Source of the DNA: Quercus robur
Taxonomy: Eukaryota; Streptophyta; Magnoliopsida; Fagales; Fagaceae
Assembly: GCF_932294415.1 (NCBI RefSeq)
Contig: NC_065543.1
Coordinates: 2,244,976 to 2,308,975 of the forward strand
Direction: 5' to 3'
DNA length: 64,000 nt
A model generated the notes under the pieces. That model was not told the DNA's origin and did no database searches. It saw only the letters and a program-made list of their open reading frames with translations. Within the stretch, counting starts at the first letter, position 1; every line of letters begins with the position of its first letter. Shown here one piece after another: positions 1 to 64,000 of this stretch. The translations under genes and the position numbers were made by a program.

Positions 1-456
1 TCAAATGAGATTGACTCAAGCAGTAGCTCTTTTGTAGACAATGGGGTTTGGGAGTTGGGTTTTGTCAAAAAGGATGTCTATGACTTTGGAGTTTTACTTC
101 TTGAGTTAATTACAGGGAAGGAGCTCAATCAAATCGATAATTATCTAAACAGTTTGTGCGAGGGTTTGGTTGATTGGATTACTCATCTTTTGACAAGTTC
201 TTCCGATGTCTACAGTGTCATTGATAAACCTTTGATTGGCCAAGGATTTGATGGTGAAATCTTTCAGTTTCTCAGAATTGCATGTACTTGTCTTAAGCCC
301 TTTCCTGCTCAAAGGCCAACAATGCTTGAATTGTACAATACAATAAATCTTTTGGGGGAGAGATATGGCATCACAAATGACTTTGAGATTTTGAGTCAAC
401 CTGAAATTGCTACCGCAAGTACGTCAAATGAAATTGTTGAGGTAGAAATTACATAG
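1..456 (+). CDS. Gene A: BIR1-like LRR receptor pseudokinase, C-terminal part (5' end outside window)
   Basis: The reading frame is open from base 1 to a TAG at 454-456, so only the last 151 residues of a kinase exon are seen. It begins in the activation segment and passes directly from an ELGFVKKDVYDFG stretch into subdomain IX, without the APE triad and the residues around it that BIR1 has. It then runs through GLVDWITHLL, an IDKPLIGQGFD segment, the subdomain XI RPTMLELY motif and a tail ending NEIVEVEIT. This matches the C-lobe of the BIR1 group (At5g48380), which are plasma-membrane receptors that bind BAK1-type co-receptors. Compared with gene B it ends five codons later, because B has acquired an earlier stop. 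No lesion is visible in this part. Whether the whole gene is intact cannot be judged from this window. Confidence 0.8.
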   Translation, partial: SNEIDSSSSSFVDNGVWELGFVKKDVYDFGVLLLELITGKELNQIDNYLNSLCEGLVDWITHLLTSSSDVYSVIDKPLIGQGFDGEIFQFLRIACTCLKPFPAQRPTMLELYNTINLLGERYGITNDFEILSQPEIATASTSNEIVEVEIT

Positions 457-989
457 ACCAATTGAAGCATTGCATACAAAGTGCAAAATTATGTTGAGAA
501 AAATCAGAAAACAGATTTTCTTTTGGGTTATGTTTGTTTGCTATAATCTTTTTGTCTTTTTGTCATCATTGCCCCTGAGAAACAGAAATAAATGAATGTT
601 ATATTAGATTTATTTATTACGACTAAAACACAAAATTTCATTCTTTTGTGAATGCACGGTCCACTAATAAAATTGTCCTCCATTTTTTTTTTGTCATCGA
701 TTAATTATACTCAGGAGGATATCTGTGTTTAGCAAATTTGTTCAAATCGCCAAAAATATTGATATTAATTTCTTGTGGAAATAAAGTACATTCATCTTGA
801 CTTTCGATTGGTGGATAACTTGTATGGCTGCTGTCAGCTAGTCTTTTAGTTCATAAATGAAAAAAAAAAAAAAAAAAAACTGATCTAGACCCCCAAACAA
901 CTATGAAGCGGATTTATTTTATTTTATTTTTTTGATTGAATATATGAAGCGGATTTATGTATCAAGTTGGTTTGTTGTAAACTAGTAAA
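457..989 (+). other. 3' flank of gene A
   Basis: This is the 3' untranslated and downstream region of gene A. It aligns by eye with the flanks after genes B and F: the CCAATTGAAGCAT-type block, the TTTTGGGTTATGTTTG block and the GTGGATAACTTGTATGG block recur in the same order. An A19 tract lies near 860-880. No other gene is seen before the CACTA element. Confidence 0.55.
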
Positions 990-1961
990 CACTACAAAAA
1001 AATTGCCTATTAGCGACCAAGAATTTTTGACGGACCCAAAAAGCCCTCTCAAAAAATCTTATTTGTGATGGCAAAATAAAACCCTCGCAAATACTTGGTA
1101 AAATGTGAAATATTTGTGACCAACAAAAAAAGCTGTCGCAATTATGTGTTATAGCTGTCACAAATACTAATATTTTGGAGGGAAATTTTTCCTCCATATC
1201 ATTTGCGAGAGACAATTAAAAATATCTCGCAAAAAGTGTATATTTGTGACGATTAAAAAAATGCCGTCACTAATACTAAATTATTTACAAGGGCTAAGAT
1301 TGACCTTCACAAATAATCATTAAAATGTAAAAAAATTTGGAGGGAAATGTTCCCACCAAATTATTTCCGAGGGACAATAAAAATTCCTTGCAAAAAGTTT
1401 ATTTTTTGTGTGAGTTAAAAATATACACTCACTAATACTAAATTATTTGCGAGGGCCACAATTGGCCTTTGCAAATAGTCATGAAATTATTAGTTATTCT
1501 AAAATTCAAAGAAAAATAAAAAGAAATACATAAACATATAGCACTTTGTATTCTTTAGATGAACCTTTTGTTTACAGCCTAAAAAAAATGCCTTTTATAT
1601 ACATCCTGTACATGAAAGGTCTATCCTTATTTTCTAATAAATTTTATCCATCAAAAATTTATGGATCCGTTTGGGTACAACTTATTTTTGCTGAAACTGA
1701 AAACTGATAATACTGTAACAAAATAATTTTGTCTGTATATTTTAAGGTCTTTCTGGTTGTTTCTTTATATTTATGGAGCAGAAATTGTATTCTGTGTATT
1801 TGATTGTTAGACTCTTGATTGGAATTATTTAGTTGGCCATATTAAAAATGGACTCTTTCATGCTGCATTTTGCACTTTGGTAATTTTGTTACTAAACTTT
1901 GAAGGTTCTTCCTACTAGAGCATTACTAAATATTCTTTTTCTTCTTCTTCGTTGTTGGCAG

Positions 1962-3662
1962 TGGTGGAAGGAGACTCCTCCGTGAGTTTATGAAAGGGCA
2001 GTACTGTGCGTTTGGTGCGGTTACCTTGGAGAAAGGCAAGCTTGATATGTCCCAGAAGCAATCCCAGTCTAGCCCCGAGGTACTTCTTTCTCTCTTTCTT
2101 TCTAACATCTATTAGTGTTTGGTTGCTTAGAGTTTTTCAGAATTATTTGAGACATTACACATTTAGTCTATGTTTCACAATTATTTGGAGATAAAAAAGA
2201 AAATTTTTATGTTAGAGTTAACTGTAGGACCTTTTTTGCACAAACTTAAAATTATTAAGAACTAAAATGAATCATCATGTCCAAGCTAGGATAGGCTAAG
2301 ATTTGAGGACTAAATCTTTACTTCAAGAATAGAATTCTTGAGATTCATTGCTCTAACTTTCTCACCAAAATAAATCATTTAAGATTTTGCTTAAGTTTCC
2401 TGTTTGAATTTCTATTAGGCTTTACTTACCTATAAAAATAAATAAAGAAACCCGTACAGGACAGCCATCAACTTTTGCTTTTGTGGGTTTATTAATTGTG
2501 CCAAATCAAATTTGTTTACCATTTCTTCAATGGAAGCATGGAATCTGGTGCCAACATTCTTGATGTGGATAGTGTGGAAGTAACAGAATAGTTGTATGTT
2601 CAAGGATGTTGGGGGGTCTCTCAATCAGATGAAATCCCTGTTGATTCGTACCTTGTTTGTTTGCTCTTGGGCATGGGGTTTTACACATTTTACCTCTATT
2701 TTTGGGTTCCAAAACGCTTTTAGATCTTCTGTATGACCTTCTTGTAATTTTTTTAAGATACTTTGTGTTCATCATCGCAAACATAAAGAATTTTTCGTCT
2801 TCAATAAAACTTTTATTACTTATCCAAAAAAAAAAAAAAAAAAAAATTCTTGACCAATTTTCCTACCAAAAAGTTTTGTTTTCTGGGTACAAAACAGTTA
2901 ACATTTATAAGAACCAAACAAAACTTTGTGATTTTTTCCATATATGTTTATATTGATTGCTTCTTGTTTTGTTTCTACTAGTAAAACCACAGCTCTGAAC
3001 CCTTGTCTTCATGCACTGTTAAGGGTCTCTCCCTGATGTTCATGAAGTGCCTTGGTGTTTTTTTTTTTTTTTCTCTTGCAAGACCATCATAGAAGCATCC
3101 TTTTTTGATGGTTTGGCCTATCCTATCTTTTAGTTTTAGGACAAAATTACTGCTGACAATAATTAATAGTATTGGCCAAGGTTTGCATTGGGTGAACCTG
3201 TTGTAACCAGTGGCTAGGTTTGGACTTGAAGTTTCATTTTTGTTAACTTCAAGGGCCAAGATATATTTTTCCTGACTTCAAGCTTAGGATTGTGTAGAGG
3301 GCCTTGTTGGCTATTGCACATAAATCCGGAATTGTTATATTATTTTAATTTATATTTAATTTTGATAGTGGTTTAAGTAATCAAATTAAGTTATTATTGT
3401 GGTTAAATTAAAAAAAAAAAAAGTTATTACTGTTGTTTATGATATATTATTATATGATTAGATTTGATATAGTAATATGTGTACTTATTTTTTGAAGCAT
3501 TGATACAAATACAAATTCACTTTAATTGTTTCATTTTAACTCATGTTTAATGCTTTTTTATTTTTTTATTTTAAGGATGATACTAGCAGAGATGAAGAGG
3601 ACAACTCAAACAATAACAAGGAGGTCGAAAACAGCTTGGAGGGTGACTCAGAGGAAGATTAA
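1962..3662 (+). pseudogene. Two exon-like coding blocks inside the CACTA element
   Basis: A block at 1962-2079 follows a pyrimidine-rich stretch and an AG, and ends in GAG before GTACTT. It encodes a basic peptide containing LLREFMKGQYCAFGAVTLEK and ending SQSSPE. A second block at 3576-3662 follows a T-rich tract and AAG and encodes a strongly acidic peptide, DDTSRDEEDNSNNNKE onward, ending EGDSEED and a TAA. The two join in phase 0 across a 1.5-kb intron-like gap. I do not recognise the protein. It could be the C-terminus of an element-encoded DNA-binding or accessory protein, or a captured host gene end. Simple-repeat noise would not be expected to keep both splice sites and phase. No start codon or upstream exon was found. 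Confidence 0.4.
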
Positions 3663-3776
3663 TATAGATTTTGTCATAATTCTAGTTGTTTAAGTTTAAA
3701 ACAAGGTTTAATTTCAGGATTTCTTTGTATATTCTATATTTTAAAGTTTGAAATTATATGAATTTTTATCTTTTGA

Positions 3777-3872
3777 TGGATCAATTTTTAGTAATTATTG
3801 TATTATTGTATCAATTTTTAGTAATTATTGTACTATTGTATCAATTTTTAGTAATTATTGTACTATTGTAAT
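3777..3872. repeat. Tandem repeat, about 30 bp x 3
   Basis: Three near-identical copies of an AT-rich unit of about 30 bases containing ATCAATTTTTAGTAATTATT lie head to tail just after the acidic exon block in the CACTA element. The first copy differs from the other two at one base. Confidence 0.8.
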
Positions 3873-4658
3873 ATGATAGTTAAACAAAAATGATATAAAA
3901 TAAATTATAAATAAATAAATAATAAAATATTTCAAAAATTCTATAAAATATTATCATTGATGACATAAAAATTTGGTCATAAATAACTTTATAGTGATAA
4001 CAAAGTCTCTCGCAATTTATAGAATAGCGACTCTCTTTAACCCCTTGCAAAAACGTTTTAAGTGATAGCTTAATGTCGTCACTATTATTCCTAACTAATT
4101 GCAAGGGGATAAAATCATTTACAAATAAATTTTAGCGATGACATTATTTTTCTCGTCGTTAATTTGAAATTTGCAAATAACTAATTGCGAGGGTATAAAG
4201 GTCCTCACAAATAGTTATTATCGACGTCTGCTTTTCTTCGCTAAAAATAAGTTGCGAGGGGTTAAAAGCCCTCACAAATAAATTTTAGCGATGTCATTAT
4301 TTGTCGCTAAAAAGTATGTCGTCAATTTGGAATTCGCAAATAACTAATTGCAAGGGTATAAAGGTCCTCACAAATAGTTGTTAATGACGACTATTTTCCC
4401 TCGCTAAAAATAAGTCGTCGACTTTTCTCGTCGTTTGGTAATATATTTGTGAGGGCGAATTTGTTCAGTACCGACGGTGGGTTGCCCTCGTAAATTATTT
4501 ATTTACGAAGGTGTGGTCGCAAAATCTTTTTTAGAAACAAGAGCAAATACGACGGCCTTCGAGGGCCATATGCCCTTGCTAATAACTTTTTGCGACGATA
4601 TTTGAATTTTTGCGAGGGTATTTGAGCCTCGCTAGTAGACTCTTTTCTTGTAGTGAAA

Positions 4659-5035
4659 GGACAATTGGACATTACAGAAAATTATTAATTTGTGATTTTA
4701 TTAAGTGTTAATTTTTTTAGAATGTTTTAATTCATAAAACCCTTTGAACAGAATTAATGCATTATTATTTACTTTTTTTTTTTTTTTATCTACAAACAAT
4801 TATTTAAGCTCTCTTACAACAACTACTTTACTCATTTATTTCTAGGAAAAAAAAAAAAAGACACTAAAAATTAAAATTTATAATGCTATGAAATTAGTTA
4901 TAAATAAAAATCTTGTACATCACTCCGGATACAAGCTACTATATATAATACCAATGGCATAACACCAACCTCTGTAATTTATCTGAGTCTTATAAAAGAT
5001 TGTTGATAGTATAATTCATTGCTTCCGATCACCTT

Positions 5036-5094
<59 letters not shown>

Positions 5095-5695
5095 CAAAAA
5101 GAAGAAGCTAATAGGGGGGAGGGGAGCATTTTACGTAGTCCTATGTCCGTGTCCATCTCCGACAGAGCCGAGCTACATTATATCCGAGTTTGGGAATGGA
5201 ATTAGGCCCATTTCAATAACAATCGAAAGCCCAACAAAGCACATCATGTGCTAACAATTTGCATCCTTTCGAAGTTTAACTTTCAAACAAACAAAATATT
5301 TTTTTTTTCTCTCTCTTTTGTTGATAATGTAGATGTTCAGAGTTCAAATCTTCCATCCTCAACTATCGAATTATAAGGAAAAAAAATAAAAAAATCCATA
5401 GCTAGTCTATGCAGCCCGAGTCACTACAAAAAAATTACTGCCTTTGCTCCTACTAGATTACATTGTCATTGCCGTTAGATTTACTCAATGAATATATAAT
5501 GATCCATAGCTACTTCGGAATAGAGTAGTCTAATGGGACAAGATGTCCCTAAAGATGTAATACTTCTTAAATATTTTTAATAGACATTCAGTGTTATAAT
5601 CCTCTGTTTTCACTTGAAATGTTTTTCTCTTTTTTTTTTTTGGTTCAAAAAAATGATGATAACTCACATACAAAGTGTGGCTGACACGGGTTTGT

Positions 5696-5740
<45 letters not shown>

Positions 5741-5771
5741 ATATTTTGAGTTTTAATTTATTGTTTTCTTA
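4659..5771. other. Intergenic region with long homopolymers and a stray CACTA terminus
   Basis: No gene is seen. A run of about 53 A lies at 5040-5092 and a run of about 39 T at 5698-5736. A sequence at 5422-5436, CACTACAAAAAAATT, equals the outer end of the 990-4655 element, but no partner end or target duplication was found, so it is a truncated CACTA end or chance similarity. The last five bases (TCTTA, 5767-5771) are the left target duplication of the copia element that follows. Confidence 0.55.
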
Positions 5772-5926
5772 TGTTAACGTGTATTAGGGCATGTGGGCTT
5801 TAGGCCCACCTTGTTTACTTGTATAGCACACTTACTTGTACTGCACACTATGTCTCCTATATAAAGGCACTTATGTATATTCTATTACTCAATGAAATAC
5901 AATACAATTATTCTGTATTTCTGACA
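5772..5926 (+). repeat. 5' LTR of the copia element
   Basis: 155 bp, TG...CA ends, with a TATATAAA box at 5858-5865 in the expected promoter position. It is nearly identical to 8516-8670. Confidence 0.92.
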
Positions 5927-6159
5927 TGGTATCAGAGCCACTGCTCTAATCCTTTGGTGTGCCGCTCTTAAGCAGTCTTGTCTTCTTGGGTGTCCTCTGC
6001 AGCCGTTTTTGTGAGCAGCACTGCTGCCTTCACTGCAACTCTAGTACATCAAAGACCACTGCCCTGCCGCCACCACCGCTTCCGCTTCTCCGATCAGACC
6101 ATAGATAGCATAATTTGAAAGTAGTCTCTCCGATCTGCCTTTCTGTGAAATTTCGTCTT

Positions 6160-6335
6160 CATCGGACCTTCCACGCGCCTCCACGCGCCACCAGAATTCT
6201 CGGCGTCACTTGCACGCGCCGCCACGGGCCGCCAAAACGCGTCACGTGCCGCCACGCACCTCCTATATCAGTCACGCGCCGCCACGCGCTCCCACGCGTC
6301 TCCACGCGCTACCACACGCCGGACTTGTTCGGTGA
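6160..6335. repeat. GC-rich degenerate tandem repeat in the copia leader
   Basis: About a dozen imperfect copies of a CACGCGCC / GCCGCCACG motif give this stretch a base composition far more GC-rich than the surrounding DNA. It creates an open frame at 6115-6372 whose product is arginine-, histidine- and proline-rich low-complexity sequence. I treat that frame as a by-product of the repeat, not a gene. Confidence 0.7.
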
Positions 6336-6505
6336 CGTCATCATCCTGCCTGCTTACGTTAGCCCTAGCTGATGTCACCTGCTTACGTCAGCGCCACATC
6401 ATCTGCTGACGTATTCACCTGTCAGCCTGCTGACGTCATCCGTTGACTTTGACCAGGTTGACCGTTGACTTTTGACTAGAGTTGACTTTTTGCAGTCCGG
6501 GTCCT
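6335..6505 (+). promoter_or_regulatory. Cluster of TGACG and TTGAC (W-box core) motifs in the copia leader
   Basis: Between the GC-rich repeat and the coding remnant, at least three TGACGT(C/A)-type sites (TGA/bZIP binding core) and about six TTGAC cores (WRKY W-box) lie within 170 bp. Several are spaced by only a few bases. These motif classes are bound by stress- and defence-related factors. That they act here is inference; the density is what the sequence shows. Confidence 0.4.
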
Positions 6506-8515
6506 CCTTACCTAGTTTTTCGCGTAGATTTCATTTTTGCACTCCATTTTTGCATATTTTGCTTCTTAATGAGAAATAAGGACAGCAAATTGTTCCACAG
6601 CATACTTGGGATTTGGTGAATCTCCCCTTGGGAAATCAGTGGTTGGTTGTAAGTGGATCTACAAGATTAAGACCCTCTTAATATTCTGAACTTAAACCTG
6701 CACCACACCCTCTTAATATTAAGAGGGTGTGATGCATTATCTAAAAGCCATACTTGGGATTTGGTGAATCTCCCCCCGGGAAATCTGTGGTTGGTTGTAA
6801 GTGGATCTACAAGATTAAGACTCGCTCTGATGGGTCCATTGAGCGCTACAAAGCTCGTCTTGTTGCAAAAGGTTTTACACAGGAGTATGAGATTGATTAT
6901 GAAGAGACCTTTACTCCAGTTGCTCGTATCTCATCTGTTCGAGCTCTCTTAGCCGTTGCTGCTGCTAGAAAATGGGACCTTTTTCAGATAGATGTCAAAA
7001 ATGTATTCCTTAATGGGGATTTAAGTGAAGAAGTTTATATGCAACCTCCTCCTGGTCTTTCTGTTGAATCAAATAAGGTTTGTTACCTTCGGCGTGCTCT
7101 TTATGGCCTTAAACAAGCTCCACGAGCTTGGTTTGCCAAATTCAGCTCTACCATCTCTCGCTTAGGTTACATGGCCAATCATTATGATTTTGCCTTATTT
7201 CTTCGTCGCACTGACAAAGGCACTATTTTACTTCTCCTGTATGTGGATGATATGATCATAACTGGTGATGACCTCAGTGGCATTCAAGAACTCAAGGATT
7301 TTCTCAGTCAGCAGTTTGAGATGAAAGATCTTGGCCATCTCAGCTACTTCTTGGGTTTTGAAATCACTCATTTTACAGATGGACTTTATGTTATTCAAGC
7401 CAAGTATGCCTCTGAACTCTTGTCTCGAGCTGGACTCACTGATAGCAAGACTGTTGACACTCCAGTTGAGCTTAATGCGCATCTGACTCTGTCAGGGGGG
7501 AAACCGTTGTCTAATCCCTCTCTTTACAGACGCTTGGTTGGCAGCCTAGTTTATCTCACTGTCACTCATCCAGACATTTCCTATGCTGTTCATCAGGTGA
7601 GTCAGTATCTATCTGCTCCACGATCGACTCACTATGCTGCTGTTTTGCGTATTCTTCGATACCTAAAGGGCACTCTCTTCCATGGTCTTTTCTACTCTGC
7701 TCAGTCTCCTCTTGTTCTCCGTGCATTTTCTGATGTTGATTGGGCAGGAGATCCCACTGATCGCAGGTCCACCACTGGTTATTGCTTTCTTCTTGGTTCT
7801 TCTCTGATTTCTTGGCGAAGCAAAAAACAAACTCGTGTGGCCCGCTCTAGTACTGAAGCAGAATATTGTGCCCTTGCTGATACCACATCTGAGCTCCTTT
7901 GACTACGGTGGCTTCTCAAAGACTTAGGTATATCCACATCCTCCGCTACTCCTCTTTATTGTGACAACCAGAGTGCCATTCATATTGCTCACAATGATGT
8001 TTTCCATGAACGGACTAAACACATCGAGATCGATTGTCATTTTATCCGTTATCATCTTGTCCATGGTGCTCTCAAGCTGATCTCAGTTTCTTCTAAAGAT
8101 CAACTTGCAGATATCTTCACCAAGTCACATCCTAAGGGACGTCTTCGCACTTTGGTTGACAACCTCAAGTTGGTCTCACATCCACCTTGAGTTTGAGGGG
8201 GGTTGTTAACGTGTATCCAAGTTGGTCTCAAAGACTTAGGTGTATCCACATCCTCCGCTACTCCTCTTTATTGTGACAACCAGAGTGCCATTCATATTGC
8301 TCACAATGATGTTTTCCATGAACGGACTAAACACATCAAGATCGATTGTCATTTTATCCGTTATCATCTTGTCCATGGTGCTCTCAAGCTGATCTCAGTT
8401 TCTTCTAAAGATCAACTTGCAGATATCTTCACCAAGTCACATCCTAAGGGACGTCTTCGCACTTTGGTTGACAACCTCAAGTTGGTCTCACATCCACCTT
8501 GAGTTTGAGGGGGGC

Positions 8516-8670
8516 TGTTAACGTGTATTAGGGTATGTGGGCTTTAGGCCCACCTTGTTTACTTGTATAGCACACTTACTTGTACTGCACACTCTACCTC
8601 CTATATAAAGGCACTTATGTATATTCTATTACTCAATGAAATACAATACAATTATTTTGTATTTCTGACA
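8516..8670 (+). repeat. 3' LTR of the copia element
   Basis: 155 bp, same ends as the left copy, followed by the TCTTA target duplication. Confidence 0.92.
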
Positions 8671-8786
8671 TCTTATAATGCATTCTGCTTTTGAGTGTTT
8701 TAATATTAAATTCTCAAATTGAGAAATGTGTATTTCGATAATGCAAGTATTTCACTTATTCTTGGAAAACATTAAATTACTCTTTT

Positions 8787-8823
<37 letters not shown>

Positions 8824-10984
8824 TAAGAGAGGTGGAGGATTTAACTTGAATTCTCCTTATAAATGAGATCAAATCATGCCACTAAATTATAAGACTTCTC
8901 ACTTTATTTTTGCCTTATAACAAAAAATAAAATATCATTAACTAAATTATAGGGTCATTTTAGACTGATTATTCTTCCTTAATATTTTGTTTCTAAAAAA
9001 AAAAGGTTTTTCCTTAATATTTTGATGGGTCCAATAATCCATTTCTAGACCACACACTCTTTTTATTATGATTACTATTATTTTCTATGCCAAAGATATC
9101 TGATGGACTGCTTTTCTGGGTCAAAAGCCTTGAATTAATCCTTCATAATTCAGCCTACTCATTCATTATTTAGGCCCAATAAAAAACAAAGCCCAAAAGA
9201 TTTGAATTTCACAAACGGTTCGGATAAGTATCGGAACATGATCTTACTATGAAGTTTCTAGTTGTAATAGTCTTTGCATTTGCATATGATTTCGTAGTTT
9301 CTTCAATGACCAATACTCCAACAATCTCCCAATTCCCACGAAGCCAACCAAAGTCTCTCAACTTTCAACGCGGTCCATCTGAACAACAAAGTTAGACTAG
9401 CTTCCCCCTTTTTTCTTTGTGCTTTTGAAAAAGTATATATGGTTTATTGTTCAAATGGGAACTTGCATTGGCTTTATAAGACTCATGATTCATGGAAACT
9501 TCATATTCTAATAATTTATAATAGAAAATTGCTTAGGGCTTATGTTTTTTTTTTTTTTTTTGAGAATGCTTAGGGCTTATGTTCATTTCATTACTTATTT
9601 ATAGTGTATTTAGATGAACTTATTTTTATCAATTTATTTTATCTATTGTGTAAAGGTAAATTTATTCCTTAAAAATGTGATGTTTTCAAAAGCTATTTGT
9701 AAAATAAGCTCACGCAAATAGGTTCTAAATAATTTTTAGCTCATTTGGTTGTTTAGTTATTAAGATACTGCAAATTATACTTGATGATGCTTAAGATTAG
9801 TTATTGCATTTCTAATACGTAGAGGTGTTCATCAAACTATTCAAACTGCACCTAAACTGGAAAAATCACCCTCACCAAACTGCTATATTATTATTTGGGA
9901 TCAAAATAGAATTTTTCAACCAGTTTTAAGGCATTTAGAGCACTTATGGATCTAAATAACATTGTTCAACATTATAAATTACAAATTGAGTTGAACATAT
10001 ATAATTCCCATTTGCGAGTATTGAAGACTGAATGACATACTAAATTACCACATGTAAAACACTACTAGGAAATGCCTTTGTATAGGCACATTATATGTGT
10101 GTATTGCATGGTACAAGAGTACAAGCGGTGTAAGTGCAGGGCAAGTGCAATAACACAACAGGCCCAATAACACAACAAACCTTGCAAAACGATTTGTATT
10201 TTTTAATTGAAAAATTATGTTGTTTTGAGCTTATGTGACATTTAACAACCACTCTATTTATGGATGTTAATGAAATAATCATATTTAAATGATAAATATT
10301 ATCCCATACTCCATTTTTCACACACTTGTACACAATATCCACAATTGCATGCGGTGATATACAAATTTTAAAAACACAAGAATGTGGTATACATATTTAA
10401 AGTTCATGTGAAATAAGTTGTGAGAGAATATGTGAAATAAGTTGTGAGAGAATCACTCCCTATATTAAAAATTCTTGAAAACGTACGTTATGAACTAAAA
10501 TCTAAAATTTAATACTTTTAGGGCCAAAAGCACAACCATCCAAATTTAAAAATAAATATATATAAAAAAAAGGGGTTGCCTGACATGTATCGTTCGCAGA
10601 AATTACAAGGAACCAACCGTCCTTTTTTCTGTCTTGGCTTAAACTCAATGACTTCGCTTTGCAAGCTTTAAATTTTATACTAGCGCTCTTCACGGGGTAT
10701 GGCCACATGACTTGGAAAATTACAGGTTGCTTTACAATAGGGCCATTCTTTTTACCCTATTTATTGGTTGTGAAATTTCGTGTGTAATATACTAATATGT
10801 TGCAACTCTTAACTTATTGTGATACACAGCCAAGTCTTCCAAAACAGTTAATATGTTATTTGAAGATTCAAGAACTAATGAAATGTGTTGTAACTCTAGA
10901 TTTTGTTTCTATCTTTCTATTTCTAATTAGTTACATATATGGCTTTCTAGTTCTCTCTTTTCTTGCTAAGCACTCACAAAGCAA
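8671..10984. other. Intergenic region upstream of gene B, with a conserved paralogue promoter block
   Basis: No gene is seen. A T31 tract lies at 8789-8819. The stretch of about 9130-9410 recurs upstream of gene C (about 24840-25215) and at the end of the segmental duplicate (about 35260-35497): the AGCCTTGAATTA, ACAAACGGTT and GATTTCGT blocks appear in the same order, so this is shared cluster upstream DNA. A CACTA-like terminus, CACTACTAGGAAATGCC, lies at 10060 without a detectable partner. A 24-bp unit (TGTGAAATAAGTTGTGAGAGAA) is tandemly doubled near 10405-10455. The last 320 bp hold the gene B promoter-proximal region described separately. Confidence 0.55.
10670..10984 (+). promoter_or_regulatory. 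Promoter-proximal region and leader of gene B, conserved among paralogues
   Basis: A block reading CTAGCGCTCTTCACGG then ACATGACTTGGAAA (about 10680-10715) recurs upstream of D (about 42410), F (about 54331) and twice near G (58313 onward). Closer to the start codon, the GTTACATATATGGCTTTCTAG and TTTTCTTGCTAAGCA blocks are shared with D and with the two G leaders. Conservation in copies whose coding parts are broken shows common descent. Retention of function is only inferred for B. No convincing TATA box was located. Confidence 0.45.
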
Positions 10985-13945
10985 ATGACTCTTAATGCCA
11001 GAGTATTCGCAGCTCTTTTTCACATATTTACTTGCTTATTTCTAGATATTCTTGAAATAAGCAATGGCGTACAGAGTGATATCGACTGCTTGAAGTCAAT
11101 TAAACATTCGCTTGAAGACCCATACGGCTACCTTAATACTTCATGGAACTTCAATAACAATACCGAAGGTTTCATCTGCAAATTTACTGGGGTCGATTGC
11201 TGGCACCCCGATGAGAATAAGGTCTTAAATCTCAGACTAAGCGACATGGGGCTCATGGGCCGGTTCCCTCGGGGCATTAAAAACTGCACAAGTCTAACAG
11301 GGTTAGACCTTTCCAATAATGAGCTTTCTGGACCCCTCCCATTTGACATAGCAGAGTTAGTCCCCTGTGTCACGACTCTCAACCTCTCCAGCAACAAATT
11401 TTCTGGCGAAATTCCAATGAGCTTATCCAATTGCACTTATCTAAATGTCCTTATACTTGACCACAATCATCTAACTGGTGAAATCCCTCCGGAATTAGGC
11501 CACCTCATTCGTTTGAAACAATTCAATGTTTCTAACAATATGTTGTCAGGGGTTGTCCCTTACTTTGGTCCCAATACCTCTATTACAGCCGATAGCTTTG
11601 TTAACAACTCGAAACTTTGTGGAGCGCCTTATTTGGAACCCTGTTCAACTCCAAAGCAAAGAAGGAAGTTCGATTTTTCATTCAAAGGTGGGTTTCAAGT
11701 TGGTTACGCGGTTTCTGCAGTTTCAGTAATAACTATTTTTATGTTCCGGTCCCATTATGTGGCTTGCATGAACGACAAGCAAAGTAGTAAGAACAAGAAT
11801 GAAGAAGCTGATCAAGTTAACCAGCTGCCAACTAAAGGGCTCCTGCTAGAAGGGAGCAAAAAGGTACTCTCTAGCCACAAAGAAAATTAATAAATTAACT
11901 TCTTTCAATTCTTTGATTTTAAATCTTTTTCGGAAAAATATAGGTGGTTTCTCCTTAAAACATAGGAAGGTGCATCACTTAATCCCTTCTATGATTTTTT
12001 ACCCTATAAAAAATTTGTGACCACCCTAAAAAAATTTTAAGCTGACCACAAATCTTTAAGGGCCTAAGGATATAACTCCACTGAATTTTTTATTTTTTTA
12101 TTGGATGTAAATTCTGACAAATTCATCATTAAATTATATTTTCTTCTTATATTTTTCATACTCGCAAAATTTCAAGAATATAAAAAATTAATAGTTATGT
12201 CACTAATCAACTGTTTAAATTTTGAATTTTTGTAGTCTAAAATTATACATAAATAATAAGTTTATGGATCGAATTATAAATTACATCTGATTGACATGAA
12301 ATTTGACATGTATTTTAAAAACATAAAGAACATGCAATTCAACAGTTAGATTTTTAAAATATGTAGTTATGTTAATTTGTTTAGTGAGAGTTGCAATCTT
12401 AGGCTACAATTACGTTTGTAACTAAACTTTGTCCTTAAATTTTGGTCCTCTTAATAGAATATTAAGCCCTTACAAACAAAATGAAAATGTCTAGGAAAAT
12501 TTTTGTTGAACTAAAATTTTGAAAGAGATATAGCTTATAGCATCAATGATGAGAATATCATTCAATGATTTCAAAATAAGAAAATTGTAGGACTTTACAT
12601 GTGTGTGTGTGTGTGTCAATATATGAAGTTTTCTTTTTATTAGATTTTGCATAATATAAATTTTTTAATAGCCACCTTGTAAAAAAAAAATTTCCTAGAA
12701 CCGCTATTGTCTATAAGTTTTGAGTCTAACACCTCATTTTGTACTGTTTTATAAGAAAATAATATGGAAAGTTGTGATCATATGCGGAACTTAGTGTTTG
12801 TTTTCACGAATGTATAGCACGTTACACAAAATGGTAGGTGAAATAATGATCAAAATAATGCAATCATATAGCCCCTTAAAAAGAAACATCGATGTGATAA
12901 ATTTGGTTGTAATTTCAAATTAGTACTATTTCAAAGTGGCAAATTATTTGATCCACAGAATTCTCAGCTGGAGGGAATGGTTATTAGAATGAACTTTACA
13001 GAACTCAGAGAGGCAACTAACAATTTCTGCACAGACAATGTGATTGGACTGGGAAAGATCGGGGTGATGTACAAGGCAATCCTTCCAAATGGTTCACCCC
13101 TTGCAGTTAAGAGGTTACATGGTTGTCAATCATTTGACAAACAATTCATGTGTGAGTTATTGGCTCTGGGCAAATGGAGGCACAATAACATAGTTCCCCT
13201 CTTGGGATTCTGCAAAGAGAGGAAAGAAAAGCTCCTAGTGTACCAATATATATCGAATGGCAATCTTTATGATTGGCTATATGCAAAGGAAGGCAACAAT
13301 AGGATCTTGGAATGGTCTTTGAGGATTCAAATTGCAATTGGGGTAGCAAGAGGCTTGGCATGGCTTCACCACAAGTGGGATTTGAAAGTAGTACATCTTA
13401 ACTTGAGTTCAGACTCTATTTTACTTGATAATAATTTTGTGCCTAAGATATCAAATTTTGGAGGGGCAAAAATATCAAGTTCTGAAGGAATAATGTTTAT
13501 TGATTCAAATGACACTCACTCAAGTAATAGCTCTTTTGTAGACTTTGGGGTTTGGGATTTGGGTTTTGTTAAAAAGGATGTGTATGACTTTGGAATTCTG
13601 CTTTTGGAGCTAATTATAGGAAAGGAACACATTCAAATCAACAATTATTTGAACAATTCAAATGGGAGTTTAGTTGATTGGATTACTCATCTTTTCACTT
13701 CTTCGTCTGATCTCTACAATGTCATTGATAAATCTCTGATTGATAGAGGATTTGATAGTGAAATCTTTGAATTCCATAGAATTGCATGTACCTGTCTTAA
13801 CCCTTTTCCAAGTAAAAGGCCAACAATGTTTGAATTGTACAATACAATAAGTACTCTTGGGGAGAGGTGCAGTCTTACAAATGATTCTGAGATCTTGAGG
13901 CAATCGGAAATTGCAACAGCAAGTACTTCAAATGAAATTGTTTAG
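10985..13945 (+). CDS. Gene B: BIR1-like LRR receptor pseudokinase, intact two-exon gene
   Basis: Exon 1 is 10985-11863 and exon 2 is 12959-13945. The junction AAG/GTACTC ... CCACAG/AAT is in phase 0 and gives 621 residues, close to the 620 of Arabidopsis BIR1. Residues 1-27 form a signal peptide. An LRRNT with CLKSIKHSLEDP and ICKFTGVDCW follows, then five LRRs (about 78-192), an LCG...EPC cap (211-220), a membrane span at about 237-255 and a Lys-rich juxtamembrane tail. In the kinase, the glycine loop GLGKIG is at 323-328 and the Lys of AVKRL at 344. HRD is HLN (439-441), DFG is NFG (459-461), and the activation segment goes from DLGF to VKKDVYDFG (500) without APE. It should be a catalytically dead plasma-membrane receptor acting through partners such as BAK1-type co-receptors; that role is by family. 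An early TAG removes the last few residues present in gene A. It is the only undamaged full-length copy here. Confidence 0.85.
11864..12958 (+). other. Intron of gene B, carrying a MULE-like MITE
   Basis: The 1,095-bp intron has GT and AG ends. About 12055-12440 is a diverged copy of the repeat at 38338-38742: the TTCATCATTAAATTATATTTTC, TTGACATGAAATTTGACATG and AACTAAACTTTGTCCTTAAA stretches match in order. A GT dinucleotide repeat lies at 12601-12616. If the intron is retained, translation stops nine codons past the donor, giving a membrane-anchored LRR protein without a kinase. Confidence 0.65.
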
Positions 13946-14564
13946 GTAGAAATTAGGTTGTCCAATTGATGCATGACATACAAAGTTGTATCTTTTCTCC
14001 TGAGAAATATATGTAGACAAATTTGCTTTTTGGTTATGTTCGCTTGCTATTATCTGTTTGTTATTCACTTTTTTTCCCTCATTTTCCCAATGACTAAAAC
14101 ATAAAGTTCAATGTTTATGTGAATGTATTGTCCATTCAAAAGAAAAATTATCCGTGCTTATCCATCTCAATTATTCTAGTCAAATAAGGCACCACAAAAG
14201 ATACTGCTACCACTAGACTATCGGTTGAACTATTGTTCTGTTGGTGGACAAATTGTATGGTTGTTGTCAACAAGAGTCTTTTATTTTATAACCAATACAA
14301 AACAGTCAACCAATGTGTCTGATACAGATACAGAGCTACCTCTCACTTGGTACATTTACATAGGGAAGGCTATTTATACAACTTTTTGTTAGGCTGTAAT
14401 AATTGATAACATGATTTTTCGAAAAACCAACAAACTTGACACTTGTGGATGGAGTCATTATACCCCTACGCTAGTTTATCCTTTTTGTCAAGCAAATAGT
14501 TCAAATAATTCTAATAGGTTAACCACGCCATGCATTTTATCCAATCAAGGAAGGTTTGTGTGTA
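13829..14564 (+). repeat. Segmental duplicate, left half (gene B tail and 3' flank)
   Basis: This stretch, from codons near RPTMFELYN of gene B through its 3' flank, is nearly identical by eye to 33277-34006. The shared early TAG of the coding tail, and long shared runs such as ACCACTAGACTATCGGTTG, support recent duplication. The similarity stops exactly at the Helitron 5' end and resumes after its 3' end. Confidence 0.85.
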
Positions 14565-14739
14565 TCTAATCTAATACTATATATAATAGCAGAAGCCTTT
14601 AACCACGTGCTGCCACGTTAGGAAAAATGGCTATCTAAAACCCTGACATGTATGACTTAAAAAAGCGATACATTATATTGTTGGGTAACACTACAACACC
14701 GTTTAAAAGCCTCACATTATAAGTAAAAAATAAAAATTA

Positions 14740-15090
14740 ACCGGTTAAACTTAAATGTACACCACGATAGAGACAGAGAGAGGCGATGAGTACACGGAGA
14801 CAGAAGCAAAGAAAGAGAGAGGCGATGAAATCAAAAGCCTTGGCAGAACGGTAAAAGGCACGGAGTGGGGACTGGGGAGAGAGTAAATCTGCCACCATCA
14901 TCCGTTTTTCTTCTCGCTGCCACTCTCTAATACGCAAACCCAAATCGTGAGATAGAGTTCGTAAGAGGGATAATCGTTTCGGTACAAATCAAAAGAAAAA
15001 AGACTGGGATAGAGAGAGGGAGTTCACTAAGCCGTATGCCCGCAAAAGTCCGATCTTCCACCACCATCAGACTCCTGTAACTCCACAGGT
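14740..15090 (+). other. Leader-like stretch inside the Helitron, possible captured 5' UTR
   Basis: Compared with its surroundings this stretch is richer in GC and in GAGA-type purine runs. It ends in a good donor context (CTCCACAG then GTAAAT), after which typical T-rich intron-like sequence begins. It could be a captured first exon. Its source gene is not recognised. Confidence 0.3.
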
Positions 15091-16104
15091 AAATTTTTTT
15101 TTTTTTTCATTGTTAAAATTTATGGATTAATTATTATTTAGATTTGATTATTTTGGTCGGATTGATATCGATTTAGGTGTTTGGATTAAATTTGATTTTG
15201 ATTAAGGTATCTGGGTAAGAATGCTTTAGTTTGGGGTATTGGAGTTAAATTAGGGATTGGGTTTTTATTTTTATTTTTTCCTCTTTTCCTTTTCTTAGGT
15301 CTAAACGTGGGAATTGGAGTCTATTTTTTGGGTGGGAGTGTAGAATTGTGGCAGTGTGGGAGTGCTTTTTTTTTTTTTTTTTTAAATAAATTCTAAACGT
15401 GTTAGTGTTTTGATATAATTATATTCCATCTTCCCAATTAAAATTTTCGTTTCTCTTCCATCTTTTTCTCCAATAGCAGAATACTATTTTTTTTGTGCCA
15501 GATAAAACCGTTGGGTCTTCTGCAAAAAGAATTACTCAATCAAGGTTTAAGGTTTGGCCACCTATTACCCTAATTTCCCCTTTTTTTTTTTCAAATTCTT
15601 GAGTTATGTTTTGTCAACTATTGTATTGGTTAGATTTTGTTTTTGTTTGGAAGTTTTTTGTTAGATTTGTACTTTTTTGTTTGCCCCTGAAATTTGAATT
15701 GATTTATGTTTTATTGATTTTTGTATTTAGGTTACATTTGATTTTTATTTGGCATTTTTTTTGTTAGATTTGTATTTCTTTTTTTGCTTTCCCCTGAATT
15801 TTGAATTCATAGGAAAAAACATAGAAATTCTTTTTTCGCTTTCCTACAATTAATGATGTCGTGACACATAGGAAAAAACACCGATCTAAAAATGTCATGT
15901 TCACAATTAAAAAGTGAAACATTAATTAAAAAAATTCCAAATTTAAATTTTTTTTTTTTTTTTTGGTTGATGAATGGCTTTGATTATCCGTTAAAGCGTA
16001 GTGGGTCACCACACGTTCAATTCCATTGCTAAGGACAGCTTAGTGGTTCAACATTCCCTGGTGTTAGTCAGCTAACTTTTTCTTGACCTGTCTATATTTG
16101 ATAG

Positions 16105-16178
16105 ATGATGGTAACTTGGTAAAGAAGTGGACTACTAAAGAAAGTCTCTACCCAATCCGCAAGCTTGATCAGTCTAAA
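16105..16178 (+). pseudogene. Exon-like block in the Helitron (captured gene fragment, unrecognised)
   Basis: A 74-base block follows TATATTTGATAG and ends before GTAAGT, a near-consensus donor. One frame is open and reads DDGNLVKKWTTKESLYPIRK followed by LDQSK. I do not recognise the protein. Its splice-site framing and non-repetitive composition inside a Helitron suggest a captured exon. Confidence 0.35.
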
Positions 16179-16193
16179 GTAAGTATTGATAGT

Positions 16194-16194
<1 letters not shown>

Positions 16195-16235
<41 letters not shown>
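16195..16235. repeat. ATT trinucleotide microsatellite
   Basis: About thirteen uninterrupted ATT units directly downstream of the captured exon-like block. Confidence 0.95.
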
Positions 16236-16239
<4 letters not shown>

Positions 16240-17288
16240 GAGAAAGGGACTACTTTTTATTGTTTGAAATTTCCCCTTCTCTAAAATCTTTCTCATGTGG
16301 TTTTTTTAGCTCACATTAGAAGAAAAGAACTCTGACAGGGTTTTAGTGGTTATAAGTAATGAAGATTCAAGTGATTGTATGAACTTTTCTAAAAAGTGAT
16401 TTGGGTTTTGAAAGATTGGATCTTGAGGGCAAAGAGTAGCTGGAATCAGATCTTTAAGTTGCAGGACTAAATTTAATGGTTGGTGTTTGATAGTTATTTG
16501 AACTGCGGTTTAATTATATATTGGAGGGTTTAATTTGAGAGATTATATAAGTTTACCACAATATTTATGTTTATTGTGCGTGAGTTCATATTAGTAGGTT
16601 TTTAAAATTTTGCTCAAGTTTTATTGACAAAAAAGTATTAAAACTATTGATTTTCATATACATATTTTGTGGCCTTTGGTGAACTTGCATTGGGTTAGTG
16701 ATGTGAAATTAAGTTAAATAAGACCATTTGGTGTCAAATCATATGAGAAAGTGGATTATTGATATATGGATGCATTTACAATTTCTTATAGCATTATTCT
16801 TGACAAATCAAAAGTAATCTATTACTCCTTTATGCAAAGCTTTTTTGTGCAATTGGCCTTATACTTTTTAGAATGGTAAGCTTTGATTTAGAACCATTAG
16901 ATTTTCCCCATGAGGATCTTCACTTGGAAATCAGATTGAATTGCATATTTGAGGTTTGAACTTGAAGTTACAAAATTAGTCAAGATTGACAGATAAGTTT
17001 TGAAGACAAGATAAAAATCAGATTATAGACAGATGTGCTCTAGGATTTCCAAATTTTTTTATTTGCTAGGCTTGCATTGGATTGGTTTTTTTGGGATAGT
17101 GCTTTGAGATTCCTTTATATGGTGGTTTGTGGAAAATGAGTTTCCACAGCTTTTAGGGTAGTTTTAGGAAACTTTAAGAAGTGTCAATCAAGTTGCAAAA
17201 CTTTGGCTTTCTAGGTATTTTAAAATAAATATTAAAAATGCTTTCTGTTTTCTTTCCCTTTTTATTTTGCTTTCCTATTCATCAACTG

Positions 17289-17318
17289 TATGTATATATA
17301 TATATATATATATATATC
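17289..17318. repeat. AT dinucleotide microsatellite
   Basis: An uninterrupted TA/AT run of about 28 bases within the Helitron. Confidence 0.9.
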
Positions 17319-20300
17319 AAACCAAGGAATTTTGAGTTTTAGTTCACAATTTTACATTTTTTTTAAAACCTAATGAGAAAGCTAATGAAACAAGCCGGAC
17401 TGCTCTCAGCTTTTTTCCTGGAGCCAAAACCACATAAACCTTAAACTAGAGAGAGAGAGAAAAGAAGAATAGGAGGTTGTGGGTTATTACTTATTAGCAA
17501 AAAATAACATTGAAGTTATGCCTGAATTTGTATGCAGGAACTCACACTGTTTTTAATTGTCCATGAATGGTTTTTTTTTTTTTTTTTTGTTGAAGAAGCA
17601 TTGGAAACGTGAATTGCAGAATTTTGTCACCACAAAAGACATTTGGATTTGGATCTTATTGTCATACAATATTTGTTTAATTAAGGAGAAAAAAGTGGAT
17701 TCAGTTTTAAAGTTCAAAGTAAAGTTTATTTCCCTGTAACATTGAATTGTTCATATTGTAATTTGATTCACTTTGTCAATTTGGTGATGCCCAAGAAACT
17801 TGAGGAGATTGCATTTGGATGTCTCATACCTAATTACTCAGGAGGCAAGTAATCTCCACTTATTATGACAGGAAAAGTCCACAACAACTGCGAAGGTCAA
17901 ATAGCCAAATTGTTTTCCTTTCCTAAATGTGCTACCCTTTCGTCAGACTCTTCTTTTACATTAAACCTTCATCTCTTGGTTTCACGACCACCACATCAGA
18001 CCCTTTCTCCCTTCTATTCCTAAATTTACAACCCCTCTGTTCCTTATATTTCTTATGATTCTTGAAGATTACAAACCTCTCCAACACTGTAACTATTTAG
18101 TCAAAAGCCTCTCTAATCTGTGAGATTATAATATAATCTCAAGTATTTGTTTTGCTATGACCCAATTACAATGTCATAAACACTCTGCTTATCTATGTAA
18201 GGAGGTCAGTTTTTCTTTGATTTTTTGGGTATTTTCTGATTATTTTTGAGAGTTTTTTCTACATATGATTGTGTAGATTGGATTTCTATGTGGGTTATGT
18301 TCTGTGTAAGTCTGTCTTTCTTGGGAAATTTCAGTTCCTTTTTTTTTTCCTTAAACTTCTCTCTGCGATTTATCAGTTTTGAAAGATTTAAGTTTTGAAG
18401 ACAAGCAATGAGTTTTACATTTTAAAAAAATATTTAATTTTGACCAAAACGTTGAAGCAAACAGAATTTGTACTGCTTTATTTAATTAATTGGGTTGGTA
18501 GAGGAATTCTGTTGATGGGCTTTGTTGGTGATAGAATGAGATATTTGAAAGATCATTTTGAACAATTTAGAAACTACAAGATGGGACCAACCCAGATTTT
18601 GTGGTTGAGGTTTTGTCTATTTTAGAAGCTATGCCTAGAGCACTGTGACTCATGAGTATTTGTAATCTATGTAGTTAATTTAGGGAAAAGTTTGTTTATT
18701 GATTTATTTTTTGTTTATGGGTAAAAGGAAATACTTTACTAATAGGAAAGATGTTTACTAATTTATTTATATATTTCACTTCTGTAGAGAACTGAAAATT
18801 GAGGCTTTAAAATAGGTAGATGTCCATGTTCATCAGTTTGAGTAGTAATACTAATGCCAAATATTTACCCTTTTTTCTCCTTTATTCTCTATTGTCTCTT
18901 TCTGCATCATTATTGGTAGTATGTCTTGAGAAAGAATAAATTCTTTCAAACAATCCTGTGATCCTTTCACTTTGAGAGAGATAAATGTACACACATGGAA
19001 ATGAATATTTCATTTTTTATGTTTTCTAGCAAACATAGTTTTAACTTTTAATGAGCATTTTGCCTCATAAAACTTTTGTTTTTCATGTAGACACTAAATA
19101 CTGAATATTAAATTTGATGTTTGTGATGTTCTTTCGTGATCAGATTTGTATTAATAGAAGGGTCATTTTTTAGTGTATGTTTCTTGAAGTTGTTTTCTTT
19201 GAATTTTGGAACTGTCTCTGTATTTAATTTAGTTTAGTGTAGTTGTTCATCTTTTCTTTGCGGGATCTCTTATTGTCACTCTCATATATAACAAATTTTT
19301 GGGGAAAACATCATTGTCTGATCCTTTAAGCAAAAATATAGATACTAATATAAAAGTGATTTGCACAATGAATGCACCATTGTCATCTTTTATTCATGAT
19401 GAGTTTCACTTTCACAGTTGCAGAACCTATTCACAATTATGGGGTGCTAATGCTGGATGGCACAATGGCAAAACAATAAGCCACATGGAGCAAACGGACG
19501 GAAGTTTATATACTTGAGGGTGGCCGATGCAATAATAGATTTGCCATGAAATGTTCATAAAATAAATGTTCAACCTGTGTTGATGCAAAGGATAACTTCC
19601 ACTCTTTTAAGTTTATGAAATTTTATATGCATTACTTTTGTGATCTATTGCCTTTATGAAATTGTAGATATGTTTCTGCAAATATTGTGGTTTAAAATGT
19701 GACAAAATGTATTGTTTTAAATGTTGTAAACTAAACAAAAAATGAGAAACCTTTAAATATTTGAATTCTTATTTTCAAATATGCCTTAGTGTTTTGCAAA
19801 AAAGTCCTACGCTTCTTTATAATACAGGCATTCTCTTTGTTGGTGTAAAAGTAAAGCCTTTTTGGTTGCTATGCTAATCCAAAAGTACGCATTTATAGTC
19901 TTTCAATTGCTATTAAAAGTGTGAGGAAAATTATTAAATATAACAAGATGCTAACTTTTGTTTTTTGCTTGACTTTGTGATTTATTAGATTGATTAGAAA
20001 AGCTTTAAGATATTAAAAAGCTTTAGTTGGTTTTTGAAGTGGTGCATCAATTTTATTTGTCTACATAATTTCAAAATCATATAATTATGATACAATTTTG
20101 TCTCTGTTTTGATGAAATAACTTAAATTGAAGTATTTCACTATAGGTGCTAGAAAGCCATCTTCACATGGAATTGAAGTTGGTATTGTCATTGCAATTTT
20201 ATCATGTTCTATCATGTCTCATACTTTGTACCTGTTGGATGACATTTGGTGAGTTTGGATGGTTGTTTATAACGTAATCTAATGTTAAAAAATTTAGAGG

Positions 20301-21097
20301 AATTACCACACATTATATTTTTATCTTAGTATTAAAATTCAATTTTTAAATTCTAACTCAGATCTCAAGCTTCAGAGAATACACCTGAATTAATTTTATT
20401 TTTACACCAAATTTCATGATTTTAACGTATTTAGCACACCCACTCCTATTCTTGCCTTTGTTTTTTTTTTTTTTCTTTTTGGTATTTAATTTTACTATTA
20501 TTTCTCTTTTGATTTATGGCTCTGATTTATTGGAATGCTTCTTTTTTTTTTTCCTCTTGATATTTAATTAAAAATTGTTCTATTAGACTTGGTATCTATT
20601 AATTTTTGTACTGCTCAGGCTATTAGGTTTAGTTTATTGGCAGGGTTTTTAAATATGTTGTTGTTAGCTTTGCTTATTTTGTTTATTCATTTGTTTTTTA
20701 TTGTGTATGTCACATTCTTAGTATTAAACAGAGGCAAACCAGGTCATATGGTGCCAATGTTGTTGAATAGTAGTTAACCTCCTAACTTCTAAAATTCTTA
20801 TTCCTTTTAAGTTTGATTGAATTATAGTCAAAGCTGACAGTATTTTTTTTTTTTTTTAAATAGTTGCATTTTCTATTGATTTAGGAATTACTACTATTCT
20901 GACAAGTAATAACGTAATAACTCAATTGTTATACACACACAAAAAAAGAAAAAAAAAAGAGAGTATTGTGAAAAATATGTTGTAGATGATGAATGATTTA
21001 TTTAGTAAAAAATAAAAGATAACAGAAAGATTCAAAAGACTGAACATTTACTCGACGATATATGTTGTCACTATTGTTTTGTTGAAATATATATATA

Positions 21098-21283
21098 TTG
21101 TCACTTGGATCATACATGATCCATGCATTCGATGAAAGATTTAGAAGACTTAAATGGGCTATGTTCAGTATTGACTTTGAAGTCTTTTATCTAGGAGTTC
21201 ATGTTTTACCAGCAAGACTTGATATAACGATAGATGTGGCCAGTCCGTTGAATGAAGGGCCAAGAGAGAGCAATGAAATCTAG
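21098..21283 (+). pseudogene. Protein-like block in the Helitron (unrecognised)
   Basis: The frame reads through a compositionally balanced segment containing FRRLKWAMFSIDFEVFYLGV and HVLPARLDITIDVASPLNE before a stop. The GC content and amino-acid balance are unlike the AT-rich junk around it. It may be a captured exon; no start or splice sites were established and I cannot name the family. Confidence 0.3.
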
Positions 21284-22114
21284 AACTTGAGTTTTGACTC
21301 AAAAGACAATTAAAGAGGAAGTTATGTTTGACGAGAAGGAGATTCCGAGTGCATTACAGCTTTTTAGTTGTATCATCTTAACATCTTTTGGTTAATTTTT
21401 TGTTTATAGTTTGTGAAATTTCTATTGCTATGGCAGCCTTGAAATTTTTTTTTCCCCCTAATTTTCTGGGGTGGTGGTGTTGTTCTTTTATCTTCTCCTT
21501 TCTTTTTTTTCTTTTATCTGCATATGGGATTTGATGATTTGTGTATGTAATTACATTTTACGAATTTTATACGCCTTGATGTTTGAATAAAAATGAGCTT
21601 AATAATCTCATATTGATTTCGCTATATCTTTTTTTATTTTATTTTATAGGCTGAGCAGGTAGCTATTCTTTGATGATAACTTGATATTATCTAACCAACT
21701 GATGTGAATGCTCTTAGGGTGTGTATGTGTGTATGTATCTATATCTATCACACACACATTGCATCCCTATATTTACTTGAAATTAAAAGTTACTGTTTGG
21801 CTCATATATGCAACACTATTCATTCTCAATAAACAAATGGATTACTTTACTTTAACTTGGTTGATTCAAGCAAATTTAAAAATTGGTCATCCTTATGTTT
21901 AGTTTATTGCTTTACCATCAACCTACAATTCTTTCATATGACTTTCTAATTTTACTTCATATCATGAACTTTCGAATTTTATATATGCAGTTATAGAATA
22001 CAACTTTTATGATCTGCACGATTACTTACTTTAATAATGATATCTTGATTGTGGATGCAAGCTAATGATAATCTGGTATTGCATGCTTTCTTGACATTTG
22101 GTACCATGATAGCT

Positions 22115-22450
22115 TTTTTTCTCATAGCAAGGAAGTACACACAAGAAGTGATTTGAAGAAACAAATTTTTAGTTGGTTATAATATTGAAACTTCGCTCCA
22201 GACATTAGTTTTGGTGAATGACTTTCATAAACCTGTAGCCATTATTTCCATTTAAACATTTTTGGTTGTAAAATTGAAATTGTCTTGCAAGTTTTAGTTC
22301 GGTGTGATTCATTGGGGTTCCTAGGAATAGTAGATTTGCTATTGGAAATTGTCATGTAAGTTCTAATTGCTTAAAGTTAGATTTATTTTTAGTCTCTCAT
22401 AGCAGAGAAGTACACACAAGAAGCGATTTGAAGAAACTAATTTTGTAAAT
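22115..22450. repeat. Diverged direct repeat inside the Helitron
   Basis: A block of about 55 bases around AAGTACACACAAGAAG and GATTTGAAGAAAC occurs at about 22118-22172 and again at about 22392-22446 with a few differences. It is an internal duplication of unknown role. Confidence 0.7.
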
Positions 22451-23545
22451 TTTGACTTTTAACCACAATAGATAAGGACAAAATCCCTAATGTTACCAAA
22501 AATTAAAGAAGACAGAGGGATAATTTAAAACCAAAGCGTCCAAAGAAAGAGGATCAATCCATCTATTTTTTTAAAAGGGGTAAAAGAACAACCCTAGAAA
22601 ATTATGCAAGGGGAACTACCAGTTTTGAATTCTAAATTGAAGATTTAAGATTCTAATTTGAATAGAGAATGCAATGGTGCGGAGTTTCAGTCTGTCTTCT
22701 GAACAACAAAACAATATTTGAAGAGGAAAGGAGTATGCTAACCTTCAGTACAAAAAAACAGAGACTATACCGGTGGAGGCTAAGAAAACTTACTTTGTTT
22801 TGTATAACCAAATTTGTAGTCCAACTTGCAATAGATTTTGATTGCAAGGAGATATGGGTACACTTTTTGCAATTTCATATTCTGCCCTGCTGTTACAACT
22901 ACCCATACACTTTCAATAACGCAATGAAAAAAAAAAAAAATTTGGTGTACTGTTTACTGTAGATTATGATCAAACTTTGTGATTTATATGCATTTATGAT
23001 TTTTTTTTTTTTAATAATTGTATAGTTTCTTATCAAGCTTCTAAGATACATTTACTTTGTACAATATATAAATGTTGGGGTTGAACGGAATCTACAAAGG
23101 TCTATATTTATTCCTCACAAAAGGGACATGATAGGTGGAAAATAAGAAGGGGAAACGATATTTGGTCGATTGGAAAGGAGCAAGAACAAAAAGAACAACT
23201 GAGATATGAAATGAACATTGAGCGCATAACCACACAAAAAGCAATGCAGAGGCACATTGGAATTCAAAAGAAAAAAAAGTTAGCTGATGTTGAATCAGCA
23301 TCTTCAAATTGTTTTAGATTTAGATATTTGAGTTAGATTTGGTTTTAATTATTGTATTGGTTTAAAATAAATTTTGTTTTGAGTATTTTGTATTAGATTT
23401 GGGTTAAATTAGTTTTTGGAATCTACCTATGGTGTTTCTAATTAGATTTGTAAATGGAGATGTGTGTTGGGTGTTTAGTATGTTGGAAAAGTGTATTTAA
23501 ATATTATTAAAAAAATTTCTTTCTAATAAATATAAATAAAAGGTT

Positions 23546-23574
23546 CCCGCACATAGTGCGGGTTAAAAAGCTAG
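23546..23574 (+). terminator. Helitron 3' terminal hairpin and CTAG end
   Basis: A perfect 7-bp GC-rich stem with a 3-nt loop, then TTAAAAAG and CTAG. This structure marks the 3' end of Helitrons and is thought to act as the rolling-circle termination signal. It is not a transcription terminator of a host gene. Confidence 0.85.
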
Positions 23575-25075
23575 TTAAATTAAGAAGCAAGCTAGTACTG
23601 AATGTGTGCTTCTCTTAATTGACCAGTGACCACTTCTTTGGTTGATCCTAACTAAAATGATCAGTGGCACAAATTTGTAGATATCCTATAAACATGGTCC
23701 TAGAAAATTTTGAGGAGATCCCACTCCCCCCCCCCCCCCCCCCCCTTTATTTACTAGAGTTTCTAAGAGCATCGTTATTATTGTTTAAGAGGCCAGTGCT
23801 AAACACTAATTGGGGAACTTGAACCAATTACAACTTTGATAGGCAAGTCTTGCTGGACTTCAATTTTCTTTTAATACTAGTACAATATAAGACTTTTTAT
23901 GACAACTCTTTTCGGTGAAAGAATCATTATTCTAGTCAAATATTTGTGACATCTAAGCTCTGCAGTCTTCACAATGTTGACATGAAACATTACAAAAAGA
24001 ATTTAGCGTTTTCAAATTTAGTCGCACCCAATGAGCTGACAATGAATCACAATCAATCCATCTTTATTATTCAGAATAGGCCAAATTTTCCTTTCTTCTT
24101 TGTCTCAGTTATTTCAAAAAATAAATAAATAATTGGAGCTTCAAAAGGATAGATGATTTTTGATATGTTAATTACTTTATTTATTTATTTATTGTTTTCT
24201 TCTAATACATATTGACCTCACATGAGCAATGGAGATTTTTATTTTTTTATTTTTATAAATAAAGAATGTGTGATTGTTTTAAATTTTAAAGTAAGTCCTA
24301 TGGATGCACCTAATTTCACACCTTCATGAGTTGTCAACTTATGATAGGAATAACCTTATTTTCATATGAGTCCACCATATTGAACTTTTGTTGTGTCCTT
24401 AGCATAACTTTTTTATTATGCACCAATCACAATTTCACACATTACTTAGTTGTGACAAGTGGAATTTATTTTTGCAAAGTTATGATAGTTTTAAATTCTA
24501 AAAATTGAATAAATTGTGTTGACAATCTTATTTATATATATATTTTTTTTGGACGACCAATTATATGTGAGATTAAGATTATTTTTAACTATAAGTTCCA
24601 AGCTTTCAGCTAGCTCAACTAATAAATTTGTTAATGTTAAGCAATAAATTTGTGATTCAAACTCTACCTAATAATAAAGTATAATCATTATGGAATCAAC
24701 TCGGCAGAATAAATTTCTGTCATATCTATCCAAATACCAAAAATCATTCTACCTTGACCTTTTTTTTTTCATAAGTCCATTACTGGATTTCATATGCTCT
24801 AGGCCTTTTTTAGTTTTTAATGCCATAGGTATCCAATGGGCTGCTTAAGTGAGTTGAAAGCCTTGAATTAGTCTTTCTGAATGCAGCCCAATCTTTCTTT
24901 ATTTAGCCCGAAGCAAAAACAAAGCCCAAGAGCTTTGAGTTTTTCACAAACGGTTTAGATAAGTTTTGGAACGTGATCTTACTATGAAGCTTCTAGCTTT
25001 AATAGTCTTGCATTTGCACATGATTTCGTGATTTCTTCAGTGACCAGTGCTCCACCATCCACAATCTTCAAAAAA
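23575..25075. repeat. Segmental duplicate, right half (intergenic and upstream block)
   Basis: Nearly identical by eye to 34007-35497, including the CTCTGCAGTCTTCACAATGT, CGCACCCAATGAGC and TGGTTGATCC stretches. A C-tract near 23726-23744 varies in length between the copies. The copies diverge after CCATCCACAATCTTCAAAA. No gene was found. Short open frames here at 23946-24128 and 24326-24508 are AT-rich and not protein-like. Confidence 0.85.
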
Positions 25076-26481
25076 ACAAAACAAAACTCCACCGTCCAAT
25101 ATAATCTCGTACCTTGTTTGTTCCCAAATCCCATCAAACCAACCAAAGCCATTCAACTTTCTACGCGGTCTAGATGAGCAAGAACAACAAAGTTAGACTA
25201 GCTTCCCCTTTCTTTTGAAAAGGTATGGTTATTGTTCATATGGGGACTTGCCTTGACTGTATAGGGCTCTTGATTCTTGAATCTCTTTGACCTTCTAGGT
25301 CTCCAAAATTTCACTTGCTTTTTCACTGTAGAAACCCATTTTTGTGAAAACAAAATCAAGCATAACAAAAGGCAGTATAAACATTTTTTTGTTTTTCGTT
25401 TTTGTTTTTGTTTTTTTTTCTTTTTTAAGTAGACGTTGACCTTTAAAGATTCAGATCAACAATAATTCTGCTGTTTCTGTTTTGAAGAACAATTATATGA
25501 CTCTGTTGTTTCAAGAAAGCGTTGTAGTAGGTATTATATTGGAATTTTAAATAACCCAAAAAAAAAAATTGGGAATAAAGTAAAAGCCAAAGCAAAAGAG
25601 ACAACAAAAGAGAAGTGTGCTTTGGAACTAACCACCCTCTTTCTCTCTCCAAAATTTTTTATGTGAAAGAAGGGAGTGCGTTATTACTATTGTACTTTTC
25701 AATAATTGTATAATGGGTAAATGTTGTTATACATAAGTGTAAGAAATAGGAACTTGCAGCAGAATATAAGTAATCAGTTTTTTTTGGCATACCTTTCTTG
25801 GCCTAAACTGATGATCACACAGGGGCTTTGAGATTGTTCTACGTTGCCTAGAGCCAACCTCCACGCAGACCAGCTATTCAAACACGTTCTAAATTCCAAT
25901 TTGTATGATCCACAAACCAAAAACGTTTCTCCGACGGTGTTGCACACTACTAGAGTGATGCAAACATAACCCACAACCTAAGAGCCTCACAACACTCTGT
26001 AAACACTATGAGAAATGTAGAATTCGTTCACTGTTCAATGGGTACCATTCTTGGCAGTTATATACACACCACTCCATTAATATTAAGTGGGATAGTGGAC
26101 TTAGTGGGGTAATGTAACGGTCCAATACCATTACTCCATAACTCGTAGATGTTACAATCTGAGGCAAATAGAGGGACATGCTCACATTGGGTGTTTGTCT
26201 ATATTCTTTCAGTTTCTAACAATAAGCTAATTTATATAGTTTTGCATATACACCCCTAAAACAACATAACTTGTGGGTTAAAGTGTGTGTAGTAAACACT
26301 ACTCCTATACAATTAGTCACAAATGAGTCATGGTTAAAGTGCTTTTGAGCTTCTAGAATGGAAGGACTCTACATTTTAATTTATTTTTGGGTATATTCCA
26401 AGTCCACCTTTCTATGCGGTAAATTGATTGGCATCCTCTATATAAATGCAACGCTAATATGCTACTATATCTCAAACACAA
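25076..26481. other. Intergenic region upstream of pseudogene C
   Basis: About 25076-25215 continues the paralogue upstream block (CTACGCGGTC, AACAACAAAGTTAGACTAGC). The stretch of about 25720-26225 has TGTTA / TAACA-type ends and could be an old solitary LTR, but no target duplication was found, so this is not called. A TATATAAA box at 26439-26446 lies about 40 bases before the ATG of pseudogene C. No gene is seen otherwise. Confidence 0.4.
26439..26446 (+). promoter_or_regulatory. TATA box of pseudogene C
   Basis: TATATAAA in a CCTC-TATATAAATGC context about 36 bases before the ATG at 26482. The position is short but plausible for a plant gene with a small leader. Confidence 0.4.
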
Positions 26482-27311
26482 ATGCCTCTTAATTCAAAAC
26501 CCCTGGTCTTAGTCCACATTCTTTTCTGGTCATTTCTAGATACATTTATTTTGAGTCATGGTACTTAGAGTGCTATCAATTGCTTGAAATCTATTAGAGA
26601 TTCCTTGGAAGACCCTCTCAATCTCTTAAAGACTTCATGGACCTTTAACAACCTCGCGGAAGGTTCCATCTGTAACTATGTTGGGGTCACGTGTTTGAAC
26701 CCAACCGAGAATAGGGTATGCGGTATTGTACTTGCGAACATGGGGCTCAAGGGAGAGTTCCCCAAAGGCATTGAGGACTGCAGGGAACTTGTAAACTTAG
26801 ACCTTTCAGGTAATGAGTTTTCAGGATCAATCCCATCAAGCATAGGAAATTGCTCTTATCTGGGGGTTCTTAAACTTGACAACAACAAGCTAACAGGTCA
26901 AATTTCTCAGCAACTCAGCCAACTCAAGAATCTTAGAATCTTTAGTGTTGCTGACAATCTCTTGTCTGGTCCAGTGCCAGAGTTTGTCAACATTAATATT
27001 ACACGTGAGAGCTATGTAAATAATAGTGGACTTTGTGGAGGACCTTTAGAGTACTGTAAGAAGCATAGATGGGAGTTTGAAGTTTCTTTCAGAAGTGGGT
27101 TTGTGGTTGGTTGCGTTTTTACTGCTACTTTGTATACACCTTTTTTCATGTACTATATTAATCTTAGGGTTGGTTTGAAGATGAAGAATCACAATAAGAT
27201 GATGTCAACAACAAAGATGACAACTTTACTGGCAAGGAGGACGAACATAACAAACCTTGTTCTGTGAGTCAAATCCCAACTGAGGCATGACGACAGGAAC
27301 TGAGCAAAGAG
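26482..27311 (+). pseudogene. Pseudogene C: BIR1-like ectodomain exon, no kinase exon
   Basis: The frame starts at an ATG at 26482 that matches the start of paralogue E (PLNSKPLVLVHILFWSFLD against VLNSRPLVLLHILVWSLPD). An in-frame TAG follows about 31 codons later, where E has CTG/AGC. After that the exon is open to 27267: CLKSIRDSLEDPLN, the CNYVGVTC N-cap, about five LRRs, an LCGGPLEYC cap and a membrane span. A frameshift in the juxtamembrane tail puts the ancestral end (tail and AAAGAG/GTACTC donor at 27311/27312) out of frame. No kinase exon follows. About 750 bp downstream a copia element begins, and beyond that lies only a short B-like kinase tail. C and E form a subfamily distinct from B, D and G. 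Confidence 0.8.
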
Positions 27312-28062
27312 GTACTCTCTCTTTCTCTCTCTCTCTCTCTAGAGAAGTATTAATTCAAAAAATTAGATATTCTTTCAAACTTATTATTATTAAATCATTA
27401 TTATTATTAGTAGGACATTTTTTTTTTATGAACATTATTATTTGTAGGACATTTAGTACATAATTATACACATTTGAATGAATAGTATATGATACTATAA
27501 ATTATTAATGCGTATAATGTTGTATGCAAAAATTAAGAGAGAGAGAGAGAGAAAATGTGGAAGTTACCTTGAAAGCGTGTCGAGCTTTACATCCCATGAG
27601 CTGCAGAGTACTCTGCAGAACCGGACGCGTGTATCTAAACAACTCTTTCCCTTTGTCTCCTTCATCTTGATCCACCACCACTATGTACAGCACCTTCACC
27701 ACCTCTCTCTCTCTCTCTCTCTCTACCGTTTTTTTAATAACTAAAATCTGTTTTCCTATTTATACAAGTATATTGAAAATATCACACATTAAATCAAAGC
27801 AAAACGCAAAACACAAAAAAAAAATTAAAAATTAAAAAACAGAAAGTTTTTGGTTGGTTATGGTATTGAAAATTATAACACGCGTTTTAAACATGAATCA
27901 AGGAAGCAATGCTGATGAACTCAGAGAGAAGATCAAAAGCTGAGAAAAGAAAGAAAGAGAGAGAGGGGGGGGGGGGAAGTAAATAAGGAAAGCGGTGGGA
28001 AAAGGGGGGGTGTTTAGAATTTAAAAGGCGCAAAGAATTAAAAAATTAAAGAAGGGGAGAAT
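27312..28062. other. Remnant intron-like DNA with simple repeats
   Basis: This stretch begins at the ancestral donor of pseudogene C. It holds CT/GA microsatellites (27315-27340, 27538-27553, 27703-27724) and a G-run near 27965-27976. The GA and CT runs at 27538 and 27703 are complementary and could pair. The last five bases, AGAAT (28058-28062), are the left target duplication of the copia element. No gene seen. Confidence 0.5.
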
Positions 28063-28425
28063 TGAAAAGTATTGCAGTGAAAGAAAGAAATAAAGGAAAA
28101 TAGAGAAGCACGAGAGAGAGAGAGAGATTTGATGAAGAAAAGTCAGAATATTATTATTCAATTGAATCAGATACAAGCACCAATATATATAAAGGTAACC
28201 AGATCCGTAAAGAGTGGAACTATCCTAACTAACTCATAACCAATTGCTCCCAAACTCTGACACGTGTACATCAACAGTAGCAGAGTATTCCCTTCCTCAA
28301 CTGCACTATGCTACCTGTAGTTTACCTCCTATTTTACCTATCCTATAGGTCTTTTACCAGCAGCCTCATCACTAGCAGCATGTACTATATCAGTAACTCT
28401 ACCATTAGTAGCATGTGCCTTCACA
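28063..28425 (-). repeat. LTR of the young copia element (left, 3' LTR)
   Basis: 363 bp, TG...CA ends, containing a GA microsatellite. Nearly identical to 32839-33203. Confidence 0.92.
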
Positions 28426-31400
28426 TCCCCCCTCAAACGGAGGGGAGGGACTCCCATCAGTTTGTGAGCAAGATCCAGAAAGCGTGGAGAAGAGAGGGCT
28501 TTGGTAAAAATATCAGCTATCTGATCAAGAGTTGAGATGAAATGAACCTTCAATTCCTTACTTAGAACCTTTTCTCGAATATAATGATAATCAACCTCAA
28601 TGTGTTTGGTTCGAGCATGAAAGATGGGATTAGATGCCAAAGCCAATGCAGACACATTATCACACCAAAGCATCGGAGGCAAGAACAAGAAAATTCCCAA
28701 ATCTTTAAGAATCATTCGAAGCCAACTCAACTCAGCAGCAGTGGTAGCTAAGGCCCTATACTCAGCTTCAGTAGATGATCTAGCCACAGTAAGCTGCTTC
28801 TTGGCAGACCAAGTAATAGGAGAATGACCCAAAAAGACCACCATACCAGTAATAGACTTCCTATCAAGAGGATCACCTACCCAGTCAGCATCACAATAAG
28901 CTGAAAGAGCCAAGGAACCTGCCTGAAAATTAATGCCATGATGCAATGTACCCTTGAGATATCTAAGAATCCGCTTGGCTGCCACTAGGTGATGTTGGGT
29001 AGGATGGCTCATAAATTGGCACACTTGCTGGACAGAATAGGCCAAATCAGGCCTGGTAAAGGTCAAATATTGCAGCCCACCAACCATGCTTCTAAAAACT
29101 GTAGGATCAGGAAGCAAAGGGCTAGTCTGAGAACTAACATGAGCTGTGGGAGAGCAAGGAGTGAGACAAGGCTTACAATCAAGCATGTTGAACTTGGTCA
29201 ATAAATCCAAGGCATACTTGGACTGATGTACAAACAAGCCTGAAGAGGTATACTCAATCTGAAGACCAAGGAAATAAGCAAAAGGACCAAGATCTTTTAA
29301 ATCAAACACAGCAGCAAGTCTAGAGACCAAATGATCAATGAAAGGAACACTATTACCAGTAATAATAATGTCATCCACATAAAGAAGAAGATAAACCACA
29401 AATGACCCTTGATGCAGAATAAATAAATTAGAATCTGCAGAAGAAGCTTGGAAACCAATATGATATAGCTGAGAGGTAAAACTGTCAAACCAGGCCCTAG
29501 GTGCCTGTTTGAGACCATAAATGGCCTTATGCAGTTTACAAACAAGCTCAGGATGGTCAGGATCCACATAACCAGGGGTTTGAGACATAAACACCTCCTC
29601 TTGAAGCACACCATGCAAAAAGGCATTAGACACATCCAATTGCTTCAATGACCAATTAAACTGAACAGCCAAAGCCAAAATAATCCTAACTGTGGCAGGC
29701 TTAACAACAGGACTAAAGGTCTCCTCATAGTCCAAACCATACTGCTGCAAAAACCCCTTAGCAACAAGCCTTGCCTTATATCTAGCAATTGAACCATCAC
29801 TACCCCTCTTAATTTTATACACCCATTTACAATGAACCACATTCTTACCAGAAGGAAGAGGGACTAAAGACCAAGTTTGCTGCTTCAAAAGAGAATTGTA
29901 CTTTGAATCCATAGCTTCAATCCAATGAGGAAACCTAGAAGCAATAGCAAAGGTAGGTGGTTCTTCTTGAAGATAATTTTTCACAACTGCATATGCTTTG
30001 GGCTTGAAAATACCATGATTGGATCTGGTAAGCATGGGATGAGTGTTTGGAAGTGAAGAGGAAGTAGATGGAGGAAGGGGAGATGGCAACTGATCTGAAA
30101 TCTCAGTATGAGAAAGGGAAGCAGCTGGACCCGAGGAAGTAATAGTACTTGAAGAAGGTAAAGAAACATCAGTGGAAAGGATAGAGACACCAGAGGACTG
30201 ATGAGACACAGGAAAAGAGGAAGAGACAGACGGCAATGCATCAGAAACATCAAAAAAGGAGGAAGGAGAAGAACCGGACAAAAGATTAGAAATCCAAAGG
30301 TCCAAAGGAAGATGAACAGAAAAGGATGAGGAAGAAGAATCAGACTGACCTGTAGGAATAGTAGGGAAGTCAGACTCATTAAAGATCACATGAGGAGTAA
30401 TATAGACCTTATGACTATGAGGATCAAAACAAATATACCCTTTGGACAAAGGAGGGTATCCTAAGAAGATGCATTGTGTAGACTTAGGCTGAAGTTTGTG
30501 ATCAGTATAGGGCTAGAGAAGAGGAAAACAAGCACAACCAAAAGTTTTCAAAGATGATAAAGGAGGAATAGAATGAAATAACAGCTCCCAAGGACTCTTA
30601 AAAGCCAACACTGAAGAGGGAAGCCTATTAATCAGATAAGTGGCAGTACTAAAGGCATAACACCAATAAGAGGAAGGAAGATTTGACTGATAAAGCATGG
30701 AAAGACCACTTTCAACAATGTGCTTATGCTTTCTCTCAGCAACACCATTTTGCTGAGGAGTATAAGGGCATGACAACTGATGTTGGATGCCATGATCCAA
30801 ACAAAATGACTTAAATTGATTACTCACATATTCACCCCCTCCCCATCTGTCCTAAGGATTTTGATTGTAGACTCAAACTGATTCTCAACAAGAGCTTTAA
30901 AGTGCAAGAAAACAGTAAACACTTCAGATTTATGTTTAAGAAGAAACAACCAAGTGAATCTAGTATAGTCATCAACAAAAATGACATAGTATTTATAACC
31001 AAGAGTAGAAGTAATAGGAGCAGGGCCCCAAACATCACTGTGAACAAGTTGTAAAGGAGAAGTACTAGACATGACATGCTGTGGAAAGGAAAGTTTGTGC
31101 ATTTTAGCACTTATACAAGATTTAAATTGAGAACAAATGTCATCATGGACAGAAATTTTAACACTATTATTAAAGGAAGACAAGGCAGAATGAAGAAGCT
31201 TGGAACAAGGATGACCAAGTCTTTGATGCCACAACATTGCTTCATTGGAAACAGGAGTAGTAACAGAAGACTTGAAAGCAAGAGATGAAGCAATAGCAGA
31301 CTCAGTAGATAGTTGTGAAGGAAATGGAATAGGATACACACCATCTTTACTCAGGCCTTGATAAAGAACCTTCCTCGTAGCCAAATCCACAATTAAGAAC

Positions 31401-32838
31401 TGATTGGCATCAAAATAACAAAAAGCATTGTTTTGTAAACAAAGTTTATGGACAGATAAAAGATTGGAAGCTAAATCTGGGACCCTAAGGATATTATCTA
31501 AACGAAAACAATGAGAAGGGGTTTGAAGCTTACCATTACCAACATGAGTCACAGGTAATTCTTGCCCATTGCCAACAGTAACAGTTTCATGACCAGCAGT
31601 AGCTTGAGAAGTCAATGAAAGCTGAGAAAGATCAGGTGTAACATGATCAGAACACCCTGTATTAGTAAGCCAACTCGAAACATTTGCGGAAGTAGAATTG
31701 GTAGTTGCTGTCATAGAACTAGCTGCCATAGAGGCTAGTTTGGCTGGAGCATGTTTGCCTTGATAGGCAAAATTCATGCGATGATAGCAATCCAATGCAG
31801 TATGACCATTCTTGCCACAAATCTGACAAGTAGGTCTTGAAGATAGAGGTTGACCTTGAGACGGAAATGAAGGAAAACCAGAACCATTCTTATGCTGAGA
31901 TTGTGGTTGAAATCCAGGAAACTGAAGAATACCATTTGCATTGCCAGAGGAATGACCAGAGGATTGACCATGATTAAACCCAAAATTAGGACCAAAATTA
32001 TTAAATCCTCTACCACGACCCCTCTGATTGCCATTTCTACCTCTACCTCTAATATGATTATGATTAAAACCACTCTGAAGAATCATAGCCATAGCTGTAT
32101 CTCTAGCTGTATCCCTAATCTCAGATTTCTTCTTAAGAGCTCTTTCTTCAGCATTCAACAAAGTATTCAATTCTTCAATAGTAACCACATCATTACGAGT
32201 CCTAATTGCAGAACAGAATGCACTATATTCATGTGGTAATGCTTCTAAAACTAAGTGTATGAGTTCTTCTTCATCAACAAACACAGCAACAACACTCAAT
32301 CTATCCCTAGCTTCTTTAATTCTTTGAAAGAAATTATCCATGCTTTCAGGACCTTTCTTAATACTCAGCAATTCATTCCTTAAACTCAAAACATGAGAAC
32401 GAGATACAGAAGCAAACCTCTTTTCAAGCACATTCCAGACTCCCTTCGCAGATTTCTGACCAACGATGATGGCAAGGACTGTTGGTGATAAAGTAGAGTT
32501 GATGAAAGTAAAAAGAGCTTGCTCTCTGCTTCTCCAATTGACAAATTCTGGATTTGACTCTCTAGTGAAGTTTCTAGAACTATCTTTCAAGAAAGGATCT
32601 GGAGCTACACATGATTCTTCAAGAAAACCGATCATTGCATAAGCTTCAAGTATCACAACGATCTGATGCTTCCACACAATGTAATTTGTGAAATCTAGCT
32701 TTACTGTCATCATGCTCGACATATTTGATAACAGTAGCAGTGATGGATTCACCAGAGGAATTGTGGTCGTAGTGGTAGAAGGAGTTGTTGAAGAACTTGA
32801 GCTGGGAGCGGAAGCCATTAATGGTGGCTCTGATACCA

Positions 32839-33203
32839 TGAAAAGTATTGCAGTGAAAGAAAGAAATAAAGGAAAATAGAGAAGCACGAGAGAGAGAGAG
32901 AGAGATTTGATGAAGAAAAGTCAGAATATTATTATTCAATTGAATCAGATACAAGCACCAATATATATAAAGGTAACCAGATCAGTAAAGAGCGGAACTA
33001 TCCTAACTAACTCATAACCAATTGCTCCCAAACTCTGACACGTGTACATCAACAGTAGCAGAGTATTCCCTTCCTCAACTGCACTATGCTACCTGTAGTT
33101 TACCTCCTATTTTACCTATCCTATAGGTCTTTTACCAGCAGCCTTATCACTAGCAGCATGTACTATATCAGTAACTCTACCATCAGTAGCATGTGCCTTC
33201 ACA
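32839..33203 (-). repeat. LTR of the young copia element (right, 5' LTR)
   Basis: 365 bp, bordered on its left by the complement of the tRNA primer site and on its right by the target duplication AGAAT. Confidence 0.92.
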
Positions 33204-33393
33204 AGAATAAGGGGAGGGATTGGTGTCGCAAGAAAAAGAACACAATCTGAAGTTTCCGGGGAATGCCATTTTATGATTTGAATTGTACAATACAATAAGT
33301 ACTCTTGGGGAGAGGTACAGTGTTACAAATGAGTCTGAGATCTTGAGGCAATCGGAAATTACAACAGCAAGTACTTCAAATGAAATTGTTTAG
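33204..33393 (+). pseudogene. Orphan kinase-tail fragment of a B-like gene
   Basis: From about 33277 the sequence encodes ELYNTISTLGERYSVTNESE and onward to NEIV and a TAG at 33391-33393. It differs from the end of gene B at only a few bases and shares B's early stop, which gene A lacks. Upstream of 33277 there is no kinase similarity, so the fragment begins at a duplication or deletion breakpoint. It cannot encode a functional product. Confidence 0.8.
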
Positions 33394-35497
33394 GTAGAAA
33401 TTAGGTTGTCCAATTGATGCATGACATACAAAGTTGTATCTTTTCCCCTGAGAAATATATGTAGACAAATTTGCTTTTTGGTTATGTTTGCTTTCTATTA
33501 TCTGTTTGTTATTCACTTTTTTTCCCTCATTTTCCCAATGACTAAAACATAAAGTTCAATGTTTATGTGAATGTATTGTCCATTCAAAAGAAAAATTATC
33601 CGTACTTATCCATCTCAATTATTCTAGTCATATAAGGCACCACAAAAGATACTGCTACCACTAGACTATCGGTTGAACTATTGTTCTGTTGGTGGACAAA
33701 TTGTATGGCTGTTGTCAACAAGAGTCTTTTATTTTATAACCAATACAAAACAATCAACCAATGTGTCTGATACAAAGCTACCTCTCACTTGGTACATTTA
33801 CATAGGGATGGCTATTTATACAACTTTTTGTTAGGCTGTAATAATTGATAACATGATTTTTCAAAAAACCAACAAACTTGACACTTGTGGATGGAGTCAT
33901 TATACCCCTACGCTAGTTTATCCTTTTTGTCAAGCAAACAGTTCTAATAATTCTAATAGGTTAACCACGCCATGCATTCTATCCAATCAAGGAAGGTTTG
34001 TGTGTATTTAATTAAGAAGCAAGCTAGTACTGAATGTGTGCTTTTCTTAATTGACCAGTGACCACTTCTCTGGTTGATCCTAACTAAAATGATCAGTGGC
34101 GCAAATTTGTAGATATCCTATAAACATGGTCCTAGAAATTTTTGAGGAGATCCTCCCCCCCCCCCCCTTTTTATTTGCTAAAGTTTGTAAGAGCATCGTT
34201 ATTATTGTTTAAGAGGCCAGTGCTAAACACTAATTGGGGAACTTGAACCAATTAGAACTTCGATAGGCAAGTCTTGCTGGACTTCAATTTTCTTTTAATA
34301 CTAATACAATATAAGACTTTTTCTGACAACTCTTTTCGGTGAAAGAATCATTATTCTAGTCAAATATTTGTGACGTGTAAGCTCTGCAGTCTTCACAATG
34401 TTGACATGAAACATTACAAAAAGAATTTAGCGTTTTCAAATTTAGTCGCACCCAATGAGCTGACAATGAATCACAATCAATCCATATTTATTATTTAGAA
34501 TAGGCCAAATTTTCCTTTCTTCTTTGTCTCAGTTATTTCAAAAAATAAATAAATAATTGGAGCTTCAAAAGGATAGATGATCTTTGATATGTTAATTACT
34601 TTATTTATTTATTTATTGCTTTCTTCTAATACATATTGACCTCACATGAGCAATGGAGATTTTTTTAAAAAATAAAAAATAAATAAAGAATGTGTGATTG
34701 TTTTAAATTTTAAAGTAAGTCCTATGGACGCACCTAATTTTGCACCTTCATGAGTTGTCAACTTATGATAGGAATAACCTTACTTTCATGAGTCCACCAT
34801 ATTGAACTTTTATTGTGTCCTTAGCATAACTTTTTTATTATGCACCAATCACAATTTCACACATTACTTAGTTGTGACAAGTGGAATTTATTTTTGCAAA
34901 GTTATGATAGTTTTAAATTCTAAAAATTGAATAAATTGTGTTGACAATCTTAATTATATATGATTTTTTTTTGGACGACCAATTATATGTGAGATTAAGA
35001 TTATTTTTAACTATAAGTTCCAAGCTTTCAGCTAGCTCAACTAATAAATTTGTTAATGTTAAACAATAAATTTGTGATTCAAACTCTACCTAATAATAAA
35101 GTATAATCATTATGGAATCAACTCGGCAGAATAAATTTCTCTCATATCTATCCAAATACCAAAAATCATTCTACCTTGACTTTTTTTTTTTTTTTTCATA
35201 AGTCCATTACTGGATTTCATATGCTCTAGGCCTTTTTTAGTTTTTAATGCCATAGGTATCCAATGGGCTGCTTAAGTGAGTTGAAAGCCTTGAATTAGTC
35301 TTTCTGAATTCAGCCCAATCTTTCTTTATTTAGCCCGAAGCAAAAACAAAGCCCAAGAGCTTTGAGTCTTTGACAAACGGCTCAGATAAGTTTTGGAACG
35401 TGATCTTACTATGAAGTTTCTAGCTTTAATAGTCTTGCATTTGCACATGATTTCGTGATTTCTTCAGTGACCAGTGCTCCACCATCCACAATCTTCA
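33277..35497. repeat. Segmental duplicate of the gene B 3' region, with the Helitron empty site
   Basis: 33277-34006 matches 13829-14564, and 34007-35497 matches 23575-25075. The order is the same and the 9.0-kb Helitron is absent. The junction TGTGTA/TTTAATTAAG gives the pre-insertion site. Similarity looks very high throughout, with most differences in homopolymer tracts, so the duplication is recent. No gene other than the kinase tail is present. Confidence 0.85.
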
Positions 35498-36011
35498 AAA
35501 AAAAAAAAAAAAAAAAAAAAAAACTGGACCCAAGGGGGACTCAGGCCCCCACCTGGGTCCGTCCCTGGTTCATATCAAAAAAAAAAAAAAAAAAAAAATG
35601 CACCAATTAGTTTTCCAAAAAAAAATGAAATAGGTGACCTCAAAAATTCAAGGCAATCGCGCCAAATGCCAACAAAATTGAAGATGAGGACTAAGTAGAT
35701 AGACCAACACTATCAAAGTAAAAAACATTCCAATTTCGGTCCATTCTGTCTATTCGGTCCAGTTCACTCCACTTTGGTACATTTTGATCCATTATGGTCC
35801 AATTTGGCCAATTCAGTCCTTTTAGTCTGTTTCAGTCCATTTGGTCCAACTTGGTCTCCTAAATAAGAGAATAGGCAGGGAAATTGAGATAATAATTCTT
35901 TGCTGCTTTATTAATTGCATTCTATGTTAGATACAATTCCTAGGAATCCAAATAAAAAACAGATAACAATAAATACTACTATGAATATTCAAATTACTAA
36001 TAGATAATCCT
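35498..36011. other. Intergenic region with A tracts, a GC-rich hairpin and a minisatellite
   Basis: Two A tracts (about 35498-35523 and 35577-35598) flank a palindromic block, GGACCCAAGGGGGACTCAGG followed by its imperfect complement (35525-35570). A stretch at 35625-35710 (CTCAAAAATTCAAGGCAATC and so on) is repeated at 40190-40264, and the following GGTCCA-rich array at 35735-35860 is repeated after 41643. An open frame here is only translated A tract and is not a gene. Confidence 0.5.
35735..35860. repeat. GGTCCA-type minisatellite, array 1
   Basis: Degenerate tandem copies of a unit of about 10-12 bases around TTTGGTCCA. The opening AAAAACATTCCAATTTCGGTC matches array 3 at about 41660. 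Confidence 0.75.
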
Positions 36012-36716
36012 TAGAGCTGGCCCAAGATAATTTGAGGCCTAAGGAGAAAAATTTAAAGGGACCTTTTACATCTAAATATCACTTAAATAATATTTTTTTT
36101 TCAAATCTATTATTAACTCATACTTATTAATATGACCAATTCACCCAAAGTGAGCTAACAATATTTACTATATAGGTTTTAAAAACTAGCATATCACCAA
36201 TTTTTTTTAAAAAAAAAAAAAGTTATTCAAACATCATTTATTATACTGTTTAAATGATACTGATCATATTACTATCACATCAGGTCGTAAGTTTTTTGTC
36301 ATAAAATTTGTATTATTTTTTGCATTTTTCATTCATTTAGTGGAGATTAGGTTGCATTTCTATTAATTCTTTTTTTTTTTTTTTTGAGAAAATGCTAAAC
36401 TTACTATAAATTTTATTACAAAAAGTTTACAAACCGATGTGATAATGAGGTGACACTTGAACAAAAGAATAGATGAGTATTGAATTATTTCATGTGATTG
36501 GTGACATGTCAATTTATAGGACTTGTGTAATAAAATTTGTAATATACTAGCATAACTCTAATATTTTAGACTTTATGAAAAAAAATGAACACCTAACTCA
36601 CATTCTTCTTTAATTTAAAAAAAAAAAAAAAAAAAAAAACTTTTACTACCCCCATATTTGGGGGACTTTCCATGTTAGGGGACCTTAGACCATGGCCTAA
36701 GAGTAGGGTGGCCCTG
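36012..36716. mobile_element. hAT-like non-autonomous element (copy 1), 705 bp
   Basis: The ends TAGAGCTGGCCCAAG and GGGTGGCCCTG are imperfect inverted repeats, bordered by an exact 8-bp duplication ATAATCCT (36004-36011 and 36717-36724). The GAGGCCTAAGG motif near the left end and the CTTAGACCATGGCCTAAG motif near the right end are shared with the elements at 51557 and 53727. AT-rich inside, with no coding frame. Confidence 0.8.
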
Positions 36717-38119
36717 ATAATCCTAAAGGGATTCAACTTTTTAGAAACTTAAATACCAATACCAATTTCTGATATAACTTTATCTAAGTAACAATAATTC
36801 AAATATGAATGCAGCAGTGGCTCCATAGTAATCCGTAATCCAAATGCAATAACTATCCAGCCATGGCAATGGCTATCCACGAATGCCAAGTCTTCCACAT
36901 AATGTTCTCCCTTCTTTAGACAGCAATGCACTCCTTTCTATAGACATAACATTCTACTTTGAAAAATTCAGTTACAACCTTAGGCCATCTTTGATAGAGC
37001 TAATATTTTCCTGGTAGTGTACCAACACTTCATATTCTTAGCAATTTTTATGCCAAGCTTTTCTTTATGTAGCACTGTCATGTAATGTGTCTCAGCTGCT
37101 ATTGGTCTTTTTTGAATTGTGTTCTCTGTTTCGTCTGATTCTCTAACAAAATTCAAACCAGTTTTATATATATATATATATATATATACTTTCTTTCAAC
37201 ATATCAATACAAATTTTCTATCTTTCAACTCAAAAATATATATATATATATATATATATATAGATCATGGAATGCTTTAAAACATTTTCTGGCAAGATAT
37301 ATTTAACTTTTGGGCTGCAAAGGCTTAATATTTTATCCTGTTAACAAGAAAAAAAGAGACATATAGTTATTAATCCATATAAGTTTTTGCCACAATAAAT
37401 GGGGAAAAAAAAGCAGAAAACAAACTCTTATTCATAAGCTCAATTGTGCCTAAATCTAAATGCAATTTCTGCTTTATTGTATAGATAAGTACCATATTTG
37501 TACCATATTTCTGCTCTAACCCATATGTGTGTACACTTGTCTTTTCACTTGGTCAGATGACCGTGTGGGTAACGAGTGAAGATAAAGACAAGTCCTTTCG
37601 CTTCCCATCTCATTTTAAATTTCCGTCAGACATTCACGTGGTGGTGAAAGCCAAAAGGTGAAATAGAAAAATAAGAAGGAAAAAAGAGAAAAATGCTTGG
37701 CAGATCTGCGGGTGAGAGCGAGACCGAGGAGAAGAAGAAGCAAAAGTAGTAGCAAATAAGGCTTTAGTGTTCTGCAGGAACAATGACTATGTTGAATCTG
37801 GTTTTACAAAACCCTCTTCTTCTTCCTCTACTTCTTCTCAACCTTCTTGTTTCCCAAAAATTTGTGAAGAAATCAAAACTTTTGTTTCACTCCGATATCC
37901 AGTTACCGGCCAAAACCCAGTATATATCTCTGTATAGCCAAAATGGGTTCGGTATAGCCAGTATTCAAATTGGCACGAAACATCAGTGTTTCTGTACTAG
38001 TTTATGTTTCGGTATGATAAATTCTGGTTGTACCAACCAGTACAGTATGAAATCAATTCCCTTGCTTGAGAGTCCAAGAAGGCCATGACAGTCTATTCTA
38101 CATCACATTCCTTGTCCTA
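36717..38119. other. Intergenic region with AT microsatellites
   Basis: AT dinucleotide runs lie at about 37167-37189 and 37240-37262. The stretch of about 37680-37800 is GA-rich with a leader-like look, followed by a 101-codon frame at 37783-38088 that begins with a Leu-rich run and has no recognisable domain. I do not call it a gene. Nothing else supported. Confidence 0.4.
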
Positions 38120-38980
38120 AACTATGGTTTTACATCACTTTTATTATTATAATTATTAATAATTTTTTGAGTTCTGTTCACAAATAACGGTTCGACATTC
38201 GGTCCACCTTGGTCTAGTTTGGTCCATTTTAGTCCACTTAGGTCCAATTCGAACTATTTTAGTCCACCTTGGTGTAATTACTTGAGAATGAGAAAATATA
38301 GGTTTGGACTGAAGAGTACTTTCAATTATTTGAGTAAGGATAAAATTTAGTTACAAAATTTGTTGTACTCTAAGGTTACAACCTTACTCGATACATTTTT
38401 ATTGGAGGTGAATTTTGATAAATCCATCATTGGATTAAATCTTCTTCTTATATCCTTCATACTTGCAAAATTTCTAGAAAATTAAAGATCAATAATTATG
38501 TCATCAATAAATTTTTTAAATTGCAAATTTTTGTAGTTTAAAATTAGGCATAGAATATAAGCTAATAGATCATATGGTAAATAATATCCGATTGAAACAA
38601 AATTTGACATGTGTATTAAAAGCATAAATACATGAAATTTAATGATTAGATTTTCAAAATATGTAGCAATATTTATTATATTGAGTATGGTTGTAGCCTT
38701 TGGATACAACCAATTTTGTAGCTAAACTTTGTCCTTTAAGACTGAGTAATATCAATTATAATTATATAATAAGTTTTGATTATCATGATAATCTCCTTAA
38801 GAGAATGAGAGATTTGAATGATAAATTTGAAAATTTAAAAATTTCAGTTGTATGAAAAGAAATTAGGAAAATATAATACATAATAACAATAGTTAGAAAA
38901 ATATGAACCACTTACAAAAAGAATAATATCAATAAAAAAACATAAAAAATGATAAAATTATATATTTTTAATAATATCAA
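38120..38980. repeat. Dispersed repeat R1 (copy 1), interrupted by a MITE
   Basis: The sequence matches about 50000-51060 in order: the TATGGTTTTACATCA start, GGTCCA-type repeats, GAGTAATATCAATT, AAGTTTT(G/A)ATTATCATG and AAAAGAAATTAGGAAAATAT. Copy 1 is interrupted at 38338-38742. No coding frame is supported. Confidence 0.7.
38338..38742. mobile_element. MULE-like MITE nested in repeat R1
   Basis: The ends GGATAAAATTTAGTTACAAA and the complement of GTAGCTAAACTTTGTCC form imperfect inverted repeats of about 25 bases. TGAGTAA occurs on both sides (38331-38337 and 38743-38749), possibly part of a longer target duplication. The second copy of R1 (about 50825-50850) lacks the insertion. A diverged relative lies in the intron of gene B. 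Confidence 0.65.
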
Positions 38981-39476
38981 CAAATTACAAGGTTCTTCAA
39001 TTTATTTTTTCTTTTTAAGGATAAAAAAATGGTTTTTTTTTTTTAAGGAAATCATAGTGTTATTTTCTTATTCCAAAAAAAAAAAAAAGGGGGATTATTT
39101 TAGACTATAATACTAAAGTGGACGCCAAGACTCTCAATCTCAGTTATATGAGATTTTTTATGAGCAATTATATATGATATTGAAAATTCAATATCATTGC
39201 GGAAAATGGGCATTTGTTCCTAATTTACAAATTGTGTAGCAAAATGCCCCTATTTTGAAACTAGTTAGCAAAATGCAGGAGTTTTTGAAATTCAATTTTA
39301 ACAAAATTGAGTTTTGTGTAAAACTCGACATCCTCGAAATCAAGTTCTATGTAAAATTTTAAGTGAAACTTGACATTAGCAATGTTGAATTTCACTTAAA
39401 TTTTAAAAAATATTTAAGTGGCAAAACATGCATAGAATTCGATATTGACAATGTCGAGTTCCACTTGTAACTCAAC
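38981..39476. other. Intergenic region
   Basis: AT-rich. About 39290-39475 holds repeated forward and reverse copies of a TCGACATT / AATGTCGAGTT motif (for example near 39330, 39390 and 39445), a degenerate short repeat. No gene seen. Confidence 0.4.
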
Positions 39477-39615
39477 CCAATTATGTGGCTTTTATGTTTG
39501 AGAAGCAAAGGAAAAAGAAGATGGCACTGTCCAAGGGGAGGAGTACTAAGAACGAAGATAAAGAAGCTGATCAAGTCAACCACTTATCAGTCTCCTGGAA
39601 GAACGGAGCAAAAAG
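39477..39615 (+). pseudogene. Orphan juxtamembrane end of a BIR1-like exon 1
   Basis: The sequence starts at the NYVAFMFEKQRKKKMALSKG stretch, continues STKNEDKEADQVNH and ends GAKR before a GTACTTTC donor at 39616. It aligns with the last 45 residues of exon 1 of pseudogene D, including the KGRSTKN and EADQVNQ motifs. Nothing upstream resembles the ectodomain, so only the tail of this cluster member survived. Confidence 0.75.
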
Positions 39616-40147
39616 GTACTTTCTCTCACTCTTCTAAAATACGGAATCATCTTTTAAGTCCTTGGTTTAAAATCTTTGGAAGAAATAAACAAAACAACGT
39701 ATGCTTTTCCCGTATTCAGGTTTTTTTTTTCTCCCACATTTGTTTATTTTTGAAACATTTGAGAGAATTTCATAGAATTCTACAAAATTGCTTATTGGAA
39801 AATTTTAGCCTAATTATACCCTATAAACAAATTTGTTAGTACTTGTTTAGAAAACTCTCTCGTAGGGGAGCAAATATTGTCTTAAAGATAGTGAATTTAT
39901 TAGTGACTCTAAGCCATTAAACTTTCTTATTTCTTTTCATTGTTGACTCCATAGTTCCTAACATTTCATCTTCCACAAGTCCTTAATTATAAGATTCATA
40001 TTTGTAATTTTACTAACTTTTTTTTCTTCTATGCATTCCGCTCTAGAAAGTTGAATGCGACAACGTAAAAGTTTCTCTTTCATACTGTTCTTTTTCCAAC
40101 AAATTTTCAACAAGTAAACACCACTTAGTTTTTTCTATCATTCATCT

Positions 40148-40187
<40 letters not shown>

Positions 40188-40264
40188 AAATAGTTGACCT
40201 CAAAAATTCAAGGCAATCACGCCAAATGCCACCAAAACTGAAGATGAGGACTAAGCAGATAGAC
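39616..40264. other. Intergenic region with A38 tract
   Basis: The first part looks like the start of a BIR1-like intron (GTACTTTCTCTCACTC). A poly-A run of about 38 bases lies at 40148-40185. The stretch at 40190-40264 repeats 35625-35700 and forms the left flank of the hAT-like element. No gene seen. Confidence 0.5.
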
Positions 40265-41635
40265 TAGGGGTGTCAATGTTCGACCCAACCCGTGAACTTG
40301 ACACAAACCCGACACTGGTTTTTTTGGGTTAGAGTTGGGCCTTAATGGGTTTGGGTCATAAACGGGTCAACTTGAAAGCCAAAACTGAAGAGGAAGACTA
40401 AGCAGATAGACTAGGGGTGTCAATGTTCGACCCAACCCGTAAACCCGACACGAACCCGACACTGGTTTTTTTGGGTTAGAGTTGGGCCTTAATGGGTTTG
40501 GGTCATAAACGGGTCAACTTGAAAGCGACACGATAAGAAACGTGTCATAAGCGGGTCAACCTACGTATTTGTGTCAACCCAAAATGACCCACTTAACACA
40601 ACCCGTTTAACACGTATAATAAATAAATATTTATTTTATTTTAGATTTGTAAAATGCCTTTTATATCCAACATATATTTTAAATTTAAAAAGAAAAATGA
40701 GTAATTACAAAAATTTATAAAGGATATAATTGGAAATTGAAACTTTACAAACCCTAGAACTACTAATGCTTTTTTTTTTGGCATAGAATTTGCACAAATG
40801 AAATTGGATGAGCTTGTGGAAAATGTTATGAATTTGGACATCAACAAAGAATCTATAGATGATAATCGTGGTCATAGTCAGGATTAGTTTACTTTTTGCC
40901 CAAATTTTTTCAATATTGATATTTAGCATTTGGCGAGTTTCAAGGATATTATATTTTTGTTGAACTGTGTTATTTTATTTTTGTTAAACTTTGTTATTTT
41001 GAATTTGGGTTGAAGTGTATGCACTTCTTTTGGAGTATAAAAAACTTATTTCTAGATGAATGTTATATTTTTGTTGAACTATATTATTTTGAATGTGGGT
41101 TGAAAACTTGAAGTGTATATACTGCTTTTTGAGATAAAAAAAAAAATGTTTCTAGATGGATGTTATATTTAATATTATGTCGGTTGAAATGGGTTGTGTT
41201 ACATTCGTGTCAACTCAACACAACTCGTTTGGAGTGTATGCACTTCTTTTGGAGTATAAAAAACTTATTTTTAGATGAATGTTATATTTTTGTTGAACTA
41301 TATTATTTTGAATGTGGGTTGAAGACTTGAAGTGTATATACTGCTTTTTGAGATAAAAAAAAAAATTGTTTCTAGATGGATGTTATATTTAATATTATGT
41401 CGGTTGAAATGGGTTGTGTTACATTCGTGTTAACTCAACATAACTCGTTTATTAAGCGTGTCAAATGGGTTGGGTCAGGTCAACCCGCCTTACTAACAGG
41501 TCGGGTTAGGGTTGAAGGATCATGACACGATTATTAAATGGGTCGGGTTAGGGTTGAGCCATTTAGTCGAATAACCCTACCTCAACACGACACGAACCCA
41601 ACACGCTAACCCGAATTGACACCCCTAAGGCCCTA
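40265..41635. mobile_element. hAT-like non-autonomous element with TAGGGGTGTCAA ends, about 1.37 kb
   Basis: The left end TAGGGGTGTCAATG and the right-hand ATTGACACCCCTA are inverted. The 8-bp duplication AGATAGAC is exact at 40257-40264 and 41636-41643. The uninterrupted site is preserved in the related stretch at about 35690-35705. Just inside both ends are GC-rich blocks with CGGGTT / AACCCG words. The right end carries an extra octamer AGGCCCTA (41628-41635) beyond the inverted repeat. The first 130 bases are repeated, with 30 bases of flank, from about 40409. Interior copies of GAAGTGTATRYACTGCTTTT also repeat. No transposase frame is present. Confidence 0.75.
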
Positions 41636-42553
41636 AGATAGACCAACACTATCAAAGTAAAAAACATTCCAATTTTGGTCCATTCTGTCTATTCGGTCTA
41701 GTTCGCTCCACTTTAGTACATTTTAGTCTATTATAGTCCAATTTGGCCAATTTGGTCCATTTAGTCTGTTTTTGTCCATTAAGTCCAATTCGGTTTGTTT
41801 CAGTCCATCTCATTTAGTTTGGTCCATCTGATTTACTTTGGTCCATTTAGTTCATTTAGACTGTCTGGAGTTCAGTCCAGTTTGATCTATTTTTGTCCAT
41901 TTAGTCTAGTTTGGTCCATTTCTATCTACCTTGATCCATTTGATCCACCTCAATGAACGTTGAAAAGTTTTGCATCTAGATTCTGAACCAAAGAAGTCAA
42001 TTTCATACTAGAGGGCATTTCAGTTTGGCCAAGGGAACAAAATATTCCGGTATTGGTTGATTTCAACGTACCCTTTTAGGATCACCGATATATATATATA
42101 TATATATATCCAACTCGTTGATAATTAAGCCCTTCTGCTATTCTTTTTTGACTCTTCCTCTCCCAGAAAATAAAAACCACTTGATTAAATTCCACCATGA
42201 ACCATCCTCAATTTTCTTCTTCTTCTTAGCAATGTGTAACACCTTTCCATATTCTCGACTGTACTACACTCTTCCATTTTCTTAGTTAGTACTAGGTGCA
42301 ATGCCTTTGTAACAACTTTTAATCCAGGGGTTTCGGGAACTTTTAATCTAAACCCTTGAAAGTAGGTTGTATTGCGTGGATTTTTGGTTTTGAGGGTTTG
42401 AATTTCACTATTAGCGTTCTTGTCATGACTGGCATCTCTACTATTATACTAATACTCAGCCAACTACGTCTTCCAAACCAGTTCTCTCTCTCTCTCTCTC
42501 TCTGTAAGTAGTTAATACTCAACTTTCTACTTCTGTGTTTTCTTGCTAAGCAA
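41636..42553. other. Minisatellite array 3 and upstream region of pseudogene D
   Basis: About 41665-41955 is the longest GGTCCA-type array in the window. An AT run lies at 42091-42110 and a CT run at 42484-42503. The block near 42410-42475 (ATTAGCGTTCTTGTCATGAC, then TACGTCTTCCAAACCAG) matches the promoter-proximal region of gene B, and TTTTCTTGCTAAGCAA precedes the ATG at 42554. Confidence 0.6.
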
Positions 42554-44771
42554 ATGGCTCTTGGAGTCCTCACAGCTCTTTTGCATATATTTGCTTGCTT
42601 ATTTCTTGATATTCTTGAAATAAGCAATGGTTCACAGAGTAGTATTGACTGCTTGAAATCAATTAAAAATTCACTAGAAGACCCTCACAGATACCTTAAA
42701 GATTCATGGGACTTCAGCAACAATACCGAAGGTTTCATTTGTAAATTTGATGGAGTTGCTTGCTGGCATCCTGATGGAATGAGGTCATAAGTATCCAACT
42801 CAGAAACAGGGGGCTCTGGGGCCAGTTTCCTCGGGGCATTAAAAACAGCTCAAGTTTAACAGGGTTAGAACTTTCTTCTAATGAACTTTCAGGACCCCTT
42901 CCACTTGACATTGCCGAGTTAGTCCCGTTTATCTCAATCCTTGACCTCTCCAGCAACAATTTTTCTGGTGAAATTCCAAAGAGCTGCCAATTGCAGTTAT
43001 CTAAATGTTCTTAAACTTGACAACAACCAGCTATCCGGTGAAATACCTCCCCAAATTGGCAACCTCGATCGTTTGAATGTCCTCAATGTTTGTAACAATA
43101 AGATGTCAGGGTTAGTCCCTGTCTTTGGCAGTACCGCAATTACAGCCGAGAGCTTTGCTAACAATAAGAACCTTTGTGGAAAGCCTTTAGAACCCTGTCC
43201 AACTCAAAAGCATGGACTGAAATTCGACTTTTCATTCCAAAGTGGGTTTCTAGTTGGTTATGTGGTTTCTGCAGTTTCAGTAATGACTATTTTTGTGTCC
43301 CATTATGTGGTTTGCATGAATGAAAGGAAAACAGATAAGAAGATGACACTGTCAAAGGAGAGGAGTACTAAGAACGAGAATAAAGAAGCTGATCAAGTTA
43401 ATCAGTCGCAAACTAAGGGGCTCCTGCAAGAAGGGACCAAAATGGTACTTTTGAAACTTCTTTTAATTCCTTGTTTCAACTTTTTCGGAAAAATATAAAA
43501 AACCCCATGATAGTTTTTCATCGAAACATGAAATCCTGCAACTGCAGTTTTACAAGAAAATCATAGGGGGTTTGTTTAGTTTTCCGAAAAAAAATAGTCT
43601 TTCTTTTTTCATTTTGTTTTTCTAAAGTTCAAGACCTATCAAAATGGTATGTCGAATAACGATCAAAATGATGCAATCATAGAGCCCCTTAAAAGAAACA
43701 TCCATGTGATAAATTTTGTGGTAACTTCAAATTTGTACTGATCCAAAGTGGCAAATTATTTGATCCACAAAATTCTCAGTTGGAGGGAATGGTTGGTAAA
43801 TGAACTTTACCGAACTTAGTGAGGCAACTGACGATTTCAGCATAGACAACGTCATTGGGATGGGAAAGATTCGGGTGATGTGCAAAGCAGTTCTTCCAAA
43901 TGGTTCACTCCTTTCAATGAAGAGGTTACATGGCTGTCAATCATTTGAAAAACAATTCATAAGTGAGCTATTGGCACTGGGTACATTGAGACACAATAAC
44001 ATAGTTCCCCTCTTAGGATATTGCAATGAAAGGAAGGAAAAGCTTCTAGTGTACCAATATATATCAAACGGCAATCTTTATGATTGGCTACACGCAAAAG
44101 AAGGCACTGATAAGATCTTGGCATGGCCTTTGAGGATTAAAATTGCAATCGCGATTGCTAGTGGCTTGGCAAGGCTTCACCACAGGTGGGATCTCCGAGT
44201 AGTCCATCTTAACAAGAGTTCAAACTCTATTTTACTTGATAAGAATTTTGTGCCCAAGCTATCAAATTTTGGAGGGGCAAAAATATCTAGTCCTAAAGGG
44301 ATGATGTTCATTGATTCAAATGACATTGACTCAAGCAATAGCTCTTTTGTAGATTGTTGTGTTTGGGAGTTGGGTTTTGTTAAAAAGAATGTGTATGACT
44401 TTGGAATTCTGCTTCTTGAGCTAATTATAGGGAAGGAACCCATTCAAATCAACAATTTTTCGAACAATTTGAATGGGAGTTTGGTTGATTGGATTACTCA
44501 TCTTTTGAGTTATTCTTCCAATCTCTACAGTGTCATTGATAAATCTCTAATTGGTTGAGGATTTGATGGTGAAATCATTCAATTTCCTAGAATCGCATGT
44601 ACCTGTCTTAACTTCTTTCCTAGTCAAAGGCCAACAATGTTTGAATTGTAAAATACACTAAGTACTCTTGAAGAGAGATATGGCATCACAAATGACTTTG
44701 AGTTATTGAGGTACACAGAAATTGCTACTGCAAGTGCCTCAAATGAAATTGTTCAAGTGGAAATTACATAG
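42554..44771 (+). pseudogene. Pseudogene D: BIR1-like LRR receptor pseudokinase, full length but broken
   Basis: Exon 1 (42554 to the donor after 43444) starts MALGVLTALLHIFACLFLDI and keeps the N-cap, LRRs, LCGKPLEPC cap, membrane span and tail. Frameshifts lie near 42780 and near 42980 relative to gene B. Exon 2 begins about 43771. Its acceptor reads CCACAA where B has CCACAG, and a 1-base loss gives a TGA just before MNFTEL. The kinase (43800-44558) has the glycine loop as GMGKIR, Lys in SMKRL, HLN for HRD, NFG for DFG, and no APE (WELGFVKKNVYDFG). A TGA follows SLIG, and further stops lie in the tail before the ancestral end at 44771 (VEIT). At least five lesions make a functional product unlikely. 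It belongs with B and G. Confidence 0.85.
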
Positions 44772-45385
44772 ATCCATTAATCTGAGTAACTATTTAGCTA
44801 ATTAATTAGGTTAAACAAGTCTAGTTTGTTAGGGTCTAAACAAAACAAACAATTGGAAATTTCTATCACAACCCAAACCCCTCCCCTCCCTTTCAAGTCC
44901 TAGGTGCTTAGGTGCCAATGGACCATCAATGTGGTCAGCAGTTGAAATATTGGTTAAAGTGTTCAAAGTATCAATTTTTTTTTTTTTTTTCACTAGCTTC
45001 AGTCTTTGATATTTATACTTTATTTTATAATCCCCCTTTAAAGTTAACAACTTTATGATTTTTATTTTTTTAAATAAATAAATAAACTGTTAACAACTTT
45101 TTTGTGTTGGGCTTCACTCAATAAAGAGAAATTTGGTTCCATGTGGATCTTTTTGTTAGACGCCGGCTTCATTTCTTTGCAACTATAAAGATGCAAGGGA
45201 CCACGCGCATTCTCTTTTACAGCCAAGAATAAGTGTAAAGTGGTTCACATTTGGTCTTACTCCTTTGAGTACTGATTACATAAGCAAAAGATTTTACAAT
45301 CTAAGTTTCTTTTATTATTCCTTCTTGTTCCTGTCATCTTATTTCTTACGTGTCAATACTCATGCTGCTAAAATCTCAAACCCAA
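44772..45385. other. Intergenic region between D and E
   Basis: A short stretch at about 44790-44850 (GCTAATTAATTAGGTTAA, then AGGGTCTAAACAAAACAAACA) resembles the 3' end of the solitary LTR-like block at 54738-55592. The rest contains the presumed promoter of E, with a weak TATAAA-like CTATAAAG near 45184. No gene seen. Confidence 0.45.
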
Positions 45386-48240
45386 ATGGTTCTTAATTCA
45401 AGACCTCTGGTTTTGCTCCACATTCTTGTCTGGTCATTGCCAGATACGCTTACCCTGAGTTCTGGTACCCTGAGCGATATCTCTTGCTTGAAATCTATTA
45501 GAGATTCCTTGGAAGATCCTCTCAATCACGTAGCCACTTCTTGGACCTTCAACAACCTCACAGAAGGTTCTATCTGTGGATATGTTGGGGTCAGTTGTTG
45601 GTACATATCTGAGAATAGGGGCCTTGCGAACTTATAATCTTAGACCTTTCAGGCAATGAAATTTTTAGGATCAATCCCACGTGATATCAGTGAAATACTG
45701 CCGGCTGTAGAAGTGCTCAAACTCTCAAACAATAACTTGTCTGTCTGGAGAAATCCCATCGAGTATGGGTAATTGCTCTAATCTGGAGGTTCTTATACTC
45801 GACAACAACAGGCTAACGGGTCAAATACCTCAGCAACTCAACCAGCTCATCCGTCTAGAAGTCTTTAGTGTTGCTAATAATTTGTTGTCAGGGCCAGTGC
45901 CAGACTTTGTCAACATCACTACAATCAAGTCTGAGAGCTATGTAAATAATAGTGGACTATGTGGAGGGCCTTTGGATTGCTGTAAAAAGCATAGATGGAG
46001 CTTTGAAATTGAAATTTCTTTCAGGTGTGGGTTTGTAGTTGGTTTTGTGGTTTTTGCCTTTTCATATACAGCTTCTTTTACCTACTATTTTAATCTTTGC
46101 GTGGGATCAAACAAGAGGAATAAGATAATGCCAACAAGTACTACAGAATTGACAGCGACCAGGAAGAACATCGGTAAAAAAGTTGATCAAGTTACTCAAT
46201 TGCCAACCAAGGGCATTGGGAAAGAAGAATTCATGAAGGTACTTTTTCTCACTCTATTATAAGTGCTAGGGGCAAGTACATATATGATTTATAATAAGGA
46301 AGAGTGCAAAGTTACATGAGATATTGATTGTAAAGAAAAATCAGTTTTTTGGAGAAATTAGTTGAAATGATAGTTTCTTACAATGATTCGTGATTGGTGT
46401 ATTTCTTTGTTATTTGTTGTGGGTCAAATAATTCGTGATTGGTGCATTTAGTCTATTCCATGAATTTGTTAATATTGTTAGTGATAAATGAAATTATTTC
46501 TTTGAAGTAAAATTTCAAATGCTTAAAAATATTACTAAAGCAAAAATTATCTCATGACATGTGAACAGAACTAAAAATACATTACAAATATGTTCAATTT
46601 AAATTTGATATTTTATATATACTACCTTTTTTTATAGGTTTTTATATAAAACTGTTAATAACTTATGACACATTTAATTTTATATAAAAGAAATGAGTAT
46701 ATAAATTTATGATGTTATAACCTGTAAAAAAAATTGATTAACAAATTTTCTATAAATTTTAGTTAGTTTCCTCACAAAATATAAAAAATTTGCTCACCTT
46801 TTTTAAGCAAAATAGCAAAAGAATAGTTAACTACATATGAACGTGTATGTGTGTGTTGTATATATTGGTATATACAAAATATGTAGTATATAATATTTGA
46901 AAGTGGAGAGAATTCAATTAAAGATTTTATGTGAATCCTTGAAGAACCGTTGTAGGAAGGTCTCGAAAGCTTTAGTCGACCGGTCCAATCCTTAGTGGAT
47001 TAGTATTCAATGAAAATATTATTAGTGGATTAGTGCTCGATTGCAAGTCAATCGTTCTAGTTATGAATTTGACTGGTCGAAGTGTGTTTACAATTAGTTG
47101 AGATGTGAGAAAAATAGTTTTTGCAAACTTTTAATGTAATGGTTTTGAAAGCATTTCCTTTGTGCCCAAGGCCGACCCAAGATAATTTGAGACCTAAGGC
47201 GAAAAATTTAAAGGAATCTTTTATATCTACATATCACTTAAATAATATTTAGTGAAGTGTCATCAATGAGCTGAAGCGTCCTGCTGTGCTTATAATGTTC
47301 TAAGAACACTTGGAAAACAGAAATCAGAAAATATTCTTCCAAATGATTTTATTCTTTTTCCAAAACCCAAAATACATTATTCACTTAAAATTTAGCTCAT
47401 GAACAATTTTATATTCACTCCATAAAGTTTAAAGTGAATGCTTGTAATATGTAAAAAACTTAAAATATTGCTTTTAGTCCTTACTAAACTTAAAGTCATT
47501 GTTTTTAGTCTTTGTGGAGTTATGATGTGTCATTTTTTAGTTTAATCATATTATCTAAAGGACTAGAAGTGATAACTTTAAACTTGGACTACTAAAATTG
47601 CTCATGTTCAAAATTTTAGAGACCAATTAAGTTTTTTATTTATTTACTTATTTATAATGCTAGTTTACAAAACAAGAAACTAATTTAGAGTACAGTTCAA
47701 AAGAAGCCCAATTTCTCTTCCTCTCTCAATGTGTCAGTCGTGGGCAAGCAATATTGCCACCTAAAAAACAATATAAATGCTATTAAATACTGTTGTAATT
47801 TCTGATTAGCACTAACCCAGAATGGCAAATGATTATTGATCGACAGATTTCTCAGTTGGGCTGAAAAGTTACTAGAGTGAGCGTTGTGGAACTTAAAGAA
47901 GCAACAGGCAATTTCAGCAAACACAATTACAATGGGTTGGGAACGATTGGGATAATGTACAAGGCAGTGCTTCCAAATGGTTGTCCCCTTGCAATTAAGA
48001 GGATATATGGCTCTCAGTCTTTTGAGAAACAATTCAAATCCGAGCTATCGGCTTTGGCTAGATTGAGACACAATAACATAATTTCCCTCTTGGGTTACAG
48101 TAAAGAAAGGAACGAAATTCTTCTAGTATACCAATATATCAAATGGTAACCTATATGACTGGCTACATACTGGGAAAGACAAGGATAAGATCTTGGATTG
48201 GCCTTCAAGGATTAAAATTGCCTCTGGGATAGCAAGAGCA
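45386..48240 (+). pseudogene. Pseudogene E: BIR1-like receptor, internally deleted and truncated
   Basis: The start MVLNSRPLVLLHILVWSLPD at 45386 matches pseudogene C; an upstream in-frame ATG at 45350 has no counterpart there. Exon 1 keeps CLKSIRDSLEDPLNH and CGYVGVSCW. It then loses about 60 bp after SENRG compared with C, and regains frame in the LRRs, LCGGPLDCC cap and membrane span (45765-46238, donor ATGAAG/GTACTT). Exon 2 starts after CGACAG at 47847, has a TGA within six codons, then SVVELKEATGNFSKHNYNGL, the glycine loop GLGTIG and Lys in AIKRI. A frameshift follows NQYIKW-like residues at about 48150, and similarity ends at about 48240 in the region before the catalytic loop. The C-lobe is missing. 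The 1.6-kb intron holds a truncated hAT-like fragment. Confidence 0.85.
47168..47262. mobile_element. Truncated hAT-like fragment (copy 2) in the intron of E
   Basis: GGCCGACCCAAGATAATTTG, then GAGACCTAAGGCG, and the following AT-rich 60 bases match the left part of 36012-36716. The right part is missing. Confidence 0.7.
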
Positions 48241-49480
48241 TAGCTTTCTGCCATGGCCTTTGGCAAGAGAGAGAGTGGCGAGAGAATGTGCATTGGTCCA
48301 GTTCTATTTACGTTTAAACCCAAACAACTAAGCCTTAATAGACATGAGCCATCAACCCAACCAATTCACACTAAAGCCCAGATTGCAATTTAATCCAACT
48401 CAAGCCAAGCCCACAACAAAAATATACCAACAGCCTAACTCAAAAATAATTCTACTGTCGGTCAAATAATAATAATAATAATAATTCTACTATATAAAAT
48501 TCCCAAACCTAAAATCTGAATTTCCTAACTAATAATAATAATAATAGTAAAACCCCATGAGCACATAAATAATTACAAAATTGCTCCAAACCTCCTTGAC
48601 ATCACATAAATAATTAGTTTTAGATATGTTTTCAAGCTTTTTTTTTTTTTTTTTTTTTTTTTGAGAAATAAACACACACAAACAAGGGAAAGGGAAAGAG
48701 ATTCTAAAAATATTTAAATTATATATAAAAATAAATATTAAGTAATTAATTAATAGCCATACCCTAGACATATACCCTAATTTTTCAAGAAATGTTGTAC
48801 TCATGTACTCGAGTCCTTGCAACGTGGCAGATAATTTTGGCATTCCTAAGCTTTTTGCAGTTGATGAAATGAAATGAACAGAAGTGTGATGAGCAGGATA
48901 ACATTTTGCAAAACACCCGTAGATTCACTTTCTTTGATGACATGTCAATTGTCAAGGAATTTCACAAAAAACGTAACACCACAATTTTCTACCTCTAAAG
49001 AAACACACACGTATTTTGGGTACACAAACTGTTGCCAATCCAAAATAATGGTAACCGAAAACGTGAACTCATTGGTTTGAGCTATAAGATAAGAAAAAAA
49101 AAAATGTTACAAGTTGCAAGTTGAGTTACAACGGACAACTCTATTAAAAACATCAAAGATGCAAGTTGAGTTACAAAATTCTTAACAATTTAGGTTCTTA
49201 AGATATAGCTTAGGTTCTTAATGGTCAATTTAAATTGAGAGGAGGAGAGGGGGAGTAGAATAGAATTGATTCAAAATTAGTTTATTTTAAGTCAACTTTG
49301 TTCTTTCCTTGTAGCTTGCAATTGCAGCTGCGGTACTACTAGTCAAATTTGCCAATTCAGCACGAAAGGGACTCTGAAAACTGTCTCTAAAAACTATTAT
49401 GGCATTTGTTTTAACGTGCTTGGTATTTGTGCTTTGTTTTGTAACTAGTTTGTTGGCATATTTATTTATTTATTTTAGGT
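48241..49480. other. Intergenic region
   Basis: Begins at the truncation point of pseudogene E. AAT-type microsatellites lie at about 48464-48486 and 48531-48548, and a T run at about 48639-48661. No gene seen. Confidence 0.4.
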
Positions 49481-50000
49481 GAAAACACTATTTTGGTCTT
49501 TATATTTTAGGGTCTCAGTCAATTTGGTCCCCACATTTTCGTAACAGTCAATTTGGTCCTTGTTATTTTCAACTTGGAGTCAACTTTGTCCTTACTGTTA
49601 AATCATTAACGGAAAATGCTTATGTGATACATGACATGCACAATTGACACATTTCAAAATTACGTGGCCTCTAAAATAATGTAAAAAAATTATTTAACCA
49701 TTAAAAAATGTCAATTCAGTATCTAAATTAAAAATAAAACAAAACAAAAAAAAACATCCAAATCCCAATGGATTTTAAGGGATTTTCATCGAACACAACA
49801 AACAATGGGAATTGGACATTTTCAAGATCTAGCAATTTCAAGGCTTCTCGCTTCTGTTCTTTGCTTTGGAAAAACACCAAGTCTTTCTTGCCCGACACAA
49901 ATCGAAACCGTACACAATTCGATTCCAAAAGCAAGCAAAGAGAAGAACCTGAAGATTGCTAGTGCGGTACCAATCGAAAAATGTTGATTTGATTATGGTT
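49481..50000. other. Repeat-like stretch with TTTGGTC words
   Basis: The segment of about 49485-49650 (CACTATTTTGGTCTTTATAT, then CAGTCAATTTGGTCC repeated) and the AACGGAAAATGC region resemble a common plant dispersed repeat type. A 64-codon frame at 49768-49962 has no recognised domain. No gene is called. Confidence 0.35.
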
Positions 50001-51060
50001 TTACATCAATTTATTATTATGAGAAAATTATTAACGAATGTTCTAAAGGCATTGGTTTATGAATTAATTTTAGAAACATTTTTATGGGAAAATGATAAAA
50101 ATAAAATAAAATAAATTTGACTACTTTTTATATATTTCATTAAAGCAGTTTTAAAACTTTTATAATATGGTTTGTTAACAATTATCTTAAGACACTTGTT
50201 AACATGACTCTTATTACAATTATTATTAATTTTTGAGTTATGCTTACCAATTACGGTTTGGCATTTGGTCCAATTTGGTCTATTTCGGTTCAATTTGATC
50301 CAATTCTATCAATTTTAGTCCATTCCAGTCCACTTCGCTCCATTCAATACACTTCTATTTAATTTAGTGTACTTCGGTGTACCTACTTAAAAGCATTCAC
50401 ATCAATCCATGTATAATAGAAAAAAAAATGTAGAATTTACATAGTTTTGCTTAAAAATGACTCCCATTAGTATATGTATATAATTGTGTAAATTTACAAG
50501 TTTACTATAGTAACCATGTAAATTTACAATAATTAACATTATTCATTTTATATTTAGTTGTTTATTATTTCTTTATGTATCTTAAGGATGAAATAAGAGA
50601 GGATATTGTGGTTATTGTGTGTAAAGAAAGAGAAACAATTAAAAAAAAATTGATATTTAATGAAATGTAATGTAAAATAAATAATATGATGTGGGGTGTT
50701 TTGAAAAGTAAGTATGTAAAATAGAAAAATAGGTTTTTATACTAAAATAGACAAGAACTTTTGCATGAGTTGATGTGAATGCTCTAAGAATAGGAAAAGA
50801 AAGTTTAGGCTGAGAGTATTATCAATTATTTGAGTAATATCAATTGTAACTATATGATAAGTTTTAATTATCATGATAATCTCCTTAAAAACATGAAAAT
50901 TTTGAAACTTAAAAATGTTAGTTGTACCAAAAGAAATTAGGAAAATATAATGCAAATTAACTATAATTAGAAAAATATGTACCACTTTAAAAAAGAATAA
51001 TATCAATCAAAAACACCAAAAATTATAAAAATATATATTTATAAAAATACAAAGATATAA
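50001..51060. repeat. Dispersed repeat R1 (copy 2), uninterrupted
   Basis: Matches 38120-38980 in order and lacks the nested MITE at the TTTGAGTAATATCAATT point. It includes GGTCCA-type repeats at about 50265-50345. Confidence 0.65.
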
Positions 51061-51257
51061 ATTCATTTAAGAAATTGTTTAATTTATAGGAAGAATAAAT
51101 AATCTACAATAAAATTTAGAGAATAAATCACACATTATACCACATCTCAAAATAATTATATATTTCTACATATTGTGTGGGTTAATGCCTAGAAATATCT
51201 AATAACTAAAGCATTACATTTATTTCTACTAGCTCCTATTGAGCTACATCAATGTAG

Positions 51258-51366
51258 CATTTCAGTTCATTTGGTCCATTTAGTCCATTTTGATCCACTT
51301 TGGTCCATTTCAGTCAAGTTTGGTCAACTTGGCCCACTTTGGTCCATTCATCCATTTTGGTCCAAA
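51258..51366. repeat. GGTCCA-type minisatellite, array 5
   Basis: Repeated CATTTTGATCCACTTTGGTC-type units, degenerate, of the same type as arrays at 35735, 38190, 41665 and 50265. Confidence 0.75.
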
Positions 51367-51556
51367 TATGATAAGGCGATATACATAACAACATGTTATA
51401 GTCACGTAGCACCCCATCCCATTTATTAAAAAAAAAAAGGCTATGGTATTATAATTTGAGTAAGGGTATTTTACTATTTTTGTAATCCCATCCCCAATAT
51501 ATTTCTAGTAAGTGGCTCTTATTGCTCCAACACACCCTAATTTACAAGCCTGTTTG

Positions 51557-52408
51557 CAGGGGCGGCTCAACAAAATTTGGGACCTAAGGCGAAAAATTTA
51601 TGCGGGGCCTTTAATATGTAAATATTAATTAAACAAAATTATTTAATACTAATCAAATTAAGGTTAATTTGATATATTAAATACATAAATAATACTAACT
51701 AGACTAATGTTAATTTCATATAGAGAATTGAATATCATAGTTGAATTATAAATATTAATAAAAAGAAATAAAAATATATTGCGATTGAAAAAAATACTTT
51801 ATTTTGGATATAAGACGATGCATAGTTAAATAAAGTTGTAATCTAATTTTTAATTTTATATTTTGATTTTAAGAAAGAGAGATAGATATTATTTGGTATG
51901 TGGTTTTGTAGGATATTAGTTTACAAAAATCAAAGTCTCAAATTATCAGGGGAGATTAATCTATAATTGATGATTTAACACATTTGCAACATCTTTTTGA
52001 AATATTTTAGGGTTTCAATTAAGTTTAAGTTTTATTGGTCTTGTAATTTGAGAGTCTTAATAGAAATGAAAAAGAAAAATGCATTAATTAAAAGTACTAT
52101 AAAATGTTCAAAATATAATGTGACATTGCCTCTCATTGATGAACTTCATCAATTTAACTAATGACTGTTTATATCAATTTTTTGTGATTAATAATATGAC
52201 AAATTGTAAGTCAATAGTAAAATTTGTAGTATCCTTAACATCACTAATAAAAAAAATGTACAACCTTTAGAATATATATATATATAGTTTTATAAAAATT
52301 TGGACTTTTAACTATGAAAAGAGGGGCCTTTTTTCCTTAAAAAAAATTTTATATTTTGGTGGGGCCTTAGGCCTAGGCCTAACTTGCCTAGGCCTTGAGC
52401 CGGTCCTG
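51557..52408. mobile_element. hAT-like non-autonomous element (copy 3), 852 bp
   Basis: The ends CAGGGGCGGCTCAA and TTGAGCCGGTCCTG are inverted repeats. The 8-bp duplication CCTGTTTG is exact (51549-51556 and 52409-52416). It shares GGGACCTAAGGCGAAAAATT with copy 2 and GGGGCCTTAGGCC near the right end. No coding frame. Confidence 0.88.
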
Positions 52409-52416
52409 CCTGTTTG

Positions 52417-53726
52417 GATTAAAGGGGGGGGGGGGGGGGAATAGTGAAAGTAGAGGGGAGTATAATAGAGTTAGATGAAAATAAGTTAATTTTGGGCTAA
52501 ATCTACTCTACTCTACTCCTCCTCTCTTCTCCTCAGTCTAAACAGACCTATACACGTTCTCCCATCTCCCTCTCTTTCTCATTTTCTTCTTCTTCTCTTC
52601 TTGTATCCCCCCCCCCCCCCCCCCTTGGCCGACCAATTGAAGGCCCCATTTTCTCACCACAACCTATTGTCATCACCAAAGCAAAATAAACCACACTAAC
52701 AGCACGCCAATTACCGGAGGCAGCAAGTATTCCCATAGATTGCTAAAATGTAGGTGTTAAGGGTGAAATCTCTTGGACCCATTTTCCATTATTGTTTTGG
52801 TTATGGGCTAATACTTGTGTAAAGTGGATCTCTTGAGGGAGGGTGGTATTTCGAAATGGGTAGTTAATCTTGAGTTTGTTTTAAAATGAGTAATGCAAAG
52901 TTTGTTTCAATCTCAATCATCCATTACAATTGCATCAAGGGGTATTGCACTTATCTCAATCCGGCCTGCTGATGGCACTGCACACTGCATATTAGCACTG
53001 TAGCACAGCACAACCAGCCAGCCCAAAGGCCCCACACACTATCGCTATAAAGACTACTCACTGAGTCAGCCACAGTTACACTATACACGCATAGGCACAC
53101 ACTATCCCATCCACTGTACCGTCTCTTTTACTTTTAATTTATCAATTATTATTATTATTATTATAAGTTATCACACCAATTGATAATTTGAAGTATATCA
53201 TATCAACCTATTTGTATTATAGTGATACTAATTTATTAATAATTTGATGTATATGATATAAAGTGGTCACAGAATAAAAAAAAGTTGTAATAACTAAGTT
53301 TTGAATTAAAAAAAAAAAAAAAAAAACTAAGTTCTATTATTCTATATTTTAAAATTTATTTTTAATTAAATTATAGTTTTTAATTTCAAATATTAAAAGA
53401 ACTCAAATATAAAAACTTAATTAATAATTTTACAAGAGTAAGAAAAATAGATTTTAAATAAAAAATAAAAAATTTAATTCATATTATTTAATTAATATTT
53501 AAATATAAAAAAAGATTCACTTAAAAATTTTCGGCCGTTAACAACCCCCAAGGTTGTTGAGCGGTCAATTTCACGTATTTGCTTGGTCATATTTAAGCAC
53601 TCGGACAATTATTGGATAATATCAAAGAAGTCTAGTTTAAATGACTAATGTGACTGAGAATTGATTGTTGACTTCGTTTTCAATGAGCTGAAGGGGCATT
53701 AACTTCGACTTACATACTCTGGACTT
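52417..53726. other. Intergenic region
   Basis: A G run (about 52424-52439) and a C run (about 52607-52624) flank a TC-rich stretch. An A18-type tract lies near 53310. About 53640-53718 begins the upstream block of pseudogene F. No gene seen; the 62-codon minus-strand frame over the C run is low complexity. Confidence 0.4.
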
Positions 53727-54322
53727 CAGGGGCAGCTTGATGCATTTGAGGGTCTAAGGTGAAAATTGAATATCTTATTTAGATGCAAAATTACTACTAA
53801 TTAACATGAATTATATAGAATTTTTTTTTTTTTTTTGAATTTTTAAGACAAAAAAAATTTGACAAAATTTTTCATACTTGTTGATGTGGTAGATTGATAG
53901 TGATAAGTAAAACAGTGGTGTTAGTGGTAGATTTAGATGAAAACTAGTAAAAATTTGCTAATTAAACTCTTATTATTATTTTTTTTTTTTTAGAAGTGCA
54001 ACATTCACAATATTTTTTACAACAAATCCTAGATTTTAAACTGCTTTTTGTTTTTTATTTGAAAATATCACTATAATTATTTTTTTGCCATCAACAATAG
54101 ACTGTAATAACTTGCTACTTAGCATTAGTTGTAAAAGTGTTGTGAAAAATATTGTGAACGACGTTGCATTTTTCTCTATTTTTTTATTTGTTTTTCATCT
54201 AATAAAAAAAATTATTTTATTTATTGATTATAAATAATCCTATTGGTTAAAATTTAGGGGCCTTTTTTTTACTTGGGGCCTTAAACGGTTGCATTTTTTG
54301 CTCCACCATAGAGCCGGCCCTG
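53727..54322. mobile_element. hAT-like non-autonomous element (copy 4), 596 bp, in the promoter of pseudogene F
   Basis: The ends CAGGGGCAGCTTG and TAGAGCCGGCCCTG are imperfect inverted repeats, with the exact 8-bp duplication CTGGACTT (53719-53726 and 54323-54330). The duplicated octamer is part of a block (CTCTGGA... then GACGGT..GCATGACTTGG) shared with the region upstream of G at 58313, so the insertion interrupted a paralogue promoter. Confidence 0.88.
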
Positions 54323-54330
54323 CTGGACTT

Positions 54331-57178
54331 TCGACTACCATTCTTTACGGTTGCATGACTTGGAAAAATAGAATCAGCAATTTCTTGTGGTGGGTTGGAT
54401 TGTCGCTATGGTCACAGTGGTAGTCGTTATGTTTCGTAATACGCCAATATTGCTTGTGAAGAAGGCAATAACCAAGAAGAACAAGAAATTAATGAAAGCA
54501 GGAACCCGATGGTGTTCCACTGATGAAAGAAGCAAGAACATGATGGTAATCTCTTAGAGCCTGTTTGTTTCCATTTTCATGTTTCTTTTTGTCCAATACA
54601 TGATTGCAATATACTATTTTCAAAAGAAAATTAAAATGACAAATATATTTGTCTCCTAATTACAATCCAAAACAATGTTAAAAATGGTAGGTTCTGAGAC
54701 TTTAGGAACTAATGTATTAGAACTTCAATTTATATTATGTTGGCAAACCATGATCAAAACATAGAGTCTAGGTTTAGGCTTACTCAAAGTATGTTTATTT
54801 GTAAAATTAGAATCGAGTGATTGCAAAATTTATTGGACTAAATTTGCAAGGCTCGATCGATCGAAAATTAGACTTGATCGATCGAACCACATGCAGATTT
54901 ATTTTTCTATAGAGTTCCAATTTAGCCCAAACTCTACTTAAACGTATTAGGTTTCAAGTAAAACACTCCTATATATAAAGGAAACCCTAAAACGTTTTTA
55001 TAAGTTTTTAGAGAGATTAGAGTGTATCTTGTGCCTCTTTTGTAGATCTAGGGTTTTGTACCCAAAAGCTTTCTAAGGTTGCTCTTTATGTTGTGTGTGT
55101 GAATTTTCTATGAGATCTAGAAGTGTTTGCCTTCACATACACTTAGGGTTTCCAATCTCAAGATTGATGTCAAGAGTTTGGTAATCAATTCAGTTGCAAA
55201 TTCAAGAGCTTAAAGATATAAAAGCGAGAGTGCTTGTACTTGCTGGGAATCTAAGAAAGAAGTAGACCATGGACTCGGAGCTTTCATAGGGTTGTGGTAG
55301 TAAGTTTCCTACTTAAGGTAGTAATAGGATTTTAGTAGTCTAAGTTGCTATTGTGTAAACTTCAATTCTTTCATAGTGGATTTACCTTAAGGATAGCTAA
55401 GTTAAATCATCCCTAGGTTTTTTACCAGTTTGGTTTTCCTAGGTTATCATATTGTTGCGTTCTTTATTTTCTGCACTTTACAATAATATGATATATGTGT
55501 GTTAACCTAGATTTGATAATTTGACTAAGTTAATCACCTGGCTAATTAACTAGGTTAATTTAGTTGTGTTTTAAAGGGTCTAAAAACAAACAAAAAATAT
55601 TAAAGAAGCCCTCTTACACTACCACAAAAAAAACTTTACATGCATATTCGTGATCCTTTCAATTCAACATTAAATGATCATCCTTACTCTCTGCTTCTCT
55701 CCCTTTGAAAAATTATGTTATGAGAGCCCCTCTCACATTTGGGTGCCATAGATATTTAGGGAAGAACCAAATACGAGAGGGGTGCATCATGAGATGAGAT
55801 TTATTACTTGTTTAATACTTGCACATAATGCTCCTCTTACATGGGCTTAGACCCTGTAAGAATGGGACACATCTGTATGTGAGAGGTGTATTGTATGCAA
55901 CTATTATACAATATACCACCTCCATGAAATGATCTCCAATGAGATATTTTCTCCCCAATTTTTCATGAGTAGGCACTTCGTACAACCACTTAAAAGAAAC
56001 ATCTATGTTAAATTTTTTTTATTATAAATTTTGATAAGCACTAATGCAAAATGGCAAATGATTTGATCCACAAATGTCTTAGATGGAGAGAATGGTTACT
56101 AGAATGAGCTTTACAGAAATTAGTCAGGCGACTGGCAATTTCAACACACACAATGTCATTGGATTATGAAATATTGGGATGATGTACAAGGCAGTGATTC
56201 CAAATTGTTGGCCTCTTGCAATTAAGAGGTTAACTAATTGTCTATCTCATGAGACACAATTCCTATCTGAGCTATTAGCTCTGGTTATATTGAGACATGA
56301 TAACTTGGTTCCCTTCCTGGGATATTGCAGCGAACAAAATGAGAAACTTCTGGTGTACAAATATGTATTGCATGGCAACCTTTATGATTGGCTACATGTA
56401 GGAGAAGGAGAACACAAGGATAAGATCTTGGAATGGCCTTCAAGGACTAAAATTGCGATTAGGATAGCAAGAGGCCTATCATGGCTTCACCATAAGTATG
56501 ATTTCAGAGTGGTCCATCTTAACTTGGGTTCAAACTCTATCTTATTAGATAAGAATTTCGAGCCCAAGATATCAAATTTTTGGGGGGGCACAAAAATATC
56601 AAGTTCTGGTGGGTAATGTTCACAAATTCAAATGTCATTGACACAAGCAAAAGCTCTTTTGTAGACAGTGGGGTATGGGAGTTGGGTTTTGTTAAAAAGG
56701 ATGTCTATGACTTTGGAATTCTGCTTCTTGAGCTAATTACAAGGAAGGAACCCATTGAAATTAACAGTTTTTCATATGATTTTAATGGGAGTTTGTTTGA
56801 TTGGATAACTCACTTTTGAGCAATTCATTTGATGTTTACAGTGTTATTGATAATTCTCTAATTGGTAGAGGATTTGATGGTGAAATCTTTGAGTTACTTA
56901 GAATCGCATGTACTTGTCTTAACCCTTTCCCTAGTCAAAGGCCAACAATGCTTGAATTGTACAATACAATAAGTGCTTTTGGGGAGAGAGATGGCATTAC
57001 AAATGACTGAGATATTGATGCAACCTGAAATTGCTATTGCAACTAGCTCAATTGAAATCAATACAATAAGTACTTTTAGGGAGAGATATGGCATCACAAA
57101 TGACTCTGAGATATTGATGCAATCTGAAATTGCTATTGCAAGTAGCTCAAATGAAATTGTTGAGGTAGAAATTGCATA
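54331..57178 (+). pseudogene. Pseudogene F: BIR1-like receptor with deleted ectodomain and broken kinase
   Basis: A promoter-type block (CTTTACGGTTGCATGACTTGG, about 54345-54365) is followed directly by a membrane span and tail (VGWIVAMVTVVVVMFRN, then ITKKNKKLMKAG...SKNMM, to a GTAATC donor at 54546). Signal peptide and LRRs are gone. After 1.5 kb of intron holding an LTR-like block, exon 2 begins near 56075 with the acceptor changed to CCACAA. The kinase reads MVTRMSFTEISQATGNF, has a stop in the glycine loop, AIKRL, HLN for HRD, NFWGG for NFGG, and WELGFVKKDVYDFG without APE. A frameshift after SSSGG, a TGA at about 56817 and a further stop break it. The tail carries a tandem duplication of about 98 bp, ending EVEIA at 57176-57178. 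Confidence 0.8.
54738..55592 (+). mobile_element. Solitary copia-type LTR-like block (fossil)
   Basis: The block starts TGTTGGCAAACC and includes a TATATAAAGG box near 54972. Its 3' part (GGTTTTTTACCAGTTTGGTTT, then TCTGCACTTT) has the pattern of copia LTR 3' ends. Pieces of the same sequence occur at about 44790-44850 and 63385-63490. No internal region or target duplication was found, so both boundaries are estimates. It looks old and lies within the intron of pseudogene F. Confidence 0.4.
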
Positions 57179-58312
57179 GACCAATTGAAGCATGATATAC
57201 AAAGTGTAGCTTTCACATTTCGAAATATTTGTAACATATTTGCCATCCCAAATGTTTGGGTTACGTTTTCTTAATGTAATCTTTTTTCTACCCTTCATTG
57301 TCTTTTTGTTAGCTTTATCCCCTGAAATAAGAATAAATAATTTAAAAAAAAAAAAAAAAAAGGATTCTAGAGGTTTTGGAGCCACTGCAGCGGGAAGGGG
57401 AAACCGGACATTTGTTGAGGTTACAAAGAGAGACTAGCGCTCTGTTTGTTTCAATGGAAAACCTTGTGTAAAGATAGTTTTCCGTGTTTTCCAGTGTTTG
57501 GTAGCTTAAAAAAAAGATAAGTCAAAGGAAAACTATCTTTGGTCAATATAAAAAGTATGACTTATTTTTAGAGATTGTTTTCCACTAAATTTTTTTGAAA
57601 AACAACTTTATCTCAAAGCAAACTAAATAAGGGAAGTTAGGAAGTTGTTTTTCAACTCATTTAAAGTTACTACCAAACATTGAAAAATGAAATAGTTTTA
57701 TTGAAAATGATTCTTGGAAAATGACTCATTTTCTAAAAAACATCAATGTTGAAACAAACAGAGTGTAATTGTATAAATATTTTTCAAGTAGACTATCGTA
57801 ATTGGTTCTTCCAGTGAATTTTCTATGCAATTGGATACTAGAGTGGTTTTTCTTTGAAGGAATTCTTCATTGGTTTTCCATTTGCCAAAACATTATGCTT
57901 GGCTATTGTTTATTGCTTTGTGCATTGGATTCAACTTTTTTTTTCTTCTTAAAATTATCTTCTTGTGTATGGAATTCCTAATAAATTTGTGTGATCTATC
58001 AATAAATCCACTATATTATTATTTGAGGTGAAAATAGAATTTTCCATTTGGTATTAAATAAGATTTTTTCAACATTATAAATCACAAAAATGATTTGAAC
58101 ATAAAACCCCTTTTCAATAAACTAAACTCTGCCTACAAAGTTCTGTTGATTAAAAACTTTAAGGATAAATACGAATAGGAACAAAAGAAAACAATTGGTT
58201 GGGACATATCATCCACCCAAATTGCGCGAAACCAACAGATTATTGGACAAGCTCAGAGAAATTTCGCTTACATGCATTAATTTGACAGCATTGTTTATTG
58301 TCTTCGTGTTCC
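57179..58312. other. 3' flank of F and intergenic region
   Basis: The first 150 bases match the 3' flank of gene A (CCAATTGAAGCAT, TTTGGGTTACG). An A19 run lies at about 57343-57361. A short inverted-repeat element follows at 57440. After 57763 no feature is seen until the conserved upstream block at about 58313. Confidence 0.45.
57440..57763. mobile_element. Short inverted-repeat element (MITE), 324 bp
   Basis: CTCTGTTTGTTTCAATG at the left and TTGAAACAAACAGAG at the right are inverted repeats of about 15 bases. The interior is rich in further self-complementary words (GAAAACTATCTTT, AAAGATAGTTTTCC), so it could fold into a long hairpin. No clean target duplication is seen. Confidence 0.65.
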
Positions 58313-58582
58313 ATGCTCTGGAGTCTCAACTAGCGTTCTTGACGGTGCAATGACTTGGAAACTTTGACTCAGCAACCACTTTTGGAAAATTACTTAATCT
58401 AGTAGTTTTGACTTGGCTTCAATTTTTATATATTTTTTGAAGCTCCAAGAATTAATGGAAATGATCTATTTTCCAATCTGAAATTTCCTGGAGAGGATTT
58501 TGTTTCAATATGTCTCTTTCTAAGTGGTTACACGTACGGCTCTTTACGCCTGCGTTTTCTTGCTAAACATTGACTAGCAAAT
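58313..58582 (+). promoter_or_regulatory. Orphan BIR1-like promoter and leader
   Basis: CTGGAGTCTCAACTAGCGTTC, TGACGGTGCAATGACTTGG and the later GTTACACGTACGGCTCTTTA plus TTTTCTTGCTAAACA align with the region before the ATG of gene B. The ATG that should follow (58581) enters unrelated sequence (GACGGACCCAAGC and A-rich DNA), so this leader has lost its coding exon or was separated from gene G by an insertion of about 0.75 kb. Confidence 0.55.
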
Positions 58583-59424
58583 GGATGAAAGGACGGACCC
58601 AAGCGGCCCCGGCCCAAAGAAAAAAAAAAGAAAAAAAGAAAAATTTTGATCCTCCTAGCCCAAAGAAAAAAAAAAAAAAAAAAAATTTACTGGTTAAATT
58701 TTTTTATTTTTAGAATTGTGCTTCCTGGGGTTGTTTGGATTTTACACCCTGAAGTTTCAAATTTCTGATTTTACCTCCTGAAGTTTGAAATATTTGGATT
58801 TTAGGCCCCAAAATTCTAAAACTTTAGGGGTGTAAGATTCAAACACTCCCAAACTTTAGGAAGTAAAATCCAATCCCTCCTAAAATATAGGAAGTAAAAT
58901 CCAAATTCTAAAACGTTAGAGTGTAAAATCCAAATACCTCCAAATGTTAGGAGGTAAAATTCAAATTCTAAAACCTTTTCAAACATTCAGAACAATTATT
59001 AGAAAATTTAGTAGAAATTCAGTTTTCACGAGTCTCGATCGATCAAGAGGAATCAAGCATCAATCGAAAGCTCTTTTTGATTGATCGAACAGGAATCAAG
59101 TATCAATCGAAATAGGCAGAAACTCTAGGATGATTTCCTTCACCACTTCAATTGATCAAACAAAAGTTTTGACCGATCGACCATGCTAAATTTTGAATTT
59201 CACTTAGAAAATTCAGGAACTTGAATTTTCACTTTATTCATTTTACAAATGAATACTCTCCAACCATATATCATTATTACAACCTATCCTTATATATACC
59301 TATATACACAACATTTTCCAATTTAAAATTTCCTTAAAGATGAATTTGTTTCCATTTTTGAATTCTCTGTTTAACCTACATGGCTTTCTACATCAAATTT
59401 TTCATGACAAACACTCACATGCTA
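58583..59424. repeat. Insertion with inverted minisatellite between two leaders of G
   Basis: A-rich runs (58611-58684) precede about 260 bp of repeats in which GGATTTTACACCCTGAAGTTT-type units are followed by their complements (TAGGAAGTAAAATCCAA). GATCGATC words follow at 59035-59190, resembling those in the LTR-like block near 54850. From about 59315 a second BIR1-like leader begins (CTACATGGCTTTCTA). No gene. Confidence 0.5.
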
Positions 59425-60248
59425 ATGGCTCATAGTGTGAGACTCGGCAGGGCTTTACTTCACATATTTGCTTTGTCATTTCTGGACATTCTTGAAATAA
59501 GCAATGGCTCAGAGAGTGACATCTACTGCTTGAGGTCCATTAAAGATTCATTAGAAGACCCCCACAACTTCTTGAAAGATTCATGGTACTTCAACAACAA
59601 TACCGCGGATTTCATCTGTGAATTTGTTAGGGTTGAATGTTGGCACCCAGATGTGAATGAGGTCTTAAATATCCAACTCAGTCACATGATGCTCAAGGGC
59701 CATTTTCCTCGTGACATTGAGCACTGCACACATTTAACAGGGTTAGACCTCTCTGCTAATGAACTTTTAGGACCAGTCCCATTTGACATAGGAGACTTAA
59801 TAATCCCATTTGTCATTAAACTTGACCTCTCCGGCAACAAATTTTCTAGCGCGAAATCCTAAAGAATTTTTCAATTTCAGTTTTCTAAATGTTCTTAATC
59901 TTGACCAGAACCAACTAATTGGTCAAATCCCTTCCCAAATAAGCAACCTCGATCATTTGAAGTTCTTCAATGTTTCTAACAATCAGTTGTCAGGATTGGT
60001 CCCCGTCTTTAACAAAACCACTACTAAATTTACAGCTGAGAACTTTGCTAACAACAAGGAACTTTGTGGAGGGCCATTGGAACCCTGTCCAAAACAAATA
60101 TGGAAGTTCTTTTCATTCAAAAATGGGTTTCTAGTTGGTTATGTGTTTTCTGTAGGTGGCATTGTCCAAAAGGAGGAGAACTAATAAAGAAGCTGATCAA
60201 GCTAACTACTTGCCAACTAATGGGCTCCTACAAGAAGGGAGCAAAAAG
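59425..60248 (+). pseudogene. Pseudogene G: BIR1-like ectodomain exon, frameshifted
   Basis: The ATG at 59425 starts MAHSVRLGRALLHIFALSFL, aligned with B and D; an upstream in-frame ATG at 59380 has no match in the paralogues. The exon encodes CLRSIKDSLEDPHN, CEFVRVECWHP and LRRs. A frameshift lies at about 59850 in the GNKFSS region (B: SNKFSGEIP). The next frame continues LRRs, the LCGGPLEPC cap and a partial membrane span, which is shortened. A TAA then falls where the tail should start. The ancestral tail (EADQANYLPTNGLL...GSKK) and donor (AAAAAG/GTACTT, after 60248) are still readable. No kinase exon follows within the window; degraded retroelement DNA starts about 340 bp later. Confidence 0.8.
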
Positions 60249-60590
60249 GTACTTTCTCTCAATCGATTAGAATGAGGAAACTTCTCTTTATTTATTTTTT
60301 TTAGTTTGATAGTTAAAACAACCAAAGATTTAAACTCTAATTTTCCTAATAAAAGAGAGCATGCTATGCCATTAAAACTTCTTGTAATTCCTTGGTTTGA
60401 AATTTTTGGGAAAAAAAAAAACCCTATTTTTTCCTTAAATCATAAAACCACGTGAAATTTTGAGTGTAACTACCAAGCCCCAGTGCTATTGTTATATCTT
60501 ATATATATAAATTGTTAATTATGTAACAAGTAATCCCCTGTCAAAATGGTAAGAGAAATAACTGTTGTAAAATAGTGAAAGCTTAAATTA
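60249..60590. other. Intron-like DNA after G
   Basis: Starts with the GTACTTTCTCTC donor context shared by B, D and E. TTTAAAACTTCTTGTAATTCC-type sequence also resembles the start of their introns. No kinase exon is present. Confidence 0.45.
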
Positions 60591-63370
60591 CTAAGATTGA
60601 TTGTGAAAATATTTTAGGCTTGAAAAAGATCTCCAATCAAATAGTAGGAACAAAGAAAATTAATCCATAAGAAAATAGACATAAAACACCAAGAATTTAC
60701 ATAGTTCAGCAATAGCTTATATCCACAGGCGACGACAAACAAGTTTCACAACCTCAGTCCCCTCAAGGTTGGATCAAGATCAATGTCAATGCCACTCTAA
60801 GCAACACCAAGTCTGCTTTGGCCGTTGTTGTTAGAAACCACTTGGGGGTGGTCCTTTTCTTGTGGGGGTAAGGAATATCAGCTTTACTCTCCATCAAAAG
60901 TGGAAGCCGAAGCAATACAATGGGCGGTACAGCTTGCTATCCAAGAGCGATGGAGCGCGGTTGTTTTTGAAGGGGATGTAAAAATGTGTTTCAACCCCCT
61001 GTCATAACCTGATCTTACCCTAAGCTGGACTCTCAACACCATCATTAGTAACATTCGTAGTTTGTCTTCTACTTTTGAGTTTTGTGTTTTTAGTTGGGTC
61101 AAGAGGAATTGCAATTCTGCAAAGCATAAAACCTCCACCCGCCCCTTCTGTTTTCCATTACCCCCCCCCCCCCCCCCTCTCTTAAGGCCATTTATAAGGG
61201 AGATTCCCCTTTTAGATCTTTTGCTTAGTCCTAAGGAGATTGCAGATTATTAAAAAATTTGGGATAATACAAATTGGTGTAGAGGCACTCTCACAAACCC
61301 AAATCCCAAATACACCTAAATTGCTCTCTCTCACAAATATAAACCAAAGAACCAAATGCTCAAAAATACCAAACATGAATTGCGTAAAAACCAAAGAGAG
61401 AGCCAAAAATCAAATCCAAAAGTTGTAACACACCAAGAGAAAGCAAATCACCAAATCGCAGAACCAAGTGGCAACAAACCTCTCTTACTATTCCAAATTG
61501 CAACCCACGAATTTCAAAGAACCAAAACAAGAGATAGCCTCTTTTTCTCACACACTCTAAATTGGCCACAATAGCACTATACTTATATAGGAGACTCAAG
61601 TTGGCTAGCATATCAAAAACCAAGAAAGACTAGATTTCTTTTCCTTACACAAAAGAGAATCACTCCTATTCCAAATAGGACTCAAAATCAAGTGGTAGAC
61701 AAGACTTCTAATAGAGCTTGATAACTTCAAATAACAGTAACCCAAAAGGAATAAAATTCCTTTCTTATCCAAATCCAACAAGGTGTCAAACTCCTAATTC
61801 AAACCATATTATACAAATCTCCACCTTGGCTTGAATCCCATCAAGCCTCACAAACGAAATTTACAGGCTACCTAATACAAATCCTTAACATCTCTCCACA
61901 TTGACAAGACATCTCTTAAGCCACAAATACAAAGTGCTAGATCGAATTAGAGCCTAACCAAAAGAACAAGGTGCAAATTATCCAAAAATAGCTTCCAAAT
62001 GCGCAATGGATGCCAAATGCACCAAAAGATGGTGCTAAATCCAAAATTAGAGTCCAGACAAAGTGCATATCACCACAAATGAAACTTCTCTATCACCTCC
62101 AACAAAGCCCCTATGAACTAATTCAAATTGCAAATACCAAACAAGTCCAAGCGACGCTTGAACTTGTTCAAAGACTTAATCACTATGTCACCACCAAAAT
62201 TAACATCATGATTCCTACCTCCAAATGAAGCAACCTTAATAGGCTCCCACACATTATTGTCTACGTAGTCAAGCATTCCCTTAGTATGACAAACTACTGT
62301 ACCAAACTTGACCTTAGTTTGCTTCTTCAAAGAACAAGGCTCACAAACTTCAAATTTGCAGTTCTTGGCACTCTCAAACAAAGTATTATCATTGGCATGC
62401 TCCAAAAGTCTAATAGTGTGTGAAGTAACCTCCCCAATTGTATTAGAAATTGCATTTACTCCACCTATAACAATACTCCCTTTAAGGAAATACATGTTCC
62501 TTCGACATGGGGCTATCATCACTACCAAAGCACCATGTTGTACCTTCAAATTTCCATTCTACATAGCAATCTTGAAACCCTTGGATTCTAATAAACCAAC
62601 TAAGATGAGATTCCTCTTCAAGTTGGGTATGTATTGAACCTCATTTAGAAAACGAACCGTTTCATCATGCAATTTCAACTTGATTTTACCTTTTCCCAAA
62701 ATCTCACAAGTTTGATTATTACCCATGATGACTAAACCAAGTTTCGACTCTTCTAGGTTATAAAAGCATTCCTTCTTCAAACACATATGAAAGGTGTAAG
62801 CTAAATCGAAAACTCACTCATTTGAATGGCAAATAAATGATGAACTAGTAAATGCAAAATCAAAATCCTTGTTACTACCATGTGCTACATTTGCATTAGA
62901 ATCTCTCTTGTCCTTGTTCCGCAACAAAGGATAATCTTTCTTTCAATACCCTTTTTTTACGACAATAGGTACACTCATCTTTCTGAAGTTTCTTATCATT
63001 AGACATGTCCTTAACAATCAAAGTCTCAGTCATTGTGTCCCTTTGAGTTTGTTTATCTCTCTTACGATACTCATTATTATTCAAAGCATTTAACACATCA
63101 TCAAACATTATCTCATCTTTTCCATTCAATAGTGTAGTAATTAGGTGATCATAAGTATCAAGCAATGAATTCAACAACAAGAGAGCTTTATATTCACTAC
63201 TAATATCAACTTCCAAATTTTGTAAATTAGCAAGTATTTTATTGTAATCATTCAAGTGCATAGACATGAAAATACCTACATGATATTGGAAACGAAAGAG
63301 CTTCTTCTTCAAGTAGAGACAATTCTCCACACTTTTGGACATATACTTGTCCTCCAATTTCTTCTAGCTA
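60590..63370 (-). mobile_element. Degraded Ty1/copia element (fossil), with a nested LINE scrap
   Basis: On the minus strand, about 62900-63360 encodes a gag segment (YNKILANLQNLEVDISSEYK, then LLNSLLDTYDHL), and about 62100-62800 encodes protease and pre-integrase-like parts (ETVRFLNEVQYIPNLKRNL and a CEPCSLKK motif). Reverse transcriptase and RNase H of copia type are not seen. The stretch of about 61255-61815, ending beside a CTCCACCTTGGC word that reads as a purine tract on the minus strand, and about 60590-60735 look like one LTR split by a LINE-derived RNase H fragment. The borders are approximate and no target duplication was found. Broken in many places; it looks old. Confidence 0.6.
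60745..61240 (+). mobile_element. LINE-derived RNase H fragment
   Basis: Translation gives PPQGWIKINVNATLSN, then SALAVVVRNHLGVV. After a frameshift near 60865 it continues KEYQLYSPSKVEAEAIQWAV, QERWSAVVFEGD, and later SWTLNTIISNIRSLSS and FCVFSWVKRNCNSAKH. This is the RNase H fold (RVT_3) attached to the reverse transcriptase of plant L1-type LINEs. The catalytic-site pattern is decayed: the Asp of the usual INVDA motif is Asn, and a TAA and a further stop lie inside. A C-run (61160-61177) interrupts the 3' part. No reverse transcriptase is present. Confidence 0.65.
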
Positions 63371-64000
63371 TATTAAATTCTCCCCAGGTTTTTTTACCTT
63401 GAAACGGTTGGTTTCATTGGTTTTCCTGAGTCATCATATTACTGTCTTCTTTACTTTTCTACACTAAGTAATATGATTGCATGAGTTCAAAGATGGAAGC
63501 ATATATTGATTGCCCCACTCCCCCCCCCCCCCCAAAATGTTTTATTAATACACACACACACACACACACACACTAATTTTAGCAATTTTGTTCAATAAAA
63601 TTACATTCCCCCCCCCCCCCCTAACAATATCATTGATCTTTTTTTTTAGAGTAATGTTACAGACACAAACTTATCTAGAACATTTTTACAAACCATTGAG
63701 GTACAAAGTCTTATTAGTTTGCGTTTGGACCCACCACTTACATCACTTTTTTACTTGTCAATAACCACTCACCATATTAACAATTTGTAAAAAAATAATA
63801 TATATATATATAATAAAAAATAAAATAAATTTATAACTCTAACATTTTCCTCACTTAAAGGCTATTAAAATAAAATTATAGATCATAAATCTAAAACAAA
63901 ATATACAAGCCCAAAATAAATTAGGCAATAACAAAAATTACCGATAGTAAAGTTAAAAATAATTAAGCCTAATTAACAAATTTTACTTAAAACAAATAAC
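63371..64000. other. Terminal region with LTR-like scrap and simple repeats
   Basis: About 63385-63490 resembles the 3' part of the LTR-like block at 55410-55500. C runs lie at about 63521-63533 and 63608-63621, a CA microsatellite at 63550-63573, and a TA run near 63798-63811. No gene seen. Confidence 0.45.

Follow-up and report, generated by a model that had tools for sequence, protein, structure and literature searches.

Gene B and related genes in the window

The window, i.e., the whole stretch of DNA analyzed, comprises 64,000 nucleotides of Quercus robur and corresponds to C39:2244976-2308975 of the genome searched (785.7 Mb, 42 contigs). It contains gene B, a predicted two-exon LRR receptor of 621 residues modeled from the DNA alone, together with related genes, pseudogenes, and copia-type elements.

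1..456, plus strand: gene A, C-terminal part of another copy (L022 in the genome search), the rest lying to the left of the window
6745-7902, plus strand: copia-type retrotransposon protein (Pfam)
10985..11863, plus strand: gene B exon 1, open from the ATG, with a GT donor directly after 11863; signal peptide, LRR ectodomain, transmembrane and juxtamembrane stretch (Pfam LRRNT_2, LRR)
12959..13945, plus strand: gene B exon 2, kinase-like domain, 328 aa including the stop; AG acceptor at 12957-12958
26479..33390, plus strand: gene C, with LRR exon at 26479-27153 and a kinase tail at 33253-33390, which is all that is left of the kinase
28338-32920, minus strand: copia-type element (Pfam) inside gene C, separating the LRR exon from the kinase tail
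42542..44756, plus strand: gene D, pseudogene; stops in the LRR exon and two in-frame stops (44556-44558 and 44649-44651) in the kinase exon at 43800-44756
45383..48237, plus strand: gene E; LRR exon broken, kinase exon ending before the catalytic loop, so that the junction described below is not present
56083..57161, plus strand: gene F, pseudogene with a stop in the glycine loop, a frameshift following NF, and a duplicated tail
59425..60266, plus strand: gene G; LRR exon spread over more than one reading frame, with no kinase exon found within the window
62896-63363, minus strand: copia-type retrotransposon protein (Pfam)

Exon 2 of gene B matched the Pfam protein kinase domain PF07714 with 87.2 bits, and its top match among solved structures was the BIR2 kinase 4l68 (E 1.1e-56, best of 1232). 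The ectodomain aligned with that of BIR2 (6fg7) over one single stretch (residues 10-221, E 1e-54), and also in a single stretch with the BIR3 ectodomains 6fg8/6g3w. Two genes on other contigs, L031 (C1) and L032 (C38), which we take to be BIR1-type (At5g48380-like) from their motif pattern, have the same exon layout as gene B and ectodomains that are 70-73% identical to it, whereas L042 (C3) and L043 (C2) are BIR2-like (4l68 matches at 1e-126 and 1e-148). By these matches and identities, gene B has a short LRR ectodomain of the BIR type. Its kinase domain is also closest to those of the BIR proteins, as reflected in the top match 4l68 and in the position of its clade beside L031/L032, with L042/L043 as the outgroup. 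Gene B is thus a BIR-like receptor, and binding of the SERK/BAK1 ectodomain is a putative property of its product.

An exact excision in the activation segment

The original prediction for gene B was that HRD and DFG are altered and that the residues holding APE have been dropped. All three features were read in the sequence.

13394..13402, plus strand: HLN replacing HRD
13454..13462, plus strand: NFG replacing DFG
13568..13573, plus strand: deletion junction Val204/Lys205 (DLGFV/KKDVYDFG), with 12 residues absent between 13570 and 13571

The gap coincides with APEY[P/A]RTLVATP of the BIR1-type genes in this genome, i.e., APE and the stretch up to helix F. In the phmmer alignment of gene B with BIR2 (4l68), no large gap was opened at the junction because the distance from NFG to DVY is 44 residues in gene B and 46 in the BIR1-type genes. 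This alignment pairs FVDFG with YVAPE and leaves just two residues missing, which would suggest substitution, namely a segment of intact length that has merely diverged. Such an explanation is very improbable in view of the shorter copies. L025, which is less diverged in this region (27 residues, INGEFGDVELVKKDVYSFG), differs from L032 (VNGEFGDLGYVAPEYARTLVATPKGDIYSFG) by an exact in-frame gap of 12 residues, or 36 bases. In L025, L027, L029, and L023, the distance from NFG to DVY is 27-36 residues, and GEFGD/GIWDL is retained next to VKKDVY, which fixes the position of the 12-residue gap; MAFFT placed it identically in 18/18 rows. The alignment of gene B to 4l68 without a large gap was therefore rejected on the shorter copies, and the predicted loss of the APE segment proved to be a precise one. 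Loop lengths differ among the copies (27, 36, 40, and 44 residues vs 46 in the BIR1-type genes), and the crown copies owe their longer loop to a separate extension upstream of the gap.

Copies across the genome

In the genome search with gene B, 122 of 2859 candidates were scored and 123 matches were obtained; the copy numbers are therefore minimum counts, and at this depth an APE-bearing member of weak similarity may have escaped detection. At least 40 copies that cover the junction are located on C39, 38 of them at 1.84-2.56 Mb and 2 near 40.03-40.04 Mb. Neither APE nor an insertion at the junction was present in any of these 40 C39 copies at the loci examined, which argues against a chance resemblance. 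All but one were readable in frame at the junction (39/40), the exception being L026, which is out of frame and has 13 stops; stops or frame breaks occur in many of the 40. The presence of APE was also checked in the four closest non-C39 genes among the matches listed (L031, L032, L042, and L043), and the 12-residue segment is kept in all of them. Within the window, the junction of gene B recurs, as predicted, in A (1-456), D (43800-44756), and F (56083-57161). HLN was found in both D and F, in agreement with the prediction; F continues as NF-W owing to its frameshift.

A misassembly or a hidden intron could remove the segment only on paper, and near-identical collinear copies that lie 0.41 Mb apart make assembly duplicates possible. 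We nevertheless consider this explanation practically negligible, because the identical 36 bases are missing from 40 sites, some of them in copies whose protein is about 50% identical to that of gene B, and because the coding frame is continuous through the junction. The collinear copies in question are L018, L010, L045, L037, L028, and L015 (C39, 1.97-2.03 Mb), which recur in this order as L014, L009, L038, L039, L036, and L016 (2.39-2.43 Mb) with 95.6-97.8% DNA identity, flanks included in most cases. They represent either a segmental duplication or an unmerged haplotype, and the latter would inflate the copy count.

Eighteen copies have an unbroken full-length kinase exon. An unbroken and full LRR exon 1 accompanies it in 5 of them in the DNA examined (B, L002, L003, L006, and L023). 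Exon 1 is broken in L004 and cut by the end of the examined stretch in L008, matches begin only at the LRR C-cap in L009, L010, L027, and L029, and no exon 1 was found within the examined stretch for the other seven. In L027 and L029 (about L027:1344-1780 and L029:1346-1780, counted along the upstream piece plus locus), the LRR C-cap and membrane stretch appear to follow immediately on the signal peptide; the LRRs are apparently gone, and the kinase exon downstream is unbroken. The C-terminal tail (NTISTFGER...) is tandemly duplicated in L008 (1501-2601) and in pseudogene F (window 56813-57161).

A single and old deletion event

The phylogenetic tree was based on the 18 unbroken copies and the four outside genes L031, L032, L042, and L043, with the deleted columns left out. 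Copies that contain a stop or that cover less than query positions 12-300 entered neither the tree nor the omega analyses, and L038 was dropped before counting as a duplicate of L009. The 18 copies formed one clade with a support of 100/100 and L031/L032 as its sister group, and the deletion maps as 1 change. Together with the absence of the segment from 40/40 C39 copies, this bears out the claim that a single deletion preceded the duplications: one event, older than these, suffices. No APE-bearing copy nested in the clade was found in this genome. B and L025 are separated by a neutral divergence of about 1.1 per site, which is similar to the value for L031 and L032 (1.25) and indicates that the deletion is old. 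The original prediction had added that the shared junction is not recent decay; this is correct for the deletion itself, whereas D and F are decayed (stops in both, frameshift in F). In this tree, which is confined to sequences of the one genome, the clade of gene B is separate from L031/L032, which carry the BIR1-type features, and direct orthology of gene B to BIR1 (At5g48380) is thus not supported.

Between B and L006, neutral divergence is 0.09 in exon 1 and 0.43 in exon 2, and the two exon trees disagree for B, L006, and L003, pointing to conversion or recombination between copies.

Conserved and lost kinase residues

The following positions in gene B were compared among the 18 unbroken copies.

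13109..13111, plus strand: Lys51, beta-3 lysine position, kept in 18/18
13154..13156, plus strand: Glu66, alpha-C glutamate position, kept in 18/18
13577..13579, plus strand: Asp207, alpha-F aspartate position, kept in 17/18
13817..13819, plus strand: Arg287, GHI arginine by alignment and the presumed partner of the lost APE glutamate, 18/18

Invariant in all 18 copies were Lys51, Glu66, Leu70, Leu81, His146, Phe167, Gly32, Gly35, and Arg287. This set includes the beta-3 Lys, the alpha-C Glu, the HRD His, and the DFG Phe, and with the alpha-F Asp kept in 17/18, it is the pattern of a pseudokinase with a conserved core. At the catalytic positions, (i) the HRD Arg is Leu in 18/18; (ii) the HRD Asp is changed in 15/18, being Asn in 13 copies, Ser in 2, and Asp in 3 (L025, L027, and L029); and (iii) the DFG Asp is changed in 18/18 (Asn in 16, Thr in 2). 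The clade therefore lacks the combination of HRD and DFG aspartates that marks an active kinase. The ion pair between the APE Glu and the GHI Arg is counted in PMC3415842 among the hallmarks of eukaryotic protein kinases, and the APE-to-helix-F stretch is described there as anchoring the activation loop; both the glutamate and the anchor are absent in 18/18. Judged from these kept and changed residues, the structural core appears to persist in the clade, whereas catalysis presumably does not.

The change from HRD to HLN cannot be counted as a fresh loss of the catalytic Asp, because this position is already Asn in the 4/4 outside BIR-type genes (HRN or HQN), and three basal copies read HLD. 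The latter three (L025, L027, and L029) have lost the DFG Asp and APE, and their catalytic Asp position may have been either regained or kept.

Selection on the kinase exon

One-ratio codon models gave omega values of 0.37 for 17 unbroken copies (L010, near-identical to L009, was left out), 0.33 for the 7-row subclade of gene B, and 0.083 for the four outside genes. An omega of 1 was rejected for the 17 copies (2dlnL 226) and for the subclade (2dlnL 105). In our branch model, which on the B subclade agreed with IQ-TREE in both likelihood and omega, omega was 0.10 outside (about 0.1 for the BIR1-type kinases) vs 0.363 in the clade (p 7e-25 for the difference). The clade is thus under purifying selection, although this is relaxed about fourfold relative to the outside genes. 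A pairwise omega of 20 for L032-L042 was an optimizer failure on saturated data and was ignored.

For gene B, the prediction of a dN/dS away from 1 was borne out for the lineage (B, L002, and their stem; omega 0.24, p 3e-9 vs 1) but not for the terminal branch of B taken alone, at which 0.455 was not distinguishable from 1 (p 0.157). Constraint on the B lineage thus lasted until recently, and the terminal branch is uninformative. As this branch is short, constraint on B itself cannot be proven, and under neutrality, a 328-codon frame would survive a branch of this length about one-third of the time. The tip of pseudogene D, with its stops set to gaps in the branch-wise run, gave 0.69, not different from 1, as expected.

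These data bear on the possibility that the cluster is a decaying product of birth and death, in which dead kinase copies multiply and degenerate, those still open simply being recent and without a selected function today. The stops or frame breaks in many of the 40 junction copies, the pseudogenes D and F, the approximately fourfold relaxation of omega, and the lack of an unbroken LRR exon next to most unbroken kinase exons in the DNA examined all agree with it. However, the omega of the clade (0.37) is far from 1, the core residues are invariant at a neutral divergence of about 1.0-1.1 per site, and at 0.15 changes per site, a neutrally simulated 328-codon frame remained open in just 8 of 1000 runs. 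We therefore regard general decay as unlikely.

Evolution of the ectodomain and the kinase

The two exons have diverged from the BIR1-type genes to different extents. Ectodomain identity is 73% for B-L031, 70% for B-L032, and 73% for L031-L032, whereas the kinase of B is 46% and 47% identical to those of L031 and L032, which share 76%. The ectodomain of L023 has just 62-64% identity to the BIR1-type genes. On the stem leading to the cluster, the omega of exon 1 was 0.018 (7 rows; 2dlnL 14.0 for a class of its own); that of exon 2 was unstable, at 0.26 with 7 rows and 1.17 with 21 rows, the latter not significantly different from the rest of the cluster. Since synonymous sites between the cluster and the BIR1-type genes are saturated, the contrast in identity is firmer than these stem values. 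Within the B subclade, the order is now reversed, with pairwise omega values of 0.44-0.92 in exon 1 vs 0.29-0.36 in exon 2, i.e., the ectodomain is now the faster part.

As exon 1 is much closer to the BIR1 type, we also considered exon shuffling, by which a BIR1 ectodomain would have been placed onto a diverged kinase. This was rejected, because neutral divergence to L032 was similarly high in the two exons (2.3 and 2.8, both saturated).

Proposed role of the gene B lineage

Many copies have an unbroken kinase domain despite the deletion, so that the cluster copies probably act as dead-kinase regulators and not as enzymes. Our best reading of the gene B lineage, in which our confidence is evenly balanced and which is partly inferred, is that of ectodomain-driven, catalytically dead regulators of the BIR type. 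The ancestor would have been a BIR1-like receptor with the HRD Asp already replaced by Asn, from which a single in-frame deletion removed the 12 residues that run from APE up to the alpha-F helix. The DFG Asp would also have been lost in the lineage; its change in 18/18 copies makes phosphotransfer very unlikely. The lineage would then have multiplied in tandem, while selection maintained the ectodomain together with the structural core of the kinase (the K-E pair, hydrophobic positions of both lobes, the alpha-F Asp, and the GHI Arg) but neither catalysis nor the canonical substrate-binding segment. The ectodomain would hold SERK coreceptors such as BAK1 in inactive complexes, as in the BIR proteins, the intracellular part may serve as a docking or pseudosubstrate surface in place of an enzyme, and each copy may tune or compete with receptor complexes.

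The data show the deletion, its single origin, the constraint, and the kept and lost residues; the absence of catalysis, SERK binding, and a dampening function are plausible extensions of these. Counting against this best reading are the approximately fourfold relaxation of omega, the neutral-like tip of B, the now faster ectodomain, the small number of copies (5/18) with an unbroken full LRR exon in the DNA examined, and the unstable stem omega of exon 2 at saturated synonymous sites.

A more far-reaching version, which we put forward tentatively and with less confidence, is that the lineage has evolved a new receptor tail. Deletion of the alpha-EF/APE module would have left the rest of the kinase fold as a docking module under selection, attached to a BIR1-type ectodomain in many tandem coreceptor silencers; the loop would have been stabilized and lengthened again, and the spine and the orphaned GHI arginine kept.

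As a natural experiment, the family can show which portion of the kinase fold remains necessary to a receptor without catalysis, and whether it is through the ectodomain that BIR-type proteins control coreceptors. Automatic annotation will label such APE-less genes as kinases, which calls for caution.

Comparison with known systems

According to PMC12666859, BIR proteins are pseudokinases whose ectodomains sequester BAK1, and PMC5618615 describes tomato BIR3 as a non-RD kinase that is phosphorylated by BAK1. Arabidopsis BIR2 (4l68, 6fg7) is the top kinase match of gene B, matches its ectodomain over the whole length, and is likewise a pseudokinase with a replaced HRD Asp. It differs in that it retains APEY and the segment to helix F in the 4l68 alignment; moreover, its glycine loop is degenerate, whereas the second and third glycines are kept in 18/18 cluster copies. 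The BIR1-type genes L031 and L032, which have the exon layout of gene B, differ from it by retaining HRN, DFG, and YVAPEY[P/A]RTLVATPKGD.

The ZRK proteins, which function in immunity, are also plant pseudokinases with a damaged DFG/APE region and a lost catalytic Asp: RKS1 is described as having highly modified DFG and APE motifs, ZED1 has Asn in HRD, and both serve ZAR1 (PMC3772041 and PMC6634424). By analogy, the cluster copies could be immune decoys or guarded pseudokinases, their kinase acting as effector bait or as an NLR adaptor, which would account for the tandem expansion and the catalytic loss in a clustered family with fast turnover. This is quite unlikely, because ZRKs are cytoplasmic and have no LRR ectodomain, whereas gene B has a signal peptide and an LRR exon and is not a cytoplasmic RLCK. 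In addition, APE is described as modified or imperfect in ZRKs, and not as excised to helix F. The pseudokinase of RNase L is described as lacking its activation segment (PMC3014569), but this animal protein is a nucleotide-driven dimer with a nuclease domain and has only the kinase fold in common with gene B. The statement that an activation loop without APE is unusual even among receptor pseudokinases is therefore fair, with RKS1 (modified APE) and RNase L (no activation segment) as precedents.

No relatives of gene B were found in the prokaryote and viral collections, which is unsurprising for a plant gene. For oak, large tandem expansions of LRR-RLKs have been reported, mainly in subgroups XIIa and XIIb (PMC6086335), and an APE-less BIR-type clade is not named in the open-licence literature searched. 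Catalytically dead BIR receptors, a damaged APE (RKS1), and a lost activation segment (RNase L) have thus been described before; what is new, relative to this limited open-licence literature, is the exact excision from APE to helix F common to a tandem receptor clade.
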